Below, piece by piece: positions 1 through 64,000 of a stretch of DNA of 64,000 nucleotides. The position numbers were made by a program, and so were the translations under genes. Numbering within the stretch: the first letter of the stretch is position 1; the number at the start of each line of letters is the position of its first letter. Below the pieces are notes generated by a model. That model saw only the letters and a program-made list of their open reading frames with translations, was not told the DNA's origin and searched no databases. This stretch comes from an uncultured Prevotellaceae bacterium (GTDB taxonomy: Bacteria; Bacteroidota; Bacteroidia; Bacteroidales; Bacteroidaceae): NCBI GenBank assembly GCA_902776195.1, contig CACYPF010000017.1, positions 57,082-121,081 on the forward strand, given 5' to 3'.

Positions 1-122
1 TAAGTTCTGATTTTTTGTTAAATCGGGAGAACGTAAAGCTTAAAAAGCAATTTAAATCAAGAAAAATTAGTTAAAAACGTACTTTTTACACGATTTTCTT
101 GGAACTTATTGTTTTTTTTATT

Positions 123-129
123 TACTTTG
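123..129 (+). promoter_or_regulatory. Promoter -7 box of ompA
   Basis: TACTTTG followed by C matches the Bacteroidota -7 element (TAnnTTTG). A TTG lies about 20 bp upstream in a T-rich stretch. The start codon is about 58 bp downstream, leaving an A/T-rich leader. The remaining upstream bases 1-122 are A/T-rich and hold no gene I can support. Confidence 0.7.
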
Positions 130-187
130 CACCGAAAATTTAAAAAATAGGTAGATTTATTTATAAATTAATAAAGTTAGTAAACAA

Positions 188-1390
188 ATGAAAAAGCTTT
201 TTTTAATGCTTGCTGTCGCTATGATGACAGCTTCTGTATCTGCACAGAAAACTGCAGTTACTGCAAACAAGGCTGGTGACAACTGGTACTTAGGTATCAA
301 CGCTGGTGTTGGTACTCCTATGTCAAAGTTCAGCTATGAGACTGTTGGTGACAACAAGGCTGGTTTCTTCAAGGGTATTACTCCTGAGTTCGGCATTCGT
401 CTTGGTAAGAACCTGACAACCGTATTCGGTTTGGCTTTGGATGTTGATGCTTATTTCGGAAACGGTACTAAAGGTATCTATGGAATGGGTAAGTCTATGG
501 TCGGTAGCAAAACTTTCGTCAATATGACAAACTTCGACCTGATGACCACTTGGAACCTGAGCAACGCTTTCGCTGGTTACAAAGGCGAGCCACGTGCATT
601 CGAGATCATCGCTCTCGTCGGTGGTGGTTACACTCGCGATTGGGCTCGTAAAGAGGGTGGTATCAATGCAAAGGCTGCTATTGATTTCGCTTTCAATTTC
701 GGTTCTGCTAAGCAGTGGCAGTTCTATATTGAGCCTTCTGCAATATTCACAAGAGGTTGGGCTAACCCCTTCAGAAAAGGTGAGACTGCTTTTGATGGCA
801 AGAAGCTTGGTGGTGTACTCAGCGTAAAGGCTGGTTTCAACTACAAATTCGGTACAAGCAACGGTACTCACAACTTCAAGGTTGAGGAGCTCCGCGACCC
901 AGCTGAGATCGACGCTCTGAACGCTAAGATCAATGAGCTTCGTTCTGATGTTGACGCTAAGAATGGTCAGCTGAACGCTGCTAACGCTACTATTAACGAC
1001 CTGAAGAAGAAGCTCGCTGACTGCGAGGCTCGTCCTACTCAGATTGTAGAGGAGAAGAAGGAGACAACTCTGCAGCCTATCGTTATCTTCCGTCAGGGTA
1101 AGAGCACTATCGACGCTGCTCAGTATGCAAGTGTTGAGATGGTTGCTAAGTACATGAAGAATCATCCTGAGGCTAAGGTTCTTGTTAAGGGTTATGCTTC
1201 TCCAGAGGGTCCCGCAGAGCTGAACCAGAAGCTTTCTGAGGCTCGTGCTACTTCTGTTGCAAATGCTCTGATCAAGCGCTACAAGATTTCTAAGGATCGT
1301 ATCACTACTCAGGGCTTGGGTGCTACCAGTGAGATCTCTGAGGAGAACGACTTCAACCGTGTTGCAATGTTCGTTGATACTACTAAGTAA
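188..1390 (+). CDS. OmpA family outer membrane protein
   Basis: Outer membrane beta-barrel protein tethered to peptidoglycan. The start has a typical signal peptide ending in SVSAQK (about residue 20). Residues about 30-225 are rich in alternating aromatic and polar strands ending in KAGFNYKFG, as expected of a barrel. A short coiled coil follows (about 240-280, LNAKINELRSDVDAKNGQLN). The C-terminal OmpA domain (about 290-400) has the pattern NQKLSEARATSVANAL that binds diaminopimelate in this family. Its codon use is strongly biased (GCT, GGT, AAG), which suggests high expression. It has its own promoter and is followed at once by a strong terminator, so it is probably monocistronic. Confidence 0.93.
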   Translation: MKKLFLMLAVAMMTASVSAQKTAVTANKAGDNWYLGINAGVGTPMSKFSYETVGDNKAGFFKGITPEFGIRLGKNLTTVFGLALDVDAYFGNGTKGIYGMGKSMVGSKTFVNMTNFDLMTTWNLSNAFAGYKGEPRAFEIIALVGGGYTRDWARKEGGINAKAAIDFAFNFGSAKQWQFYIEPSAIFTRGWANPFRKGETAFDGKKLGGVLSVKAGFNYKFGTSNGTHNFKVEELRDPAEIDALNAKINELRSDVDAKNGQLNAANATINDLKKKLADCEARPTQIVEEKKETTLQPIVIFRQGKSTIDAAQYASVEMVAKYMKNHPEAKVLVKGYASPEGPAELNQKLSEARATSVANALIKRYKISKDRITTQGLGATSEISEENDFNRVAMFVDTTK

Positions 1391-1413
1391 TTTAGTAAAT
1401 TAGTAAAAATAGG

Positions 1414-1446
1414 ATCCCCGCAGGTATTACTTGCGGGGATTTTTTA
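1414..1446 (+). terminator. Rho-independent terminator of ompA
   Basis: Perfect 9-bp stem (ATCCCCGCA with TGCGGGGAT), 9-nt loop, followed by a run of T. Confidence 0.93.
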
Positions 1447-1513
1447 TGCCCATTTGTTCCAAAAACGTTTCTGTATGTTTCATCCCCTTGTTTTTTTTGC
1501 TTTTTTACTTGTT

Positions 1514-1539
1514 TTGTATTTGTTTTAATCATAACTTTG
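1514..1539 (+). promoter_or_regulatory. Promoter of the GH115 gene
   Basis: TTG at 1514-1516, then TAACTTTG at 1532-1539, about 30 bp before the start codon. The spacing is shorter (15 bp) than the usual 19-21, so the upstream box is less certain than the -7 box. Confidence 0.65.
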
Positions 1540-1569
1540 CAACATCAATAACGATAACGTATAGTTTAT

Positions 1570-4098
1570 ATGAAACAGATAAAATTTTCATCAAAAGGTA
1601 TTATCTATTTTATATTGGTTGTTCTTGTGTTTTCAAAGAGCAGCATGAGTTATGCTGCTCCTCGCTTTGTCGGATTCACATCAGGGGATATGTTGCTTAC
1701 CGATGGAACAATAACCATTAGTTGTGATCAGTCAGATGCTAAGGCTGTAGCTATTGCTGTAAAGACACTGGCAGCAGATTTTGCGAGAGTGACAGGGAAA
1801 GAGGCACAGTTAGGAGACACGCCTGATGCTAAAATTATAGTAGGAACGTTAGGTAAGTCTCTTCTTATTAATCAACTGGTCAAGCAAAAGAAACTGGATG
1901 CGTCTTTATTGAAAGATAAACGGGAGAAATTCATCATTACTGTGGTAGACGGGCAATTGGTTATTGCAGGCAGTGATCGCCGTGGTACAGTCTATGGTGT
2001 CTATGAACTCTCAGAACAGATGGGCGTGTCTCCTTGGTATTATTGGGCAGATGTACCTGTGGAGCATCATGACCATATATATATAAATAAAGGTATGTAT
2101 ACGGATGGTGAGCCTGCCGTAGAGTTTCGTGGTATCTTCCTCAATGATGAGGCACCCTGTCTGACATCGTGGGTTAAGAATACTTTTGGAACTAATTATG
2201 GTGACCATCGCTTTTATGAGAAAGTTTTTGAATTGATACTCCGACTGCGTGGCAATATGATGTGGCCTGCCATGTGGATGTGGGCATTCTACGCTGATGA
2301 CCCATTGAACTCCAAGACAGCTGATGATATGGGGGTTATCATGGGAACATCCCATCATGAGCCAATGGCCCGTAACCATCAGGAATATGCTCGTCGGCGT
2401 GCGGAGTGGGGACCATGGAATTACCAGAAAAACCAGCAGAAACTTGATCAATTCTTCCGAGAGGGCATTGAGCGCATGAAGGGTACGGAAGATATGGTGA
2501 CTATCGGTATGCGTGGTGATGGTGATGAGGCAATGAGTGAGGATGCCGATACCAAACTATTGCAGCGTATCGTAGAGAACCAGCGTCGTATCATCAGTCA
2601 GGTAACAGGTAAGAAGGCAAAGGAGACCACTCAGGTGTGGGCATTATATAAAGAGGTGTTGGACTATTATGACAAAGGAATGCGTGTTCCCGACGATGTC
2701 ATCATGTTATTGTGTGACGACAACTGGGGTAATGTCCGCCGTGTTCCCAATATGAAGGAGCGTCAGCATCCAGGGGGATGGGGACTCTATTACCATGTCG
2801 ATTATGTGGGGGCACCTCGTAACACGAAGTGGCTGAATGTAACACCTGCCCAGAATATGTGGGAGCAGTTGCATCTCGCCTATATCAATGGTATTGAGCG
2901 TATGTGGATTCTGAATGTGGGTGACTTGAAACCGATGGAGTATCCGATCACCTTCTTCATGGACATGGCGTGGAATCCTAATCAATATGATCCAAAACTA
3001 ATTATCAATCATATTGAGGCGTTCTGCCGTCAGCAGTTTGGCGAGGACCAGGCTGCTGAGGCAGCGCGCTTGCTTAACTTGTCATGTAAAATGAATGGTC
3101 GTGTTACAGCAGAGATGCTGGATGCGAAGACCTATAATATCAATACAGGGGAATGGCGTCATGTAGCTGATGATTTCATGCGACTGGAGGCGGAGGCATT
3201 ACGCCAGTATCTGACTCTTGACCAGCGTTATCATGATGCTTATCAGCAATTGATACTTTTCCCTATACAGGCTATGTCAAACATTTACCAGATGTATTAT
3301 GCGCAGGCTATGAACCTCAAACTCTATGAGGAGGGGAATCCTGATTGTAATCTGTGGGCAGATAAGGTAGAGCAGGCTTTCCTGCGTGACTCAGTGCTTT
3401 GTGCTGATTATAATCATAAAATTGCTCATGGCAAGTGGAATGGTATGATGACCCAGAAACATATTGGCTACACTTCATGGAATGACGATTTTCCTGCTGA
3501 CCGCATGCCAGAGGTAAAGCGGTTACCTATGGGAGAGGGTGGCGGCTTTGTCTTCTCTATGCAACAGGGTGTAGTGTCGATGGAAGCAGAGCATTATTTT
3601 GAGGCAAAGGGTAATGCGGAGACAGTATGGACTGTCATTCCAGATATGGGACGTACTCGCAGTGGTGTCACTCTGATGCCCTATACGAAGAGTCCTTTGG
3701 GTGGTAGTCTTTCGTATCGCTTTAAAACGAATGGTAATGTTCTGGAAAAAGTGAAGGCTCATATTGTGGTAAAGTCCACACTAGACTATTTAAATAAAGG
3801 TGGCTTGACCTATCAGGTATCACTTGATGGGAGTACTCCTGTAACTGTGAATTTCAATAAAGATCTCAATGAGAATAAAGAGAATATATACACAATTTAT
3901 TATCCAACTATTTCTAGGCGTGTGGTGGAGAGTGTGGTTGAATTACCTTTGTCAGCAGGTGATTTACATACCCTCACCATACGGCCAAATGACCCTGCCA
4001 TTGTCTTTGAGAAAGTTGTTATAGACGCTGGTGGTTATCAGCCTTCGTACCTCTTCATGGATGAGTCGCCATGTAAAATTGACACAGGTCAAAAATAA
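1570..4098 (+). CDS. Exported glycoside hydrolase family 115 protein (xylan alpha-1,2-glucuronidase type)
   Basis: GH115 enzymes remove (4-O-methyl-)glucuronic acid from xylan. A hydrophobic signal peptide covers about residues 1-30. The catalytic core follows the family pattern: FRGIFLNDEAP, LRLRGNMMWPAMW, then GVIMGTSHHEPMARN and LLCDDNWGN (about 190-400). The C-terminal part (about 650-840) is beta-rich (VVSMEAEHYFEAKG) and corresponds to the GH115 C-terminal domain. Length of 842 aa is near the family norm. It is monocistronic, convergent with a GH2 gene across a shared terminator. I infer a hemicellulose role from the family; no transport genes for xylan are adjacent. Confidence 0.88.
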   Translation: MKQIKFSSKGIIYFILVVLVFSKSSMSYAAPRFVGFTSGDMLLTDGTITISCDQSDAKAVAIAVKTLAADFARVTGKEAQLGDTPDAKIIVGTLGKSLLINQLVKQKKLDASLLKDKREKFIITVVDGQLVIAGSDRRGTVYGVYELSEQMGVSPWYYWADVPVEHHDHIYINKGMYTDGEPAVEFRGIFLNDEAPCLTSWVKNTFGTNYGDHRFYEKVFELILRLRGNMMWPAMWMWAFYADDPLNSKTADDMGVIMGTSHHEPMARNHQEYARRRAEWGPWNYQKNQQKLDQFFREGIERMKGTEDMVTIGMRGDGDEAMSEDADTKLLQRIVENQRRIISQVTGKKAKETTQVWALYKEVLDYYDKGMRVPDDVIMLLCDDNWGNVRRVPNMKERQHPGGWGLYYHVDYVGAPRNTKWLNVTPAQNMWEQLHLAYINGIERMWILNVGDLKPMEYPITFFMDMAWNPNQYDPKLIINHIEAFCRQQFGEDQAAEAARLLNLSCKMNGRVTAEMLDAKTYNINTGEWRHVADDFMRLEAEALRQYLTLDQRYHDAYQQLILFPIQAMSNIYQMYYAQAMNLKLYEEGNPDCNLWADKVEQAFLRDSVLCADYNHKIAHGKWNGMMTQKHIGYTSWNDDFPADRMPEVKRLPMGEGGGFVFSMQQGVVSMEAEHYFEAKGNAETVWTVIPDMGRTRSGVTLMPYTKSPLGGSLSYRFKTNGNVLEKVKAHIVVKSTLDYLNKGGLTYQVSLDGSTPVTVNFNKDLNENKENIYTIYYPTISRRVVESVVELPLSAGDLHTLTIRPNDPAIVFEKVVIDAGGYQPSYLFMDESPCKIDTGQK

Positions 4099-4233
4099 GG
4101 GCATTGGGTTGTAATTTTGCTGCATATGCATGAAAAGATAGAAATGATTGACGTAAATTTGCATTAAGAAAAGCATAGAAAGCCCTATAAAAGGATGGTT
4201 CTAAAAGGTAAGAAGATTGTTTATAAGGAACAT

Positions 4234-4265
4234 AAAAAGGTCTCTCGTGATGAGAGACCTTTTTT
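4234..4265. terminator. Bidirectional terminator between the GH115 and GH2 genes
   Basis: A 13-bp stem (AAAAAGGTCTCTC with GAGAGACCTTTTT) has A and T tracts on both sides, so it can end transcription from either strand. It sits directly at the stop codon of the minus-strand gene. Confidence 0.93.
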
Positions 4266-6697
4266 CATTCTTGGGTGTGAATCAAAATAGTTGCGGGGTG
4301 TAGCTTCCCCTTACGGTCTTTGATGTGCAGTCGTATGTTCCCAGGCTTTGATGTGGTTCGTATGATGACAACGAGCTCACCATTAAAGAGTTTCATTTTA
4401 GGTTGTTTAAACGACTCCAGTGAGGTGGCGTCACCATTGCAGACTGCCTCAAACAATCCCGCTCCCTCCACAGAGAATGTCAACTCGTTGTCACAAATGG
4501 GTACAGCGACATGCTTGGCATCCTCCACACTAACCGTCACAAACACTAAATCTTCACCATTCGCGCGATACCACTTCCTGTCTGCCTTTGCCATTAAAGC
4601 GACGGGTGTCCCTGCTGTCCGCTTGCTATCTTCCCCAATCTGGTTTCCTTGTGCGTCGTATGCCACGACACGGATTTCTCCTGGCTCATATTTTACGTTA
4701 TTCCAGCGTAGGCGATAGCGGTCCAGTCGCTCTGCAGGATTTTTTCGGATGCGTCCCTGACTCTTGCCGTTGACAAAGAGTTCTGCCTCCACGCCATCGG
4801 TATAACAATATACAGGTGTAATCTCTCCTTCACGTCCCTGCCAGGTCCAGTGGGGCAGCAGATGGACGGTATGCTTCTTTGTGTTCCACTTGGAGCGGTA
4901 CAGCCAGTAGCGGTCTTTGGGAAGTCCTGCTAAGTCACAGATTCCAAAATAACTGCTTCGTGAAGGCCAGTACTCATCGTAAGGAGTAGGCTCTCCTAAA
5001 TAGTCATACCCCGTCCATACAAACTCGCCAATCACCCATGGGTAATCGTCTTGACAACGCCAGTCATCGTCAGGCAGGTTCGACCATGAGCACCATTCCA
5101 CGTCATAACTACTGCATTGTCCGTCAGCTTTTTGCAAGGCAGTAGGGTCGTAGTTGGGAGAGTAGGAGGCGAATTGTGAGTTGTCTGTGGGGACAACAGG
5201 GAACTTATATACTCCACGTGATGAGACTGTAGACGCTGTCTCACTACCTAACAGGAAACCTTGTGGCAGTTGTTTGATATTGTTCTCGTATTTATGTACC
5301 CGATAGTTGAAACCTGGAACTTCCATTGTTTGGGCGAACCCACTTTTTAAGGCGTCCTCGGCACGGTCCATACCCTGTGTGACAGGTCTGGTAGGGTCAA
5401 GGCTGTGGCATAGTCCTTGCAGTTGTTTACTGATCTGTCGTCCTTCCTCGCTCCATTGCTCAGGAATCTCGTTGCCTATCGACCACATCACGATGCTTGG
5501 ATGGTTACGATGATTCAGAATGAGGTTGGTGATATCTTTTTGAGCCCATTCTTTGAAGAAACGGGCATAACCGTTCTTGCACTTCGGGTATATCCACATG
5601 TCAAAACTCTCTGCCATCACCATCATGCCCATCGAGTCGCAAATCTCCATTTGCCAGGTCGACGGCATATTATGGGATGTACGGATAGCATCACACCCCA
5701 TCTCTTTCATCATACGGATTTGTCGGATCAAGGCAGATTTATTAATAGCCGCACCTAAAGGACCAAGATCATGATGCAGGCAGACTCCCTTTATCTTTCT
5801 TGATACACCATTCAATTGGAAACCGCCCTCGCGAGATACGCTGATGGTGCGGATACCGATTCTCTGTGTTTTCACGTCAACCATTTTCCCGTCTTTGAAG
5901 ACCTTGGCAGTCAATATATATAAATAAGGTGACTCAGGTGACCAAAGGTTGGGGGCTTTCACCTGCATGGTTGAATGGACGGTTCCGTTCTTTACGCTTA
6001 TATCATTAGCGGATGCAATGATATTCCCCTTGCCGTCAGCAAGTTCCATGCTTGCGGTCGCTCCTTCTGTAGTCCCTTCCACAGACATATCAACAGCAAC
6101 CTCCGCTTTTTCATGATCCAGTCTGATGGTACGGGCAAACAGCGACCAGTCATTGATATTCGTCTTCTGTTTAAGAATCAAGGTCACGGGTCGATACAGT
6201 CCTGCACCTGGATACCAGCGGCTACTCTCCTCCAGATTTTGCAGGTGTACACCGATATCCAGTTTCCCAGCCTTTATATAGGGAGTAGCGTCAATTCGGA
6301 AGGCATTATAGCCATAAGCCCAGTAGCCAGCCTCCTTGCCATTGATGGTGACCCGTGGCTCTGCCATGGCGCCGTCGAAGACCAGTTCTGCGCTCTCATA
6401 GCCTTGTGGAATTGTCACGGAGGTGCGATACCATCCCTCTCCAATCCATGGTAATGCTCCTGAGCGTCCAGACTTTTCCGTCGCCTCTGTCTCGCCATTC
6501 TGAGTAATGGCAACCTTTTGTAAGTCCCATTTCTTGTCAAATGGACCTGCTATCGCCCAGTCGTGTGGGATACATACCTGTTCCCATGATTGGTTATTAC
6601 GTGAGAACTTCCATATTTTCAGATTCAATTCTTTTCGTGGTTGTGCAAAAGCTGTCAGACTTATCAGCCATGCACCGATTAGTAGCTTTGTTTTCAT
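4265..6697 (-). CDS. Exported glycoside hydrolase family 2 protein (beta-galactosidase-like)
   Basis: GH2 retaining glycosidase, probably periplasmic. I chose the start at 6697 (MKTKLLIGAWL) because it gives a clean signal peptide ending in TAFAQP, and because longer starts lie at or upstream of the promoter box at 6727-6734. Sugar-binding domain at the N-terminus (DWAIAGPFD), Ig-like domain in the middle, TIM barrel with acid/base Glu in WSIGNEIPEQW and nucleophile Glu in GEFVWTGYDYLGEP. About 810 aa. Substrate specificity cannot be read from sequence; galactosidase, mannosidase and glucuronidase members share these motifs. Confidence 0.9.
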   Translation of the reverse strand: MKTKLLIGAWLISLTAFAQPRKELNLKIWKFSRNNQSWEQVCIPHDWAIAGPFDKKWDLQKVAITQNGETEATEKSGRSGALPWIGEGWYRTSVTIPQGYESAELVFDGAMAEPRVTINGKEAGYWAYGYNAFRIDATPYIKAGKLDIGVHLQNLEESSRWYPGAGLYRPVTLILKQKTNINDWSLFARTIRLDHEKAEVAVDMSVEGTTEGATASMELADGKGNIIASANDISVKNGTVHSTMQVKAPNLWSPESPYLYILTAKVFKDGKMVDVKTQRIGIRTISVSREGGFQLNGVSRKIKGVCLHHDLGPLGAAINKSALIRQIRMMKEMGCDAIRTSHNMPSTWQMEICDSMGMMVMAESFDMWIYPKCKNGYARFFKEWAQKDITNLILNHRNHPSIVMWSIGNEIPEQWSEEGRQISKQLQGLCHSLDPTRPVTQGMDRAEDALKSGFAQTMEVPGFNYRVHKYENNIKQLPQGFLLGSETASTVSSRGVYKFPVVPTDNSQFASYSPNYDPTALQKADGQCSSYDVEWCSWSNLPDDDWRCQDDYPWVIGEFVWTGYDYLGEPTPYDEYWPSRSSYFGICDLAGLPKDRYWLYRSKWNTKKHTVHLLPHWTWQGREGEITPVYCYTDGVEAELFVNGKSQGRIRKNPAERLDRYRLRWNNVKYEPGEIRVVAYDAQGNQIGEDSKRTAGTPVALMAKADRKWYRANGEDLVFVTVSVEDAKHVAVPICDNELTFSVEGAGLFEAVCNGDATSLESFKQPKMKLFNGELVVIIRTTSKPGNIRLHIKDRKGKLHPATILIHTQE

Positions 6698-6726
6698 TTT
6701 TTTTATAAGGTTATTCATATTGAATG

Positions 6727-6756
6727 CAAAGATAATCAATTTTTTTTGTATATTTG
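6727..6756. promoter_or_regulatory. Back-to-back promoters for the GH2 and 5'-nucleotidase genes
   Basis: Minus strand: TATCTTTG read from 6734 to 6727. Plus strand: TATATTTG at 6749-6756. The two -7 boxes are only 14 bp apart, so the two polymerases must compete for the same DNA. Both boxes decide the starts of the flanking genes, since longer open frames overlap the promoters. Confidence 0.7.
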
Positions 6757-6799
6757 CCACCAAATAGAAAAAGATTCGATTAATAACCAAAACCAAAAG

Positions 6800-8365
6800 A
6801 TGATGAACAAAATAATCAAAGGACTCCTGTTAACAGGTACGGTATTGTTGGCGGCAGGCTGTAAGCAAGCAGTCAAGGACACTCCAATCAGCCCGAGACA
6901 GAAGAGTATTGTCATCCTCTATGAGAATGATGTGCACTGTGCCATGGGTGGTTATGCTAAACTGGCAGGGTTGCGTGATGCTATAGCTGACACGGCAGAT
7001 GTGTTTTTAGTGTCAAATGGTGATTATGTGCAAGGACAGACGGTAGGTGCTATATCGAAAGGACAGTATGTGGTGGATGTGATGAGGGTGATGAACTATG
7101 ACGCCATCACATTGGGTAATCACGAGTTTGACTATGGCATGGAACGTATGTTCCAACTGCTTCGCCAAGTACCAGTACCCGTGGTGTGCTGTAACCTCTA
7201 TGATATCCGTTCGGGTAGGATGGTCTTCGCCCCTTACGTGATGAAGCGGGTGGGTGACAAACGTATTGCTTTCGTGGGGGTTGTCACACCGACCTCGATG
7301 GAGGATGAGGCGTATGCATTCCGGGATGAGCGTGACAGTCTTATTTATGACTTACAGCGTGAAGATATTCCTGTATTGGTGCAACATGCCGTTGATGAAG
7401 CAAGGCGAGCAGGGGCAGATTATGTAATAGTTGACTCCCACTTAGGTGAAGAATTGACGGCACGTCATTCTGATTCCCATACCCTGGTGGCTAACACTTC
7501 GGGTATAGACATCGTCCTGGATGGTCACTCCCATGCCGTCATCGTGTCCGACACGATATTGAATAAGGAGGGAAAGCCCATCGTTGTGACACAGACGGGA
7601 ACCAAGTTCACGAATATAGGTAAACTACTCATTACTCCTGATGGCAGGATGATGACATCGCTCGTCCCCATAGAGCGTGTGACGGAAGAGAGTCCTTTTG
7701 TGGCTCATGTGGTGGACAGCATTCATTCCATGTTGAACGAGCAGACCAGCAGAGTGATTTGTCATAGTGAGGTGCCTTTGCGCATCCTTGATGATGAGGG
7801 CAATGAGGTTCATCGCATAGGGGAAACGACGGCAGGTGATATCGTGACAGATGCCTTTCGTATGGTGACGGGTTCGGATATCTCCGTACTTAACAGTGGT
7901 AGTATCCGTAACGAGGCGAAGGCTGGTGACTTGACCTATGGTGACCTGCTATCCCTGTTGCCTTACGATAATTATATTGTAGTGGCGGAAGTAAAGGGTA
8001 GCACGATCATCGCCATGCTGGAAAAACTAATGAGTTTCCTGCCAAAACCTGACGGTCAGTTTCCACAGGTGTCGGGAATGAGGTTCATAGTTGATGAGCG
8101 AGAGCACCGTGTGAGCGATGTGCGGATCCTCAACAGCAACACACAGCACTATGAGCCCATCAACCCAGCCCGTACCTATACCGTTGCCACCACTAAGTAT
8201 TGCGTGACAGACGGTGGTCTTTACAATACCCTGAAAGGTAGCAAGATCACATGGGAGACCAAGAGAACTTATAATGATATTTTTATTGAGTTTGTTACCA
8301 AGAATCTCAATGGACATATCGGTCAGGAATATGCTCAACCACAAGGACGTATCATTAAAAAATAA
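6800..8365 (+). CDS. Lipoprotein 5'-nucleotidase / UDP-sugar hydrolase family
   Basis: Extracytoplasmic nucleotidase releasing phosphate from nucleotides. The start at 6800 (MMNKIIKG) follows the promoter at 6749-6756. The signal ends in a lipobox LLAAGC, so the mature protein is a lipoprotein. The N-terminal metallophosphoesterase domain shows YENDVHC, SNGDYVQG and GNHEFDYG (metal ligands), then DGHSH; the C-terminal nucleotide-binding domain (about 335-505) includes NSGSIRNEAKAG and LLPYDN, both typical of the family. The next gene starts 5 bp after the stop, so the two are very likely cotranscribed. Confidence 0.9.
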   Translation: MMNKIIKGLLLTGTVLLAAGCKQAVKDTPISPRQKSIVILYENDVHCAMGGYAKLAGLRDAIADTADVFLVSNGDYVQGQTVGAISKGQYVVDVMRVMNYDAITLGNHEFDYGMERMFQLLRQVPVPVVCCNLYDIRSGRMVFAPYVMKRVGDKRIAFVGVVTPTSMEDEAYAFRDERDSLIYDLQREDIPVLVQHAVDEARRAGADYVIVDSHLGEELTARHSDSHTLVANTSGIDIVLDGHSHAVIVSDTILNKEGKPIVVTQTGTKFTNIGKLLITPDGRMMTSLVPIERVTEESPFVAHVVDSIHSMLNEQTSRVICHSEVPLRILDDEGNEVHRIGETTAGDIVTDAFRMVTGSDISVLNSGSIRNEAKAGDLTYGDLLSLLPYDNYIVVAEVKGSTIIAMLEKLMSFLPKPDGQFPQVSGMRFIVDEREHRVSDVRILNSNTQHYEPINPARTYTVATTKYCVTDGGLYNTLKGSKITWETKRTYNDIFIEFVTKNLNGHIGQEYAQPQGRIIKK

Positions 8366-8370
8366 GCAAG

Positions 8371-10215
8371 ATGATGAAGAAAACTATTTTAATGGCACTA
8401 TTGGTGCTTTCAACCTCAGCTGCCTATGCGCAGTCTGTTGATGACTTGTTTAGTAAGAAGGCTGTCGACTATCTGAAGTCTGTGCCTTTTGATGTGAACC
8501 GCACGTCACTTTACAGCGCAGCGGAACTTTATGCGGGTTACGACCCTAAGAGTGAGGCAACTTTTGAGACCTGCTACGATACGAAGGTGTATAAGCACTT
8601 CATCGCCAACGGCAAACAGGCTCAGAATGTAGAGGAGTCATTGGCTCGTACGCTACATGACCACTGTATCCATGTGGCTCTTGATGAGTTTTTCAAAAAG
8701 TATGACTCTCGCTTTTGTCTGGGTATCATGGGTGGGCATGCCCTGCTGCGTACCGACCCGATGTATAAAAAGGTGGTGCTTTTAAGTAAGCGCCTTACTG
8801 AGCAAGGCTTTATCATGTTGAGCGGTGGTGGACCTGGTGCGATGGAAGCAACCCATCTGGGAGCATGGATGGCAGGACGCACAGAGCAGGAGGTGGATGC
8901 AGCCATTGATATTCTGAAGACTGCACCGTCGTTTAAAGATAAAGGATGGCTTTCTACCTCGTTTGAGGTGATGGAACGCTATCCTCGTAAGGGTGATTAT
9001 GTCAGCCTTGGCATTCCAACCTATCTGTATGGCCATGAGCCTTCAGCTCCTTTTGCCACTCATATTGCTAAGTTTTTCGAGAACAGCATCCGGGAGGACC
9101 TGATTCTGACCTATGCCTTTGGGGGTATTATCTACACGCCAGGAAGTGCGGGTACCATGCAGGAAATCTTCCAGGATGCCGTGCAGAACCACTACCTGTC
9201 GTTCGGCTATTCGAGTCCGATGATTTTCCTTGGCACTGATTTCTGGACGAAGGAACTGCCTGTCTATCCCTTCTTGGAGGAACTTGTCAAGTTAGGAAAA
9301 TACAAAAACATGCAGTTGACCCTTACTGATGATTTCGATGAGATAGTCAGGGAGTTAGAGGCATTCCGAAGCCAGACAACCTCCCGGCTGGTGGAGGAGG
9401 GTGGTACGGGTCCTTATAAGGCTATCATGAAGGCTGAGCCGACGTTAGGGGCGCATACCGTCTTCGTGCCGCAAGACCTGTCGAAGTTTGACCAGAAGCA
9501 TCCGTTGCCCGTACTGGTATGGGGCAATGGTGCCTGCTATAACTCACCCTTTGAGCATTATAAGTTCCTGAACGAGATCGCGTCATACGGTTTTATGGTC
9601 GTGGCTACTGGTTATATCCCCATGACGGATGACCCTTATAAGGGTCCCATGTCCACCACACAGCAGCAAATAGAGTCGATGGACTGGGTGGAGCGGCAGA
9701 ACGCAGACCCCGCGTCACCTTATTATCAGAAACTGGACGTGAAGAATATCGCCGCCGCAGGTATGTCGTGTGGAGGTCTGCAGACCCTCTACAACTGTGC
9801 CGATCCCCGTATCAAGACCATGATGATCTGTAACAGTGGCTTGTTTAACCAGCAGAACGCCCATACGGCAGTGGGTGGCATGCCGATGCCTCCGAAGGAG
9901 AAACTGAGCGATATTCATAGTTCCGTTATCTATATCCTTGGCGGAAAGCCCGATATTGCCTATGAGAATGGAATGGACGACTTCCATCGCATCAACCATG
10001 TGCCAGCCTGTGCTGCCAATCTTCCGGTGGGACATGGTGGTACGTATGCCCAGCCCCATGGTGGTGAGTTTGCCGTGGTGGCACTCGCTTGGTTGCAGTG
10101 GCAATTGAAAGGCGACCAGCAAGCTGCGAAAATGTTCAAGGGAAAGAATTGTCTGCTTTCCAAAAGGAAGGGATGGACTATTGAGAAGAATCAACGCTTT
10201 AATACTATGAAATAG
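8371..10215 (+). CDS. Exported fusion of a LOG/lysine-decarboxylase-like domain and an alpha/beta hydrolase
   Basis: Signal peptide at residues 1-21 (LVLSTSAAYAQS). Residues about 110-340 match the LOG-type Rossmann fold: GIMGG, LSGGGPGAMEA and TPGSAGTMQEIF, the last being the PGGxGTxxE motif with Gly replaced by Ser; the Glu and an upstream Arg (SIREDL) remain. Residues about 360-600 are an alpha/beta hydrolase with nucleophile elbow GMSCG and a late His in GHGGTY. LOG proteins normally act in the cytoplasm on cytokinin-type ribotides, so an exported copy joined to a hydrolase is unusual. The preceding nucleotidase gene is 5 bp away, which points to a shared role in nucleotide breakdown. The function is inferred and uncertain. 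Confidence 0.75.
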   Translation: MMKKTILMALLVLSTSAAYAQSVDDLFSKKAVDYLKSVPFDVNRTSLYSAAELYAGYDPKSEATFETCYDTKVYKHFIANGKQAQNVEESLARTLHDHCIHVALDEFFKKYDSRFCLGIMGGHALLRTDPMYKKVVLLSKRLTEQGFIMLSGGGPGAMEATHLGAWMAGRTEQEVDAAIDILKTAPSFKDKGWLSTSFEVMERYPRKGDYVSLGIPTYLYGHEPSAPFATHIAKFFENSIREDLILTYAFGGIIYTPGSAGTMQEIFQDAVQNHYLSFGYSSPMIFLGTDFWTKELPVYPFLEELVKLGKYKNMQLTLTDDFDEIVRELEAFRSQTTSRLVEEGGTGPYKAIMKAEPTLGAHTVFVPQDLSKFDQKHPLPVLVWGNGACYNSPFEHYKFLNEIASYGFMVVATGYIPMTDDPYKGPMSTTQQQIESMDWVERQNADPASPYYQKLDVKNIAAAGMSCGGLQTLYNCADPRIKTMMICNSGLFNQQNAHTAVGGMPMPPKEKLSDIHSSVIYILGGKPDIAYENGMDDFHRINHVPACAANLPVGHGGTYAQPHGGEFAVVALAWLQWQLKGDQQAAKMFKGKNCLLSKRKGWTIEKNQRFNTMK

Positions 10216-10246
10216 AAACTTAATCGCTGATTTAAGTGATGAATTG

Positions 10247-10275
10247 AAAGCGGGTTTGCAGAAAATCCGCTTTTT
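10247..10275 (+). terminator. Rho-independent terminator
   Basis: 11-bp stem AAAGCGGGTTT with AAATCCGCTTT (one G-T pair), 5-nt loop, then T run. It closes the nucleotidase / LOG-hydrolase unit. Confidence 0.85.
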
Positions 10276-10277
10276 CG

Positions 10278-10308
10278 TTGGTTTTTATTATAAAAAGGTG
10301 TAACTTTG
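10278..10308 (+). promoter_or_regulatory. Promoter of the ilv operon
   Basis: TTG at 10278-10280, 20 bp, then TAACTTTG at 10301-10308; ilvD starts about 35 bp downstream. Confidence 0.8.
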
Positions 10309-10342
10309 CAAACTCAAAACAGACAAATACTAAAAGTTAGAT

Positions 10343-12145
10343 ATGAAACATCAGTTACGCAGTGCAGTGTGCACGGAAGGTAGAAGGATGGCAGGAGCCA
10401 GAGCTCTCTGGGTTGCCACAGGTATGAAACAGGAACAGTTTGGCAAACCCATTATTGCTATTGTTAATTCATTTACCCAGTTTGTGCCAGGTCATACTCA
10501 TCTGCATGAGATAGGACAGATTGTCCGTGAGGAAATCGAGAAGATGGGTTGTTATGCCGCTGAGTTCAATACCATCGCCATTGACGACGGTATCGCCATG
10601 GGACATGACGGTATGCTTTATTCATTGCCTTCCCGTGACATCATAGCTGACAGTGTGGAATACATGGTGAATGCCCATAAGGCAGATGCCATGATCTGTA
10701 TCTCCAACTGTGACAAGGTGACACCGGGTATGCTGATGGCTTCCATGCGTCTGAATATCCCCACCATCTTCTGCTCAGGCGGTCCGATGGAAGCGGGTAA
10801 GTGGCGTGGTGAGAATGCCGACCTGATCACGGCGATGATCAAGGGTGCCGACCCGTCAGTCAGTGATGAGGAGATGCAGCAGATAGAGGCATGTGCCTGT
10901 CCTGGCTGTGGCAGTTGCTCCGGTATGTTTACTGCCAATTCGATGAACTCACTGACTGAGGCTATTGGACTCTCGCTTCCTGGTAATGGCACCATTCTCG
11001 CCACCCATACCAACCGTGTGGAACTCTTCAGACAGGCAGCCCGTCAGATTGTGAAGAATGCCTTTGCCTACTATGAGGATGGTGACGAGAGCGTACTGCC
11101 CCGTAATATCGCCACCCGTTCGGCATTCCTCAATGCTATGACGCTCGATATCGCCATGGGTGGCTCCACCAATACGGTACTCCATCTGCTTGCCGTGGCG
11201 CAAGAGGCTGGAGCCCAGTTTACCATTAACGATATTGACGCATTAAGCCGTAAGACACCCTGTCTTTGCAAATTGGCTCCAAATACCCAGAAATACAGTG
11301 TGCAGGAGTGTAACCGTGCTGGTGGTATCTTAGGCATTATGCATGAGCTTGCCAAAGGTGGACTTATCGACAAGTCGGCACCTCGTGTTGACGGCATGAC
11401 GATAGGTGAGGCAATGGATAAATACTGTATCACAGACGGACGTGTCGACTATGATGCCAACCGTATCTACCAGTCAGCACCTGGTAACCGTTTCTCAACG
11501 AAGATGGGAAGTCAGAGTGAAGAGTGGGGAACCCTCGATACGGACCGTGCCAGCGGTTGTATCCGTGATCTGCAACATTCCTATACGAAAGATGGTGGTC
11601 TTGCCGTACTTTTCGGTAATATCGCACAGGATGGCTGTGTCGTGAAGACTGCTGGCGTTGATGAGAGCCTCTGGCATTTTGAGGGACCTGCCGTTGTCTT
11701 CGACTCACAAGAGGATGCCTGCGAGGGAATCCTTGGCGGTAAGGTGAAGAAAGGTGACTGTGTGGTGATTACCCACGAAGGACCGAAGGGAGGTCCCGGC
11801 ATGCAGGAGATGCTGTATCCCACCTCCTATATCAAGAGTATGCACATGGGTAAGGAGTGCGCCCTGATTACCGACGGTCGTTTCTCCGGTGGTACCAGCG
11901 GACTCTCCATCGGACATATCTCGCCAGAGGCAGCCGCTGGAGGTAATATTGGTAAGATTAAGGACGGCGACATCATCGTCATAGATATTCCCAACCGTCA
12001 GATTAATGTAAAGCTGTCGGACGAGGAATTGGCTGCCCGTCCTCAGCAACCACTGAAGCGTAACCGTACTGTCAGCAAGGCACTGCGTGCCTATGCGCAG
12101 AGTGTGAGCTCAGCTGACAAGGGAGGTATTAGAATTATAGAATAA
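10343..12145 (+). CDS. ilvD: Dihydroxy-acid dehydratase
   Basis: Dehydrates dihydroxyisovalerate and dihydroxymethylvalerate to the 2-oxo acids of valine and isoleucine synthesis; cytoplasmic Fe-S enzyme. The 600 aa match the family over their full length: [59 protein letters not shown] and [12 protein letters not shown]. The Cys residues of the cluster motifs are present. First gene of ilvD-ilvB-ilvN-thioesterase, followed by ilvC under its own promoter. Confidence 0.97.
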
Positions 12146-12182
12146 TAACTATAGGCACTATAGTAACTATAGTAACTATAGA
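12144..12182 (+). repeat. Short tandem repeat between ilvD and ilvB
   Basis: Copies of TAACTATAG and its variant GCACTATAG follow each other in the spacer. The unit is 9 nt with two adjacent exact copies. The stretch could vary in length between strains. Confidence 0.6.
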
Positions 12183-12194
12183 AATAATAAAAGT

Positions 12195-13898
12195 ATGAAG
12201 GAAAAGATTACAGGATCTAAAGCGCTGATGAGGGCGTTACAGGCAGAGGGGGTGAAGACAATCTTCGGTTATCCCGGTGGTGCCATCATGCCCGTTTATG
12301 ACTCGCTATATGACTATACACGAGGAGAGAAGAAATGTTTTGACCACATATTGGTACGTCACGAGCAGGCTGCTACCCATGCCGCAGAGGGTTATGCCCG
12401 CGTCTCAGGTGAGGTAGGTGTCGCTTTGGTGACCAGTGGTCCAGGTGCGACAAACACGTTGACTGGTGTCGCTGATGCCATGATGGACTCTACACCCATT
12501 GTCGTCATAGCTGGTCAGGTTGCCATTGGCACGTTGGGAACAGACGCTTTCCAGGAGGTAGACCTCGTAGGTGTGGCACAGCCTATCTCCAAATGGGCGT
12601 ACCAGATACGTCATGCCGAGGACATTGCCTGGGCTGTCAGCCGTGCTTTTTATATCGCAAGAAGCGGTCGACCGGGTCCTGTAGTGCTCGATTTCCCTCG
12701 TAACGCACAGGTCGAGGAGATTGAATGGGAACCTAAGAAAGTCGACTTTGTACGCTCTTACGTGGCAACTCCGAAATTGAAGGAAGAGGCTGTCCGTCAG
12801 GCTGCAGAGATAATTAATAATGCCAAACGTCCACTTGCCTTGGTAGGACAGGGCGTGGAGTTAGGTCATGCGCAAGAGGAGTTGAAGGCTTTCCTTGAGA
12901 AAGCCGACATTCCCGCAGGGCGTACGATGCTCGGACTGAGCGCACTGCCCTCCGACCATCCACTGAATGTGGGTATGCTGGGTATGCACGGCAACTATGC
13001 CGTCAACTTGAAGGAACAGGAGTGTGACGTGCTTATCGCTATCGGTATGCGTTTCAGTGACCGTGTGACAGGTAATACCAAGACCTATGCCAAACAGGCA
13101 AAGGTTATCCATCTGGATATTGACCTTAGTGAGATTGATAAGAACGTGAAAACGAATGTCGCTGTGGTTGCAGACTGTAAAGAGTCATTGCCAGCCATCA
13201 CGGCATTACTGAACAAGAATAACCATCAGGAATGGCGTGATTCATTCAAGGAATTGGATGAGAAGGAGCGTACGAAAGTCATTGAGCCTGCCATCCATCC
13301 GACGGAGGGTCCGTTGCTGATGGGTGAAGTGGTGAATGCTGTCGCTGAGCATGCTCCCAAGGGTACTGTCCTGGTGACGGATGTGGGACAGAACCAGTTG
13401 TTTGCCACCCGCTATTTCAAATATCCGCAGAAGCGTAGCATCTGTACCAGTGGTGGACTGGGTACGATGGGGTATGGTATGCCTGCGGCTATTGGCGCAA
13501 CCTTTGCCACCGACCGTACTGTGGTATGTTTTATGGGTGACGGTGGTTTTCAGATGAATATCCAGGAATTGGGTACTATCATGGAAAAGCAGGCACCCGT
13601 GAAGATGATCTTGCTCAACAATAACTATTTGGGTAATGTACGCCAGTGGCAGGATATGTTCTGGATGCGCCGCAAGTCGTTCACGAAGATGATGAATCCC
13701 TGCTACGAGCAGATAGCCAAGGGGTATGGCATTGCTTATGAGGCAGTGACCGACCGTGCGAACCTTGCCGCAGCCATCGATAAGATGCTGGCAACGGAGG
13801 GACCGTATATTCTGGAGTGTGCGATTAAGGAGGAGGATAACGTGTTGCCGATGACACCTCCGGGTATGAATGTCAATGACATGATGTTGGAAGTATGA
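12195..13898 (+). CDS. ilvB: Acetolactate synthase large subunit
   Basis: Thiamine-diphosphate enzyme forming acetolactate or acetohydroxybutyrate, first common step to branched-chain amino acids. Shows GYPGGAIMPVYD and the catalytic Glu in RHEQAATHAAEGYAR at the N-terminus, SGPGATN, the FAD-binding middle domain and the ThDP motif GDGGFQMNIQELGT with NN at the end of the motif. 567 aa, normal length. Paired with the regulatory subunit 27 bp downstream. Confidence 0.97.
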   Translation: MKEKITGSKALMRALQAEGVKTIFGYPGGAIMPVYDSLYDYTRGEKKCFDHILVRHEQAATHAAEGYARVSGEVGVALVTSGPGATNTLTGVADAMMDSTPIVVIAGQVAIGTLGTDAFQEVDLVGVAQPISKWAYQIRHAEDIAWAVSRAFYIARSGRPGPVVLDFPRNAQVEEIEWEPKKVDFVRSYVATPKLKEEAVRQAAEIINNAKRPLALVGQGVELGHAQEELKAFLEKADIPAGRTMLGLSALPSDHPLNVGMLGMHGNYAVNLKEQECDVLIAIGMRFSDRVTGNTKTYAKQAKVIHLDIDLSEIDKNVKTNVAVVADCKESLPAITALLNKNNHQEWRDSFKELDEKERTKVIEPAIHPTEGPLLMGEVVNAVAEHAPKGTVLVTDVGQNQLFATRYFKYPQKRSICTSGGLGTMGYGMPAAIGATFATDRTVVCFMGDGGFQMNIQELGTIMEKQAPVKMILLNNNYLGNVRQWQDMFWMRRKSFTKMMNPCYEQIAKGYGIAYEAVTDRANLAAAIDKMLATEGPYILECAIKEEDNVLPMTPPGMNVNDMMLEV

Positions 13899-13925
13899 TG
13901 TCTGATGTAAGATGTAAGAAGTAAG

Positions 13926-14471
13926 ATGGAAGAGAATAAGAAACTATATACATTATTGGTATATTCAGAGAACATCGCGGGTATTCTGAACCAAGTGACG
14001 GCAGTCTTTACCCGTCGTCAGGTGAATATCGAAAGTCTGAATGTTTCGGCTTCGAGTATTGAGGGTGTCCATAAGTACACCATCACCGCATGGAGCGATG
14101 AAGATCAGATTGTGAAGATCACCAAGCAGATAGAGAAGAAAGTGGATGTCATCAAGGCAAACTATTTCACGGATGATCAGTTGTTTATCCGTGAGACGGG
14201 CTTGTATAAGCTGGCTACTGATATCGTTCTTCAGAATCCGAAGATTTCGAAGACCATCCGGCATCATGATGCGAAGATAACAGAGGTGAACCCCACCTAT
14301 ATCATCGTGATGAAGAGCGGTCGTACGGATGATATCATCTCCCTATACCGTGCTTTGGATGAATTTGGTTGCGTGCTGCAGTATACCCGTAGCGGTCGTA
14401 TTGCCGTGACCCGTGGCATGCAGGAGCAGGTCAGTGAGTTCTTGGAGGAAAGGGAGAAACAGCATGGATAA
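13926..14471 (+). CDS. ilvN: Acetolactate synthase small (regulatory) subunit
   Basis: ACT-domain subunit giving valine feedback inhibition. Residues 5-80 form the ACT domain (YTLLVYSENIAGILNQVTAVFTRRQVNIESLNVS), with the short C-terminal domain seen in ilvN/ilvH proteins. 181 aa. The spacer before it (13899-13925) is made of near-repeats of GATGTAA. Its last 8 bases overlap the next gene, indicating translational coupling. Confidence 0.95.
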   Translation: MEENKKLYTLLVYSENIAGILNQVTAVFTRRQVNIESLNVSASSIEGVHKYTITAWSDEDQIVKITKQIEKKVDVIKANYFTDDQLFIRETGLYKLATDIVLQNPKISKTIRHHDAKITEVNPTYIIVMKSGRTDDIISLYRALDEFGCVLQYTRSGRIAVTRGMQEQVSEFLEEREKQHG

Positions 14472-15201
14472 GATCGGATGCTATGAGTTCATGGCAGAGC
14501 CCTTCCACTGTGACTTCAGTGGCAGGCTCTTCATGGGGCACATGGGTAATCACATGCTGAATGCCGCCGACTTCCATAGTTCCGCCCGTGGCTTTGGCAT
14601 GAAATACCTGATGACCATCCAGCGCTCATGGGTCCTCTCACGTCTCGCTATAGAGATGGAGGAGATGCCCAGGCAGTACACGAAGTTCAATGTGGAGACA
14701 TGGGTGGAGAGTGCCATGCGATATTTCACCAGTCGTAACTTCGCCGTAGTAGGGAACGATGGTCATGTCTATGGTTATGGACGCAGCATCTGGGCGATGA
14801 TTGATACAGAGAGTCGTCAGCCAACGGATATCTATGCCATTGATAACGGTGCCATTGAGCAGTGGATTGTCAAAGACAAGGAATGTCCCATCGACAAGGG
14901 TGGGCGAGTGAAGATGACCGATGAGGCGACACTCGTCCGAACCATCGACACCTATTATAATGATGTGGATATCAACGGTCATATCAATAGTGTAAAATAT
15001 ATCGAGCATGTGCTCGACCTCTGGGATATGGACTGGTATCGCACGCATCAGGTCAAACGCTTTGAGATTGCCTACGTCGCTGAGGCACATGCTGGTGACA
15101 GACTGAGTTTCTATATGCAGGAGGATGGCGACGCTTTCAACGTCCGCATCTGCAAGGGTGACGGTACGGAGTGTTGCCGCAGCAAAGTGGTTTTCCGTTG
15201 A
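14464..15201 (+). CDS. Acyl-ACP thioesterase
   Basis: Hydrolyses acyl-ACP to release fatty acids; two hot-dog folds as in FatA/FatB. The start at 14464 is the ATG overlapping the ilvN stop; it gives 245 aa beginning MDKIGCYEF. Recognisable features: the N-terminal GNHMLNAADFHS region, and the second hot-dog with DVDINGHINSVKYIEHVLD, which holds the conserved Asn-His of the family's active site, and a later WRTH-like stretch (WYRTHQVKRFEIAY). Its place inside the ilv cluster suggests a link between branched-chain precursors and branched fatty acids, which is my inference. Confidence 0.88.
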   Translation: MDKIGCYEFMAEPFHCDFSGRLFMGHMGNHMLNAADFHSSARGFGMKYLMTIQRSWVLSRLAIEMEEMPRQYTKFNVETWVESAMRYFTSRNFAVVGNDGHVYGYGRSIWAMIDTESRQPTDIYAIDNGAIEQWIVKDKECPIDKGGRVKMTDEATLVRTIDTYYNDVDINGHINSVKYIEHVLDLWDMDWYRTHQVKRFEIAYVAEAHAGDRLSFYMQEDGDAFNVRICKGDGTECCRSKVVFR

Positions 15202-15230
15202 TATAAAAAAGTATAAATCTGTTAGATAAT

Positions 15231-15261
15231 TTGGCTGTTTGATAGCAATTTGTTATCTTTG
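15231..15261 (+). promoter_or_regulatory. Promoter of ilvC
   Basis: TTG at 15231-15233, 20 bp, then TATCTTTG at 15254-15261. It makes ilvC at least partly independent of the upstream ilv genes. Confidence 0.8.
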
Positions 15262-15397
15262 CAGCCAATTAATTTCAGTTAAGCCCTCGTTGGTGCTTCG
15301 GGTAAGCACTGAGCAGACTGACAAGACGGCGGTTCTCGGGTTAGGACTGGCATGGTCGGCAAGGGATAAGTGTAACATTTAAAAATAATTTGCAATT
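15262..15397 (+). promoter_or_regulatory. Long, probably structured 5' leader of ilvC
   Basis: About 130 nt between promoter and start codon, G-rich compared with other leaders here. It holds a 6-bp hairpin GTGCTT-cgggt-AAGCAC and further partly complementary G/C tracts. No leader peptide rich in Val, Leu or Ile is visible; the only small frame is 5 codons at about 15351. Function unknown; control of ilvC expression is a reasonable guess. Confidence 0.4.
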
Positions 15398-16447
15398 ATG
15401 GCAGAAATGAATTTTGGTGGCGTTATCGAGACAGTAGTCACCAGCAAAGAGTTCTCTTTGGAGAAAGCACGTGAAGTATTGAAGGATGAGGTTATTGCCG
15501 TCATCGGTTATGGTGTTCAGGGTCCTGGACAGGCTTGCAACCTGCGTGACAATGGTTTCAATGTGATTGTTGGCCAGCGTCAGGGTAAGACCTACGACAA
15601 GGCTGTTGCTGACGGATGGGTTCCCGGTAAGACATTGTTCTCTATCGAAGAGGCTGCCGAGAAGGGTACTATCCTCTGCATGCTGCTCTCTGATGCTGGT
15701 CAGATTCAGCAGTGGCCTGTCATCAAGAAATATCTGAAGCCTGGTAAGACTTTGTATTACAGCCATGGCTTCGCTATCAACTGGAACGACCGTACAGGTG
15801 TTGTTCCTCCCGCTGACGTGGATGTTATCATGGTGGCTCCTAAGGGTTCCGGTACCTCTCTCCGCACGATGTTCTGCGAGGGTCGTGGTCTGAACTGCTC
15901 ATACGCTGTTTATCAGGATGCTACTGGTAAGGCTAAGGAGAAGACACTTGCTTTCGGTATCGGTATCGGTGCTGGTTATATGTTTGAGACCACCTTCCAG
16001 CGTGAGGCTACCTCAGACCTGACTGGTGAGCGTGGATCACTGATGGGTGCTATCCAGGGCTTGCTGCTTGCACAGTATGAGGTGCTCCGTGAGAATGGTC
16101 ACTCTCCCTCTGAGGCTTTCAACGAGACTGTTGAGGAGTTGACACAGAGCCTTGGTCCGTTGTTCGGTGCTAAGGGTATGGACTGGATGTATGCCAACTG
16201 CTCTACTACCGCACAGCGTGGTGCTCTTGACTGGGCTCCTCGTTTCCACGATGCCATCAAGCCTGTTATGGAATGGCTGTACTACTCTGTGAAGACGGGT
16301 AATGAGGCTCAGATTACTATCGACGCTAACTCTAAGCCTGACTATCGTGCCGGTCTGGAGAAAGAGCTCGAGGCTATGCGCAACCAGGAGATGTGGCGTG
16401 CCGGCGAGACTGTCCGCAAGCTGCGTCCCGAGAATCAGGAAGACTAA
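15398..16447 (+). CDS. ilvC: Ketol-acid reductoisomerase (NADP+)
   Basis: Converts acetolactate to dihydroxyisovalerate with Mg and NAD(P)H. Rossmann motif GYGVQGPGQACNLRDNG at about residues 45-60, the KGSGTSLRTMFCEGRG stretch, and the metal-binding Glu/Asp residues of the knotted C-terminal domain (SDLTGERGSLMGA). 349 aa. Codon use is strongly biased like ompA, suggesting high expression. Confidence 0.97.
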   Translation: MAEMNFGGVIETVVTSKEFSLEKAREVLKDEVIAVIGYGVQGPGQACNLRDNGFNVIVGQRQGKTYDKAVADGWVPGKTLFSIEEAAEKGTILCMLLSDAGQIQQWPVIKKYLKPGKTLYYSHGFAINWNDRTGVVPPADVDVIMVAPKGSGTSLRTMFCEGRGLNCSYAVYQDATGKAKEKTLAFGIGIGAGYMFETTFQREATSDLTGERGSLMGAIQGLLLAQYEVLRENGHSPSEAFNETVEELTQSLGPLFGAKGMDWMYANCSTTAQRGALDWAPRFHDAIKPVMEWLYYSVKTGNEAQITIDANSKPDYRAGLEKELEAMRNQEMWRAGETVRKLRPENQED

Positions 16448-16472
16448 TTCTGTCTGATAAATAATAAAACAG

Positions 16473-16540
16473 ACCGCTCAGGTTTCGCGTGAAATCCACC
16501 AAGTCCTAACTTGGTCTCTGATACGCTAAATCTGAGCGGT
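16473..16540 (+). terminator. Large branched hairpin after ilvC (terminator or structured RNA)
   Basis: Outer 13-bp stem (ACCGCTCAGGTTT with AAATCTGAGCGGT, one G-T pair), then GCGT/ACGC, two 7-nt internal loops and a 7-bp inner hairpin ACCAAGT-ccta-ACTTGGT. It is followed by TTCCTG rather than a full T run, so it is a weak match to a classical terminator. From 16541 to 16607 I see nothing else. Confidence 0.6.
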
Positions 16541-16607
16541 TTCCTGTTATCCAAGGATGACCGGAAGTCTAATAATCACTTTTTCTTTGTATTTAATGCT
16601 CCAAAAT

Positions 16608-16638
16608 TTGGTAGTTTGCTTGTTTATTCGTAACTTTG
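16608..16638 (+). promoter_or_regulatory. Promoter of infC-rpmI-rplT
   Basis: TTG at 16608-16610, 20 bp, then TAACTTTG at 16631-16638. Confidence 0.8.
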
Positions 16639-16676
16639 CACCCAATTTGAGAAATTAGAGTCGAGAAAGATAGTCG

Positions 16677-17366
16677 ATGAAGAATGACAACATGAAGAAT
16701 CAGTACCGCATCAACGAGCAGATTCGTGTTCGTGAGGTACGTATCGTAGGAGAAGACGGCAGTACCGTTGTTCCTACCCGTCAAGCATTGGATATGGCGC
16801 GTGACCAGGGTGTTGACCTGGTGGAGATCTCGCCGAATGCGAATCCTCCTGTATGCCGCTTAATTGACTACTCGAAATTCCTCTACCAGCAGAAGAAGCG
16901 CCAGAAGGAGATGAAGGCGAAGCAAGTGAAGGTAGAGGTGAAGGAAATCCGTTTCGGACCTCAGACTGATGAGCACGACTACCAGTTCAAGTTGAAGCAC
17001 GCCAAGGAGTTCCTGGAGGAAGGTAATAAGGTTCGTGCTTACGTGTTCTTCCGTGGTCGTTCCATCCTCTTCAAAGAGCAAGGTGAGGTGTTGTTGCTGC
17101 GTTTTGCCAATGACTTGGAGGAATATGGTAAGGTAGAGCACATGCCGTCACTGGAGGGAAAGAAGATGTTCCTCTATCTCGCCCCCAAGAAGGCTGGTGT
17201 TGCTAAGAAGAGTCAGCAGGCTCGTGACCGTGAGGCTTCCATCGCTGAGGCTAAGGAGGCAGAGAAGCAGCAGGCAGGGCAGGCGACACCCTCGAATGGT
17301 GGATTGTTCGCCAATGCCAAGATCAGTGCTGATGCGCTGAAGAAGCTGACGGAGTCAGAGGATTAA
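16677..17366 (+). CDS. infC: Translation initiation factor IF-3
   Basis: Binds the 30S subunit and checks the initiator tRNA. N-domain [16 protein letters not shown], linker rich in Lys, C-domain from [21 protein letters not shown] to FLYLAPKK. Residues about 175-229 are an extra Ala/Lys/Gln-rich tail beyond the E. coli protein, common in Bacteroidota. An ATG start is used, unlike the AUU of E. coli. Start could also be 16692; I kept the first. Confidence 0.95.
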
Positions 17367-17452
17367 TTGATAATAAAAGGAAAAGAAAGAAGGCGTCGCG
17401 CCCGGTATATGCGTAGTCGCCGATTATAATAACAATTTAAATAATTAAAACA

Positions 17453-17650
17453 ATGCCAAAAGTAAAGACAAATTCCGGTGCGAAGAAGAGATTCTCGTTC
17501 ACGGGTACAGGTAAGGTCAAGAGACACCACGCTTACCACAGTCACATCCTGACGAAGAAGACCAAGAAGCAGAAGCGCAACTTGGTAGGTTCAACAATTG
17601 TTGATGTATCCAACATGAAGCAGGTTCGCGATCTGTTGTGTCTCCGTTAA
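17453..17650 (+). CDS. rpmI: 50S ribosomal protein L35
   Basis: 65 aa, basic: MPKVKTNSGAKKRF, then a middle rich in Lys and His. Normal length. The 86-bp spacer after infC holds a GC-rich hairpin (GGCG to CGCC, about 17386-17415). Confidence 0.95.
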   Translation: MPKVKTNSGAKKRFSFTGTGKVKRHHAYHSHILTKKTKKQKRNLVGSTIVDVSNMKQVRDLLCLR

Positions 17651-17687
17651 TTCACCTATTGTCAAACATTTAAAGTAAGAAGAAACT

Positions 17688-17937
17688 ATGCCAAGATCAG
17701 TTAATCACGTTGCATCAAGAGCAAAACGTAAAAGAATTCTGAAACTCACTCGCGGTTACTTTGGTGCCCGTGTGGATTCAGCGTATCAACGCTGCAGCCC
17801 GCTTGGAGGGTATGAGCTACTCAGTCCTGATGGGTAAACTCGCTAAGGCTGGTATCGAGATCAACCGTAAGGTGCTCGCCGACCTTGCAATGAACAACCC
17901 AGAGGCTTTCAAGGCTATCGTTGATAAGGTGAAGTAA
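17688..17937 (+). pseudogene. rplT: Ribosomal protein L20 gene with an internal 95-nt loss and frameshift
   Basis: Starts as a normal L20 ([16 protein letters not shown] to GYFGAR, residues 1-28, ending at 17771). The following codons for [13 protein letters not shown], which belong 32 residues later in L20, begin at 17773 in another frame and run in good order to the stop at 17935-17937 (54 residues). The segment between, holding the YAYRDR..KR..F region that binds 23S rRNA, is missing. As written, translation stops at 17835-17837 after 49 residues. L20 is needed for 50S assembly, so I think an assembly or sequencing error is more likely than a true mutation. Confidence 0.92.
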
Positions 17938-17963
17938 ATCTCCGCATGGAATGAAAGAAAAAG

Positions 17964-17994
17964 AGTCGTGACTCCTTGGAGTTGCGACTTTTTT
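17964..17994 (+). terminator. Terminator after rplT
   Basis: 12-bp stem AGTCGTGACTCC with GGAGTTGCGACT (two G-T pairs), TT loop, then six T. Confidence 0.88.
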
Positions 17995-17996
17995 CG

Positions 17997-18004
17997 TATA
18001 TTTG
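17997..18004 (+). promoter_or_regulatory. Promoter -7 box of the LD-carboxypeptidase gene
   Basis: TATATTTG only 5 bp before the ATG at 18010, directly after the terminator T run. The transcript would have almost no leader. Confidence 0.6.
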
Positions 18005-18009
18005 CAGGT

Positions 18010-18963
18010 ATGAAACGTTTTATCTCGTCATGGATACTGACGCTGACTATATCACCAGTAATGGCGCAATGGCTTCATGAGGGCGACACCATCGCCATCA
18101 TCTCACCGTCGAGTGCCACTGATACGGCAACGGTTAACGGGGGCATCCGCACATTAGAGCGGTGGGGCTTCCATACGGTGGTCGGTCGTAGTGCGCTGAA
18201 TAACTATCGGGAATTCGCAGGTACTATTGAGGAACGGCGTAACGACCTGCTATGGGCACTGCAGAACCCCAGCGTGAAGGCTATCATGTGTTCCCGTGGC
18301 GGCGATGGGGCAGTCCATCTGTTGTGCGAGTTGTCGTTGGATATCTTCAGGCGTTATCCCAAGATGCTGATAGGTTTCAGTGATATCACCGCCTTGCTGA
18401 GTGCCGAGGCATGTGCGGGGAATATCGGTATTCATGGCTCGATGTGTCATGCCATCAGTACCTACGAGGGAAATGACACCATCAGTCAGTCGCTGTTGCG
18501 CATGATGAAGGGGGAGTTGCCGGAATACCATGTCGCCCCCCATCCCCTGAACCATGCAGGTAAGGCGAAAGGCATCCTTGTGGGTGGTAATATGTCCGTA
18601 TTACATGGTCTTGCCGGTTCCGACTACGACCCTCTGACACTCCCGGATATCATCCTCTTTGTGGAGGATACGGGGGAAAGCATGACCAAGGTCGACCGTA
18701 TGTTGCATAACATGGAGGTGCGTGGCTTGATGCCGCATGTCAAGGGAATGATTATCGGGCAGTTTACCAATTACAAGAAGATTCCCAATACTTTCCCCGA
18801 TATGAACCATATGTTCCATGAGTATCTGCGGAAATACGCCATCCCCGTCTGCTTCGACTTCCCCGTAGGACATCGTCACATGCGCAACTTCCCCATGCTG
18901 GTAGGCAGTATGGCTGAGTTAGAGGTGGATGGGGACGGAGCCACCCTTACGTTCTGTCCGTAA
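18010..18963 (+). CDS. Exported LD-carboxypeptidase (peptidase family S66)
   Basis: Removes the terminal D-alanine of murein tetrapeptides. The start at 18010 follows the promoter and gives a signal peptide (MKRFISSWILTLTISPVMAQ). S66 motifs: IISPSSATD, SRGGDGAVHLL, GFSDITAL with the nucleophile Ser, GGNMSVLHGLAGS, a Glu in FVEDTGE and the catalytic His in FPVGHRH. 317 aa. The last 17 bp overlap the convergent symporter gene. E. coli LdcA is cytoplasmic; this copy appears to be exported. Confidence 0.88.
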   Translation: MKRFISSWILTLTISPVMAQWLHEGDTIAIISPSSATDTATVNGGIRTLERWGFHTVVGRSALNNYREFAGTIEERRNDLLWALQNPSVKAIMCSRGGDGAVHLLCELSLDIFRRYPKMLIGFSDITALLSAEACAGNIGIHGSMCHAISTYEGNDTISQSLLRMMKGELPEYHVAPHPLNHAGKAKGILVGGNMSVLHGLAGSDYDPLTLPDIILFVEDTGESMTKVDRMLHNMEVRGLMPHVKGMIIGQFTNYKKIPNTFPDMNHMFHEYLRKYAIPVCFDFPVGHRHMRNFPMLVGSMAELEVDGDGATLTFCP

Positions 18964-20146
18964 GGTCATGGTCAGTCATGGCACAGACACAGGAATCGCT
19001 CCATACGTTGACAGCAGTCTCCACCATATCTATAATGGTATAGATGGGGAGGATGATGCCGAGGACGGCGATAGGTGCATTGATGCCAGACATCAGGGAG
19101 AGGGTCAGGAAATAGCACCCCATGGGAACACCAGCATTGCCGATGGCAGAGACAACGGAGATAAGAACCCATGTGAGCATGGTGGTCCAGGTGAGTTCGA
19201 TACCCCCCTGCTGCATCACGAAGAGTGAGGTGACCAGAATAAAGGCTGCGCAACCGTTCATGTTGATAGTGGTACAGATGGGCAGTACGAAACGGGATAT
19301 CTGCGATTTAACGCCCAGTCGTTCCTCGGCAGTTTGCATCGTGACAGGAAGGGTCGCTGCACTGCTCTTTGTGAAGAGTGCCATCATGATGGCAGGTGTC
19401 ATCTTCGTCATGACACGGATAGGATTCAATCCTCTGAGCAATAGGAAGACGGGCAGCACTACGAAGAACTGCAACAGGTTGCCACCCAGGACGACTGCGA
19501 CATATTTTCCCAAGGAGTCGGCGATGACACCGGCACTCAGTTGTGACGACAGTTGGGCAGCAAAGGCAAGGATACCTATGGGCAATGTCCATATCAATCC
19601 GCGAATCAGCATAAACAATACCTCTTGTATGCCTAAAAGGAAGTTGACCACCGACTTCTTGTGGGGTGTGTCTGTCATCTGCGACAGGGCGATGCCTACA
19701 GCGGCGGCAAGGAGTAGCAGCGAGAGCACATTGCCATCAAGGAATGGTTTCACGATATTGTTGGGGATAACGCTCAGCAAGTGGTCTGTGTAACTAAGTT
19801 GGGGGGTGTCCGCTGAGAGTTGGGAGCCTGTCTCTGCGGCACTGATGACCATGTTGCCAGGTGCAATGATGACATAGAGAAACAAGCCGACAAGAGCAGC
19901 TACAAAAGTGGTAAGCAGCGTGTACATGATGGTGTGCCGGAAGATGCGTCCGGCATCTGGTCCACTGCCCAGTGTCGCCAGTGTGGTAGTGACGGCAAGT
20001 ACGATTGTCGGTACGGCAAGCAACTGGAACAGTCGCACATAGATGGCGGCGATGAAATTGGCAGTGTTATCAATGCCGCTGTTTTGTAATAAACCAAGGA
20101 TGGCGCCCACTATCAGGGCGCCTATCCATACTAACATTTGCTTCAT
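18947..20146 (-). CDS. DAACS-family sodium symporter, possibly a TcyP-type L-cystine transporter
   Basis: Inner membrane secondary carrier, about 8 membrane helices plus hairpins. Family features: QLLAVPTIVLAVTTTLATLG, TKSSAATLPVTMQTAEERLG (Ser-rich hairpin), FVLPICTTINMNGCAAF and GNAGVPMGCYF. The family carries glutamate, aspartate, C4-dicarboxylates, or L-cystine (TcyP/YdjN). It is the last gene of an operon under a putative sulfur-regulon promoter with a Met/Cys leader, so cystine is my preferred substrate; that is inference. 399 aa, complete. Confidence 0.85.
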   Translation of the reverse strand: MKQMLVWIGALIVGAILGLLQNSGIDNTANFIAAIYVRLFQLLAVPTIVLAVTTTLATLGSGPDAGRIFRHTIMYTLLTTFVAALVGLFLYVIIAPGNMVISAAETGSQLSADTPQLSYTDHLLSVIPNNIVKPFLDGNVLSLLLLAAAVGIALSQMTDTPHKKSVVNFLLGIQEVLFMLIRGLIWTLPIGILAFAAQLSSQLSAGVIADSLGKYVAVVLGGNLLQFFVVLPVFLLLRGLNPIRVMTKMTPAIMMALFTKSSAATLPVTMQTAEERLGVKSQISRFVLPICTTINMNGCAAFILVTSLFVMQQGGIELTWTTMLTWVLISVVSAIGNAGVPMGCYFLTLSLMSGINAPIAVLGIILPIYTIIDMVETAVNVWSDSCVCAMTDHDLTDRT

Positions 20147-20171
20147 TTAAATATTTAACGGAAAAGAATGG

Positions 20172-21215
20172 TTACTTATTGTGTGTCAGCCGCCAAGTGT
20201 GTGCATAGTCGATGACAGCGCGCAACTTCTCCCAGTCCGTTTCACCCGGTACGGTGCAGTCGGCACCTAAGATGAAGTTGGGAGCGGCATTCTCCAGCAC
20301 TTTGTCGACAGCCTTCTTAGCCTCTTCGATGGTTCCGTTGGCAATCACCCCCAGACGCTCCAGTCCTCCGAAGATAGGACGACCGAAACGCTGTTGTGCC
20401 TCTTTCAGGTTGAGAGAAGAGCCGTCAGAGAAGTTCAGAGGTACATTGATGATGCTGGCGGGATAGTCGGCAAAGGCATAGAGAGCCTCTGCGTTCTTGA
20501 AGGGAGTGCCATAGTCGCAGATGTGCAGGATATTGATCTCTCCAATCTCATTTGCCACCTCAGACACGTGCTTGTCCCACTGGCGTACCTGCTCCTGCCA
20601 TATCTTGGTAGACAGTGAGTTGCCGTCACCGCCCTGGCTGGACACATAGAAGCCGTCGGCACCATGCTTGCGTGCTGAGCGCAGATAGTTCTCGATAGAA
20701 AGCGAGAGGTTCTTGATGGCTTTTCCGAAGGCGACGGGGTTCTCCTCGGCGAGCTTCTTCAGGTCCTTGCCACGTCCTAAGGTCTGATGGGCAAGTGCTA
20801 ATGGTGAATATACCGTAGGCAATATAAACGCCTCCTTGCCGAACTCACGGGCAAGGTCTTCGATGACGGCTACCTGTGGTGCGAAGAATTCCTCGCTATA
20901 GACAGGCACTTTCTCCCAGTCCTTACCACTCTTGATGTCAATCTGTGGCACACTGATCTCATAGAACACCTTCACGAAGTCCATATTGGTGGCACGGTAG
21001 AAATCCTTATGGTCCTGTACCGCTTTCCGTCCGAGTTTGTTCTCGAAATGGAGGAAGAAGGCTGCGGGCACATACTCGTTAGGACGACTCTGATCAAGTA
21101 CCTGCAAAATGCGTTCACGGCGGTTGTTTGCTACTTGCTGCTGGGCAGCTACAGTCTGATAACCTGTGGTTGCAAGCAGAGCCACAGCAATTGTTTTGAA
21201 GATAATCTGTTTCAT
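20172..21215 (-). CDS. Exported uroporphyrinogen-decarboxylase-family protein
   Basis: A signal peptide is visible (MKQIIFKTIAVALLATTGYQTVAAQQ). The rest (about 30-347) follows the URO-D/MtaA TIM barrel: MDFVKVFYE, LPTVYSPLALAHQ, HICDYGTPF, GGLERLGVIANGT and FILGADCTVPGETDWEKLRA. The family covers HemE decarboxylases and corrinoid or thiol methyltransferases (MtaA, MtbA, MtsA). The late GADCTVP resembles the metal-binding Cys region of the methyltransferase branch. Export of such a protein is unusual. It lies 36 bp after susD and 25 bp before the symporter, so it belongs to the same operon. Reaction unknown. Confidence 0.78.
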   Translation of the reverse strand: MKQIIFKTIAVALLATTGYQTVAAQQQVANNRRERILQVLDQSRPNEYVPAAFFLHFENKLGRKAVQDHKDFYRATNMDFVKVFYEISVPQIDIKSGKDWEKVPVYSEEFFAPQVAVIEDLAREFGKEAFILPTVYSPLALAHQTLGRGKDLKKLAEENPVAFGKAIKNLSLSIENYLRSARKHGADGFYVSSQGGDGNSLSTKIWQEQVRQWDKHVSEVANEIGEINILHICDYGTPFKNAEALYAFADYPASIINVPLNFSDGSSLNLKEAQQRFGRPIFGGLERLGVIANGTIEEAKKAVDKVLENAAPNFILGADCTVPGETDWEKLRAVIDYAHTWRLTHNK

Positions 21216-21251
21216 AATTATTTTTCTTTTTTTGTTATTCGATGTTCGGTG

Positions 21252-22835
21252 TTATTCAAATTCTGCCCCGTAAGGACCGTCTCCCGACTCTCCGCTATAG
21301 CCCCAGTTCTGCTCCAGGTTAGGATTCAGGATCAGTTGGTCCTGCGGGAGTGGTAACAGGTAGTTTTTCTTCGACACATTCTGTATCTTGGTGGTCTTTG
21401 TTCCCAGCGTTTCCGCATCAGTAGGGGTATTCGCCTTTACATATTTGACAAGGATATGCCAGCGGATAAGGTCGAACCAGCGCTGTCCCTCCAATACAAA
21501 CTCCAGTCGGCGCTCCTCACGCAACCGTTCACGGAACTCCTCTTTGGTCAGTCCTGCGAGGTCGAGGGCAGAGCCGTCAGATGGTGTGTTCTGCACATTC
21601 TCATACGGACTCCAGTAGGCGCGGCGGCGCACCTGGTTGATGGCATCGTAGGCAGCAGTCGTAGGACCGTTCAGTTCATTCTCTGCCTCAGCCTTGATGA
21701 GCAGCACCTCAGCATAACGAATGATGGTGGTGTTCGTTGACTGCCCTGCGGAATTACCTGCTGAGGCAGGATTGGCATAGTTAAGCGAGTCAATATACTT
21801 ACGGAAGCGGGGGATTGTGAACACGAAGTCCTCACCCGTATTCGGGTCATAGAGTCGTTTAGCCCATGAGCCGTCACGCCGCTGGTCACGAGGGTCTGTC
21901 TGCTCATAATACTTGTCGCTGGTAGCGAGGAGCACAGGCTCAGAGTTGCTCCAGTTCGTGGCGAAGGTACAGTGTCCTGACACATTACCGTTGATGGTAC
22001 GGTCGTGCTCGATGGAGAAGATATGCTCCGCACCATGTTTCTTGTCTACCGACCAGTTGTCGATGAACTTATCCAGCAGTTTGTACTTTCCGGAATTAAT
22101 CACCTTATTGGCGTTGTCGATAGCTTTCTGATAATAGGCGTTTTGGTTTGCCTTTCCCTGTTCACTACTGGTCTGCGCCCATACGAGATAGACCTTGGAG
22201 AGCAGTGCCGATGCCGCAAGACTGGATGCCTTGCTGTCGAGGGTAGTATAGTCGGCGGGCAGACCCTCAGCGGCAGTCAGGTCAGCAACAATCTGCTCAT
22301 ACACCTCATCGACGCTGTTGCGGGCAGCCCCTTCTCCCTCACTGTCATGCAGTACGATGGGTACTCCTCCGAAATAGCGTACCAAGTTGAAGTATATAAA
22401 GCCACGGAGGAAACGTGCCTCGTTGATGTAGTTCTGCTTGGACTGCTCGTCGAGCCATGACGCATCCGTCACCTTATCGATAACCACATTGGCACGGTTA
22501 ATGGCGGTATAGTGTTCCTCCCAGGCATAGCTGACGAAGACATTGGTAGGCTGGACGGCAAAGTTGCTGAGTTCACGGATATGAGCTGAGTTCGTCTGTG
22601 CTCCCGCCTTCACATAGTCAGTCTGTAAGTCGTTGATATAGATGCTCTGGTTATTGAACATACCATAGAACCCATCCACGGTAAACTCCTGATAGACACC
22701 ATTGATGGCTGTCTCTATATCCTCTTTGCTCTGATAGAAATTGTCCTTGTCGATGGAACTGATCGACTTCTGGTCGAGGTCAGCGCAACTGGTGAGCAAA
22801 AGACCTGTTGCGAGATATATTATACTTTTTCTCAT
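21252..22835 (-). CDS. SusD/RagB-family outer membrane lipoprotein
   Basis: Surface substrate-binding lid that works with SusC. Lipoprotein signal with lipobox LLTSC at residues 13-17. SusD features: INGVYQEF, EARFLRGFIYFNLVRYFGGVPIV, TPR-like helices in the middle, EVLLIKAEAENELNGP and the C-terminal LREERRLEFVLEGQRWFDLIRW. 527 aa. It starts 18 bp after the susC stop. No glycosidase is near, so the substrate is probably not a polysaccharide. Confidence 0.93.
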   Translation of the reverse strand: MRKSIIYLATGLLLTSCADLDQKSISSIDKDNFYQSKEDIETAINGVYQEFTVDGFYGMFNNQSIYINDLQTDYVKAGAQTNSAHIRELSNFAVQPTNVFVSYAWEEHYTAINRANVVIDKVTDASWLDEQSKQNYINEARFLRGFIYFNLVRYFGGVPIVLHDSEGEGAARNSVDEVYEQIVADLTAAEGLPADYTTLDSKASSLAASALLSKVYLVWAQTSSEQGKANQNAYYQKAIDNANKVINSGKYKLLDKFIDNWSVDKKHGAEHIFSIEHDRTINGNVSGHCTFATNWSNSEPVLLATSDKYYEQTDPRDQRRDGSWAKRLYDPNTGEDFVFTIPRFRKYIDSLNYANPASAGNSAGQSTNTTIIRYAEVLLIKAEAENELNGPTTAAYDAINQVRRRAYWSPYENVQNTPSDGSALDLAGLTKEEFRERLREERRLEFVLEGQRWFDLIRWHILVKYVKANTPTDAETLGTKTTKIQNVSKKNYLLPLPQDQLILNPNLEQNWGYSGESGDGPYGAEFE

Positions 22836-22853
22836 AATGATTCCGATATTTCG

Positions 22854-25800
22854 TTACAGTGTGATATTAAATCCAAACAATACCGTTTTGGCAGCAGGGT
22901 AGGCACCATAGTCCACTCCCTGATAGAGGGCACTGGTCTCGTCGATGCCGTTGCGGTTTGCCTCTGGGTCATAACCGCTGTAGCTGGTGATGGTGAAGAA
23001 ATTCTGCAGTGAGACATACAGTCGCAGCTTGGCATCTTTCGTGATCTGTGGGACGGGCAGGGTATAGCCCAGTTGGATGTTACGGAACTTCAAATAGCTG
23101 GCATTCTCCACGAAACGGTCATCGGCATAGATAGATGTCGCACTGCTTGCCTTTTGGATGGTATTGCTCGGGTTGGTCACAGTCCAGCGGTTGGCAACCT
23201 CACCCAGTGGGTTGTAATAATAGCCATTACCACGGTCCAGACGACAGGCGAGTGCATTGAAGAGTTTGTTGCCATAACTACCGCTGAGGCTCACGAAGAG
23301 GTCCCAGTTCTTATAAGCCACCTTGGTATTGAAGCCATAGGTGAACTTCGGTTGGATATTCCCTAACACCACACGGTCTTGCTCATTGACGACACCGTCG
23401 TTATTGACATCCTCGAACTTCGGGTTACCTGGCTCTACCGTGGAGATCGTCTGTGCAGGGAGACTGCTGAGGTCCTCGTCAGACTGGATGATGCCCTTGA
23501 AGCGGTAACCATAGAAAGTACCGAGGGGCTCACCCACCTTCACGATCAGCGGGTTGATATACTGCAGCGTACCTACAGAGGCGAAGTCAGGCAGGAAATA
23601 CTCTGAGTCGCCCAGACTGGTCACCTCGTTCTTGTTATGGGCGATATTACCGTTCACGTTCCATTTCCAGTTCTTATTGTCTATCAGCACACCGCCAATC
23701 TCCAGTTCCACACCCTTGTTCGTTACAGAGCCGACATTACGCAGGACGGTAGAAAAACCAGTTACCTGCTCTACGGGAACATCCAGCAAGAGGTCGTTGG
23801 TCTTCTTATAGTAAGCATCCAGCGTCACTGTCAGACGGTTCTGGAAGAAGCCGGTGCTCAGTCCTATATTATAAGAGGTGGTCGTCTCCCATTTCAGATC
23901 TTCATTCGATTTGTTCTCGATGATATAGCTCGTCGCCTTCTGGTTGTTGATAATCACCGTACGGGGAACGACATTCGCCGCAAACTGGTAGTCACCGATT
24001 TCCTGGTTACCCACTGTACCGACAGAGGCACGCAGCTGGATGAAGTCGACACTCTTGCCTAAGTGGAGCCATTTCTCACGGTCGATATTCCAAGAGAGAC
24101 CTAAGGAAGGAAACCATCCCCAGCGGTGGTTGTCGGCGAAACGGCTGCTGCCATCGGCACGCAGGGTCAGTGAGGCATTATAGCGTGAGTCATAGCTGTA
24201 GTTCACACGACCGATCCACGACTGCAGGGTGGAGATATAATGACTGCTGACAGAAGGCAGGGTGGTGGCAGCCGCTCCGAGGTTGTCATATCCCGTGGCA
24301 TCATTGCTGAAACCGTAGGATGTCGTGGCGACACTGCTGCGGTCGGTACGCTGGGCGGTATATCCCAGCAGTGCGTTCAGGGAGTGTACGCGTTTGAACA
24401 CATTGCTGTACGTTGCCGTATACTCTGTCTGCCATGTGGTGGTCTTTGTCTGACCCACGGAGGCATAGCCGTTATTGGCAAGTCCACCAGTGGTATAGGA
24501 CGGAGCATAGTAGCTCTGACGGGTGTTGGAGATGTCGGCACCCAGACTTGCCTTCAGCTTCAGCTGTGGGATGACCGTCCACTCTGCAAACCCGGTACCG
24601 ATGAAACGGGTGTTCTCCGTTTCCGCCTGGGTGTTCTCTAAGTCGCTGATAGGATTGCCCACACGCCCGTTATAGATATCCACACTGGTGGGTGTCGGGT
24701 CGTAGTTGTACGTGCCGTCAGCATTGTAAATAGAGGTGTAGGGGGTATGTGAGATAGCTGCCACCCAAGGACTGGGGGCGAACATACTGCCACTGTTGTC
24801 GGCAACGCCTGTCACCTTGTTATAGGCACCACTGGCATTGACACCCACCAGCAGGGTGGGGAAGATGTTGCGCTCATAGTTGGCACGACCCACATACCGT
24901 TTCAGTCCCGTACCCTTCACGATACCATCCTGACTCTTATAGCCACCGCTGATGCTGTATCGGGAGATCTCATCACCGCCGACAAATGACAACTGGTGCT
25001 CCTGTGAGAAACCAGTGCGTAAGGCGGCATCCTGCCAGTCGTAGCTCTGGGTAGGGGCGTCGATACGATAGCCCACCTCACCATTGTCATACAGCTCGTT
25101 CCACAGTCCTACCCACTGCTGGGCATTCAGATAGTTCAGCTTCTTGCCGATGGTGCTCCATCCGAAGCTGGCGTTATAGCTGATGTTGTTACGACCGTGC
25201 GACCCCTTCTTGGTGGTGATGATGATCACACCGTTGGCACCACGGGTACCATAGATGGCGGTGGCACTCACGTCCTTCAGCACCTCGATGCTCTCAATAT
25301 CCGCAGGGTTCAGGAAGGCGAGGGGGTCGAGGGTGGCATCACTCGTCTTGGCACCGGTACGGGTAGAGGCTGGGTCGTTATAGACGATGAAGCCGTCGAT
25401 GACATACAGGGGCTCGTTACCTCCCGTGATGGAGTTACCGCCACGGATGCGGATGATGCTGGCAGCACCCGGCTGTCCGCTGGTCTGGGTGACGTTAAGA
25501 CCAGCCACGGCACCCTGCAGGGCACTCTCCACGGAGTTGTTCTGCTGTCGTAATACCTCACTGCCCACACTGGAGATGGCACTGGTCAGTTCCAGGCGTT
25601 TCTGTTCACCATAGCCAATGACTACGACCTCGTTCAGTCGGCTGGCATTGTCGCTCAACAGGATGTCCACCGGCTCTGCGGCATCATAGACATCCACCTC
25701 CTGCGGGCGGTAGCCTACATACTGGACACTCAGGGTGAGAGGCAGTTCGACATTCGTCACCAGGGTGAAGTTTCCGTCCACGTCTGTCACGGCACCCAGT

Positions 25801-25946
25801 TCCTTACTCGACTTGGGGACGAGGGAGGCTCCTATCAGTGACTCTCCTGTACGGGCATCAGCGATATGTCCCGTGATGGTGGTCTGTGCGGCTGACGGCA
25901 ATACCGTAGCCAGCACTATTAGAAATAGTACTAATCTTGTTTTCAT
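22854..25946 (-). CDS. SusC/RagA-family TonB-dependent outer membrane transporter
   Basis: 1030-aa barrel importing a ligand captured with SusD, using TonB energy. Signal peptide (about 1-20), a carboxypeptidase-regulatory-like domain (TITGHIADARTGESLIGASL, about 22-100), a TonB box/plug (NEVVVIGYGEQKR, then SVESALQGAVAGLNV and RIRGGNSITGGNEPLYVIDG), and the barrel to the final FGFNITL. Second cistron of the operon, 20 bp after the binding-protein gene. Confidence 0.94.
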   Translation of the reverse strand: MKTRLVLFLIVLATVLPSAAQTTITGHIADARTGESLIGASLVPKSSKELGAVTDVDGNFTLVTNVELPLTLSVQYVGYRPQEVDVYDAAEPVDILLSDNASRLNEVVVIGYGEQKRLELTSAISSVGSEVLRQQNNSVESALQGAVAGLNVTQTSGQPGAASIIRIRGGNSITGGNEPLYVIDGFIVYNDPASTRTGAKTSDATLDPLAFLNPADIESIEVLKDVSATAIYGTRGANGVIIITTKKGSHGRNNISYNASFGWSTIGKKLNYLNAQQWVGLWNELYDNGEVGYRIDAPTQSYDWQDAALRTGFSQEHQLSFVGGDEISRYSISGGYKSQDGIVKGTGLKRYVGRANYERNIFPTLLVGVNASGAYNKVTGVADNSGSMFAPSPWVAAISHTPYTSIYNADGTYNYDPTPTSVDIYNGRVGNPISDLENTQAETENTRFIGTGFAEWTVIPQLKLKASLGADISNTRQSYYAPSYTTGGLANNGYASVGQTKTTTWQTEYTATYSNVFKRVHSLNALLGYTAQRTDRSSVATTSYGFSNDATGYDNLGAAATTLPSVSSHYISTLQSWIGRVNYSYDSRYNASLTLRADGSSRFADNHRWGWFPSLGLSWNIDREKWLHLGKSVDFIQLRASVGTVGNQEIGDYQFAANVVPRTVIINNQKATSYIIENKSNEDLKWETTTSYNIGLSTGFFQNRLTVTLDAYYKKTNDLLLDVPVEQVTGFSTVLRNVGSVTNKGVELEIGGVLIDNKNWKWNVNGNIAHNKNEVTSLGDSEYFLPDFASVGTLQYINPLIVKVGEPLGTFYGYRFKGIIQSDEDLSSLPAQTISTVEPGNPKFEDVNNDGVVNEQDRVVLGNIQPKFTYGFNTKVAYKNWDLFVSLSGSYGNKLFNALACRLDRGNGYYYNPLGEVANRWTVTNPSNTIQKASSATSIYADDRFVENASYLKFRNIQLGYTLPVPQITKDAKLRLYVSLQNFFTITSYSGYDPEANRNGIDETSALYQGVDYGAYPAAKTVLFGFNITL

Positions 25947-25966
25947 CTTTTTACCCTTTCCTATTG

Positions 25967-26860
25967 TTATTTCTGTGCGAGGTCTTGCTGCTCGGTGAGG
26001 CGCAACTGTGCCGTCACCTCTTTCTGTGAGAGCTGCAAGAGACCGTACTCATGGACGTATTTGTTGCCATCGGTCAATATCCAGCGGACAAACTGGTTCA
26101 AAATGCCGTCGTGATGGTTGTATGACAGTCCTATCTTACCCGTGGGGATCTCTGCGAACTGCTGCTGCTCCAGCAACAGGATGATGTCGTCCAGACGAGC
26201 CTCGTCGAGTATCTGCTCACCATGCTTGTCAATGTCGAGGGGCACGATGGCGAGGTCACTGCGCAACTGGCGGCTCTGCAAATCGAAGATGTTGGAGAGT
26301 GAGTTGATGGCGATACCTAACGGGTCGCGGCTCAATGCGGTATTGAGGAAACTGTCATCACCTGAAATCTTTTTACCCTTAAACGAACTTGTCTCCTGCT
26401 TGAAACTCTTGGCATAGGCTCTGGATGCCGACTGCTGACTATTGCCTGTGTAGATATGAAGCGCTTGCTCTGCCTTGCTCTCCTTCGTGTCATCGTCAAA
26501 CTCGTCCTTTACGAAGAAAAGACTATTCAGCTTCTTGGCATTCAGACGCTTGCTGCCCAGCAGCTGTGCTGCCTCCGACGATTTCGTCACCACGGGCAGT
26601 ACGGCATAGCGTGCCACGAAAACGGCATCGTCGGCTTGTTCTGTCACAAATGATATCTGATGTTCTGTGTTGGTGGCTTTCCCTGTAACAATCTGGAAAG
26701 CGGCGTCGTGGTTGATCTTGGTATACTCGGCAACCCATTTCTCTACCAATGGGCGTACAGAATGCTGTACGCGGAGGGTTACCTGCTCGTTCTGTGCTCC
26801 GGCTGACTGACTAACTTGCAGCCCTAAGAGCAATGCTATGGTGAATACTGATTTTCTCAT
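25967..26860 (-). CDS. Periplasmic PstS-like substrate-binding-fold protein
   Basis: Start chosen at 26860 (MRKSVFTIALL) because it gives a clean signal peptide ending in SAGAQN. Residues about 22-297 resemble the type 2 periplasmic binding fold of PstS or sulfate-binding proteins: VEKWVAEYTKINHDAAFQIV, FVARYAVLPVVTK, KKLNSLFF, SDDSFLNTALSRDPLGIAIN and a C-terminal FVRWILTDGNKYVHEYGLLQLS. I cannot tell the ligand; the phosphate-type Ser/Arg signature is not obvious, and no ABC permease is near. First main gene of the operon, overlapping the Met/Cys upstream ORF. Confidence 0.7.
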   Translation of the reverse strand: MRKSVFTIALLLGLQVSQSAGAQNEQVTLRVQHSVRPLVEKWVAEYTKINHDAAFQIVTGKATNTEHQISFVTEQADDAVFVARYAVLPVVTKSSEAAQLLGSKRLNAKKLNSLFFVKDEFDDDTKESKAEQALHIYTGNSQQSASRAYAKSFKQETSSFKGKKISGDDSFLNTALSRDPLGIAINSLSNIFDLQSRQLRSDLAIVPLDIDKHGEQILDEARLDDIILLLEQQQFAEIPTGKIGLSYNHHDGILNQFVRWILTDGNKYVHEYGLLQLSQKEVTAQLRLTEQQDLAQK

Positions 26861-26987
26861 GTTCTTGTCGTTCTTTATATATATTAATAATGTGTTGGTT
26901 ACTTCTCTCCTCCTTCTCATTACGCATCATCTGCATGCTGCAACAACAACAGCAACACATTCGCATGTTCATCATCATTGTTTTCAT
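26811..26987 (-). CDS. Upstream ORF with a Met/Cys-rich start (candidate sulfur-sensing leader peptide)
   Basis: First AUG of the predicted transcript, about 50 nt after the start site. It reads MKTMMMNMRMCCCCCC then SMQMMRNE; 9 Met and 6 Cys stand in the first 21 codons, the six Cys being consecutive (TGT/TGC). The frame continues for 58 codons and ends with TAG at 26811-26813, inside the binding-protein gene and out of its frame, so it overlaps that gene's start at 26860. Stalling for lack of Cys- or Met-tRNA would keep ribosomes off the overlap, while full translation would run across the main start. Poly-Cys leaders acting on sulfur genes are known in mycobacteria; the function here is inferred. 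Confidence 0.6.
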   Translation of the reverse strand: MKTMMMNMRMCCCCCCSMQMMRNEKEERSNQHIINIYKERQEHEKISIHHSIALRAAS

Positions 26988-27043
26988 TTTTCTGTCCTTT
27001 AAATGGTTTAACTTAATTCGCAGGGTGATTAAAAATCACAGTG

Positions 27044-27074
27044 CAAAGGTACGGCGGAATCCCCATTCCCGCAA
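27044..27074 (-). promoter_or_regulatory. Promoter of the SusCD-type uptake operon
   Basis: Minus strand: TTG (27074-27072), 20 bp, then TACCTTTG (27051-27044). The spacing and -7 sequence are identical to the promoters at 34578-34608 and 37675-37705. Leader to the main gene is about 177 nt. Confidence 0.82.
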
Positions 27075-27098
27075 TACCCTCTGCATGGCATTTTTATA

Positions 27099-27114
27099 TA
27101 CCATACGTTTGGTA
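27099..27114. promoter_or_regulatory. 16-bp dyad operator, copy 1 (candidate sulfur regulon site)
   Basis: TACCATACGTTTGGTA. Its centre is 55.5 bp upstream of the first base of TACCTTTG. It belongs to a family of three sites in this window. Confidence 0.8.
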
Positions 27115-27187
27115 TGTCCCCCTGTCGACTACAAACAATCCCTGTCTCCGTGTCTCTGTGTTTACCAAACTACTGCATGCGGGTTGC

Positions 27188-27275
27188 GAAGCCTTAGGCG
27201 CCGAGGGTCGAAGGTGCCGCCTCCGTGGGTCGAAGCCCTGGGCTTCAAAGGTCGAAGGTACGGGCTTCGTGGGGC
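27188..27275 (+). repeat. Two tandem 44-nt GC-rich repeats
   Basis: Units at 27188-27231 and 27232-27275 begin GAAGCC and share GGTCGAAGGT. They match a two-unit copy inside the U32 peptidase gene at 55093-55174. From 27276 to 27380 lie further G/C-rich pieces, including the near-repeats GGAGGCATCGGA and GGAGGTATCGGA and CCCTAAGGG palindromes. No gene is supported here. Confidence 0.75.
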
Positions 27276-27432
27276 TTGGGGATTATCCCTAAGGGTCATG
27301 GGGATAGTTCCTTTACCCCCTAAAGGATGCTTTGCGTCACCCATAGGAGGCATCGGAGTACCCCCTTAGGAGGTATCGGAACGAATGATAAACTATATCT
27401 TTGTCAAATGGATGCGTTAATCTTAATGAAAA

Positions 27433-27666
27433 TCGCAAAAACATATAACCTTATAACATGACAGGGCGCAAACCCCGATAACCAGAGGCTTTAACGCATG
27501 TTATATGTTTGCTGAACATATAACATACATATAACATACTTCTCACACAAAAGTTATATGTATGTTACATGTATGTTACATGTTTGAGCAACATGTAATA
27601 TGGCTCAATCCCTTTGTACAAGGGCATTTGAGCCACATCATGTTATAAGGTTATATGTTTTTGCGA
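27433..27666. mobile_element. 234-bp MITE-like element with 29-bp perfect terminal inverted repeats
   Basis: Left end 27433-27461 (TCGCAAAAACATATAACC...) is the exact reverse complement of 27638-27666. The interior has nested hairpins: ATGTTATATGTT with AACATATAACAT (about 27499-27529), GTTACATGTT with AACATGTAAT (about 27574-27599), and GGCTCAA..TTGAGCC enclosing CCCTTTGTACAAGGG (27602-27635). No coding sequence and no clear target duplication. It could instead be a structured regulatory or replication-related block. Confidence 0.6.
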
Positions 27667-27725
27667 ACTTTCAGCAAGAAATCGGCAAATTGCACTATCG
27701 TAGTGCATTTTCTTTACTTAATAAT

Positions 27726-27756
27726 TTGGATTATTGCCCACTTCTTATTAATTTTG
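27726..27756 (+). promoter_or_regulatory. Promoter of tcdA
   Basis: TTG at 27726-27728, 20 bp, then TAATTTTG at 27749-27756; the ATG follows 8 bp later, so the leader is very short. Confidence 0.65.
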
Positions 27757-27764
27757 CATGATCA

Positions 27765-28460
27765 ATGAAAGAGATATTCCAACGGGCAGAGATATTGCTG
27801 GGTGCTGAGGGGATGGAACGGCTCAGTGAGAAACGGGTCATCCTCTTTGGTGTCGGGGGCGTGGGCTCTTGGTGTGCCGAGGCTTTGGTGCGTACCGGAC
27901 TGAAGCATCTGACGATTGTGGACTTCGACTGCGTGGACGTGACGAATGTCAACCGCCAGTTGATGGCGACCACGAGGACGGTAGGGCAGGTGAAGGTGGA
28001 GGCACTGAAAGAACGGTTGCTTGCCATCAACCCCGATGCGGAGGTCACGGCACTGCAAAAGACGTTCACGGAGGAGACGGCAGAGGCGTTCCAGTTGGAC
28101 ACCTATGACTATATTATCGATGCCATCGACTCGCTGAAAGACAAGGCGTTACTGATAGAACTGGCGTGTCAGACAAAGGCGAGGTTCTTCTCGTCCATGG
28201 GGGCGGCTCTGAAGCTCGACCCTTCCCACATACAGGTGGCAGAGTTCTGGAAAGTGAAAGGCGACCCCTTGGCGCGGGCATTAAGAAACCGCTTCAAGAA
28301 AGAGAAGCGGTTCCCCAAACGTAAGTTCCAGTGTGTGTACTCCGACGAGTCCCCTCGTACCTCTAACCCCTCCAAAGGCTCCCTCGTACATATCACCGCC
28401 ATCTTCGGCATGACCCTTGCTGGTCTGGTGATACAAGACGCTACTGCAGAGAAGCGCTAA
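27765..28460 (+). CDS. tcdA: tRNA threonylcarbamoyladenosine dehydratase (TcdA/CsdL family)
   Basis: E1-like enzyme that cyclises t6A in ANN-decoding tRNAs. Shows the adenylation fold: LFGVGGVGSWCAEALVRTG (nucleotide loop), DFDCVDVTNVNRQL, DAIDSLKDKALL, SSMGAALKLDP and a C-terminal KFQCVYSDE. 231 aa, somewhat shorter than E. coli TcdA. Its stop overlaps the convergent JAMM peptidase stop by 4 bp. Other TcdA proteins work with the CsdA/CsdE sulfur system, which fits the neighbourhood. Confidence 0.88.
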   Translation: MKEIFQRAEILLGAEGMERLSEKRVILFGVGGVGSWCAEALVRTGLKHLTIVDFDCVDVTNVNRQLMATTRTVGQVKVEALKERLLAINPDAEVTALQKTFTEETAEAFQLDTYDYIIDAIDSLKDKALLIELACQTKARFFSSMGAALKLDPSHIQVAEFWKVKGDPLARALRNRFKKEKRFPKRKFQCVYSDESPRTSNPSKGSLVHITAIFGMTLAGLVIQDATAEKR

Positions 28461-28843
28461 AGATGCTGTTCCTTATTGATCACCTCCCCATTAAGAATCT
28501 TAAAGGAGTTGAGGTGGATGCCCTCATGTAATGAGAGGATGGCATAACGGATGGTAGGATCGTTGGCAAGTCGAAGATCCTCTTGGGAAGGACGTGAGGG
28601 AGAAGCGGGATGGCTGTGCCAGTTGGCAAGAATCCTTAGTCCCTTAGAACGTGCGTATTTCAAGGCAGCGAACTGGTCCTTAGGTGCAAAGGAGAAATGC
28701 TCTGACGAATGGTCGATATTCTCCATCCAGTAGTTTTCTGTGACGACATCATCAGCACCCAAGAGATAGCCACAGGTCTCATTGGGGGCATCTTTCTGAG
28801 CCTGTGCTATCATCTCGTCAATGACATTTTGGTTGATTCTCAT
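28457..28843 (-). CDS. JAMM/M67-family metallopeptidase
   Basis: Zinc peptidase of the Mov34/MPN type. The JAMM residues are all present: Glu22 (ETCGYLLG), His76 and His78 (HSHP), Ser86 and Asp89 (HxHx7SxxD). 128 aa, single domain like mycobacterial Mec and pseudomonad QbsD, which trim or release sulfur-carrier proteins of the ThiS fold. It is the last gene of the run and 4 bp after the E1-like gene; a ThiS-like protein with an extra C-terminal residue is two genes upstream. I infer that it removes that residue or frees cysteine from the carrier. Confidence 0.88.
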   Translation of the reverse strand: MRINQNVIDEMIAQAQKDAPNETCGYLLGADDVVTENYWMENIDHSSEHFSFAPKDQFAALKYARSKGLRILANWHSHPASPSRPSQEDLRLANDPTIRYAILSLHEGIHLNSFKILNGEVINKEQHL

Positions 28844-28847
28844 CGTT

Positions 28848-29654
28848 TTAATGTTTTAAGTCACATGCAGCCTGTTCATAGTCAATCAACTTCGTGATGG
28901 TTGGGTGTTCACCACAGATGGCACACGAAGGACGTTGTTTGACAGGGATGGTACGGAACAGCATTGTCTTGGCATCGAAAGTCAGCAGACGGTTAGTCAA
29001 CAACTCACCAACGCCCGTGAAAAATTTCAAGGTCTCCGCAGCCTGGATAGTACCTAACATACCGGCGATGGCTCCTAAGACGCCAGCCTGTGAACAGGTG
29101 GGTACTGCTCCAGGGGGTGGCGGCTCTTTGAAGAAACAGCGGTAGCAGGCTGTGCCAGGCAGATGTGTAAACGTCTGTCCATTAAAACGCAGGATGCCTC
29201 CATGCGAGAAGGGCTTGCCAGCCATCACACAGGCATCGTTGATGAGAAACTTCACAGGAAAGTTGTCTGTGCCATCAACGATGAAGTCATATTCCTTGAT
29301 AATATCCAGTGCATTGCCAGACCATAGGAACTCATGGAAGGTATCCACCTTCACATCAGGGTTGATGGCAAGGATTTTCTCCTTGGCACTATCTACTTTA
29401 GGTACTCCCACGTCCTTGGTAAAATGAATGACTTGGCGTTGTAAGTTGGGGAGGTCGACCACATCGGCATCAATAATGCCGATACGACCAATACCTGCTG
29501 CCGCAAGATAAAGGGAGACGGGGGCTCCCAATCCGCCAGCACCCACTACGAGCACCTTAGCATTGAGGATCTTCTCCTGTCCCTCCACGCCGACATCCTG
29601 TAAAAGGATATGTCGTGAGTAACGTTGTATCTGCTCTTCAGTAAAATCGTACAT
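28848..29654 (-). CDS. E1-like adenylyltransferase (HesA/MoeB/ThiF family)
   Basis: Activates the C-terminus of a ThiS/MoaD-type carrier by adenylation so that it can accept sulfur. ATP loop VVGAGGLGAPVSLYLAAAGIG, IDADVVDLPNLQRQVIH, the active-site region DGTDNFPVKFLINDACV, and two zinc CxxC pairs (CYRC and CAIC). 268 aa, no rhodanese domain, so the sulfur donor must be another protein; the cysteine desulfurase or TusA/DsrE encoded beside it are candidates. It starts 30 bp after the carrier stop. Confidence 0.92.
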   Translation of the reverse strand: MYDFTEEQIQRYSRHILLQDVGVEGQEKILNAKVLVVGAGGLGAPVSLYLAAAGIGRIGIIDADVVDLPNLQRQVIHFTKDVGVPKVDSAKEKILAINPDVKVDTFHEFLWSGNALDIIKEYDFIVDGTDNFPVKFLINDACVMAGKPFSHGGILRFNGQTFTHLPGTACYRCFFKEPPPPGAVPTCSQAGVLGAIAGMLGTIQAAETLKFFTGVGELLTNRLLTFDAKTMLFRTIPVKQRPSCAICGEHPTITKLIDYEQAACDLKH

Positions 29655-29684
29655 AACACAAAACTATGAACTCTAAACTATGAA

Positions 29685-29897
29685 CTAAACACCCCCTCCT
29701 CCCATGAAGTACAAGAAGTCGACAGTGTCACCTTCCTTGATCTGTATACCATCCCATTCGGAGCGGTCAGCGAAATCCTCATTCACCTGTACACTGACCA
29801 TTTCTGGCTGCTGTACGTCATTCTGTTTGATTAACTCGGTCAGGGTGAGTGGAAGTATCACTTCCTGAGCCTCACCATTTACTATGATCTTTGCCAT
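29685..29897 (-). CDS. ThiS/MoaD-like sulfur carrier protein ending in GGGGV
   Basis: 70-aa beta-grasp protein (MAKIIVNGEAQEV, SVQVNEDF, GDTVDFLYFMGGGGV). Active carriers end in Gly-Gly so that the terminal carboxylate can become a thiocarboxylate. Here a Val follows the glycines, so a protease step is needed to expose the end; a JAMM peptidase is in the same gene run. ThiS itself usually ends in GG, which argues for a CysO- or QbsE-like role in cysteine synthesis rather than thiamine; no other thi genes are near. Confidence 0.88.
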   Translation of the reverse strand: MAKIIVNGEAQEVILPLTLTELIKQNDVQQPEMVSVQVNEDFADRSEWDGIQIKEGDTVDFLYFMGGGGV

Positions 29898-29919
29898 TTT
29901 TACTCTGATACCTTAATTT

Positions 29920-31431
29920 TTACTTGCTGTTTACTATTTTCCGTAGGGCGATAACGAGTTTATCGACATCTTCACGGGTGTTATAGAGGGCGAAGGTGGG
30001 TCGTACAGACATCTCATGTCCCAAGGCACGAAGGGCAGGTTGGGCACAGTGGTGACCCGCACGGACGGCGATACCCTCTTTGTCAAGCAATGTCCCTACC
30101 TCAGGAACAGGAATATTGTCAAGGTAGAAACTGACGACAGAGACACGATGCTTGGGATTGCCGATAAGGTGTAACCCCGGTACCTGCGCCAGTTGCTCAC
30201 GGGCATACTCCGTGAGTTGATGCTCATGATGCTCGATATTGCGTATGCCGATACGGCTCACGTAGTCGAGGGCGGCACCCAGTCCGATGGCATCAGCCAC
30301 ATTAGGCGTACCAGCCTCATAACGTGCCGGTGCCTGATTGTATTCTGTATGCTCTATCGTCACGTCCTTGATCATGTTACCACCGCCTTGCCAGGGCTGT
30401 AGTTTGTTGAGCCACTCCTGACTGATATAGACGGCGCCAATACCATTGGGACCGTAAATCTTATGTCCTGAGAATACGAAGAAATCGGCTCCCAGAGCCT
30501 GTACATCGACAGGTGTATGGGCAATCGATTGGGCACCATCAATGAGGACAGGCACCTGGTGGGAGTGGGCGATATCGATGATACGCTGCACATCATTGAT
30601 TGTTCCGAATGTGTTATTGACATGTCCGACTGAGACCACTCGTGTACGGGGTGTGATGAGACGCTCCAGTTCCGAGAGGATGAGGTCTCCGTTTTTGTCG
30701 GTAGGGATAGCAAACAAGTCTGCGCCCCGCTCTTGAGCGATACGCTGCCAAGGTACGATGTTGGCATGGTGGTCTAGTTCTGAGACAATGACGTTGTCAC
30801 CAGCGCCAAGATATTGTCTGCCGAAAGTCTGTGCCACAAGGTTGATGCCCTCTGTGGTACCACGCACGAAGACGATATTATCGGAAGATGGTGCATTGAT
30901 GAAGTTGGCAATCTTCTGGCGTGCCTCTTCGTAGGCATCTGTGGCACGTGCCGCCAGTGTGTGGGCACCACGGTGGATATTCGAATTATAGTTACGGTAA
31001 TAATCCGAGATCTTATCAATTACCACGTTGGGCTTCTGTGTCGTGGCACCATTGTCAAGCCATACAAGATCATGCCCGTTCACCTTCTGCCGCAGAATGG
31101 GGAAGTCTTTCTTGATCTGGTCGGAGTCCAGCGTGTCGGCTTCCTCATAGTGCAATTGGCGCAACTTCTGGGTCTCAGGGATTCCGATGCCGAACCCATT
31201 GTCGCCGGGCAACGCCTCATGGGTGGGATGCGATGTTGTCGCACCTCCCTCAGCAGGACGCTCCATCCCGAAGGGCAGTTCCAGCGCATTGAGGTTCAAC
31301 TGCTCGTCAGGCAAGATAGCCTGACGTTCAGCACGTACCTCGTCTGGGCAGAAATCCTGAGCCACACGCCGTAGGGCTTCTAAGACCAAGGTGTCTTGTG
31401 CGGAATAGGGATTATTAAATGTCTCTATCAT
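29920..31431 (-). CDS. SufS-type cysteine desulfurase with encapsulin-cargo N-terminal extension
   Basis: PLP enzyme taking sulfur from L-cysteine. The catalytic part (about 106-503) has the PLP Lys324 in SGHKIYGPNG and the catalytic Cys462 in RAGHHCAQP. Residues 1-105 are an added, Pro/Gly-rich and probably disordered stretch (LPFGMERPAEGGATTSHP), not found in ordinary SufS. Family 2 encapsulin cargo desulfurases carry such an extension for loading into the shell. The shell gene is 8 bp upstream in the same operon. The enzyme should fill the compartment with sulfur from cysteine. Confidence 0.92.
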   Translation of the reverse strand: MIETFNNPYSAQDTLVLEALRRVAQDFCPDEVRAERQAILPDEQLNLNALELPFGMERPAEGGATTSHPTHEALPGDNGFGIGIPETQKLRQLHYEEADTLDSDQIKKDFPILRQKVNGHDLVWLDNGATTQKPNVVIDKISDYYRNYNSNIHRGAHTLAARATDAYEEARQKIANFINAPSSDNIVFVRGTTEGINLVAQTFGRQYLGAGDNVIVSELDHHANIVPWQRIAQERGADLFAIPTDKNGDLILSELERLITPRTRVVSVGHVNNTFGTINDVQRIIDIAHSHQVPVLIDGAQSIAHTPVDVQALGADFFVFSGHKIYGPNGIGAVYISQEWLNKLQPWQGGGNMIKDVTIEHTEYNQAPARYEAGTPNVADAIGLGAALDYVSRIGIRNIEHHEHQLTEYAREQLAQVPGLHLIGNPKHRVSVVSFYLDNIPVPEVGTLLDKEGIAVRAGHHCAQPALRALGHEMSVRPTFALYNTREDVDKLVIALRKIVNSK

Positions 31432-31439
31432 TCTTTTAT

Positions 31440-32879
31440 CTATTTCTCTACTTTATTACGATGCTGGTAGTCGTGGTAATAGCCTACCTCTACATTCTCA
31501 AGGACAGCAATGGCATCGTCTGTCAATGCCGCAAGACTGAAGTACTTGGTCAACAGATAGGAGGCGACACCAAACTTGTCGAGACCCATCAGACGGGCAC
31601 TGAGCGACGGGGCAATCTCACCAGGAATACCACTCTGGTGCAGACCAACCACACCTTGGTTCTTCTCACCAGTACGGACGAGGATGATCTTCGTTGTTCC
31701 CACACCACGACCTGTCAGGAACTGTCCTTCTACCTCCACCTTGTCAGAAGGTATCAAGGGAACCCCACGCCAAAGAATGACTTTCGTTCCGAAGAGATCA
31801 GTAGTTACTGGTGGTACTCCACGCCATGTACACTCACGCTCAAAGGCGGCAATCGCACGAGGATGGGCTACGAAGAAAGCAGGCTCCTTCCATACCAATG
31901 ACAGCAATTCGTCGAGGTCATCAGGTGTCGGTGCTCCATAGCGGGTCGTGATACGATGGGCAGGACTGACGGAGGCAAGCAGTCCGAACTGGTTGTTGTT
32001 GATGAGTTCCCATTCCTGACGCTCTTTGATACTCTCTATAGAGAGGCGCAGTTGTTCTTCGAGTTGGTTGTAAGGATTATTATAGAGATCGCTCACACGA
32101 GTGTGGACACGTACTACAGTCTGTAAGGTGTTGAGACTGTATTCCGTCGGATTTTCCTCGTAGTCGATATAGGTCTCTGGGATGATATTATCCTCCTTGT
32201 GACCGCTTACGAGGTCGATATGTTTCTCACCATGATCATTGACAGTTGCTTTCAGACGTAACTGCTTGTCGACAGCCTTCTGGAAAGTCTGACGGAAGTC
32301 TGGAACCTCCTTGATGAATTTCTCTAATTCGGAGAGTTTCAGGGAGAGGAACACGGAGGGTGTGACAGCACGGACGCTGACTGTGGAGGCTGCGTCATTC
32401 AGAAGGTCTGCCTCACCGAAAAACTCACCGTCACCCAGCAGGGCGATACGCAACTCCTCTCCATGAGGACCTTTGTTGATGACCTCCGCCTGCCCACTTG
32501 CAACGATGAAGAACTTCTGTTTGTCTTTGCCTTCTTTGACAAAGAGGTTACCCAGTGATACCTCGACAGTCTCGAAGGAACTTGCCAGACGAGTCACAAT
32601 CTCATCATCGAAAGCAGAGAACAAAGGAATTTGTTTCAGACTATTTGCGGTAAACGAGGGAACCCCATTCAGGTACTCAATATTCAGACGCTCCGTCTTC
32701 TTGAGTTCTACCTTGGTGCGGTTGACGCGGTAAGTACCGCCACTGACCTGAACCCATGGAAGGAGTTTCAGGAGAAGTCTTGGAGTGATACTACCCATCT
32801 GAGGGGCAGTCTTAGTGGTGGTCGCCAGTTTTCTGGCGGTGGCAGTGGTCACACTGCGCTGAAGATTTGAATCTGCCAT
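31440..32879 (-). CDS. Family 2 encapsulin shell protein with inserted cyclic-nucleotide-binding-like domain
   Basis: Self-assembling HK97-fold protein forming a protein nanocompartment. N-terminal arm about 1-75 (basic, MGSITPRLLLKLLPWVQVSGGTY), inserted cNMP-type beta domain about 85-200, shell domains about 210-479 with ending GYYHDYQHRNKVEK. The insert puts it with family 2B. In the phosphate cassette (GEFFGEADLLNDAASTVSVRA, 151-171) the Glu is kept but the Arg that binds cAMP phosphate in CRP is replaced by Ser/Thr, so normal cAMP binding is doubtful. It is followed by the desulfurase gene after 8 bp. In other bacteria such shells store elemental sulfur (Acinetobacter) or respond to sulfur starvation (SrpI). 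Confidence 0.93.
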   Translation of the reverse strand: MADSNLQRSVTTATARKLATTTKTAPQMGSITPRLLLKLLPWVQVSGGTYRVNRTKVELKKTERLNIEYLNGVPSFTANSLKQIPLFSAFDDEIVTRLASSFETVEVSLGNLFVKEGKDKQKFFIVASGQAEVINKGPHGEELRIALLGDGEFFGEADLLNDAASTVSVRAVTPSVFLSLKLSELEKFIKEVPDFRQTFQKAVDKQLRLKATVNDHGEKHIDLVSGHKEDNIIPETYIDYEENPTEYSLNTLQTVVRVHTRVSDLYNNPYNQLEEQLRLSIESIKERQEWELINNNQFGLLASVSPAHRITTRYGAPTPDDLDELLSLVWKEPAFFVAHPRAIAAFERECTWRGVPPVTTDLFGTKVILWRGVPLIPSDKVEVEGQFLTGRGVGTTKIILVRTGEKNQGVVGLHQSGIPGEIAPSLSARLMGLDKFGVASYLLTKYFSLAALTDDAIAVLENVEVGYYHDYQHRNKVEK

Positions 32880-32892
32880 AGTTTAGTCTTTT

Positions 32893-33117
32893 TTATTTCT
32901 TGATAATTACTTTATGTTTTGTTCCCTCTACATGCTCTACAGAGAGCACCTCATAGCCTTGATCTACCGCATTGCGGGGCACATTGTCCAGTGGCTCTCC
33001 TTCTGAGAGCAGAACCTCCAGAATGTCGCCTGCCTGTAACTTAGCCAGTTCGATCTTGGTCTTGACGAAGGTCATCGGGCAATGTTCCTTCGTGATGTCT
33101 AATGTCTTTGTTGCCAT
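32893..33117 (-). CDS. TusA-like sulfur-relay protein
   Basis: 74-aa carrier with one active Cys13. The family motif CPxP is CPMT here, as in the wider TusA/YedF group. Beta strands around ILEVLLSEG and HKVIIKK are normal. It probably passes persulfide sulfur between the desulfurase, DsrE-like protein and acceptors. It starts 10 bp after the DsrE-like stop and ends 13 bp before the shell gene. Confidence 0.88.
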   Translation of the reverse strand: MATKTLDITKEHCPMTFVKTKIELAKLQAGDILEVLLSEGEPLDNVPRNAVDQGYEVLSVEHVEGTKHKVIIKK

Positions 33118-33127
33118 ATCTTCAATT

Positions 33128-33607
33128 TTAAATAAACATTGTCCGTCCTCCCTCTGAGAGTTGCAGGAAGGTTGCTACCCCCAGCACGTCCTTGACTTCA
33201 GGGATGAAGTCTTCTTTCTTCAATCCCAGCACGTGCATTGCCATCTCGCAAGCATATAAGTTGACACCCAATACTTTTGCCGCCTCAACCAATTCTTCTA
33301 AGGTTGCCACATTATTCTTACGCATCAGATATCGGAATATCTTAGGACCAGCACCACAGAAGTTGAAACGACTCGTGGGGGTCGACTTCAATCCTCCCAT
33401 CATGAAACCGAAAATCTTTGTCAACCAGTTAGCGCCAAGGAATGCCCGTCCCTGTTTCTTCTTGATGGCATCCAGCCCCCAGAAAGTAAAGAAGATGTTA
33501 ACCTCGTATCCAACAGCAGCGGCACCCGTAGCAAGGGTGAAGACTGCTGTCAACTTGTCGAAATCACCGCTGAAGGCGATGAGGCTTAGTTTCTTAGTAT
33601 CGCTCAT
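33128..33607 (-). CDS. DsrE/DsrF-like sulfur-transfer protein
   Basis: 159 aa. DsrE-type alpha/beta fold: LSLIAFSGDFDKLTAVFTLATGAAAVGYEVNIFFTFWGL, and an active-site-like Cys in YACEMAMHVLG. The middle (LTKIFGFMMGGLK) is hydrophobic and resembles the DsrE2 subgroup, which binds and moves persulfides with TusA. It lies 2 bp after cysK and 10 bp before the TusA gene, a typical DsrE-TusA pairing. Confidence 0.88.
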   Translation of the reverse strand: MSDTKKLSLIAFSGDFDKLTAVFTLATGAAAVGYEVNIFFTFWGLDAIKKKQGRAFLGANWLTKIFGFMMGGLKSTPTSRFNFCGAGPKIFRYLMRKNNVATLEELVEAAKVLGVNLYACEMAMHVLGLKKEDFIPEVKDVLGVATFLQLSEGGRTMFI

Positions 33608-33609
33608 CG

Positions 33610-34545
33610 TTATTCGAAATTATAAATAGGTGTACTCAGATACCTCTCACCGGTATCTGGTAAAATGACCACAATATTCTTTTTCTCGTTCTCTGGACGC
33701 TTCGCAACCCGGATAGCAGCAGCGACGGCGGCAGCCGATGACACGCCAGCCAGAACGCCATCCGTACGTGCAAGTTGTCGTCCACGATCGTATGCCTCCT
33801 CATCCTTGATACGGATAATCTCGTCGTAGACGGTTGTGTTCAGTACCTTGGGGACGAAGCCTGCACCAATACCTTGCAGTTTGTGAGGACCTGGCTTCCC
33901 TCCACTCAATACGGGAGAACTGTCGGGCTCCACGGCAATTACTTGAATATGGGGGTTATACTTCTTCAATACCTCTCCGACACCAGTGATGGTGCCACCA
34001 GTATCAATGCCTGCTACCAAAATGTCTACCTTCCCGTCGGTGTCACGCCATATTTCCTCTGCTGTCGTCTTGCGATGGATTTCTGCGTTTGCTTTGTTCT
34101 CAAACTGTTGGGGGATATAGGCGTTACCAATCTCTTGGGCTAACTCCTGTGCCTTACGGATAGCACCAGCCATTCCCTCATAGGCGGGAGTCAGTACCAG
34201 TTCTGCACCCAGAGCCTTGAGTAGTTTGCGACGTTCCAGCGACATCGCCTCTGGCATGGTGAGTATCAGGCGATAGCCACGTATGGCACTTGCCAAAGCA
34301 AGCCCAATACCCGTATTGCCACTGGTGGGTTCAATAATCGTGGTGTCTTTATTGATCAGACCACGACGCTCCGCGTCATTGAGCATGGCGAAACCCACAC
34401 GATCCTTCACGCTTCGTGCAGGGTTAAACAACTCCAATTTCACGATGATACGGGCTTTCAACCGTTCTTTCTTCTCTGTACGACTTAGTTCCAGTAACGG
34501 AGTGTTACCGAGCAAGTCAATTAAGTTGTGGGCGATGTTTGCCAT
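33610..34545 (-). CDS. cysK: Cysteine synthase (O-acetylserine sulfhydrylase)
   Basis: PLP enzyme making cysteine from O-acetylserine and sulfide. PLP Lys47 in [10 protein letters not shown], phosphate loop [22 protein letters not shown] and the C-terminal [13 protein letters not shown]. 311 aa, full length. First gene of a seven-gene run (cysK, dsrE, tusA, shell, desulfurase, carrier, E1, then JAMM) with its own promoter and dyad operator. Confidence 0.95.
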
Positions 34546-34577
34546 ATTCTTGATGTTTTTGTGTAATTATCTGTCTG

Positions 34578-34608
34578 CAAAGGTAGTGGCTTTTAGCGTA
34601 CCGTACAA
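34578..34608 (-). promoter_or_regulatory. Promoter of the cysK-encapsulin operon
   Basis: Minus strand: TTG (34608-34606), 20 bp, then TACCTTTG (34585-34578), 33 bp before the cysK start. Confidence 0.85.
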
Positions 34609-34631
34609 TCGCACTCTTGTGGCATTTCATA

Positions 34632-34647
34632 TACCTAACGTTTGGTA
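34632..34647. promoter_or_regulatory. 16-bp dyad operator, copy 2
   Basis: TACCTAACGTTTGGTA, flanked by CA and TATG so that the dyad extends to CATATACC..GGTATATG. Centre 54.5 bp upstream of TACCTTTG. It overlaps the stop codon and last codons of the malY-like gene. Confidence 0.85.
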
Positions 34648-35810
34648 TATGCTGTCTCTAACTGCTGCAAAGCCTGCAGAAGGATACATCTGGGCGTTCC
34701 GACGTTCATGCGCATAAAGCCCTCACCGCCTGGTCCGAACATCTCTCCGTCATTCAATGCGAGGTGTGCTTTGTTGACGAACAAGTCGATGAGTTGTTCG
34801 TGGCTTAATCCCAACTCACGGCAGTCGAGCCATACCAAAAAAGATGCTTGTGGTCGAAGCGGTTTTATCTTTGGCAAATGTTCCTTACAATACTCCTCCA
34901 CGAAACGGATATTCCCTTCCACGTAATGAAGCATCTCCTTGCGCCATGCCTCACCTTGTTGATAGGCGGCGATGGTGGCAATAGGGGAGAACAGGGGAGG
35001 ATCGTTCAACTCATTCGCCTCCAGCCATGTATAGAAACGACGGCGGATGGTGTCGTTGGGTACGATGGCATAACTGCTGACGATACCTGCGATATTAAAT
35101 GTCTTCGAAGGCGCTCCGAAGGTGATGCTGCACTGTGCTGCCTCCTCACTGACGGTGGCAAAGGGAACGTGGCGGTTGTCGAAGAGTGCCATGTCACTAT
35201 GTATCTCGTCCGACAGGACGAGGATGCCGTGCTGATAGCAGAAATGAGCTAACCGCCGGAGTGTCTCCTCTTTCCAACAGATGCCTGCGGGATTGTGAGG
35301 GTTGCTGAGAATCAGTATCTTGCACTGTTCGTCAGTGATCTGTTCCAACTGCTCAAAGTCCATGTCGTAAGTCCCGTCAGGCAGTCGCTTCAACGGATTA
35401 TACACCACCTTGCGCCCGTTACCTTGTGGGGTCAGCCGGAAAGGATGATAGACAGGAGGTTGGATGATCACCTTATCACCTTCCTTCGAGAACACATTAA
35501 CAGCCATCCCAATCCCTTTCACAATGCCGGGAATGTAGGTGAGCCACTTCCGTCGTACGTCCCACAGGTGATGGTCATGAACCCATCGGATGATGGTGTC
35601 CCACAGTTCCTCGGGTACCACCGTATAGCCGAATAAAGAGTGGTCGAGACGTTGCCGTAGCGCCTCTGTGATAAACGGCGGTGTCTCGAAGTCCATATCC
35701 GCCACCCACAGCGGGAGCAGGTCACTGCGTCCGTATCGTTCCAGCAGTACCCCGTGTTTCAGGTCACCGCTGCCACGACGGTCTATGATCTTGTCAAAAC
35801 TATAAGTCAT
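34635..35810 (-). CDS. MalY/PatB-type cystathionine beta-lyase (class I/II aminotransferase fold)
   Basis: PLP lyase giving homocysteine from cystathionine, or sulfide from cysteine. Features: DFETPPFITEAL at the N-terminus, NPHNPAG (Asn for PLP), SDEIHSDM and PLP Lys236 in GAPSKTFNIAG. 391 aa. Its start overlaps the end of the transsulfuration enzyme by 11 bp, so the two are translationally coupled. Confidence 0.88.
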   Translation of the reverse strand: MTYSFDKIIDRRGSGDLKHGVLLERYGRSDLLPLWVADMDFETPPFITEALRQRLDHSLFGYTVVPEELWDTIIRWVHDHHLWDVRRKWLTYIPGIVKGIGMAVNVFSKEGDKVIIQPPVYHPFRLTPQGNGRKVVYNPLKRLPDGTYDMDFEQLEQITDEQCKILILSNPHNPAGICWKEETLRRLAHFCYQHGILVLSDEIHSDMALFDNRHVPFATVSEEAAQCSITFGAPSKTFNIAGIVSSYAIVPNDTIRRRFYTWLEANELNDPPLFSPIATIAAYQQGEAWRKEMLHYVEGNIRFVEEYCKEHLPKIKPLRPQASFLVWLDCRELGLSHEQLIDLFVNKAHLALNDGEMFGPGGEGFMRMNVGTPRCILLQALQQLETAYTKR

Positions 35811-36981
35811 CTCCTAATGCTTGTTGGATATCCTCTAATAAATCATCTACTGCCTCCAGCCCTACTGACAGGCGGATGGTTGTCTGTCGCACATCCATCT
35901 TCTTCAACTGCTCCTCGGGGAAGAGTCCGAAGATGGTACTTGCCGGATGAATCGCCAGCGTGCGGTTGTCGAAGAGATTGGTAGCACGGTGGATGAGTAT
36001 CAGGCGATTGAGGAAACGGAAACACTCCTCCTTGCTCCTCAGGTCGATGGTCAGCATCGCCCCTGCCGTCTTCCCAAACTGACGCTGGGCGAGTTCGTGG
36101 TATGGGTTGTCCTCCAGTCCGATGTAGTTGACCTGCCGGATCGCACCCTGCTCCCGCAATGCCTTCGCCAACTGGAGGGCGTTGGCAGCCTGTCGCTGGT
36201 AGCGGGCATCGAGTGTCTCCAGTCCTAAGGTCTGCAGGTAGGCAGCCTGGGGTGTCATATAGGCACCGAGGTTAAACAGCAACTCATACTTGATGCGCTG
36301 GTTGATGAGCGGGAAGGTACCATAGTCGATGACCAGTCCGCCCAGGGAGGTACCGCCTCCCGAGAGATATTTCGTGCTGGACACCACTTCGATGTCCACG
36401 CCCAGTCCTTTCAGATGTGTCTCCGTGAAAGGAATCACCGTAGAGTCGGCAATCAAGGGGACTCCTCGCTGGTGGGCGATATCCGCAAGGGCGCGAAGGT
36501 CGGCGACCTCCAACTGCGGGTTGGTGACCACCTCCAGGAACACACAGCAGGTGTTCTCGTCGATGGCATCAGCCACCGCCTGCAGGTTGGTGAGGTCACG
36601 CAACCGCGGCTTTACGCCAAAACGCAACAGCGTGTTGCTGACCAAGGCGAGTGTATTGCCGAAGAGGTGGGTGGATGTCACGATATTCTTCCCTTGTGCA
36701 CTCACCGCAAGCAGGGTGTTACTGATAGCCGCCATCCCCGAGTTGAACGCCGTCACATGGGCTGCGTCCGTCAACAGCCTTACCCTCTGTTCGAGGTTCG
36801 TCACGGTAGGGTTTTCCACCCGGGCATAGTCGGGTGCCTTGACACGGTTGCAGAAAGCATCCGCCATCAGTTGGGCATCCTCAAACTCAAAGGCAACGTT
36901 ATGGTATACTGGTACGGCGAGCGAGCCATAGGCATCGGGGCGTACATAAGGGGTGTCAATAGCAATGGTCTGTTTCTTCAT
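35800..36981 (-). CDS. Transsulfuration-family PLP enzyme (cystathionine gamma-synthase / O-acetylhomoserine sulfhydrylase type)
   Basis: Joins sulfide or cysteine to activated homoserine. PLP Lys204 in VVSSTKYLSGGG, Asp in IADSTVIPF, and the tyrosine/arginine motif DYARVENPTV. 393 aa, full length. MetA in this window carries the acetyl-type residue, so the likely substrate is O-acetylhomoserine. Gene order regulator, this gene, malY-like suggests a single operon making homocysteine; exact specificity cannot be read from sequence. Confidence 0.88.
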   Translation of the reverse strand: MKKQTIAIDTPYVRPDAYGSLAVPVYHNVAFEFEDAQLMADAFCNRVKAPDYARVENPTVTNLEQRVRLLTDAAHVTAFNSGMAAISNTLLAVSAQGKNIVTSTHLFGNTLALVSNTLLRFGVKPRLRDLTNLQAVADAIDENTCCVFLEVVTNPQLEVADLRALADIAHQRGVPLIADSTVIPFTETHLKGLGVDIEVVSSTKYLSGGGTSLGGLVIDYGTFPLINQRIKYELLFNLGAYMTPQAAYLQTLGLETLDARYQRQAANALQLAKALREQGAIRQVNYIGLEDNPYHELAQRQFGKTAGAMLTIDLRSKEECFRFLNRLILIHRATNLFDNRTLAIHPASTIFGLFPEEQLKKMDVRQTTIRLSVGLEAVDDLLEDIQQALGDDL

Positions 36982-37002
36982 CTCTCAATAATCATCTTTA
37001 AA

Positions 37003-37647
37003 CTAAATATAAAACTCCGACGGGTCAACCAGTCCGGCACGGAAAGCGTATTTCACGGCTTCGTGGGCGGTGTTCACCTGTAGTTTTCTGAAAATATTCT
37101 TCTTATGGGTATTCACCGTATGGATACTGGAGTAACGCTCGTAGGCAATCTCCTTGGTGGTCTTGCCCTGTGCTACCCCGCGCAGGATCTCTATCTCTGT
37201 GTGTGTCAGAACTTTCGAATGCAACTCCTCGTCAGCCTGCTGACAGATCAATACCTCTGCGGCACGCTGACAGAGATAGCGCTCGCCACGCATCGCATAC
37301 TCGATGGCATGATGGAACAACTTGAGAGGGGAGTCCTTGAAAACGATACTCACATGACGGACGGTATAGACCAGTTTGCGCATCAACGACACCGTCAGGT
37401 CGTCGCTTGTCATGATCCACAATGCTTTGGGGAACCGCTCAATGATAATCAGCAACTGCTCCTCGTCCTGTATATTAAATAAGGTATAGTCGATGATGAC
37501 AATACTCTTCTCGTCAGCCTGCAGCTGTTTGAGCAGTTGCTCCTTGTCCGTGACATGGTGGAGGGTCGCACTCTCATGCTCACGGATCAGCGTCTTGAGG
37601 GCATACGCCGTCAGTTCTTGGTTGTCTGCTAAGATAAAATTCACCAT
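37003..37647 (-). CDS. LuxR/NarL-family response regulator (candidate regulator of sulfur genes)
   Basis: Receiver domain about 1-120 with phospho-acceptor Asp53 (IIDYTL), Thr80 and Lys104; one of the usual acidic pair is replaced (ILADNQ). LuxR-type helix-turn-helix about 147-205 (LTHTEIEILRGVAQGKTTKEIAYERYSS). 214 aa. No histidine kinase is adjacent. It opens the operon with the transsulfuration genes (21 bp gap) and has a dyad operator upstream, so it probably controls itself and the other copies. That link is inference. Confidence 0.88.
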   Translation of the reverse strand: MVNFILADNQELTAYALKTLIREHESATLHHVTDKEQLLKQLQADEKSIVIIDYTLFNIQDEEQLLIIIERFPKALWIMTSDDLTVSLMRKLVYTVRHVSIVFKDSPLKLFHHAIEYAMRGERYLCQRAAEVLICQQADEELHSKVLTHTEIEILRGVAQGKTTKEIAYERYSSIHTVNTHKKNIFRKLQVNTAHEAVKYAFRAGLVDPSEFYI

Positions 37648-37674
37648 ACTTTTGTCTCATTTAGTTTCTGAGTG

Positions 37675-37705
37675 CAAAGGTATGGTGATTCGGGATGGTA
37701 TGCAA
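37675..37705 (-). promoter_or_regulatory. Promoter of the response regulator / transsulfuration operon
   Basis: Minus strand: TTG (37705-37703), 20 bp, then TACCTTTG (37682-37675), with the regulator start about 28 bp downstream. Confidence 0.85.
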
Positions 37706-37728
37706 TACCGCTTTTCGGTTATTCTGCC

Positions 37729-37744
37729 TACCATACGTTAGGTA
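37729..37744. promoter_or_regulatory. 16-bp dyad operator, copy 3
   Basis: TACCATACGTTAGGTA. Centre 54.5 bp upstream of TACCTTTG. It lies in the gap between the tex stop at 37752 and the regulator. Confidence 0.83.
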
Positions 37745-37751
37745 TATCGCT

Positions 37752-39911
37752 CTACTGGCTCACGCCTTTCATGCTGAGAGAGATGCGGTGGCGGCGCAGG
37801 TCGACTTCCAACACCCGGACCCTGACATGCTGGTGCAAGCGAACTACCTGCGTGGGGTCACTGACGTATTTGTCGGCAAGTTGGGAGATATGCACCAGTC
37901 CGTCTTGATGGACACCGATATCCACGAAAGCGCCGAAGTTGGTGATATTCGTCACAATACCAGGTAGTTCCATTCCCTCGTGCAAGTCTTCTGTAGTCTG
38001 CACATTGGGGTCGAACTCAAATTCCTCTATCTGTTCACGTGGGTCACGGCCGGGCTTCTCCAACTCCTTCATGATATCCGTGAGGGTAGGAAGTCCGATA
38101 GTATCTGTCACATAGTGGCGGATATCAATCTGAGACCGTTTTTCCTTATTACTGATAAGGTCGGCAACACTGCAATGGCAGTCTTTCGCCATCTGTTCCA
38201 CCACGGCATAGCTCTCAGGGTGGACGGCACTGTTGTCGAGCGGGTTCTTTGCCTCTGTGATGCGTAGGAAACCCGCACACTGCTGGAAGGCGGCAGGTCC
38301 CAGGCGTGGTACTTTCTTCAGTTGTGCCCGACTGGTGAACGCCCCGTTCTCCCTGCGGTAGTCCACGATATTCTTGGCAAGGACGGGACCCAGTCCGCTG
38401 ACATACATCAGCAAGTGCTGTGATGCCGTATTCAGGTTGACACCCACGAGGTTCACACAGCTCTCCACCGTCTGGTCGAGCGAGTGCTTGAGTTTCGTCT
38501 GGTCGACATCATGCTGATATTGTCCCACACCGATACTCTTTGGGTCTATCTTCACCAGTTCGGCAAGCGGGTCCATCAACCGCCGTCCGATGCTGACGGC
38601 ACCGCGAACGGTGACATCCTCGTCGGGGAATTCCTCACGTGCCGTCGCTGAGGCGGAATAGACGGAGGCACCGTCCTCACTGACGACGAAGATCTTAGGG
38701 AGGGTAGGTGTTGTAGGGTAGGATTTAAGGGTGTCGACTACGAAATCTTTCGTCTCACGACTTGCCGTACCGTTGCCGATAGCTATCGCCTCGATATGGT
38801 AATCGGCAATCATCTGCTGGACATGGACGGTAGCCTGCATGCGGTGGTTGACGGGAGGGTGGGGGAAGATCGCCTCGTGGTGTAGGAGGTTACCCTGTGC
38901 GTCCAGGCAGACCACCTTACAACCCGTACGGAAGCCCGGGTCGATGCCCATCACCCGTTTCTGTCCCAATGGTGCCCCCAGCAGTAACTGTCGCAGGTTC
39001 TCCGTGAATACCTTGATGGCATCCTCGTCAGCCTTCTCCTTGCTGAGGTTGGCAAATTCCGTCTCGATGGAGGGACACAGCAAACGCTTGTAGCCGTCCT
39101 CCACCGCCTCGGCGACGAGACGCTGACAGGCACCGTTGCCACGGACGTAGTTGCGTTGCAGTCTGCTGACCGCCTCGTCATCATCAATCGTGATGCTGAC
39201 CTGCAGGATGCCCTCGCTCTCCCCGCGGCGCATGGCAAGCAGACGGTGGGACGAACAGCGTTTCAAGGGTTCCTCCCAGTCGAAATAGTCAGAGTATTTC
39301 GCTGCCTCATCCGTGTCTTTCTTAGCCTTGACGACCTTTGAGACGATGAAAGCCTCACGACGGAAGGCACTGCGTATCTGGTTACGACTTCTTTCCTCCT
39401 CGCTGACCTGTTCGGCGATGATGTCCTTGGCACCTTGGAGCGCCTGCTCAGTGTCGGTAATATCCCCCTTGACGAAACGCTTGGCGGCGGTCTCGGGATG
39501 CTGCTCCCGTTGGAGCATGAGCAAGGTGGCAAGTGGTTCCAGTCCCTGTTCCCTTGCCACTTGGGCACGAGTGCGCCGTTTGGGTTTATAAGGCAGGTAG
39601 ATATCCTCCAGTGTGGTGGACTCCCAGCAGTCGTTGATGCGTTTCTGCAACTCAGCAGTCATCTTTCCCTGTTCGGTGATGGTCTTGACAACCGTCTCCT
39701 TGCGTTTCGCAATCTCCTGTAGTCCCGTCAACCGGTTGCTGATGGCAGTGATCTGTACCTCGTCAAGACCACCCGTCCGTTCCTTACGGTAGCGGGAGAT
39801 AAAGGGGATGGTACACCCCTCGTCCAACAGTTTCAGGGTGTTCTCAACGGCATGCTCTTGCAGGTGCAGCTCACTGGCAATCAATTGAGTGAATATCTTC
39901 AGATGTTCCAT
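37752..39911 (-). CDS. tex: RNA-binding transcription accessory protein Tex
   Basis: Modular nucleic-acid-binding protein acting on transcription elongation. N-terminal helical Tex domain (AVENTLKLLDEGCTIPFISRYRKERTGGLDE), YqgF-like domain (MGIDPGFRTGCKVVCLDAQGN), HhH region (LMYVSGLGPVLAKNIVDYR) and C-terminal S1 domain (GIVTNITNFGAFVDIGVHQDGLVHISQ, about 645-719). 719 aa, normal length. Confidence 0.95.
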   Translation of the reverse strand: MEHLKIFTQLIASELHLQEHAVENTLKLLDEGCTIPFISRYRKERTGGLDEVQITAISNRLTGLQEIAKRKETVVKTITEQGKMTAELQKRINDCWESTTLEDIYLPYKPKRRTRAQVAREQGLEPLATLLMLQREQHPETAAKRFVKGDITDTEQALQGAKDIIAEQVSEEERSRNQIRSAFRREAFIVSKVVKAKKDTDEAAKYSDYFDWEEPLKRCSSHRLLAMRRGESEGILQVSITIDDDEAVSRLQRNYVRGNGACQRLVAEAVEDGYKRLLCPSIETEFANLSKEKADEDAIKVFTENLRQLLLGAPLGQKRVMGIDPGFRTGCKVVCLDAQGNLLHHEAIFPHPPVNHRMQATVHVQQMIADYHIEAIAIGNGTASRETKDFVVDTLKSYPTTPTLPKIFVVSEDGASVYSASATAREEFPDEDVTVRGAVSIGRRLMDPLAELVKIDPKSIGVGQYQHDVDQTKLKHSLDQTVESCVNLVGVNLNTASQHLLMYVSGLGPVLAKNIVDYRRENGAFTSRAQLKKVPRLGPAAFQQCAGFLRITEAKNPLDNSAVHPESYAVVEQMAKDCHCSVADLISNKEKRSQIDIRHYVTDTIGLPTLTDIMKELEKPGRDPREQIEEFEFDPNVQTTEDLHEGMELPGIVTNITNFGAFVDIGVHQDGLVHISQLADKYVSDPTQVVRLHQHVRVRVLEVDLRRHRISLSMKGVSQ

Positions 39912-39930
39912 ATTATGATGTTTAGTGCTA

Positions 39931-40020
39931 CAAAAGTACGGAAAAAATATGAGAGAGTCCCCTCCGCCAACTAATATTTATTAATTTATTTTGCATTCTA
40001 TCTGTTTTTCATTACCTTTG
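39931..40020. promoter_or_regulatory. Divergent promoters of tex and the ABC-F gene
   Basis: Minus strand: TACTTTTG (39938-39931) for tex. Plus strand: TTG at 39991-39993, 19 bp, TACCTTTG at 40013-40020 for the ABC-F gene. The tex -7 box is not backed by a clear TTG. Confidence 0.6.
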
Positions 40021-40040
40021 CAACCCAAATAAAGAGCAAG

Positions 40041-41972
40041 ATGATTTCCGTAGAAGGACTATGTGTCGAGTTCAGTGCCAAGCCATTGTTCACCAATGCC
40101 AGTTTCGTGGTGAACGACCGTGACCGTATTGCCTTGGTGGGTAAGAACGGGGCAGGGAAGTCGACATTACTCAAGATACTATGTGGGAAGCAGCAACCCA
40201 CCAGCGGTGTGGTGAGCATCCCCAACGATACGACTATCGGTTATCTGCCGCAGGTGATGAACCTGCAGGATGATACCACCGTAAGGGAGGAGGCGCAGAA
40301 AGCCTTTTCCTCTACCCGTGAGTTGAAGGACCGCATCGACCGCATGAACCAGCAGCTGGCGGAGCGTACCGATTATGAGAGTGCCGACTATCTGGCACTG
40401 GTGGAGCGCTTTACCCAGGAGCATGACCGTTATATGATGCTGGGAGCGGAAAACAATGAGGCGGAGATGGAGCGTACCCTCATTGGCCTGGGCTTCGAGC
40501 GTACTGACTTCGACCGTCCCACCAAAGAGTTCTCGGGTGGTTGGCGTATGCGTATCGAACTCGCCAAGATCCTGTTGCAGAAACCCGACGTGCTGTTGCT
40601 GGACGAGCCCACCAACCACTTGGATATCGAGTCCATACAGTGGCTGGAGCAGTTCCTGGCGCAGAGTGCCAAGGCTGTCGTACTGGTCAGTCACGACCGT
40701 GCGTTCATCAATCACGTCTCGAACCGCACGTTGGAGATATCCTGTGGACACATCGTAGACTATAAGGTGAAGTATGACGAGTATGTCGTACTTCGCAGAG
40801 AGCGGCGTGAGCAACAGCAGCGTGCTTACGAGAACCAGCAGAAGGAGATCGCTGATATGCGTCAGTTCATCGAGCGGTTCCGCTATCAGGCGACCAAGGC
40901 GGTACAGGTACAGCAGAAAATCAAGCAACTGGAGAAAATCGTACCTATCGAGGTGGACGAGGTGGACAATGCCGCCATGCATCTGAAGTTCCCGCCTTGT
41001 CTGCGCAGCGGTGACTATCCTGTCATTTGTGAGGATGTCAGGAAAGCATACGGCGACCATACGGTGTTCTCTCATGTCAACCTGACGATCAAGCGGGGAG
41101 AGAAAGTGGCATTCGTGGGAAAGAACGGTGAAGGTAAGTCTACCCTTGTGAAGTGTATCATGGGAGAGATACCATTTGATGGTAATCTGAAAGTCGGACA
41201 TAATATCCAGATAGGGTATTTCGCCCAGAACCAGGCACAGCTGCTCGACGAGTCGCTGACCGTCTTCCAGACCATCGACTATGTGGCGAAGGGTGATGTC
41301 CGCCTGCGCATCAATGATATCTTAGGAGCCTTTATGTTTGGTGGGGAGGCTTCGGAAAAGAAAGTGAAGGTACTCAGTGGCGGGGAGCGCAGTCGACTGG
41401 CAATGATCCGTCTGTTGCTGGAGCCCGTCAACCTCCTGATACTCGACGAGCCCACCAATCATCTGGACATGCCTTCCAAGGATGTGCTGAAGGAAGCCAT
41501 CAAGGCTTTCGATGGTACCGCCATCATCGTCAGCCACGACCGTGAGTTCCTGGACGGACTCGTGACGAAGGTCTATGAGTTCGGAGGCGGTAAGGTCAGG
41601 GAACATCTGGGCGGTATCTATGACTTCCTGCAGTCGAGACAGATAAATGATCTTTCCCAGTTGCAGTGCGCTCCGAGTGTTCAGAATGCTCCGAGTGTTC
41701 AGAATGTTCCGAATATTCCGAAGAATCAGAACTATGCGGAACGTAAGGAGCAACAGAAGAAACTGCGCAAGGCGGAGCGTGCCGTGGAGGAGTCGGAGCG
41801 TAAGATCAGTGACATGGAACGGCGGTTGAAGGAACTCGACCAGTTGTTGATGGACCCGGTGAATGCCTCGAATATGGAGATGGTCACGGAATACACGACC
41901 ATCAAGAAATCCCTGGACGAGGAGGTGGAACGCTGGGAGAAACTATCGGAAGAATTAGAACAACTAACATAA
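40041..41972 (+). CDS. ABC-F family ATPase
   Basis: Two ABC domains on one chain without membrane segments; ABC-F proteins act on ribosomes. Walker A GKNGAGKST and GKNGEGKST, signatures SGGWRMR and SGGERSR, Walker B LLLDEPTNHLD twice. Linker about 250-310 and a C-terminal coiled coil (about 570-643). Between them (41670-41723) lie three in-frame 18-bp repeats encoding APSVQN variants. 643 aa. The M13 peptidase gene begins 9 bp after the stop. Confidence 0.93.
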   Translation: MISVEGLCVEFSAKPLFTNASFVVNDRDRIALVGKNGAGKSTLLKILCGKQQPTSGVVSIPNDTTIGYLPQVMNLQDDTTVREEAQKAFSSTRELKDRIDRMNQQLAERTDYESADYLALVERFTQEHDRYMMLGAENNEAEMERTLIGLGFERTDFDRPTKEFSGGWRMRIELAKILLQKPDVLLLDEPTNHLDIESIQWLEQFLAQSAKAVVLVSHDRAFINHVSNRTLEISCGHIVDYKVKYDEYVVLRRERREQQQRAYENQQKEIADMRQFIERFRYQATKAVQVQQKIKQLEKIVPIEVDEVDNAAMHLKFPPCLRSGDYPVICEDVRKAYGDHTVFSHVNLTIKRGEKVAFVGKNGEGKSTLVKCIMGEIPFDGNLKVGHNIQIGYFAQNQAQLLDESLTVFQTIDYVAKGDVRLRINDILGAFMFGGEASEKKVKVLSGGERSRLAMIRLLLEPVNLLILDEPTNHLDMPSKDVLKEAIKAFDGTAIIVSHDREFLDGLVTKVYEFGGGKVREHLGGIYDFLQSRQINDLSQLQCAPSVQNAPSVQNVPNIPKNQNYAERKEQQKKLRKAERAVEESERKISDMERRLKELDQLLMDPVNASNMEMVTEYTTIKKSLDEEVERWEKLSEELEQLT

Positions 41973-41981
41973 AACGAACAA

Positions 41982-44021
41982 ATGAAAATCAAAGGAGTAA
42001 TCATGATGATGGCATTATCATCAATGTCAATGACTGCCTTGGCGCAGTCACAACTGAGGTCAGGTATAGACCTGACGGACCTCCATCAGCAGGTAAATCC
42101 TGGTGAGGACTTCTACGACTATGCTTGTGGCGGTTGGATGCAGAAGAATCCATTGCCTGCCGCTTATTCCCGTTATGGCAGTTTCGACCGTCTTGCCGAG
42201 GATAATAACAAGCGTATCAATGGTATCTTGAAGGAGTTGCAGGAAAAGACCTATCCGCAGGGTAGTGTGGAGCAGAAACTGAGCGACCTGTATAAGCTTG
42301 CCATGGACTCTGCGCGTCGGGAGAAAGAAGGACTTGCTCCTGCCATGGGGATCATCAGAAAGATGGAGGCGGCAAAGACCGTCGACCAGCTTTTCGCCAT
42401 CCAGTTGGAGATGATGCCCTATGGTGACGCAGAGTTTTTCTATGCCTATCTGGGTGCTGACGACAAGAACGCGTCACAGAACATCCTGAATATCAGCCAG
42501 GGAGGTCTTACCCTCGGTCAGAAAGACTACTATCTGGAGACGGATGAGGCTACCACGAAGATCCGTGAGAGCTATAAGCAGCACATCGTGCGTATGTTCC
42601 AACTCTTCGGTTTCAAGAAAGGGGCTGCGGAGAAGAAAATGAAGAATATCTTCAAGGTGGAGCTTGCTCTTGCCAAGGTGTCCAAGTCACGTACTGAGTT
42701 GCGTGACCCGATCGCCAACTATAACAAAATGACGCTGAAGGAGTTTGACGCTAAATATCCTCATTTCCAGTTGGAGAAACAGATGAATGCCAAGGGTATC
42801 GCCAGCCAGTATATTCAGGAGATGGTCGTGGGACAGCCAGACTTCATGGCTGGTGCCGACCAGCTCTTCTCAAAGATAACACCCGCCGAGTACCGTGACT
42901 ATATGGAGTGGGGAATTATCCATTCTGCCGCAGGACTGTTGAATGACGAGGTGCGTGCGGAGAACTTCGACTTCTTCGGAAAGGTGATGTCAGGAAGGAA
43001 AGAGGACCATCCCCTGTGGCGTCGTGCGACCAATCAGGTTCAGGGACAGATGGGTGAGGCTCTCGGTAAGATTTATGTGGAGAAATACTTCCCTGCCTCT
43101 TCCAAGGAGCGTATGAAGACGCTGGTGGAGAACCTCCGTATAAGTCTCGGTGAGCGTATCGCCGCCCAGGATTGGATGGACGACTCGACGAAGGTGAATG
43201 CCTTGTTGAAGTTGAATACCTTCTATGTGAAGATTGGTTATCCTGATCATTGGACGGATATGTCAGACTTGAAGATTGATGCGAAAAAATCTTACTATGA
43301 GAATATGCAGGAGTGTTACCGTTTTTGGACGAAATTGCGTATTAGCCAGAAGGCAGGGAAACCCGTTGACCGGGAGGAGTGGCATATGACTCCACAGACG
43401 GTTAATGCCTACTATAACCCAACGACTAATGAGATTTGTTTCCCTGCTGGTATCCTGCAAGTTCCGTTCTTTGACCCGACGGCGGACGATGCCTTCAACT
43501 ATGGCGCTATCGGCGTCGTCATCGGTCATGAGATGACTCACGGCTTTGATGACCAGGGACGCCGCTTCGACAAGGATGGTAATATGCACGACTGGTGGAC
43601 GGAGTCGGATGGAAAAAACTTTACAGAGAGAACGGATAAGTATGCCGACTTCTTCTCAGGTATCAAAGTGTTGCCCGACCTGAACGGAAACGGTCGTCTG
43701 ACCTTAGGTGAGAACCTTGCCGACCATGGCGGTCTGCAGGTGGCATGGTATGCTTACAAGAATGCTACCAAGCGCAGTCCGCTGCCAGAGATAGACGGAT
43801 TGACCGCTGACCAGCGTTTCTTCCTTGCCTATGCTGGAGTGTGGGCAGGAAACATCACAGAGGCTGAGATCCGCAACCGTACCAAGAGCGATCCTCACTC
43901 ACTGGGCCGCTGGCGTGTCAATGGTGCCCTTCCGCACATCGATATGTGGTATGAGGCTTTCGGAATCAAGGCAGGCGATAAGATGTATATCCCAAAGGAA
44001 AAACGCCTTTCATTGTGGTAA
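41982..44021 (+). CDS. M13-family zinc metallopeptidase, exported
   Basis: Neprilysin/PepO-like peptidase. Signal peptide to about residue 20 (ALSSMSMTALAQS). Zinc motif HEMTH in VIGHEMTHGFDDQGRRFD, third ligand in the downstream GENLADHGG and the NAYYNP motif before it. The N-terminal helical domain begins GEDFYDYACGGWMQKNP. 679 aa, normal length. A terminator follows. Confidence 0.93.
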   Translation: MKIKGVIMMMALSSMSMTALAQSQLRSGIDLTDLHQQVNPGEDFYDYACGGWMQKNPLPAAYSRYGSFDRLAEDNNKRINGILKELQEKTYPQGSVEQKLSDLYKLAMDSARREKEGLAPAMGIIRKMEAAKTVDQLFAIQLEMMPYGDAEFFYAYLGADDKNASQNILNISQGGLTLGQKDYYLETDEATTKIRESYKQHIVRMFQLFGFKKGAAEKKMKNIFKVELALAKVSKSRTELRDPIANYNKMTLKEFDAKYPHFQLEKQMNAKGIASQYIQEMVVGQPDFMAGADQLFSKITPAEYRDYMEWGIIHSAAGLLNDEVRAENFDFFGKVMSGRKEDHPLWRRATNQVQGQMGEALGKIYVEKYFPASSKERMKTLVENLRISLGERIAAQDWMDDSTKVNALLKLNTFYVKIGYPDHWTDMSDLKIDAKKSYYENMQECYRFWTKLRISQKAGKPVDREEWHMTPQTVNAYYNPTTNEICFPAGILQVPFFDPTADDAFNYGAIGVVIGHEMTHGFDDQGRRFDKDGNMHDWWTESDGKNFTERTDKYADFFSGIKVLPDLNGNGRLTLGENLADHGGLQVAWYAYKNATKRSPLPEIDGLTADQRFFLAYAGVWAGNITEAEIRNRTKSDPHSLGRWRVNGALPHIDMWYEAFGIKAGDKMYIPKEKRLSLW

Positions 44022-44045
44022 ATTACAGATAAATTTCAGAAAAAT

Positions 44046-44078
44046 GCCGTCGTAAATATAAATTTACGGCGGTTTTTT
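44046..44078 (+). terminator. Rho-independent terminator after the M13 gene
   Basis: 12-bp stem GCCGTCGTAAAT with ATTTACGGCGGT (two G-T pairs), short loop, then six T. Confidence 0.9.
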
Positions 44079-44108
44079 GTTTAATTTAAAAATTAATTAC
44101 TATCTTTG
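44077..44108 (+). promoter_or_regulatory. Promoter of the kinase-AAA-FHA-PP2C cassette
   Basis: TTG at 44077-44079 (overlapping the terminator tail), 21 bp, TATCTTTG at 44101-44108. It places the start of the first gene at 44136, not further upstream. Confidence 0.75.
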
Positions 44109-44135
44109 CAACTTAATAAATGCTATCCTAAAAGT

Positions 44136-45083
44136 ATGACAAACGATTATTCCCAAGATATAGAGAGGACACAACGTACAATCCGTCCTCAAGAAATGGC
44201 TCGCGAAAGAGAGCGTGTAAGGGAAAACGACCCTCAGCCCCAAATGATGCAGCAACAGCAGCAACAGCAGGCTGGAGGTAAGAAATGTCCCTTCTGTGGA
44301 GCTGTCAATGAGCCAGAGGCGATGTTCTGTGCCCAGTGCGGTCAGCCTATCAGTAAAAGCTCCTGTCCTTTCTGCGGTTCAGAGATAGACCCTGATGCTG
44401 ATTTCTGTGAGGCGTGTCACCATTACATCCGTAAAGACATCTGCTCCTATTGCGGTGCTCATCTCTCAGGCAATGAGGCATACTGCCCAGAGTGTGGCAG
44501 TCCTCGTGGCGGACTGGTTTGCCCTACCTGTCATACGATGAATGACTTTGCTTTCTGTAAGCAGTGTGGTACAGCCTTGACGGCTGAGGCAAAGGAACTG
44601 GTCAAGGAGTTGCAAAAGAATCCTGACTACATGGAGCTGATGAACGTGGTTCAGGAATATTCCCGTTTGGAGAGTTCACTGCCATACAATTCTGAGCGTG
44701 ATGTCGTCAGGGAACAGATGAATATGAAGTTACGTGAGCGGATGCTGACATTGTTGGCAAAGGATGCTGGGGTGGAGAATCCTGTCATTCCCAAGGTGTC
44801 AACAAAGCGAATGACGAAAGAGGAACTGGAAGAGCAAAAGGCTGACAGAATCAAGAAGTTATCTGCGATCCTTGACAAGCTCGCTGTCCCGCCAACGTCA
44901 TCACCGGTACAGGCTCGAAATTATGCCATGGCAAGTAAACCGATGGGTGTGCGTCTGGCATGGGTTTGTAACTTCAAACACGCACTCCACAGTAGCCCGT
45001 GTGGATGTGCTAAACCGCATCTTGGTGGTAAATGGGTCGTTTTAGGAAAGAATAGTACTGCAGAAATTAAAGACGATAAATAA
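44136..45083 (+). CDS. Zinc-ribbon protein, first gene of the phospho-signalling cassette
   Basis: 315 aa. Glu/Arg/Gln-rich N-terminus with a Gln run (about 40-48), then four zinc ribbons: CPFC..CAQC, CPFC..CEAC, CSYC..CPEC, CPTC..CKQC (about 52-150), and a charged C-terminal half with no membrane segment. The tail (about 270-315) holds WVCNFKHALHSSPCGCAKPHLGG. The function is unknown; such ribbons usually bind protein or nucleic acid. The stop TAA and the kinase ATG share one base, so the two are translationally coupled. Confidence 0.8.
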   Translation: MTNDYSQDIERTQRTIRPQEMARERERVRENDPQPQMMQQQQQQQAGGKKCPFCGAVNEPEAMFCAQCGQPISKSSCPFCGSEIDPDADFCEACHHYIRKDICSYCGAHLSGNEAYCPECGSPRGGLVCPTCHTMNDFAFCKQCGTALTAEAKELVKELQKNPDYMELMNVVQEYSRLESSLPYNSERDVVREQMNMKLRERMLTLLAKDAGVENPVIPKVSTKRMTKEELEEQKADRIKKLSAILDKLAVPPTSSPVQARNYAMASKPMGVRLAWVCNFKHALHSSPCGCAKPHLGGKWVVLGKNSTAEIKDDK

Positions 45084-48031
45084 TGGATCAAACCATAAGA
45101 ACTCCAGAACAGCCAAGTACAACCATCCGTGTTGCTCCTTTAGGAAAAGGAGTGGGGGATTCTACGTATGTTCCTGGTAGAGACAAGCCTGCTTCATCCA
45201 GTGCCGCAGGTGATTTTATCATCAAAGGAAAAGTTTACCATAACCTTAAATGTCTTAGCGATAACTCGGGTGAGGCACAGGTGTTCCTGGTTGAGTGTGA
45301 CCAGAAACAGATGGTGTTAAAAATATATTATCCGAACTTCTCCATCAAGAAGACACTGTTGCGGATCGTCCAAAGTTTCGGTATGGAGACCATCGTGAAG
45401 ATTTACGACTATGGCAAGACGTATGTGGATGGTAAGAACCGTGACTATGAGTTGATGGAGTATCTGAGGGGAGGTACGCTTGCCGAATATGACCTGGATG
45501 GTGATTTCAACCAGTTCCGTCGTATCACTCTGCAGGCTGCCGCAGCTCTCGCTTATTGTCATAACAGCAATATCATCCATAAGGATATCAAACCCAGCAA
45601 CTTCTTCTTCCGTGATGAGAAACATACGGAGATTGTGCTGGGTGACTTCGGCATATCCAGTGTGCTGGATGGCGACGAGCGTGTCCATAAGACCACTCAG
45701 GCTCGGACTCCTGTATTTGCCGCCCCAGAGATGTACAATGATGTGATTGACGGTGAGGTGGAGATTACTCCGTCTGTTGATTTTTATTCTTTGGGTATTA
45801 CGCTGATGACACTCTGGCTGGGTGAGAACCCGCTGAGTCAGAATGAACGTGTCATGATGCGTAAGAAGAATGAAGGCCGCCTGCCCCGCATCAATGAGCT
45901 GCCCGACCGGGTCAAGATGCTGATACAGGGTCTTACCGCAGTCAATCCTCAGAACCGTTGGAAGTATGAGCAGGTAGAGCGTTGGTTCTTAGGTGAGGAT
46001 GTCGAGGTGGATATCTCATCACCAATCCTGAAGTACCGTAGCTTTATCGTTGATCCGGAGAAAAACCTGGTAGCCGATAACGTTCACGAGTTGATTCCAT
46101 TATTGCTGGATAACGAGCGTCTTGCTATTAATTATCTGTATAATGGAAGAATCGCAGGTTGGTTGGAGCAGTGTGGTAATGTGAAACTGAGTTCTGTTGT
46201 TAAGGATATTGTCGTTAATCGCTATCCTGCCGACCAGCATGCAGGATTGATGGCTGCCATCTATGTCATGGAGCCTACCTATCCTTATCGTGACTTACAT
46301 GGTAATCTATGCGATGATGTCCATAGTGTCAGTATCTCTGTTTTAAGTTATCAAGATGAATATGCGATTGCATTGAGAAATCCGAATGACACGCTGTTCC
46401 TCTATTTGGAGTCACATTCAAAAGCAGATATTGACAGGCTTCGCAGCTATTTCTCAGAAAAGGATTTCGATGGTCGTGTTGCCGTGATGCGTCTGGTCTA
46501 TGAGATTGACAAGGAAATCCCGTTCCTTAATCAGTATCCGTCATCGACATTGCAGGAGATAGTCCATTCTTTCGGTTATGAAGATTGTTCTGAAGATGCG
46601 TGGATGTCCTTGAGCGATGGTAGGCTGTTGTCATGGATGTATTGTCATGAAGATCGTATGGCAAGCGAGGCTCTTCGTATTCTGACTAACGGACAGAAGC
46701 CTTCCCGCTCGTTAGGCTATAAGGTATTGTATAATATCGACCGTGAGGCTGCTTTTGACTTACAAGAGGCAGACACACCATATCGTGTTGGTGTTCTGTT
46801 GGGTCAGCTGATGAAACAGTGGCAGCATCTGAATGAGAGGGATTTTAATGAGAGAATAAAGGATTTCTCCGATCCGAACGGGCGCTTTGCTTATTTTGCC
46901 CAGTTGCATGGATGGTATGAGCAGTTGAACCAGGCGCGGGCTTGTTTCGATCTGAAAAGTGCGGAGAATACCAATCGTCTGGGTGTCTATGATTTGCGAA
47001 CGGCTGCCTATCGGTTTTGCCGTATCTTAGGTGCTCGTCCTGCCTACTTGTTAAATGACGGAATGGAACTGACCGATGGTCTGTCAATTGATAAACTCGG
47101 TCATCGCCCTGAGCTTATACAGGAGTTGAAACGTGGTTCCTTGAGCCAGTGGTTGTCTATCTTCTACCATGAAGACCCGGAAAAGGATTTCAGTGAGACA
47201 TATTCGTATGAGCGTAGTCTGGAGAGTTGGATCCTGATGCTGGGTGAGATAGATTCTAATGATTCATACTTCAAACGTTTCGGCACCGCTAAAGAAGAAA
47301 CTGCAGCGAAATACACAGAAGTGCGTCAACGCTTCTACAAGGCGAAGAGCAAAGAGAAGACTTGGCGTATGGTTTTTTATTCCTTGTGTGGTGTCTGGGT
47401 GCTGTTCCTGCTGCTCTTTGGTGTCAGTAGCCGTGATTATCTGTTGTCACACTCGGGTATATCTATCGTTTTGCCTCTTGGTGGAATGTCAGCGTTAATT
47501 ATCGGTACACGAGCGTTCTTTAAAGGTTATGGCTTTGTCTTGTCATGTTTATGGGGGGTATTGGGCATCTTGTCCTCTTACATTCCTGTGATGATCTTGA
47601 AATATGTCAATACTTCGTTGCCGAGTCTGTTTATACCTGCCATTATTATTATTACATTAATATATATGGCGATTTGTCATTTTACGGATTTCCGTTCAGA
47701 CACCAATAGTGAGAACCTGTTGGTTTCCGAGGTAATGGATGATGATATCAAGTCGACATTGTTGGAGCCATTATACTATACTTTCAAGGAAAAGAAGTTT
47801 AAGTTCAAAGGCTCGAATTTCGGTCTTCTTGATGACGTGACTAATCAGGTGCGTTCTCTGAGTGGAGAATCTGTGATGCATTATATATTATGGTCTGCTC
47901 TCGTAGGCCTAATGTTGGGAGAGTTGATAGTGTTCAATCATCATCTGTTGGATGTCAGAAATCCGAATTTAGACAGTTGGAAACTGAACCCTTCGGCTGT
48001 AGTTAAACAATTACAAAAGGACGTGGAATAA
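45083..48031 (+). CDS. Membrane-anchored Ser/Thr protein kinase
   Basis: 982 aa. Kinase domain about 50-310 with ATP Lys (MVLKIYY), HKDIKPSN catalytic loop, DFG in [11 protein letters not shown] in FAAPEMYN and DFYSLG. A large middle region (about 320-770) has no family I recognise and is rich in acidic and aromatic residues. Four membrane helices lie between about 770 and 870, with a fifth near 940, leaving a short tail. No PASTA repeats. It is followed 1 bp later by the AAA+ gene, which starts at 48033. Confidence 0.88.
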
Positions 48032-48032
48032 T

Positions 48033-51000
48033 ATGGTATGTGAGCATTGTCATAAGGAAAATCGTTCGATAGCGAAGTTCTGTAAGTGGTGTGGCAAACC
48101 ATTGATTTCGCAGAACGTTCTCGAAAAGTTGGTGGGTCTTGATGATGTCAAGAAACAGCTCAAGACGGTTGTCGATACCTATACCTATCTTCATTCCCGT
48201 AAGGACATCATGAAAGTCCGTCTTAGCGTAAATGCTATTATTATTGGCGAGACGGGAACAGGAAAGACGGCATTGGCTGAGATTATCCGTGATTATTTCT
48301 ATCAGCATAAGATAATAGATAAGCCAAAGCTGACGATGGTCGATGCTGTCGACTACCAGCGCTTTGTTGATAAATGGGATGAGAATATCAAGAAAGCCCA
48401 GGATGGCATACTGTTCTTTGATAATGTTCAGAAACTCCTTCCTGACCGCTATTCTAATCAGGTGAACCCACTTGACAAGTTGTTTGTGGAGATGGACAAG
48501 TGGAACGATAATCCTATTGTCATCATCTCGGGACTGCCTAAGGGTTTGGACGATTTCCTGGTTAATAACCCAGCGGCACAGAACCGTTTCAAGTATATTT
48601 TCCGTCTTCCGACTCCAGGCTATAATGAGTTATGTGAGGTTTGTAAACAGGAGTTGCGGATTAAATATGGTATTTCCGCCTATACGCCGGAGGCAGAACA
48701 TAAGCTGGAACGCTACTTCCAGTATCAGGTGAAGATAAAGGATGACACCTTTGGCTATCGTCATCTTGCCGTCAAGACAGCAGAGGACATCTTCACCTCG
48801 TTTATCAGCAGGGGTGCTGAAGCTACGATGATAGAGGAGGGTGATATCCGCGGTTATGTTCCTGAGGAGCGTACGCTGGATGATATCCTAAGCGATCTCA
48901 ACCAGTATATTGGCATGGATCAGGTGAAGAAAGCTGTCCGTGAGATTGCCTATAGTGTGCAGAACAGTGTACAGCGTGCTCAACGTGGACTGGGTGAGCA
49001 ACAGAAAGCGGGTATCCATATTGTCCTGACAGGTAATCCTGGTACTGGTAAGACTACCATTGCCCGTAAGTTAGGAGAGATTCTTGAGTCAATCGGCTAT
49101 CTTGACAGTGGGCATGTCGTAGAGTGTGACCGTGCCAAGATGGTGAGTCCTTATCAGGGAGAGACGCCAAAGGTTGTCGACCGTTTGTGCGACAAGGCGA
49201 TGGGCGGTATCCTTTTCGTTGATGAGGCATATACATTGGCTCCTGTCAGTCAGGGTGGTGACCGTGACAACCAAGGTGCTCAGGCTTTGGAGCAGTTGAT
49301 GAAACGAATGGAGGATGACCGTGGTAAGTTCGTGGTGATCGCCGCCGGCTACCGTACGGAGATGGAGAATCTGTTCCGCATCAATCCCGGAGTGCGCAGC
49401 CGCTTCAGTTATTTCCTGAATATCGACGACTATAATCCTGAGGAGTTATATCAGATTATGCAGGTTTTTGCCAAGTCGAAGAAGTATGTCTTCGCACCAC
49501 AGGCAGAGGAACTTACCCGTAAGATGATTACGGAGATGTATGACTCCCGTGACAAGGACTTCGCCAACGGACGTACGATGCGTCAGTTGTTCGACAAGAT
49601 TACGGCAAAGCAGGCAGAGCGTCTGCAGCAGGAGGATATGTCGACTAAGACCAATGAGGAGCTGATGACGATTACAGAGGCGGATATTCCCTATGAGGCT
49701 CCTAAGGCTGTCGACTATACAGAGTGTCTTGAGAAACTCAATGGTATGGTGGGCTTGTCAGCAGTCAAACAGGAAATATCCAACCTTGCCGCCTTCCTCA
49801 ATTTGCAGATACGCCGTGGTGAGACCAATACGTTCCAGGGAAAGCATTACGTCTTTACGGGTAATCCTGGTACAGGTAAGACTACTGTCGCCCGAATCAT
49901 GGCGGATGTGTTCCGTACGCTGGGCATCCTCTCCAGAGGACAACTGGTGGAGTGCGACCGTAGCAAACTCGTTTCCGGCTATTCCGGACAGACTGCCATC
50001 AAGACCAATCAGTTGATAGACTCTGCGATGGGTGGCGTGTTATTCATTGATGAGGCTTATACCTTGAAGTCAGGAGATAACGACTCCTTCGGTGGCGAGG
50101 CAATAGATACGCTGTTGAAACGACTGGAGGATGACCGTGGTAAGTTCATTTGTATCGTGGCTGGTTATACTGACCAGATGCACGACTTCATCGATACGAA
50201 TCCCGGACTGAAGAGTCGTTTTACCCAGACCATCCATTTCGATGATTATACGCCAGATGAGCTGACACAGATATTCATTAATCTTGCCAAGGGTAAGAAT
50301 TTCACGGTTGATGATGCTACCCGTGATGCGGTACACCGCCAGTTTGAGCAGTTGTATCTGCGTCGTGACAAGAACTTTGGTAATGCCCGTGAGGCTCGTC
50401 GTATCTTTGATGCCGCTATCGAGAAACAGAGTCAGCGTCTGATGGCTGAGGTCAACAATCCCGACTTCAAGGATGAGGATATGTATCGTATCACGGTTGA
50501 CGACCTTGCTGTCCAGCAGAGTGAGAAGGTACGTCCGCTTGACGAGGTTCTCAACGAACTTGACGAGTTCATCGGTATGCGTTCTGTCAAGAACATGATC
50601 CGTCGTCTTGCCGTCCAGAGCATGTTTATGAAACAGCGTGCTGCGATGGGTGCTGGTAAGGTACAGCAGATGTCGATGAACTTCATCCTGACAGGTAATC
50701 CCGGCACTGGTAAGACCTCTATAGCCCGTAAGATGGGTGAGGTGCTGCAGAGTATGGAGATTCTGCCGACAAGTCGCGTCATAGAGGCGAGTCGTGCCAC
50801 CTTGGTAGGTAAGTACATGGGTGAGACACCGAAGATTGTGAATAACATGTGTGATAAAGCAATGGGTGGTATCTTGTTCATTGACGAGGCGTATACGTTG
50901 TCTTCGGAGAACGACCAGTATGGTAAGGAAGCCATTGATACCCTGATGAAGCGCATGGAGGACGACCGTGGTAAGTTTGTGGTGATTGCTGCAGGCTATC

Positions 51001-51350
51001 AGAAAGAGATGGAAGACTTCATGAATGTCAATCCTGGTCTTGCCAGTCGCTTTACCCATAAGATGCATATCGAGGACTATAACGAGGATGAGTTGCTTGC
51101 CATCTATAAGAAGATGGCTGCGAAGGATAACTATACGTTATCACCAGCGGCAGAGTTTAAGTTGATGGATCTGATCTGTCGTAAGGTTGTCAGCAAGAGT
51201 TCTTCCTTCGGAAATGCCCGTGAGATGCGTAATATGCTTGATGAAACAATTCAGCAGTTGTCTGTTCGTGTAAGTGGAATGCCTCAGAGTGAGGTGACAC
51301 AGGAGACCTATCAGATGATACTGCCAGAAGATATAAAGGATGATTTATGA
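48033..51350 (+). CDS. Four-domain CbxX/CfxQ-type AAA+ ATPase with N-terminal zinc ribbon
   Basis: 1105 aa. Zinc ribbon at 2-22 (CEHC..CKWC), then four AAA+ modules. Walker A: GETGTGKT (about 72-79), GNPGTGKT at about 335, 605 and 885. Walker B is DEAYTL in modules 2-4; module 1 has FFDN in its place, so it may not hydrolyse ATP. Each later module repeats GMRSVK/GMDQVK entry and FVVIAAGY. Relatives (CbxX, SpoVK, EccA) remodel proteins, including Rubisco and secretion parts. The target here is unknown; kinase, FHA and phosphatase neighbours suggest a phosphorylation-controlled machine. Its last 4 bases overlap the FHA gene (ATGA). Confidence 0.9.
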
Positions 51351-51922
51351 TTATTTGTCCAAGTTGTAGAGAAGAGATAGAAGAGCAGTCCTGTTATTGT
51401 GACCAGTGTGGTCAGGAACTGCTGTATTGCTCGAACTGCGGTCGTGTAGGTATAGGTCGTAGATGTACCCATTGTGGTGGCTTGATGGCTGCTCCCAGTG
51501 CAGAAAAGGATAGTTCCCCACAGACGAGTTCTCATGCCACAGCCGCAGAGATCAGTCGTACTTTTGCGACGGCAAGAGAGAGTAATCAGGGACTTCCACC
51601 TCCTGATGTTCAGATACAAGGTATTCCTACGTTGACACTGTACAACCCGTCATTGAACATCCGTATGGTAGGAATCAATGGTGCTATCATTGGTCGTAAG
51701 CAAGGTCCCTATCAACAGATGTTTGAAGGTAACATGTATGTGTCAAGTGTTCATGCGCAGTTAATCTACAAGCCGGATTCAGGGTGGTGCATCATTGACA
51801 AGCATTCCTCTAATGGCACAAAACTGAATGAGCGTGATTTGCTGCCAGATATACCGATGTCTATCAAGAGTGGGGACATTGTCTCGTTGGCGAATATCAA
51901 CTTACAGGTATCCGTCAATTGA
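51347..51922 (+). CDS. Zinc-ribbon and FHA-domain protein
   Basis: 191 aa. Two zinc ribbons at 1-45 (CPSC..CDQC, CSNC..CTHC) and a linker rich in Ser/Ala/Thr, then an FHA domain about 100-190: [29 protein letters not shown]. The FHA Arg, Ser-His and Asn that bind phosphothreonine are present. It probably brings a phosphorylated partner, possibly the kinase, to the AAA+ protein. Start overlaps the AAA stop. Confidence 0.9.
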
Positions 51923-51959
51923 CCCCTGATTATGAATTTAAAGGTTGTATTTAAATATT

Positions 51960-52706
51960 ATGAGTAGAATAGTCTTAACGGCAGCAAGCCGTGTGGGATG
52001 TGTGAGGAGTAATAATGAGGACATGGTGCTTGCCTATGACAAGTTTGTGCGTGGCGAGGCTTATCATACAGAGTTTATGACAGAAAATTGCGACCGTTTT
52101 GTGATTGCTTTGGCTGACGGGATGGGCGGACATCAGGCTGGTGAGGTAGCCAGTGCGGACGTACTTGCCAATTTGCTTTTTTTTGTTAATGACTTGCCAA
52201 AGGGTCTTTCTATCAGTGAATTCAATGAGATGATGTTGGTGTGGCTCGATTCTGTCAATAAAATGGTTGCCTCAAAAGGACATGTTGATCCTGCCTTGGC
52301 GGAAATGGGAACGACACTTGTAGGAATACTCTACTATGGCGACAGGTATTATTGGATAAACTGTGGTGACAGTCGTTTGTATCGTTTGCGTGACGGGAAA
52401 CTTACACAGTTATCGACTGATCATTCCTTAAATACCCTCAAGGGCGAGAAACGTCACTCTAATGTGATTACCAATTGTATTGGGGCAGGCTGTAAAAACT
52501 CTTATCTTGACATGTATGAGTTTACGGATGATTTTCTTCAGGGTGATACCTACATGATTTGCTCTGATGGTCTGAGTGATATGATTTATGATGATCAGAT
52601 AGAGAGCCTGATGCAGGATGGTGCTTCCGCCAATCGTCTTTGCGAGGCAGCAATAGAGGCAGGAGGCTATGATAATGTCTCTGCTTGTGTTTTCTCTGTA
52701 ATGTAA
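51960..52706 (+). CDS. PP2C-family Ser/Thr phosphatase
   Basis: 248 aa, complete catalytic domain: GCVRSNNEDMVLAYD, ADGMGGHQAGEVAS (metal Asp), EMGTTLVGILYYGDRYYWINCGDSRLY, DHSL, CSDGLSD and GGYDNVSA. It likely reverses the kinase. I set the start at 51960 (MSRIVLTAAS), as the longer reading adds only a few unlikely residues. 37 bp after the FHA gene. Confidence 0.93.
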   Translation: MSRIVLTAASRVGCVRSNNEDMVLAYDKFVRGEAYHTEFMTENCDRFVIALADGMGGHQAGEVASADVLANLLFFVNDLPKGLSISEFNEMMLVWLDSVNKMVASKGHVDPALAEMGTTLVGILYYGDRYYWINCGDSRLYRLRDGKLTQLSTDHSLNTLKGEKRHSNVITNCIGAGCKNSYLDMYEFTDDFLQGDTYMICSDGLSDMIYDDQIESLMQDGASANRLCEAAIEAGGYDNVSACVFSVM

Positions 52707-52713
52707 TAGAATT

Positions 52714-53631
52714 ATGCCATTAAGATTACCCGATAAACTGCCCGCTATCGACCTGTTGAAGCAGGAGAACATCTTCGTGATGGATGACTCTCGTGCCCAC
52801 ATGCAGGATATCCGACCTTTGAAGATTGTGATTCTCAACCTCATGCCGTTGAAAATCACGACAGAGACAGACCTGATCCGTCTGCTCTCGAATACCCCCT
52901 TGCAGTTGGAGGTCAGTTTCATGAAACTCCGCAGCCATACTCCGAAGAATACTCCCATAGAGCATATGATGATGTTCTATCGTGACTTTGAGCAGATGAG
53001 AAATGAGAAGTATGACGGTATGATTATCACTGGTGCTCCAGTAGAGACGCTTGATTTCGAGGAGGTGAACTATTGGGATGAGATGAGGGATATCTTCTCG
53101 TGGGCTCGTACTCATGTCACAAGTACCTTATATATATGTTGGGCAGCACAGGCAGGGCTTTACTACCATTATGGTGTTCCCAAATATCCCTTGCAGAAGA
53201 AGATGTTCGGTATCTTCCCCCAAGTAACCTTGGAACCGCAACTGCCTATTTTCCGTGGGTTCGACGATGTGTTCCAGATGCCGCACAGCCGACATACGGA
53301 ATTGCATCGTGAGGATATTCTCGCCAATCCTCAGTTGACGCTCATCGCAGAGTCACCTGACTGTGGCGTATCGATGGTGATGGCACGTAACGGTCGTGAG
53401 TTCTTCATCACCGGACATCTGGAGTATGCACCCGATACCCTCGACAAAGAGTATAAGCGTGACAAGGATATCCGTGATGATGTGGACCTTCCGAAGAACT
53501 ACTATCGTGACAATAATCCGGCGAACGGACCATTGGTGACATGGCGTGCCCATGCCAACCTGCTTTATAACAACTGGATTAACTATTACGTCTATCAAGA
53601 GACTCCTTACGATATCAGCAAGATAGAATGA
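52714..53631 (+). CDS. metA: Homoserine O-acetyltransferase of the MetA type
   Basis: Activates homoserine for methionine synthesis. Catalytic Cys in STLYICWAAQAG (about 142), His in GHLEYAP, and the family pattern DIRPLKIVILNLMPLKI. Residue 111 is Glu (GAPVE): in characterised MetA proteins Glu111 gives acetyl-CoA specificity and Gly111 succinyl-CoA, so acetylation is expected. 305 aa. It is not next to the dyad operators. Its stop overlaps the U32 start (ATGA). Confidence 0.93.
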   Translation: MPLRLPDKLPAIDLLKQENIFVMDDSRAHMQDIRPLKIVILNLMPLKITTETDLIRLLSNTPLQLEVSFMKLRSHTPKNTPIEHMMMFYRDFEQMRNEKYDGMIITGAPVETLDFEEVNYWDEMRDIFSWARTHVTSTLYICWAAQAGLYYHYGVPKYPLQKKMFGIFPQVTLEPQLPIFRGFDDVFQMPHSRHTELHREDILANPQLTLIAESPDCGVSMVMARNGREFFITGHLEYAPDTLDKEYKRDKDIRDDVDLPKNYYRDNNPANGPLVTWRAHANLLYNNWINYYVYQETPYDISKIE

Positions 53632-55454
53632 CGGCACTCGAACTGCTTGCACCAGCCAAGAATCTCGCCTGCGGAATGGCGGCGGTTGACCATGGCGCTG
53701 ATGCTGTCTATATCGGCGCACAGCGTTTTGGTGCAAGGGCGGCTGCCGGCAACAGCATAGAGGATATCCGACAGCTCTGTGACTATGCCCACCTTTTTGG
53801 GGTGAAGGTATATGTGACAGTGAATACAATTATTTATGATGATGAGTTGGAGGCGACGCAACAGCTGATATGCCAACTCGATGAGATAGGGGTGGACGCT
53901 ATCCTCGTGCAGGACATGGGTGTACTGCGGATGGCGATTCCTCCCATTCCTCTTCATGCCTCCACGCAGACAGATAACCGGACGGCAGAGAAGGTCCGGT
54001 GGCTCCGGCAACTGGGCTTCAAACGGGTGGTCCTTGCCCGGGAGTTGTCTGCCAGTGAGATAGCGGCAATACATCAGGAAGTTCCTGACATGCCTCTGGA
54101 GGTCTTTGTGCATGGTGCTCTCTGTGTCAGTTATAGTGGACTGTGTTATGCGTCGCAGTATTGTTTCGGACGCTCGGCAAACCGTGGTGCCTGTGCCCAG
54201 TTCTGTCGTATGAAGTTCGACCTGTTGGATGCCGACGGAAAAGAGATAGAACACCAGCGTCACCTGTTGTCGTTGAAGGATATGAACCAAAGCGACCATC
54301 TGGAAGAGCTCATTGAGGCGGGTGCCACCTCCTTTAAGATAGAAGGGCGACTGAAAGAGGTCGGTTATGTGAAGAACGTGGTGGCTGCATATAGCCAGCG
54401 GCTCGATGCCATTATCGCCCGTCATCCCGACCGTTATTGCAGAGCTTCCAGAGGACATTGCTCCTATTCTTTCACTCCCCATCTCAACAAGACCTTCAAC
54501 CGTGGCTTTACCACCTATTTCCTGCATGGCAGGATACCCGATATCTTCTCGCCGGACACCCCCAAGGCGATGGGCGAGTATGTGGGGTATGTCAAGGAGA
54601 TGCGACGTGACTCGTTCAATGTCGCCGGCACAGCAGCTTTTGCCAATGGTGACGGCTTATGTTTCATTAATCAGGAACGTGAGTTGGAGGGTTTTCGTGT
54701 CAATAGGGCAGAGGGTAACCGTCTCTATCCTCATGAGATGCCTCGCCACCTCCATGCAGGGATGGCACTCTATCGGAATAACGATCAGGAGTTTGAGCGG
54801 CAGCTCTCCCGTCAGAGCAGTGAGCGGAAGATACCCTTGGTGATGCGTCTGGGTGTGACGGACGATGGCTTCTCACTGTCGGCAGATGGCGTGGAGGTTA
54901 GCATCATCTGTGAGCACCAACAGGCGGAGAAGCCCCAGCAGGAGAATATCATCCGTCAGTTGTCACGACTGGGCGGTACTCCGTATGAGTGTAGTAGGGT
55001 AGAGCTCCCTGATGTCTTCGGCTACTTCATTCCGAGTAGTCTTTTGGCAGAGCTGAGGCGTCGTCTGGTGGAAGCATTAGGCTCCGTACAACGAAGCCTT
55101 GGGCTTCGAGGGTCGGAGGTACGGGCTTCGGGAGTCGGAGCCTTAGGCTTCGAGGGTCGAAGGTACGGGCTTCCTTATTTGTATAATATCTCTAACCGTC
55201 TGGCTCGTGAATTCTATGTGGAACAAGGACTGTCAGCCCTGGAGCCAGCCTTTGAGATACGTCGTCCAAGAGGGGAGCAGTTATTGATGCAATGCAGGCA
55301 TTGCCTGCGTTACTCTCTGGGCTGTTGCGTGAAGCACGGAGGCAGTCGTCCGTCATGGAAAGAGCCTCTTTTCCTCCGTTTGGGTGATGGCAGGCGTTTC
55401 CGCCTGGACTTTGATTGTAAGCATTGTCAGATGAATGTATATGCGGCAGATTAG
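53628..55454 (+). CDS. U32-family peptidase-like protein (TrhP/RlhA type) with repeat insertion
   Basis: Members act in tRNA or rRNA hydroxylation and were once called collagenases. N-terminus ELLAPAKNLACGMAAVDHGADAVYIGA, Cys cluster GLCYASQYCFGRSANRGACAQFCRM, then SLKDMNQSDHLEEL and ATSFKIEGRLKEVGYV. 608 aa, longer than usual. Residues about 488-516 (55093-55174) come from a 44-nt repeat also present between genes at 27188; the frame stays open. The C-terminal CRHCLRYSLGCCVKHGG and HCQMN complete a Cys-rich end. Confidence 0.9.
   Translation: MTALELLAPAKNLACGMAAVDHGADAVYIGAQRFGARAAAGNSIEDIRQLCDYAHLFGVKVYVTVNTIIYDDELEATQQLICQLDEIGVDAILVQDMGVLRMAIPPIPLHASTQTDNRTAEKVRWLRQLGFKRVVLARELSASEIAAIHQEVPDMPLEVFVHGALCVSYSGLCYASQYCFGRSANRGACAQFCRMKFDLLDADGKEIEHQRHLLSLKDMNQSDHLEELIEAGATSFKIEGRLKEVGYVKNVVAAYSQRLDAIIARHPDRYCRASRGHCSYSFTPHLNKTFNRGFTTYFLHGRIPDIFSPDTPKAMGEYVGYVKEMRRDSFNVAGTAAFANGDGLCFINQERELEGFRVNRAEGNRLYPHEMPRHLHAGMALYRNNDQEFERQLSRQSSERKIPLVMRLGVTDDGFSLSADGVEVSIICEHQQAEKPQQENIIRQLSRLGGTPYECSRVELPDVFGYFIPSSLLAELRRRLVEALGSVQRSLGLRGSEVRASGVGALGFEGRRYGLPYLYNISNRLAREFYVEQGLSALEPAFEIRRPRGEQLLMQCRHCLRYSLGCCVKHGGSRPSWKEPLFLRLGDGRRFRLDFDCKHCQMNVYAAD
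55093..55174 (+). repeat. Two 44-nt repeat units inside the U32 coding sequence
   Basis: First unit 55093-55136, second from 55137. They share GGGCTTCGAGGGTCG and GGTACGGGCTTC with the copy at 27188-27275. Translated in frame as a Gly/Arg-rich stretch (SLGLRGSEVRASG, ALGFEGRRYGL), unlike the conserved protein around it. Confidence 0.8.
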
Positions 55455-56412
55455 GAATATCATACTCATCCTTGGTGCGTTTCTGCTGACAGCCTGTTAT
55501 AACCATGGTCCGCAGACACCTGACGCATGGGACCTGACGGAGAAACAGCTTGACAGTATCTCCTTCTTCACGACCCATCATTATACCCAGAATTATAATT
55601 TCGTGGTGAATGCCAATAGCCTGCCCCTGTCCGACCAACCCGGTGAGATGGCGTTTGACACCCTGTATGTGGAAGAAGGTGAGCGGCTGGTTGTGGCAGA
55701 CATCATGACAATCTCCGCGGACTCTATTGACTCGATATGGGTGAAGGTTGCCCGCGACCAGATGACACAGGGGTGGATCAGGGAGAGTGAGATGCTGGCA
55801 GGGGTGTCCCCCGACGACCCTATCTCCCAGTTTATCGATTTCTTCTCAGATACCCATTTGTTGGTATTCCTTGCCTTTCTTGTTCTTGTCGTCGTTGCCT
55901 ATGGACTGTATCGCCTGAACCGTCACGATGCCTATATCGTGCATTTCAATGACATCGACTCCTTCTATCCCACCATGCTCTGTCTGTTGGTGGCATCTTC
56001 TGCCACCCTCTATGCCTCTATCCAGATGTTCGGAGCGGAGACGTGGCGGCATTTCTACTATCACCCCTCGTTGAATCCCTTCGCCCTTCCATGGCATCTC
56101 GGACTCTTCATGGCTTCCGTCTGGGCAATCATCATTGTGGCGGTGGCTGCCCTCGATGACGTGCTGCACCATTTGAATGGTGCTGATGCGGTCCTTTATC
56201 TGGGAGGACTGGCAGGGGTCTGCGCCGTCGATTATGTGGTGTTCAGTGTCTCCACCTTATATTATATAGGGTACCTGTTGCTGATAGCCTATTATGCCTT
56301 TGCCATTCACCGTTATTGGCACTATGCCCATTGCCGATATACCTGCGGACATTGTGGTGCCTTGCTCACAAGGAAGGGTCGTTGTCCGCATTGCGGAACG
56401 GTGAATACTTAA
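55441..56412 (+). CDS. Membrane lipoprotein with C-terminal zinc ribbon
   Basis: 323 aa. Lipobox LLTAC after a hydrophobic signal; I prefer the start at 55441 (MRQIRNIIL) over 55435. A soluble domain follows (about 20-135, DTLYVEEGERLVVADIM, resembling a small SH3-like strand set, uncertain), then about five membrane helices (about 140-300) and CGHCGALLTRKGRCPHCG at the end. Its first bases overlap the U32 stop. I do not recognise a family with a known role. Confidence 0.7.
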   Translation: MRQIRNIILILGAFLLTACYNHGPQTPDAWDLTEKQLDSISFFTTHHYTQNYNFVVNANSLPLSDQPGEMAFDTLYVEEGERLVVADIMTISADSIDSIWVKVARDQMTQGWIRESEMLAGVSPDDPISQFIDFFSDTHLLVFLAFLVLVVVAYGLYRLNRHDAYIVHFNDIDSFYPTMLCLLVASSATLYASIQMFGAETWRHFYYHPSLNPFALPWHLGLFMASVWAIIIVAVAALDDVLHHLNGADAVLYLGGLAGVCAVDYVVFSVSTLYYIGYLLLIAYYAFAIHRYWHYAHCRYTCGHCGALLTRKGRCPHCGTVNT

Positions 56413-56431
56413 AAATCCATATAAATAGGGA

Positions 56432-56462
56432 TTGCATAGAATAAAAGAATGTCGTACCTTTG
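56432..56462 (+). promoter_or_regulatory. Promoter of the TonB receptor gene
   Basis: TTG at 56432-56434, 20 bp, TACCTTTG at 56455-56462. The ATG at 56471 is 8 bp after the box, so the leader is almost absent. Confidence 0.8.
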
Positions 56463-56470
56463 CAGCCGTT

Positions 56471-58879
56471 ATGGAAAAGAATATGCAATTCATTTTGACG
56501 GGTCTGTTGTGTATGATGCCCGTCCTGTCGCAAGCCTACGAGGTGAACGACTCTTCCCGTGTGATAGACCTTGACGAGGTTATCGTTATCTCTCAGCCCA
56601 AAGAGAGTTTCCTGTTGCGTCAGCAGCCGGTGAGCAGTAATGTTTTCGGAGCCGAGGAGATGCACCAGTTGAATGTGAACGACCTTAGCCAGTTGTCGCA
56701 ATATGTTCCGTCCTTCGTGATGCCTACCTATGGGTCACGCCTGACCTCCTCCTTATATATAAGAGGTATTGGCTCGCGCATCAACAATCCTGCCGTAGGC
56801 GTTTATTACGACAATATCCCCCTGATGTCAAAGGCTGCCTATAATAACCATTTCTATATGCTCGACCGAGTGGATGTGCTGCGTGGTCCTCAGGGGACGC
56901 TCTACGGACAGAATACTGAGGGAGGACTGGTGCGTGTCTATTCCAAGAACCCGATGAGTTATCAGGGAACGGACATTCGTCTGGGCATCGGTACAGGACT
57001 CTATTCGAATGTGGAGGTGGCACACTATCATCGCCCCAGTGAAAAACTTGCCTTCTCTGTGGCAGGCTTTTACAGCGGACTGAAAGGTTTTATTGACAAT
57101 CAGAATTTCTCGGAGAAGAACGACAAGAGTAATGAGGCTGGTGCTAAAGTGCGCCTGATCTTTGCTCCAAATCATAAGTTGAAACTCGACTGGACGGTTG
57201 ACTATCAGTATGTCAACCAGAATGGTTTCGGCTATGGCGAGTTCCAGCCGATAGAGGAAAGTTCGGTCAGCCCCTACACCCTTGATGTCGCTGACCCCGC
57301 CACCACCTTCATGAACGGCTATAAGCGCAACATGCTGAATACGGGTCTTTCCATTAGTTATGATATGAAGAACCTGCTCTTCACCTCCACGACCAGTTAC
57401 CAGTTCCTGCAAGACCGGATGATGATGGACCAGGACTATATGACACCCGACTACCTGCGTCTGGAGCAGCGTCAGAAGATGAATGCCCTGACACAGGAGT
57501 TTGTGCTTCGCTCTCATCATACAGGTCGCTGGCAGCATGCCACGGGTCTCTTCGGCTCCTACCAGTGGCTGCATACTGATGCACCTGTTACTTTCGGTGA
57601 GGCAATCACAGGTCCTATTGGTTCTGCTATTGAGAACTCCATGAAGAATGCGATGCTCCAGGCAATGATGGGTCGTTTCATGGGACAAGGAATGCCCCAA
57701 GAGCAGGCTATGCAGATGGCGCAGCAGACGGTGGATGCCATGGGTGTCACCATGTCGGCGGAGATGGCAGTGCCTGAGTCGTTCAAGACTCCTTCGATGA
57801 ACTTCGCTCTTTTCCATGAGACGAATATCGAACTGGTTGACCGCCTGAAACTGACGCTTGGTCTGCGGTTTAATGTTGACAGGTTGAAAATTGACTACGA
57901 CGCACTCGCTTATATGAATATGACGGGAGGTACCGCCAATGCGGTGGCTACCTATCACCTCACCTCGCATGTGGCTGACAACCGCTCAAAGACCTATACC
58001 CAGTTGTTGCCGAAAATAGGTCTTACTTATAGTTTCGACAAGATAGGCAATGTCTATGCCCTCGTGTCGAAGGGCTATCGCACTGGTGGGTATAACATCC
58101 AGATGTTCAGTGACATCCTCCAGACCGACCTGAATGCGAATCAGCAGAATGCGATGCGTGGTGACTATGACGTGGAGCATACAACACAAGACTATGATAA
58201 TATGGAGGAGACCATCAGTTACAAACCTGAGGAGTCTTGGAACTTTGAGGTAGGCACGCACCTGAACCTCTTTGACGGTAAGGTGCATGCTGACCTCGCT
58301 TTCTTCTACATGAAGATCCGTAACCAGCAACTCTCTGTCATGGAGCCTCATAGCAATTACGGGCGCATCATGGTGAATGCCGGTAAGAGCCATTCCTGCG
58401 GCATGGAGGCATCCCTGCGTGGACGTGCTTTCGACAATGCCCTTGACTGGGGACTGACCTATAGTTTCACCAATGCGAAGTTTGATGAGTATGAGGATAA
58501 ATCGTCGACGACACCCTATACCCAGGATATTAGAACAATCAGTTATAAGGATAACTATGTGCCCTTTGTACCCAAGCATTTGCTGAGTGTGATGGCTGAC
58601 TATCACATCGGTAAGTTCACTATTGGTGCGAATGTCTCCGGACAGGGTAAGACATGGTGGGATGAGGCTAATACCTTTGCCCAGAAGTTCTATGCGGTGA
58701 TGGGAGCGCATGCGGACTATGACTTCGGACCTGTTGTCGTCTCTCTCTGGGGACGCAACTTGACAGACACGAAATACAATACCTTTGCCGTCATGTCGAC
58801 AGCGGCAAGAGGTCAGCGTTACTTCGCCCAGAAGGCAAATCCTATTCAGGTAGGAGTGGATGTGAATATTCATTTCTAA
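56471..58879 (+). CDS. TonB-dependent outer membrane receptor with a Met-rich loop
   Basis: 802 aa. Start at 56471 gives a signal peptide (FILTGLLCMMPVLSQA); the longer frame begins inside the promoter. TonB box and plug: LDEVIVISQPKESF, SLYIRGIGSRINNPAVGVYYDNIPL, DRVDVLRGPQGTLYGQNTEGGLVRV. Barrel to the end QVGVDVNIHF. About residues 385-440 hold a loop with many Met (MLQAMMGRFMGQGMPQEQAMQ), which is uncommon. No carboxypeptidase-like domain and no SusD, so it looks like a siderophore- or vitamin-type receptor. Ligand unknown. Confidence 0.9.
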   Translation: MEKNMQFILTGLLCMMPVLSQAYEVNDSSRVIDLDEVIVISQPKESFLLRQQPVSSNVFGAEEMHQLNVNDLSQLSQYVPSFVMPTYGSRLTSSLYIRGIGSRINNPAVGVYYDNIPLMSKAAYNNHFYMLDRVDVLRGPQGTLYGQNTEGGLVRVYSKNPMSYQGTDIRLGIGTGLYSNVEVAHYHRPSEKLAFSVAGFYSGLKGFIDNQNFSEKNDKSNEAGAKVRLIFAPNHKLKLDWTVDYQYVNQNGFGYGEFQPIEESSVSPYTLDVADPATTFMNGYKRNMLNTGLSISYDMKNLLFTSTTSYQFLQDRMMMDQDYMTPDYLRLEQRQKMNALTQEFVLRSHHTGRWQHATGLFGSYQWLHTDAPVTFGEAITGPIGSAIENSMKNAMLQAMMGRFMGQGMPQEQAMQMAQQTVDAMGVTMSAEMAVPESFKTPSMNFALFHETNIELVDRLKLTLGLRFNVDRLKIDYDALAYMNMTGGTANAVATYHLTSHVADNRSKTYTQLLPKIGLTYSFDKIGNVYALVSKGYRTGGYNIQMFSDILQTDLNANQQNAMRGDYDVEHTTQDYDNMEETISYKPEESWNFEVGTHLNLFDGKVHADLAFFYMKIRNQQLSVMEPHSNYGRIMVNAGKSHSCGMEASLRGRAFDNALDWGLTYSFTNAKFDEYEDKSSTTPYTQDIRTISYKDNYVPFVPKHLLSVMADYHIGKFTIGANVSGQGKTWWDEANTFAQKFYAVMGAHADYDFGPVVVSLWGRNLTDTKYNTFAVMSTAARGQRYFAQKANPIQVGVDVNIHF

Positions 58880-58950
58880 AGCAGTATACGGAACTAAATT
58901 AGAATATTATAGTTAATAACGTTAAAATTAACGGAATTAATTAACTAAAT

Positions 58951-59002
58951 GACTTCTTCATATCGGTAAAAGCATTATCTTTGCTCCCGATATGAAGAAG
59001 TC
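58951..59002. promoter_or_regulatory. 16-bp inverted repeat around the rprX -7 box and start codon
   Basis: Left arm 58951-58966 (GACTTCTTCATATCGG) is the exact reverse complement of 58987-59002, which contains the ATG at 58992. The 20-bp centre holds TATCTTTG (58976-58983). Just upstream, CGTTAA-aa-TTAACG at 58920-58933 is another dyad. Confidence 0.75.
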
Positions 59003-60554
59003 TACTATTTGGGCTATTGCCATCGTCATGGGACTCGCATTCCTGGGTCTGCTTTATCTTCAGTTCTCGTATGTCGAGGAGATGGTGAAGATGAAGAAAG
59101 AGCAGTTTGACGAGAGTGTGAACCGCAGTCTCTATCAGGCATCCCGTAATCTGGAGATGAACGAGACGCTGCGTTATTTGGAGAAGGATGTGAAGGCGAC
59201 AGAGCGCCGCGCCTATACTCAGGACTCTGTGACGGTTGATGGTCTCGACGGCTCTATCCGTCAGTCACACCAGTTTGCGGTAGCCGCTGATGATGGGACA
59301 GTGTATTCTTCTTTCCAGTTGAAGACATTCGAGATAAAGCCTGCCTCTGTGCCCAAGGCTATGATCCTGCGGAAAGACAAGAACTCCCTCTCTGAGGCTG
59401 CGAAATCCATGCAGGAGATTGTCCGTCAGCGGTATGTCTATCAGAAGGCATTGCTCGATGAGGTGGTTTATAATATCCTGTATACGGCAAGTGACAAACC
59501 TCTCAAGGAGCGTGTTAATTTCCGGATGCTGGATCAGGATATCCGTGCGGAGTTGATGAACAATGGGGTGAATATCCCTTACCATTTCACGGTCTCTACA
59601 ACGGACGGGCGTGAGGTCTATCGCTGTCCGGACTATTCCGACGAGGGCGAGAAATACAGTTACACACAGCTCCTCTTCCGTAATGACCCGCAGTCGAAGA
59701 TGGGTGTGGTGAAGATTCACTTCCCTGACATGAGCAGCTATATCTTCTCGTCAGTCCGCTTCATGATACCGTCGTTGGTCTTCACGCTGGTACTGCTGAT
59801 CACGTTTATCTTCACCATCGTGCTCATTTTCCGTCAGAAGCGTTATACGGAGATCAAGAACGATTTCATCAATAATATGACGCATGAGCTGAAGACTCCT
59901 ATCGCCTCCATCTCGCTTGCCGCTCAGATGATGAATGACGACAGTGTGACGAAGAGCGAGCAGATGACGAAACACCTGGGCGGTGTCATCGCCGACGAGT
60001 CGAAACGCCTGCGCTTCCTCGTGGAGAAAGTGCTGCAGATGTCGATGTTCGACAAGAAGAGTGTGGTGTTCAAGAAGAAGGAACTGGACCTGAACGAGAT
60101 GGTGGAGACCATCGCCTCCACTTTTACCCTGCGTGTGGAGCATACGGGTGGTAAGATTTACACACAGATAGAGGCTGTCGACTCGGGTATCTATGTCGAT
60201 GAGGTGCATTTCCAGAATGCCATTACCAATCTGATGGACAATGCGGTGAAATACCGCAAGCCGGAGGAACCGCTCGATATTTATATCCGTACATGGAACG
60301 ACCACGACCGCCTGCTGCTGAGTATCCGTGACACAGGACAGGGCATCAAGAAGGAGAACCTGAGGAAGATATTCGATAAGTTCTATCGGGTACATACCGG
60401 TAATAAGCATGACGTGAAGGGCTTCGGTCTCGGACTTGCCTACGTGAAGAAGGTCGTTGACCTCCATCAGGGTGAGATCAAGTGTGAGAGTGACCTGGGC
60501 AAGGGTACGAAGTTCACGATCTCCCTGCCTATATTGAAAGAGAATCAAGAATAA
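58992..60554 (+). CDS. rprX: RprX-like sensor histidine kinase
   Basis: 520 aa. Membrane helix about 5-22, periplasmic sensor about 25-250, second helix about 255-280, then HisKA with His in NNMTHELKTPIASIS and HATPase with N box NLMDNAVKYRK, G1 DTGQGI and G2 GFGLGLAYV. Arrangement and sequence resemble RprX of Bacteroides. The response regulator follows 27 bp later. Symbol given by similarity and context; the signal is unknown. Confidence 0.88.
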   Translation: MKKSTIWAIAIVMGLAFLGLLYLQFSYVEEMVKMKKEQFDESVNRSLYQASRNLEMNETLRYLEKDVKATERRAYTQDSVTVDGLDGSIRQSHQFAVAADDGTVYSSFQLKTFEIKPASVPKAMILRKDKNSLSEAAKSMQEIVRQRYVYQKALLDEVVYNILYTASDKPLKERVNFRMLDQDIRAELMNNGVNIPYHFTVSTTDGREVYRCPDYSDEGEKYSYTQLLFRNDPQSKMGVVKIHFPDMSSYIFSSVRFMIPSLVFTLVLLITFIFTIVLIFRQKRYTEIKNDFINNMTHELKTPIASISLAAQMMNDDSVTKSEQMTKHLGGVIADESKRLRFLVEKVLQMSMFDKKSVVFKKKELDLNEMVETIASTFTLRVEHTGGKIYTQIEAVDSGIYVDEVHFQNAITNLMDNAVKYRKPEEPLDIYIRTWNDHDRLLLSIRDTGQGIKKENLRKIFDKFYRVHTGNKHDVKGFGLGLAYVKKVVDLHQGEIKCESDLGKGTKFTISLPILKENQE

Positions 60555-60581
60555 TATATTAACACTTAAACAAATAAGATT

Positions 60582-61280
60582 ATGGACGAGAAACTGAAAA
60601 TTCTTCTTTGTGAAGACGACGAGAACCTGGGAATGCTGTTGCGTGAGTATCTGGCTGCCAAGGGCTATCAGGCAGAACTGTGTCCCGACGGTGAGGCTGG
60701 TTACAAGGCTTTCCTGAAGACAAAGTTTGACATCTGTGTGCTGGACGTGATGATGCCTAAGAAGGACGGTTTCACACTGGCACAGGAGATTCGCAGTGCC
60801 AATGCGGAGATTCCTATTATCTTCCTCACGGCAAAGACCCTGAAGGAGGATATCCTCGAAGGCTTTAAGATTGGTGCCGACGACTATATCACCAAACCTT
60901 TCTCCATGGAGGAGCTGGTGTTCCGTGTAGAGGCTATCCTTCGTCGTGTACGTGGTAAGAAAAACAAGGAGAGCTCGGTTTACCATATCGGACGCTTCAC
61001 CTTCGACACCCAGAAGCAGTTGCTGGTCATCGGTGACAAGCAGACGAAGCTGACCACCAAGGAGAATGAGTTGCTGGCACTGCTGTGCTCTCATGCCAAT
61101 GAGATCCTGCAGCGTGACTTCGCCCTGAAGACCATCTGGATTGACGATAACTATTTCAATGCCCGCTCAATGGATGTGTATATCACCAAGTTGCGTAAGC
61201 ACTTGAAGGACGATGACCAGATTGAGATCATCAATATCCACGGCAAGGGTTACAAACTCATTGCGCCAGAGGAAGAGTAA
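60582..61280 (+). CDS. rprY: RprY-like OmpR-family response regulator
   Basis: 232 aa. Receiver about 5-118: acidic pair EDDE, phospho-acceptor Asp55 (LDVMMPKKDG), Lys in YITKPFS. Winged-helix DNA-binding domain about 135-228 (LTTKENELLALLCSHAN, YITKLRKHLKDD, NIHGKGYKL). Cotranscribed with the kinase gene. Confidence 0.92.
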   Translation: MDEKLKILLCEDDENLGMLLREYLAAKGYQAELCPDGEAGYKAFLKTKFDICVLDVMMPKKDGFTLAQEIRSANAEIPIIFLTAKTLKEDILEGFKIGADDYITKPFSMEELVFRVEAILRRVRGKKNKESSVYHIGRFTFDTQKQLLVIGDKQTKLTTKENELLALLCSHANEILQRDFALKTIWIDDNYFNARSMDVYITKLRKHLKDDDQIEIINIHGKGYKLIAPEEE

Positions 61281-61302
61281 AACGTGCGTCTGTCGTCACC
61301 CA

Positions 61303-62556
61303 ATGATGATGAGGATAGGAATATGGCTGTTGGGGATGCTCCTCATGGCATTGGAGACACAGGCTGACAACTGGCCTGACGGTAGTGAGATGGACGACTG
61401 GTTCCTGAAAGCGGGAAAGGTGGATGTCGCACTGTTGGGACGACAATATGTCATCACGGACTATGGGGTGACGACAGACAGCACGGTGGTGCAGACAAAG
61501 ACCATCCAGCAGGTGATAGACCGCTGTGCGGAGGAGGGTGGTGGTGTCGTGGTGATACCACAAGGGACTTTCCTCTCCGGGGCGCTGTTCTTCAAACCGG
61601 GGACGCATCTGCATGTCGTCGGGAAACTGAAGGGTAGCGACCGTATCGCTGACTTCCCTGTGATGGTGACACGCATAGAGGGGGAGACCTGTAAGTATTT
61701 TCCTGCCTTGGTGAATGCCTATGGGGTGGATGGCTTCTCGATAACGGGGCATGGGACCATCGACGGCAACGGACTGCGTTACTGGCAGGACTTCTGGTTG
61801 CGTCGCCAGTGGAACCCTGATTGTACGAACAAGGACAGTCAGCGTCCACGGCTGACGTATATCGCCAACTCAAAACATGTGACGATACAGGACGTGCGTC
61901 TCGTCAACTCACCCTTCTGGACGAATCATATCTATAAATGCCAGTATGTGCGCTACCTGGACTGCTACATCTTCGCCCCTACGGAGAAGGTGTGGGAGCA
62001 GGATGCCACAAAAGGGGCACCCAGTTCGGATGCTATCGACATCGATGCGTGTACCGACGTGGTGGTGCGAGGCTGTTTTATGCATGTCAACGACGATGCC
62101 GTGGTGCTGAAAGGGGGCAAAGGAACCTGGGCAGATCAGGATGCGCAGAATGGGGACAATGAGCGGATACTAATCGAGGACTGTGTCTATGGCAAGGTGC
62201 ATGGCTGTCTGACGTTAGGCTCTGAGTCGCTGCACGACAGGAATGTCATCCTGCGCCGTTGTGTGACGAATGATGCCAACCGGGTGCTATGGCTGAAGAT
62301 GCGTCCAGACACGCCCCAGCACTATGAGTATATCACGGTGGAGGATATCAGAGGCCGTTGTGACCGCTTCCTCTTCATACATCCGTGGACGCAGTTCTAT
62401 AAAATGGGGAAGAGGGACAACATGCCCCTTTCCCGCTGTAACGATATTGTGATGCGTCGCATCCAGGTCGATACCCCCATTATGCTGGATGTAGAGACCT
62501 CGGATAAATATGTCCTTCAAGACTTCTGGCTGGAGGGTAAGAGGTTGGCGTTTTGA
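61303..62556 (+). CDS. Exported glycoside hydrolase family 28 protein (polygalacturonase-like)
   Basis: 417 aa from the start at 61303 (MMMRIGIWLLG), which gives a signal peptide ending in LETQAD; the longer frame overlaps the rprY end. Right-handed beta helix with GH28 motifs: GHGTIDGNG, HVTIQDVRLVNSPFW, SSDAIDIDAC, NDDAVVLKGGKG and LTLGSES. The Asp residues expected at the active site are present. Acts on pectin-type galacturonan or rhamnogalacturonan in the family. It lies alone, without a pectin uptake set nearby. Confidence 0.88.
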   Translation: MMMRIGIWLLGMLLMALETQADNWPDGSEMDDWFLKAGKVDVALLGRQYVITDYGVTTDSTVVQTKTIQQVIDRCAEEGGGVVVIPQGTFLSGALFFKPGTHLHVVGKLKGSDRIADFPVMVTRIEGETCKYFPALVNAYGVDGFSITGHGTIDGNGLRYWQDFWLRRQWNPDCTNKDSQRPRLTYIANSKHVTIQDVRLVNSPFWTNHIYKCQYVRYLDCYIFAPTEKVWEQDATKGAPSSDAIDIDACTDVVVRGCFMHVNDDAVVLKGGKGTWADQDAQNGDNERILIEDCVYGKVHGCLTLGSESLHDRNVILRRCVTNDANRVLWLKMRPDTPQHYEYITVEDIRGRCDRFLFIHPWTQFYKMGKRDNMPLSRCNDIVMRRIQVDTPIMLDVETSDKYVLQDFWLEGKRLAF

Positions 62557-62580
62557 ATGGATGACAGGGTATCTTTAACA

Positions 62581-62609
62581 CCTGCCCGATGACAAACTGT
62601 CAGGGCGGG
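62581..62609. terminator. GC-rich hairpin between GH28 and mazF
   Basis: CCTGCCC (62581-62587) with GGGCGGG (62603-62609), one G-T pair, and a further 3 bp inside. There is no T run on either side, so terminator status is uncertain. Confidence 0.4.
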
Positions 62610-62930
62610 CTACTCACAAAACATCTGCCGGAGCACGTCTTGCAGCGATTCAGTCTCATCGGCAGTAAGCGTCGCGATTCGGTTCTTCAGACGCCGTTTG
62701 TCGATGGTGCGTATCTGGTCGGTGACCATCTCACCGTCACGACCCATGATATGACAACGCACGCGGTAGGGATAGCCATGAATGACCGACGTGACGGGAA
62801 CGATAATCACCGTGTCGAGATGAGCGTTCAGTTCCTTGGGACTGACGATGACGCACGGCCGAATCTTCTGCATCTCTGCGCCGACGGTGGGGTTAAGGTC
62901 AACCCAATAGACATCGAACTGGTTTACCAT
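62610..62930 (-). CDS. MazF/PemK-type mRNA endoribonuclease toxin
   Basis: 106 aa. Family motifs: FDVYWVDLNPTVGAEMQKIRPCVIVSP at the start, VIIVPVTS, and DQIRTIDKRRL. The Arg and Thr typical of the active site are present. It begins inside the antitoxin stop (ATGGTAA), giving coupled translation with the antitoxin first. Confidence 0.92.
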   Translation of the reverse strand: MVNQFDVYWVDLNPTVGAEMQKIRPCVIVSPKELNAHLDTVIIVPVTSVIHGYPYRVRCHIMGRDGEMVTDQIRTIDKRRLKNRIATLTADETESLQDVLRQMFCE

Positions 62931-63169
62931 TTCCAGTCCTCCATCTTTTCGTCTTCAAACACATCGGCAGCCATCAGTGTGTCCTCACCATCAGCGTGGG
63001 CCTGCATGGCAGCAGTTGCCCATCCGTCACGGGGAGCAAGGCCCGCCTCTTTTTTCTGGGCGATAACTAAACCTTTAACAAAGGCTATTACCTTCTCCAT
63101 CGCTGCCTCGCTGTCGAGCAGTGGACTCATCTCGCGGAACAGTTCCGCACGCAGTTGTATTGCAGTCAT
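62924..63169 (-). CDS. Probable antitoxin for the MazF-type toxin
   Basis: 81 aa from 63169 (MTAIQLRAELFREM). Helical, with an acidic tail (ADVFEDEKMEDWKW), the usual toxin-binding end of MazE-like antitoxins. No clear DNA-binding motif is seen, so it is assigned by position. The start lies 27 bp after the promoter box at 63196-63203. Confidence 0.7.
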   Translation of the reverse strand: MTAIQLRAELFREMSPLLDSEAAMEKVIAFVKGLVIAQKKEAGLAPRDGWATAAMQAHADGEDTLMAADVFEDEKMEDWKW

Positions 63170-63195
63170 AATCCTAACATGTTTGATTCTTGGGT

Positions 63196-63203
63196 GCAAA
63201 GAT
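63196..63203 (-). promoter_or_regulatory. Promoter -7 box of the toxin-antitoxin pair
   Basis: TATCTTTG on the minus strand (63203-63196). Confidence 0.65.
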
Positions 63204-63258
63204 AAACAATTAATTCGAATAAACAATATTTTATTAAATAAAAACATTAGACGCTTAT

Positions 63259-63924
63259 ATGAAACGAAGTAAACTTTTAACCATTCCGCGGGCGGCAACC
63301 AGGATGCTGCTCGCCACACTCCTGCTCACGATGACCGTGCAGACGGCGTGGGCGTATGACGTGAACATCGAAGCGACGGGGCAGAATATCAGCGATGATA
63401 CGACATGGGAGAACTGCACTGTTAATATTACAGGCAGCGGCACGGTTACTTTCTATAAACGCATCACCATCAGCGGCACCGTGACACTGAACCTTGGTAC
63501 GGGCGCGACGCTGACCGCCAGCAGGGGTATTGCCGTCAATGAAGGCCACAGCCTGACGATTGACGGTACGGGTACGCTGAATGCAAATATTGCAAATAGG
63601 CAATATAATGATGCCGCAATCGGCGGTAATAACGGAAGTAATGCGGGTACGATTATCATTAATGGCGGAAATATAAATGCAAATGGTAGATATAATGGTG
63701 CCGCAATCGGCGGTGGTAATAATGGCAACGGCGGTATCATAACCATTACTGGAGGTAATATTACTGCAACAGCCGGTAATAGATCTGCCGGAATTGGCGG
63801 CGGTCTTGAGGGTAATGCAGGCACAATATCCATCACAGGAGGCGTTATTAATGTTTCATGTGATAAATTGGGAGCCGGAATAGGCGGCGGGACAACCAAT
63901 GAGGTTCTTCTGCAATTTAGTTGA
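63259..63924 (+). CDS. Exported Gly-rich repeat protein, probably truncated
   Basis: 221 aa. Signal peptide (MLLATLLLTMTVQTAWA). Then parallel-beta-type repeats of roughly 25-30 residues: AAIGGNNGSNAGTIIINGG, AAIGGGNNGNGGIITITGG, AGIGGGLEGNAGTISITGG and AGIGGGTTNE. Such repeats occur in large surface proteins. The frame ends abruptly within a repeat (VLLQFS) with no anchor domain, so the gene may be cut short by a deletion or frameshift. The last 76 bases of the window hold no gene I can support. Confidence 0.7.
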   Translation: MKRSKLLTIPRAATRMLLATLLLTMTVQTAWAYDVNIEATGQNISDDTTWENCTVNITGSGTVTFYKRITISGTVTLNLGTGATLTASRGIAVNEGHSLTIDGTGTLNANIANRQYNDAAIGGNNGSNAGTIIINGGNINANGRYNGAAIGGGNNGNGGIITITGGNITATAGNRSAGIGGGLEGNAGTISITGGVINVSCDKLGAGIGGGTTNEVLLQFS

Positions 63925-64000
63925 AGAGGCTTCATTGTATTTATATAGATTTTTGTATAAAGAAGTGTATGAGACGTTATCAAAAATGGCACTTACTGAT

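Follow-up and report, generated by a model that had tools for sequence, protein, structure and literature searches.

Introduction

Among the abundant bacteria of the gut and rumen, Prevotella and Bacteroides handle cysteine and sulfide. CysB (LysR type) and CymR (Rrf2 type) are cysteine regulators, and the synthesis of cysteine or homocysteine from protein thiocarboxylates is represented by CysO/Mec in Mycobacterium and HcyS/HcyD in Wolinella. Our literature search on thiocarboxylate pathways found nothing related, and none of the literature found combined encapsulin, cysteine desulfurase and Prevotella. No described sulfur-gene regulator of Prevotella or Bacteroides was found among the titles and abstract openings of the open literature, and the terms LuxR, cysteine, methionine, sulfur and NarL are all absent from the main text of a regulon paper on B. 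thetaiotaomicron (PMC3878776).

Two further described systems are close to the locus considered here. In the available excerpts, the engineered NarL 7-2-7 site (narG -89/-89) is TACCCCTAAAGGGGTA, i.e. TACC-N8-GGTA (PMC4549865), and the NarL heptamer consensus is TACYYMT (PMC4886647). SrpI of Synechococcus elongatus is a family 2A encapsulin associated with a cysteine desulfurase (PMC8049743, excerpt), and family 2B encapsulin-desulfurase systems are described as well (PMC8346489, excerpt).

Here we analyze a stretch of 64,000 nucleotides (the window) from an uncultured Prevotellaceae bacterium. According to our analysis, three 16-bp dyads in the window would be the operators through which a NarL/LuxR-type regulator, encoded at 37003-37647, activates a regulon responding to sulfur limitation; we give this reading a probability of roughly 0.8. 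This reading would place a sulfur encapsulin and SusCD uptake under one control circuit.

Results

Three Promoters With a Predicted Two-Part Operator

The first-pass annotation had listed dyad copies at 27099, 34632 and 37729, and its letters proved exact: in a pattern scan of the window, all three match TACCWWACGTTWGGTA with 0 mismatches. When up to 3 mismatches were allowed, the window gave 10 strand-matches, against a mean of 1.7 and a largest value of 6 in 100 dinucleotide shuffles. Across the source genome (2,966,070 bases, estimated completeness 93.55%), the three window places are the only matches to TACCWWACGTWWGGTA when up to 1 mismatch is allowed, and the reversed pattern gave 0 matches. 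The dyad centers, placed earlier at 54.5-55.5 bp before the box, lie 55.5, 54.5 and 54.5 bp upstream of TACCTTTG in copies 1, 2 and 3 on the minus strand. The claimed TTG 20 bp before each box was likewise found on reading the sequence of all three promoters; these bacteria ordinarily arrange their promoters as TTG-N20-TAnnTTTG.

All three copies also carry a second, degenerate 16-bp dyad downstream of the first, which was previously unreported. In copy 1 (minus strand, as are all features below), dyad 1 is TACCAAACGTATGGTA (27099-27114; one of the three places genome-wide) and is followed, after a linker of 8 nt, by dyad 2, TGCCATGCAGAGGGTA (27075-27090), and by the promoter at 27044-27074 (TTG 27072-27074, 20 nt, TACCTTTG 27044-27051). 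The odd distance of 55.5 bp in this copy arises because its linker has 8 nt and not 7. Copy 2 consists of TACCAAACGTTAGGTA (34632-34647), which overlaps the last codons and the stop of the PatB-type gene 34635-35810, a linker of 7 nt, TGCCACAAGAGTGCGA (34609-34624) and the promoter at 34578-34608 (TTG 34606-34608, 20 nt, TACCTTTG 34578-34585). In copy 3, dyad 1, TACCTAACGTATGGTA (37729-37744), lies 7 bp after the Tex gene; the linker is again 7 nt, dyad 2 is TAACCGAAAAGCGGTA (37706-37721), and the promoter occupies 37675-37705 (TTG 37703-37705, 20 nt, TACCTTTG 37675-37682).

The following counts come from 80 loci (1.35 Mb in total) picked only by their regulator, being the best 80 among 509 that were confirmed. 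These loci hold 100 TACC-N8-GGTA dyads, and the commonest gap between dyad and TAnnTTTG is 46 nt (70 occurrences). For two control dyads, which occur 30 and 10 times in the same loci, gaps between 10 and 120 never led to a box. The second dyad conforms to TRMC-N8-GNKA in 76 of 89 sites and departs from it in the other 13; among 17,800 linkers that had been shuffled, 51 conform. In all 76, as in the three window copies, dyad 2 stands 23 nt before TAnnTTTG and abuts the -33 TTG, and the inter-dyad linker is the sole variable spacing (6-8 nt). Among the 70 gap-46 sites, the key positions, which lie outside the search pattern, are T in 70/70, C in 68/70, G in 66/70 and A in 70/70. In the logo of these sites, the -7 box is not covered by a third dyad. 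Part of the promoter spacer is also conserved in the site logo.

The single dyad of the first-pass annotation is thus real as dyad 1, but the operator usually has two dyads (76/89 sites). As read from these sites, the predicted operator is a conserved two-part site of which the 16-letter dyad is one half. Two dyads plus 23 nt to TAnnTTTG provide a rule for reading regulon members off genomes.

Operons Behind the Sites

The first gene after copy 1 (25967-26920) encodes a 317-aa protein, labeled SBP by us, which had no family match in Pfam or NCBIfam scans; its homologues also follow sites in relatives. Next come a SusC-like TonB-dependent receptor (22854-25946) and a SusD-like protein (21252-22835), both recognized by Pfam, then a URO-D-fold, MtaA/CmuA-like protein (20172-21215; Pfam, NCBIfam below cut-off) and an SDF-family sodium symporter (18947-20146; Pfam, with only general symporter models from NCBIfam, below cut-off).

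Copy 2 precedes a CysK-type cysteine synthase (33610-34545; a Pfam PALP family member, CysK by comparison and without a specific model), a DsrE2-like sulfur carrier (33128-33607; Pfam, NCBIfam below cut-off) and a 74-aa protein from the ORF list (32893-33117) that we take to be TusA-like. These are followed by a family 2 encapsulin shell with a cNMP-binding domain (31440-32879; Pfam PF00027, NCBIfam). Its best NCBIfam model is 2B (NF041163, 571.2 bits, cut-off 400), and it also passes the 2A model (NF041162, 429.8, cut-off 380). The SufS-type cysteine desulfurase next to it (29920-31431; TIGR01979 above cut-off) has an N-terminal region of ~100 residues and is likely the encapsulin cargo, with a score of 703.7 against the cargo model NF041166, below its cut-off of 800. 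The cNMP-domain shell adjoining a SufS-like desulfurase matches the family 2B arrangement. The operon continues with a 70-aa ThiS-family sulfur carrier ending in GGGGV (29685-29897; ORF, Pfam), a ThiF/MoeB E1-like adenylyltransferase (28848-29654; Pfam, NCBIfam) and a JAB-domain protein (28457-28843; Pfam). In the 80 regulator-selected loci, the encapsulin gene is usually internal to an operon.

Behind copy 3, the regulator gene is followed by a Cys/Met-metabolism PLP enzyme (35800-36981; Pfam, with 0 of the 25 NCBIfam models shown above cut-off) and a PatB-family C-S lyase (34635-35810; NCBIfam TIGR04350 above cut-off). Of the three operons placed in a candidate sulfur regulon by the first-pass annotation, those behind copies 2 and 3 are sulfur-gene operons, and the SusCD operon is linked to sulfur only via its site and its neighbors.

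Sites and Target Genes in Related Genomes

A relaxed dyad-plus-box pattern finds four sites in the 2.97 Mb genome: the three window sites and one before metY-cysK. In relatives, the distance from dyad to TAnnTTTG is exactly 54.5 in 25 of 29 loci and 53.5 in one, and the box is absent at the expected distance in 3/29. Scanning relatives and listing the downstream genes, the check proposed with the first-pass annotation, had a favorable outcome: of 89 sites in the 80 regulator-selected loci, 52 have a gene for a sulfur enzyme or carrier as the first gene behind them, 19 the regulator gene, 10 an SBP or SusC gene and 8 something else or nothing. Of 20 sites picked by hand in other genomes, all 20 stand before cysK or metY.

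Transcription-unit heads with a site comprised 38 sulfur and 3 other genes, and those without a site 92 sulfur and 388 other (p about 7e-22, with regulator and SBP/SDF heads set aside; the genomes are related, so that p is not independent). In the regulator loci, 3/61 heads with a site were unlabeled, compared with 388/529 without. Within the stretch examined, 29 of the 80 regulator loci have no full site. Heads without a site under our rule included 46 regulator, 34 metY-labeled and 20 encapsulin-labeled ones in these 80 loci, where 0/34 metY-labeled heads had a site.

A chance or scattered motif was rejected on the three genome-wide copies, the four dyad-plus-box sites and the control dyads, and a plain promoter repeat on the nearly complete labeling of site-bearing heads. 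The sulfur regulon of the earlier proposal is supported, in that sites precede sulfur genes in relatives and co-occur with the regulator. The proposed regulon reaches beyond the window, and the regulator has a paralogue. Judged by these comparisons, cysteine and methionine genes carry the putative operator in many Prevotella and in some related bacteria.

The Regulator and Its Co-occurrence With the Site

As the first-pass annotation had stated, a NarL-type regulator is encoded behind copy 3 (37003-37647, minus strand). This proposed dyad binder has a receiver-like region and a C-terminal LuxR/GerE HTH (PF00196, E 1.5e-15, 57 bits, Pfam cut-off 23.5). Its alignment to the response regulator VraR spans residues 1-207 (E 1.8e-13), and Pfam at 0.001 gave no receiver match. 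In the family alignment of 47 rows (one gene counted twice), D8, D53 and K104 are invariant, the first acidic receiver position is Ala in 47/47, and the HTH recognition region is nearly invariant. The 117 regulator-neighbor proteins scanned match 152 Pfam families, and no kinase family is among the 25 commonest of these.

A paralogue with 44% identity lies on another contig of the same genome (G000:C19), and no dyad was found in the 19 kb around it; the metY site may perhaps be controlled by this paralogue. By eye, a glycosidase-like ORF stands beside it, and a histidine-kinase-like ORF (L193:8-763) lies ~8 kb from it.

Among 298 same-genus genomes, the pattern is found in 170/189 with the regulator family (which includes the window gene) and in 25/109 without it; the counts for both, regulator only, site only and neither are 170, 19, 25 and 84 (odds ratio 30). 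The corresponding counts in other genera of the family are 53, 21, 26 and 143. As background, the reversed pattern also matches in about 49/298 and about 47/261 genomes by our own table count. WAA half-sites number 4/90 vs 24/98 between genomes with different regulator groups, which were assigned roughly, the "both" group being approximate. In genome G046 (99% complete), cysK is preceded by a full site. Its only matches to the regulator profile are in the HTH region (best 8.7e-13), and some sites in such regulator-less genomes look real as predicted operators.

These data bear on which protein binds. The operator and regulon could be real and a different factor, such as an Lrp/AsnC-type or an unlinked regulator, could bind, the LuxR-type gene being a mere member. 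Lrp/AsnC-type genes do occur among the regulator neighbors (5/117 scanned), and the sites in the 25/109 genomes, G046 included, would be consistent with such a factor. The co-occurrence of site and regulator within and beyond the genus, a layout equal to that of the NarL site, the near-invariant recognition region and the half-site difference between the roughly assigned groups argue against it, and we consider it unlikely. The dyads are probably bound by the 37003 protein.

Discussion

Comparison among genomes establishes, for the predicted operator, the two-dyad architecture, the fixed promoter spacing, the target genes and the co-occurrence with the regulator. Direct binding, activation rather than repression, the uptake substrate and the signal are inferred. 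In the proposed mechanism, one regulator dimer would occupy the weak dyad 2, whose register with the adjoining -33 element is fixed, and could contact RNA polymerase from there. The strong dyad 1, with its center 22-24 bp farther upstream, would hold another dimer that stabilizes or recruits the first. Since the transcription start is estimated, the dyad positions of -44 and -67 are estimates too. The trigger would be sulfur amino acids running short, and the targets would be (i) the regulator's own operon with the C-S lyase and transsulfuration-type enzymes, (ii) the cysK-dsrE2-encapsulin-cysteine desulfurase-ThiS/ThiF/JAB operon and (iii) the outer-membrane SusCD uptake operon. The output of the regulon would be sulfur uptake, storage and cysteine/methionine synthesis.

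The same protein could instead act as a repressor that keeps the operons off under sulfur sufficiency, given that a protein bound at dyad 2, next to the -33 element, could block polymerase, and that NarL itself represses at some promoters (PMC4549865, excerpt). Both dyads, however, lie upstream of the -33 TTG, no third dyad covers the -7 box, and the rigid phasing of dyad 2, with dyad 1 flexible by no more than 1 nt in either direction, is what polymerase contact predicts. In the same excerpt, NarL activates from 7-2-7 sites at napF (-40 to -49) and yeaR (-38 to -47). Repression seems improbable to us, to the same degree as binding by another factor. An extended housekeeping promoter or repeat family, lying near sulfur genes by chance, would account for the ordinary promoter layout and the partly conserved spacer, but it is very hard to reconcile with only four dyad-plus-box occurrences in the genome, the rarity of unlabeled heads behind sites and the absence of such phasing from two control dyads.

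Activation by the 37003 regulator may be part of a broader picture, which we offer tentatively and hold somewhat doubtful. In Bacteroidaceae, the counterpart of CysB/CymR would be a NarL-type regulator that is an orphan with no kinase and that may sense a sulfur metabolite via its altered receiver. It would use paired dyads, the distal one able to serve two divergent promoters; both strands match in 13 of the 76 distinct dyads. Two paralogues would share the work according to half-site, the WAA type being used for cysteine, storage and uptake and the TACCAC type for an older metY-cysK target. The question of sulfur regulation becomes directly testable now that the predicted operator is defined precisely, one candidate protein is named and the target operons are listed.

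Comparison With Known Systems

The regulator resembles NarL/FixJ-type response regulators in its GerE HTH and its VraR match over residues 1-207. The site is a 16-bp TACC-N8-GGTA inverted site like the NarL operator (E. coli napF, yeaR and the engineered narG site), dyad 1 having the 7-2-7 layout, TACC start and GGTA end of TACCCCTAAAGGGGTA, and the proximal site near -44 is compatible with activation, as for NarL in the excerpted sources. The resemblance to NarL sites noted earlier holds for the 7-2-7 layout (PMC4549865), but not for the exact heptamer TACYYMT (PMC4886647), as far as the excerpts of these papers go. In the 70 sites, mostly A, A/T and A occupy positions 5-7, giving TACC-A-A/T-A, and strict identity with the NarL heptamer was rejected on these inner bases. 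Further differences are the two tandem dyads with near-fixed spacing, the Ala at the first acidic receiver position, the lack of kinases among the 25 commonest neighbor families, and targets that are sulfur and not nitrate genes.

Like CysB and CymR, the regulator apparently controls cysteine synthesis, uptake and sulfur genes, whereas its protein family is unrelated, its operator is another, and encapsulin and SusCD uptake are included. The operon behind copy 2 shares with CysO/Mec and HcyS/HcyD the gene content of a ThiS-like carrier, an E1-like enzyme, a JAB protein and sulfhydrylases; it differs in a carrier that ends in GGGGV and in the added encapsulin and DsrE2.

As in the SrpI 2A system (PMC8049743) and the 2B systems (PMC8346489), in the excerpts available, the shell adjoins a cysteine desulfurase and has a link to sulfur. 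Unlike SrpI, the shell scores best as 2B and has a cNMP domain. In contrast to both sets of systems as excerpted, the operon adds CysK, DsrE2, ThiS, ThiF and JAB proteins, and a candidate regulator and operator are identified here.

Paired operator sites in the window

All three minus-strand dyads described by the first-pass annotation, at window positions 27099, 34632 and 37729 (copies 1, 2 and 3), match TACCWWACGTTWGGTA without mismatch. The claimed fixed distance to the promoter was also recovered: the dyad centres lie 55.5, 54.5 and 54.5 bp from the TAnnTTTG box, respectively, and a TTG stands 20 nt ahead of TACCTTTG at every copy. When one mismatch is allowed, TACCWWACGTWWGGTA has no match beyond these three in the genome (2.97 Mb, estimated 93.55% complete), and the reversed-pattern control has none at all. 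A relaxed search for dyad plus box with a gap of 42–50 returned four sites in total from this genome, the fourth of which lies ahead of metY and another cysK gene.

Family scans of the downstream genes agree with the SusCD, cysK-encapsulin and regulator-transsulfuration operons that had been proposed. The first gene after copy 1 encodes a 317-aa protein without a family match (25967–26920, here labelled SBP); SusC, SusD, a URO-D-fold protein (20172–21215; apparent signal peptide, judged by eye) and an SDF symporter follow. Behind copy 2 lie a CysK-type enzyme, a DsrE2-like gene, a 74-aa ORF that we take to be TusA-like, an encapsulin, a SufS-type cysteine desulfurase, a 70-aa ThiS-family carrier (29685–29897), a ThiF/MoeB-type enzyme and a JAB protein. 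The encapsulin scores best with the family 2B model and also passes the 2A model. The C-terminus GGGGV of the carrier, with the JAB protein gene alongside, suggests that its last residue is trimmed before use. Copy 3 precedes the candidate regulator (37003–37647, GerE HTH), a Cys/Met PLP enzyme and a PatB-type C-S lyase. The dyad of copy 2 (34632–34647) overlaps the last codons and stop of this PatB-type gene; locus L076 of a relative is without the gene here, and the site instead overlaps the end of the Cys/Met PLP gene.

A search with the aligned regulators confirmed at least 509 relatives, and the best 80 were kept as loci (1.35 Mb; 52–88% identity), mainly from Prevotella, Xylanibacter and uncultured relatives. 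These best 80 loci contain 100 TACC-N8-GGTA dyads, with a gap to TAnnTTTG of 46 in 70 and 45 in 11; the control dyads CCAT-N8-ATGG (n = 30) and ATCC-N8-GGAT (n = 10) of the same loci have no box at gaps of 10–120. At least one full site was present in 51 of the 80, giving 89 sites altogether. Certain positions outside the search pattern are almost invariant in the 70 gap-46 sites (T, R, M, C, eight bases, G, N, K, A), and TTG directly follows this second dyad in most of them. The pattern TRMC-N8-GNKA fits 76 of the 89 sites, against 51 of 17,800 shuffled linkers. In the fitting sites, the linker between the dyads is 6, 7 or 8 at total gaps of 45, 46 or 47; therefore, the second dyad always lies 23 nt from the box. 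In the window it occupies 27075–27090, 34609–34624 and 37706–37721 of the minus strand.

The first dyad matched on both strands in 13 of 76 distinct cases. Most of these 13 separate a thiF operon from a dsrE2 or cysK operon; a few (L093 and L109) have unrelated genes in the second direction, where the match may be due to chance. A single first dyad is common to two divergent promoter sites in L081 (13776–13899), L082 (10175–10298) and L187 (6283–6406), between thiF-type and dsrE2-type operons.

Genes downstream of the sites

The first genes after the 89 sites were CysK (25), the regulator (19), ThiF (15), DsrE2 (10), SBP (8), encapsulin (2), SusC (2) and unlabelled or none (8), where a label denotes a homologue of a window or metY protein, in a few cases at low identity (e.g., ThiF 35% in L140). 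Most ThiF genes in first position lie 230–310 nt downstream of the site, which leaves room for a small carrier gene. Since neither SBP nor SusC belongs to a sulfur-gene family, a strict count places a sulfur enzyme or carrier first at 52 of the 89 sites. Among transcription-unit heads in the best 80 loci, 58 of 61 with a site were labelled, versus 141 of 529 without; excluding regulator, SBP and SDF, the ratios were 38 to 3 and 92 to 388. Against this link, the siteless heads of these loci include 46 regulator, 34 metY-labelled and 20 encapsulin-labelled ones.

In L072 and L084, metY stands just before the regulator with no full site ahead, and a separate cysK has one. L075 (1530–9428) and L074 (905–8875) group a presumably cysN-like gene with a phosphate-type porin, a PBP-type binding protein, two permeases, an ABC ATPase preceded by a site, and the regulator; the cluster, family-scanned in L075 only, may encode a Pst-like system that transports sulfate.

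Distribution of sites and regulator

Of 299 same-genus genomes, 31 carry the exact dyad pattern and 6 the reversed pattern (the latter by hand count of the table). The proposed scan of relatives placed TAnnTTTG at exactly 54.5 bp in 25 of 29 loci; one further locus has the box at 53.5 bp, and L007, L019 and L025 have none there. A relaxed pattern (TACC-N8-GGTA, then TAnnTTTG after 44–48 nt) occurred in 195 of 298 same-genus genomes, versus about 49 for the reversed control (hand count). Across the family, 90 of 261 genomes, from 20 of the 30 genera, have it; lone matches in distant genera can be chance, because about 47 family genomes (hand count) match the reversed control.

In 20 fetched relaxed-pattern loci, mostly from other genera, the site is followed by metY, cysK, thiouridylase-like (by eye) and thiF- or dsrE2-type genes, and also by the regulator, SBP/SusCD-type and unlabelled genes (e.g., L176, L185, L188). 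The dyad-to-box gap is mostly 45 in the presumed Bacteroides group. In Bacteroides-like genomes, the site lies ahead of metY (L173, L177, L179) or of a thiouridylase-like gene, MnmA-like by eye (L172, L178), and a 37–40% regulator homologue is nearby in L172, L173, L177 and L179.

The genome encodes the window regulator, one 44% paralogue and four further matches of at most 39% identity. In the 298 genus genomes (regulator E ≤ 1e-20), both regulator and site were found in 170, the regulator only in 19, the site only in 25 and neither in 84; the corresponding numbers for 243 genomes of other family genera (≤ 1e-35) were 53, 21, 26 and 143. When 13 of the 25 site-only genus genomes were searched again with a regulator profile at 1e-8, long matches appeared in G078 (1.5e-21) and G061 (3.0e-17, with a stop); one genome had no match and the rest matched in the HTH region only. 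Thus, some genomes carry a site although no close regulator can be detected in them.

In genomes whose only regulator group is the more distant one, with about 43–51% as best identity to the window protein, half-sites are mainly TACCAC and TACCAT. Among the matches listed, and with rough group assignment, WAA half-sites make up 4 of 90 in these genomes versus 24 of 98 in window-type genomes. All 20 hand-picked strong dyads (19 from distant-group-only genomes, one from G046) are followed by cysK or metY. In L204 (5669–5836), only a 56-aa metY piece was matched between site and cysK, so the gene is possibly degraded in this genome.

Of the receiver residues, D8, D53 and K104 do not vary across 47 aligned rows (one gene twice), but the first acidic position is alanine. 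The closest solved relative is VraR, aligned over residues 1–207. The 25 commonest of the 152 families found in 117 neighbour proteins include no kinase family.

Proposed mechanism and known systems

The dyad sites are real and conserved, and comparison shows the operator architecture together with its link to sulfur genes. The candidate regulator is likely the protein that binds them. If, as a general rule, transcription starts roughly 12–14 nt past the beginning of the −7 box, the second dyad would lie near −44 and the first near −67, as estimates. We infer activation, in which a dimer on the second dyad would touch polymerase, supported by another dimer on the first dyad.

The signal would be sulfur limitation, given the targets and the fact that sulfur starvation induces a related encapsulin (PMC8049743). 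Desulfurase-cargo family 2B encapsulins are already known from 199 operons (PMC8346489). Among the listed titles and abstract starts of the open-access literature, no such sulfur or cysteine regulator was found for Prevotella, Bacteroides or Bacteroidetes. The O-acetylhomoserine sulfhydrylase BT2387 appears in the B. thetaiotaomicron table of an iron-limitation study with printed values of 2.0 and 0.09 (PMC10434189); the word LuxR is absent from its main text. The suggested likeness to NarL holds for the layout: an engineered NarL site shows the same 7-2-7 arrangement as the 16-bp TACC-N8-GGTA unit. The 7-2-7 sites from which NarL activates transcription lie at −40 to −49 in napF and at −38 to −47 in yeaR (PMC4549865).
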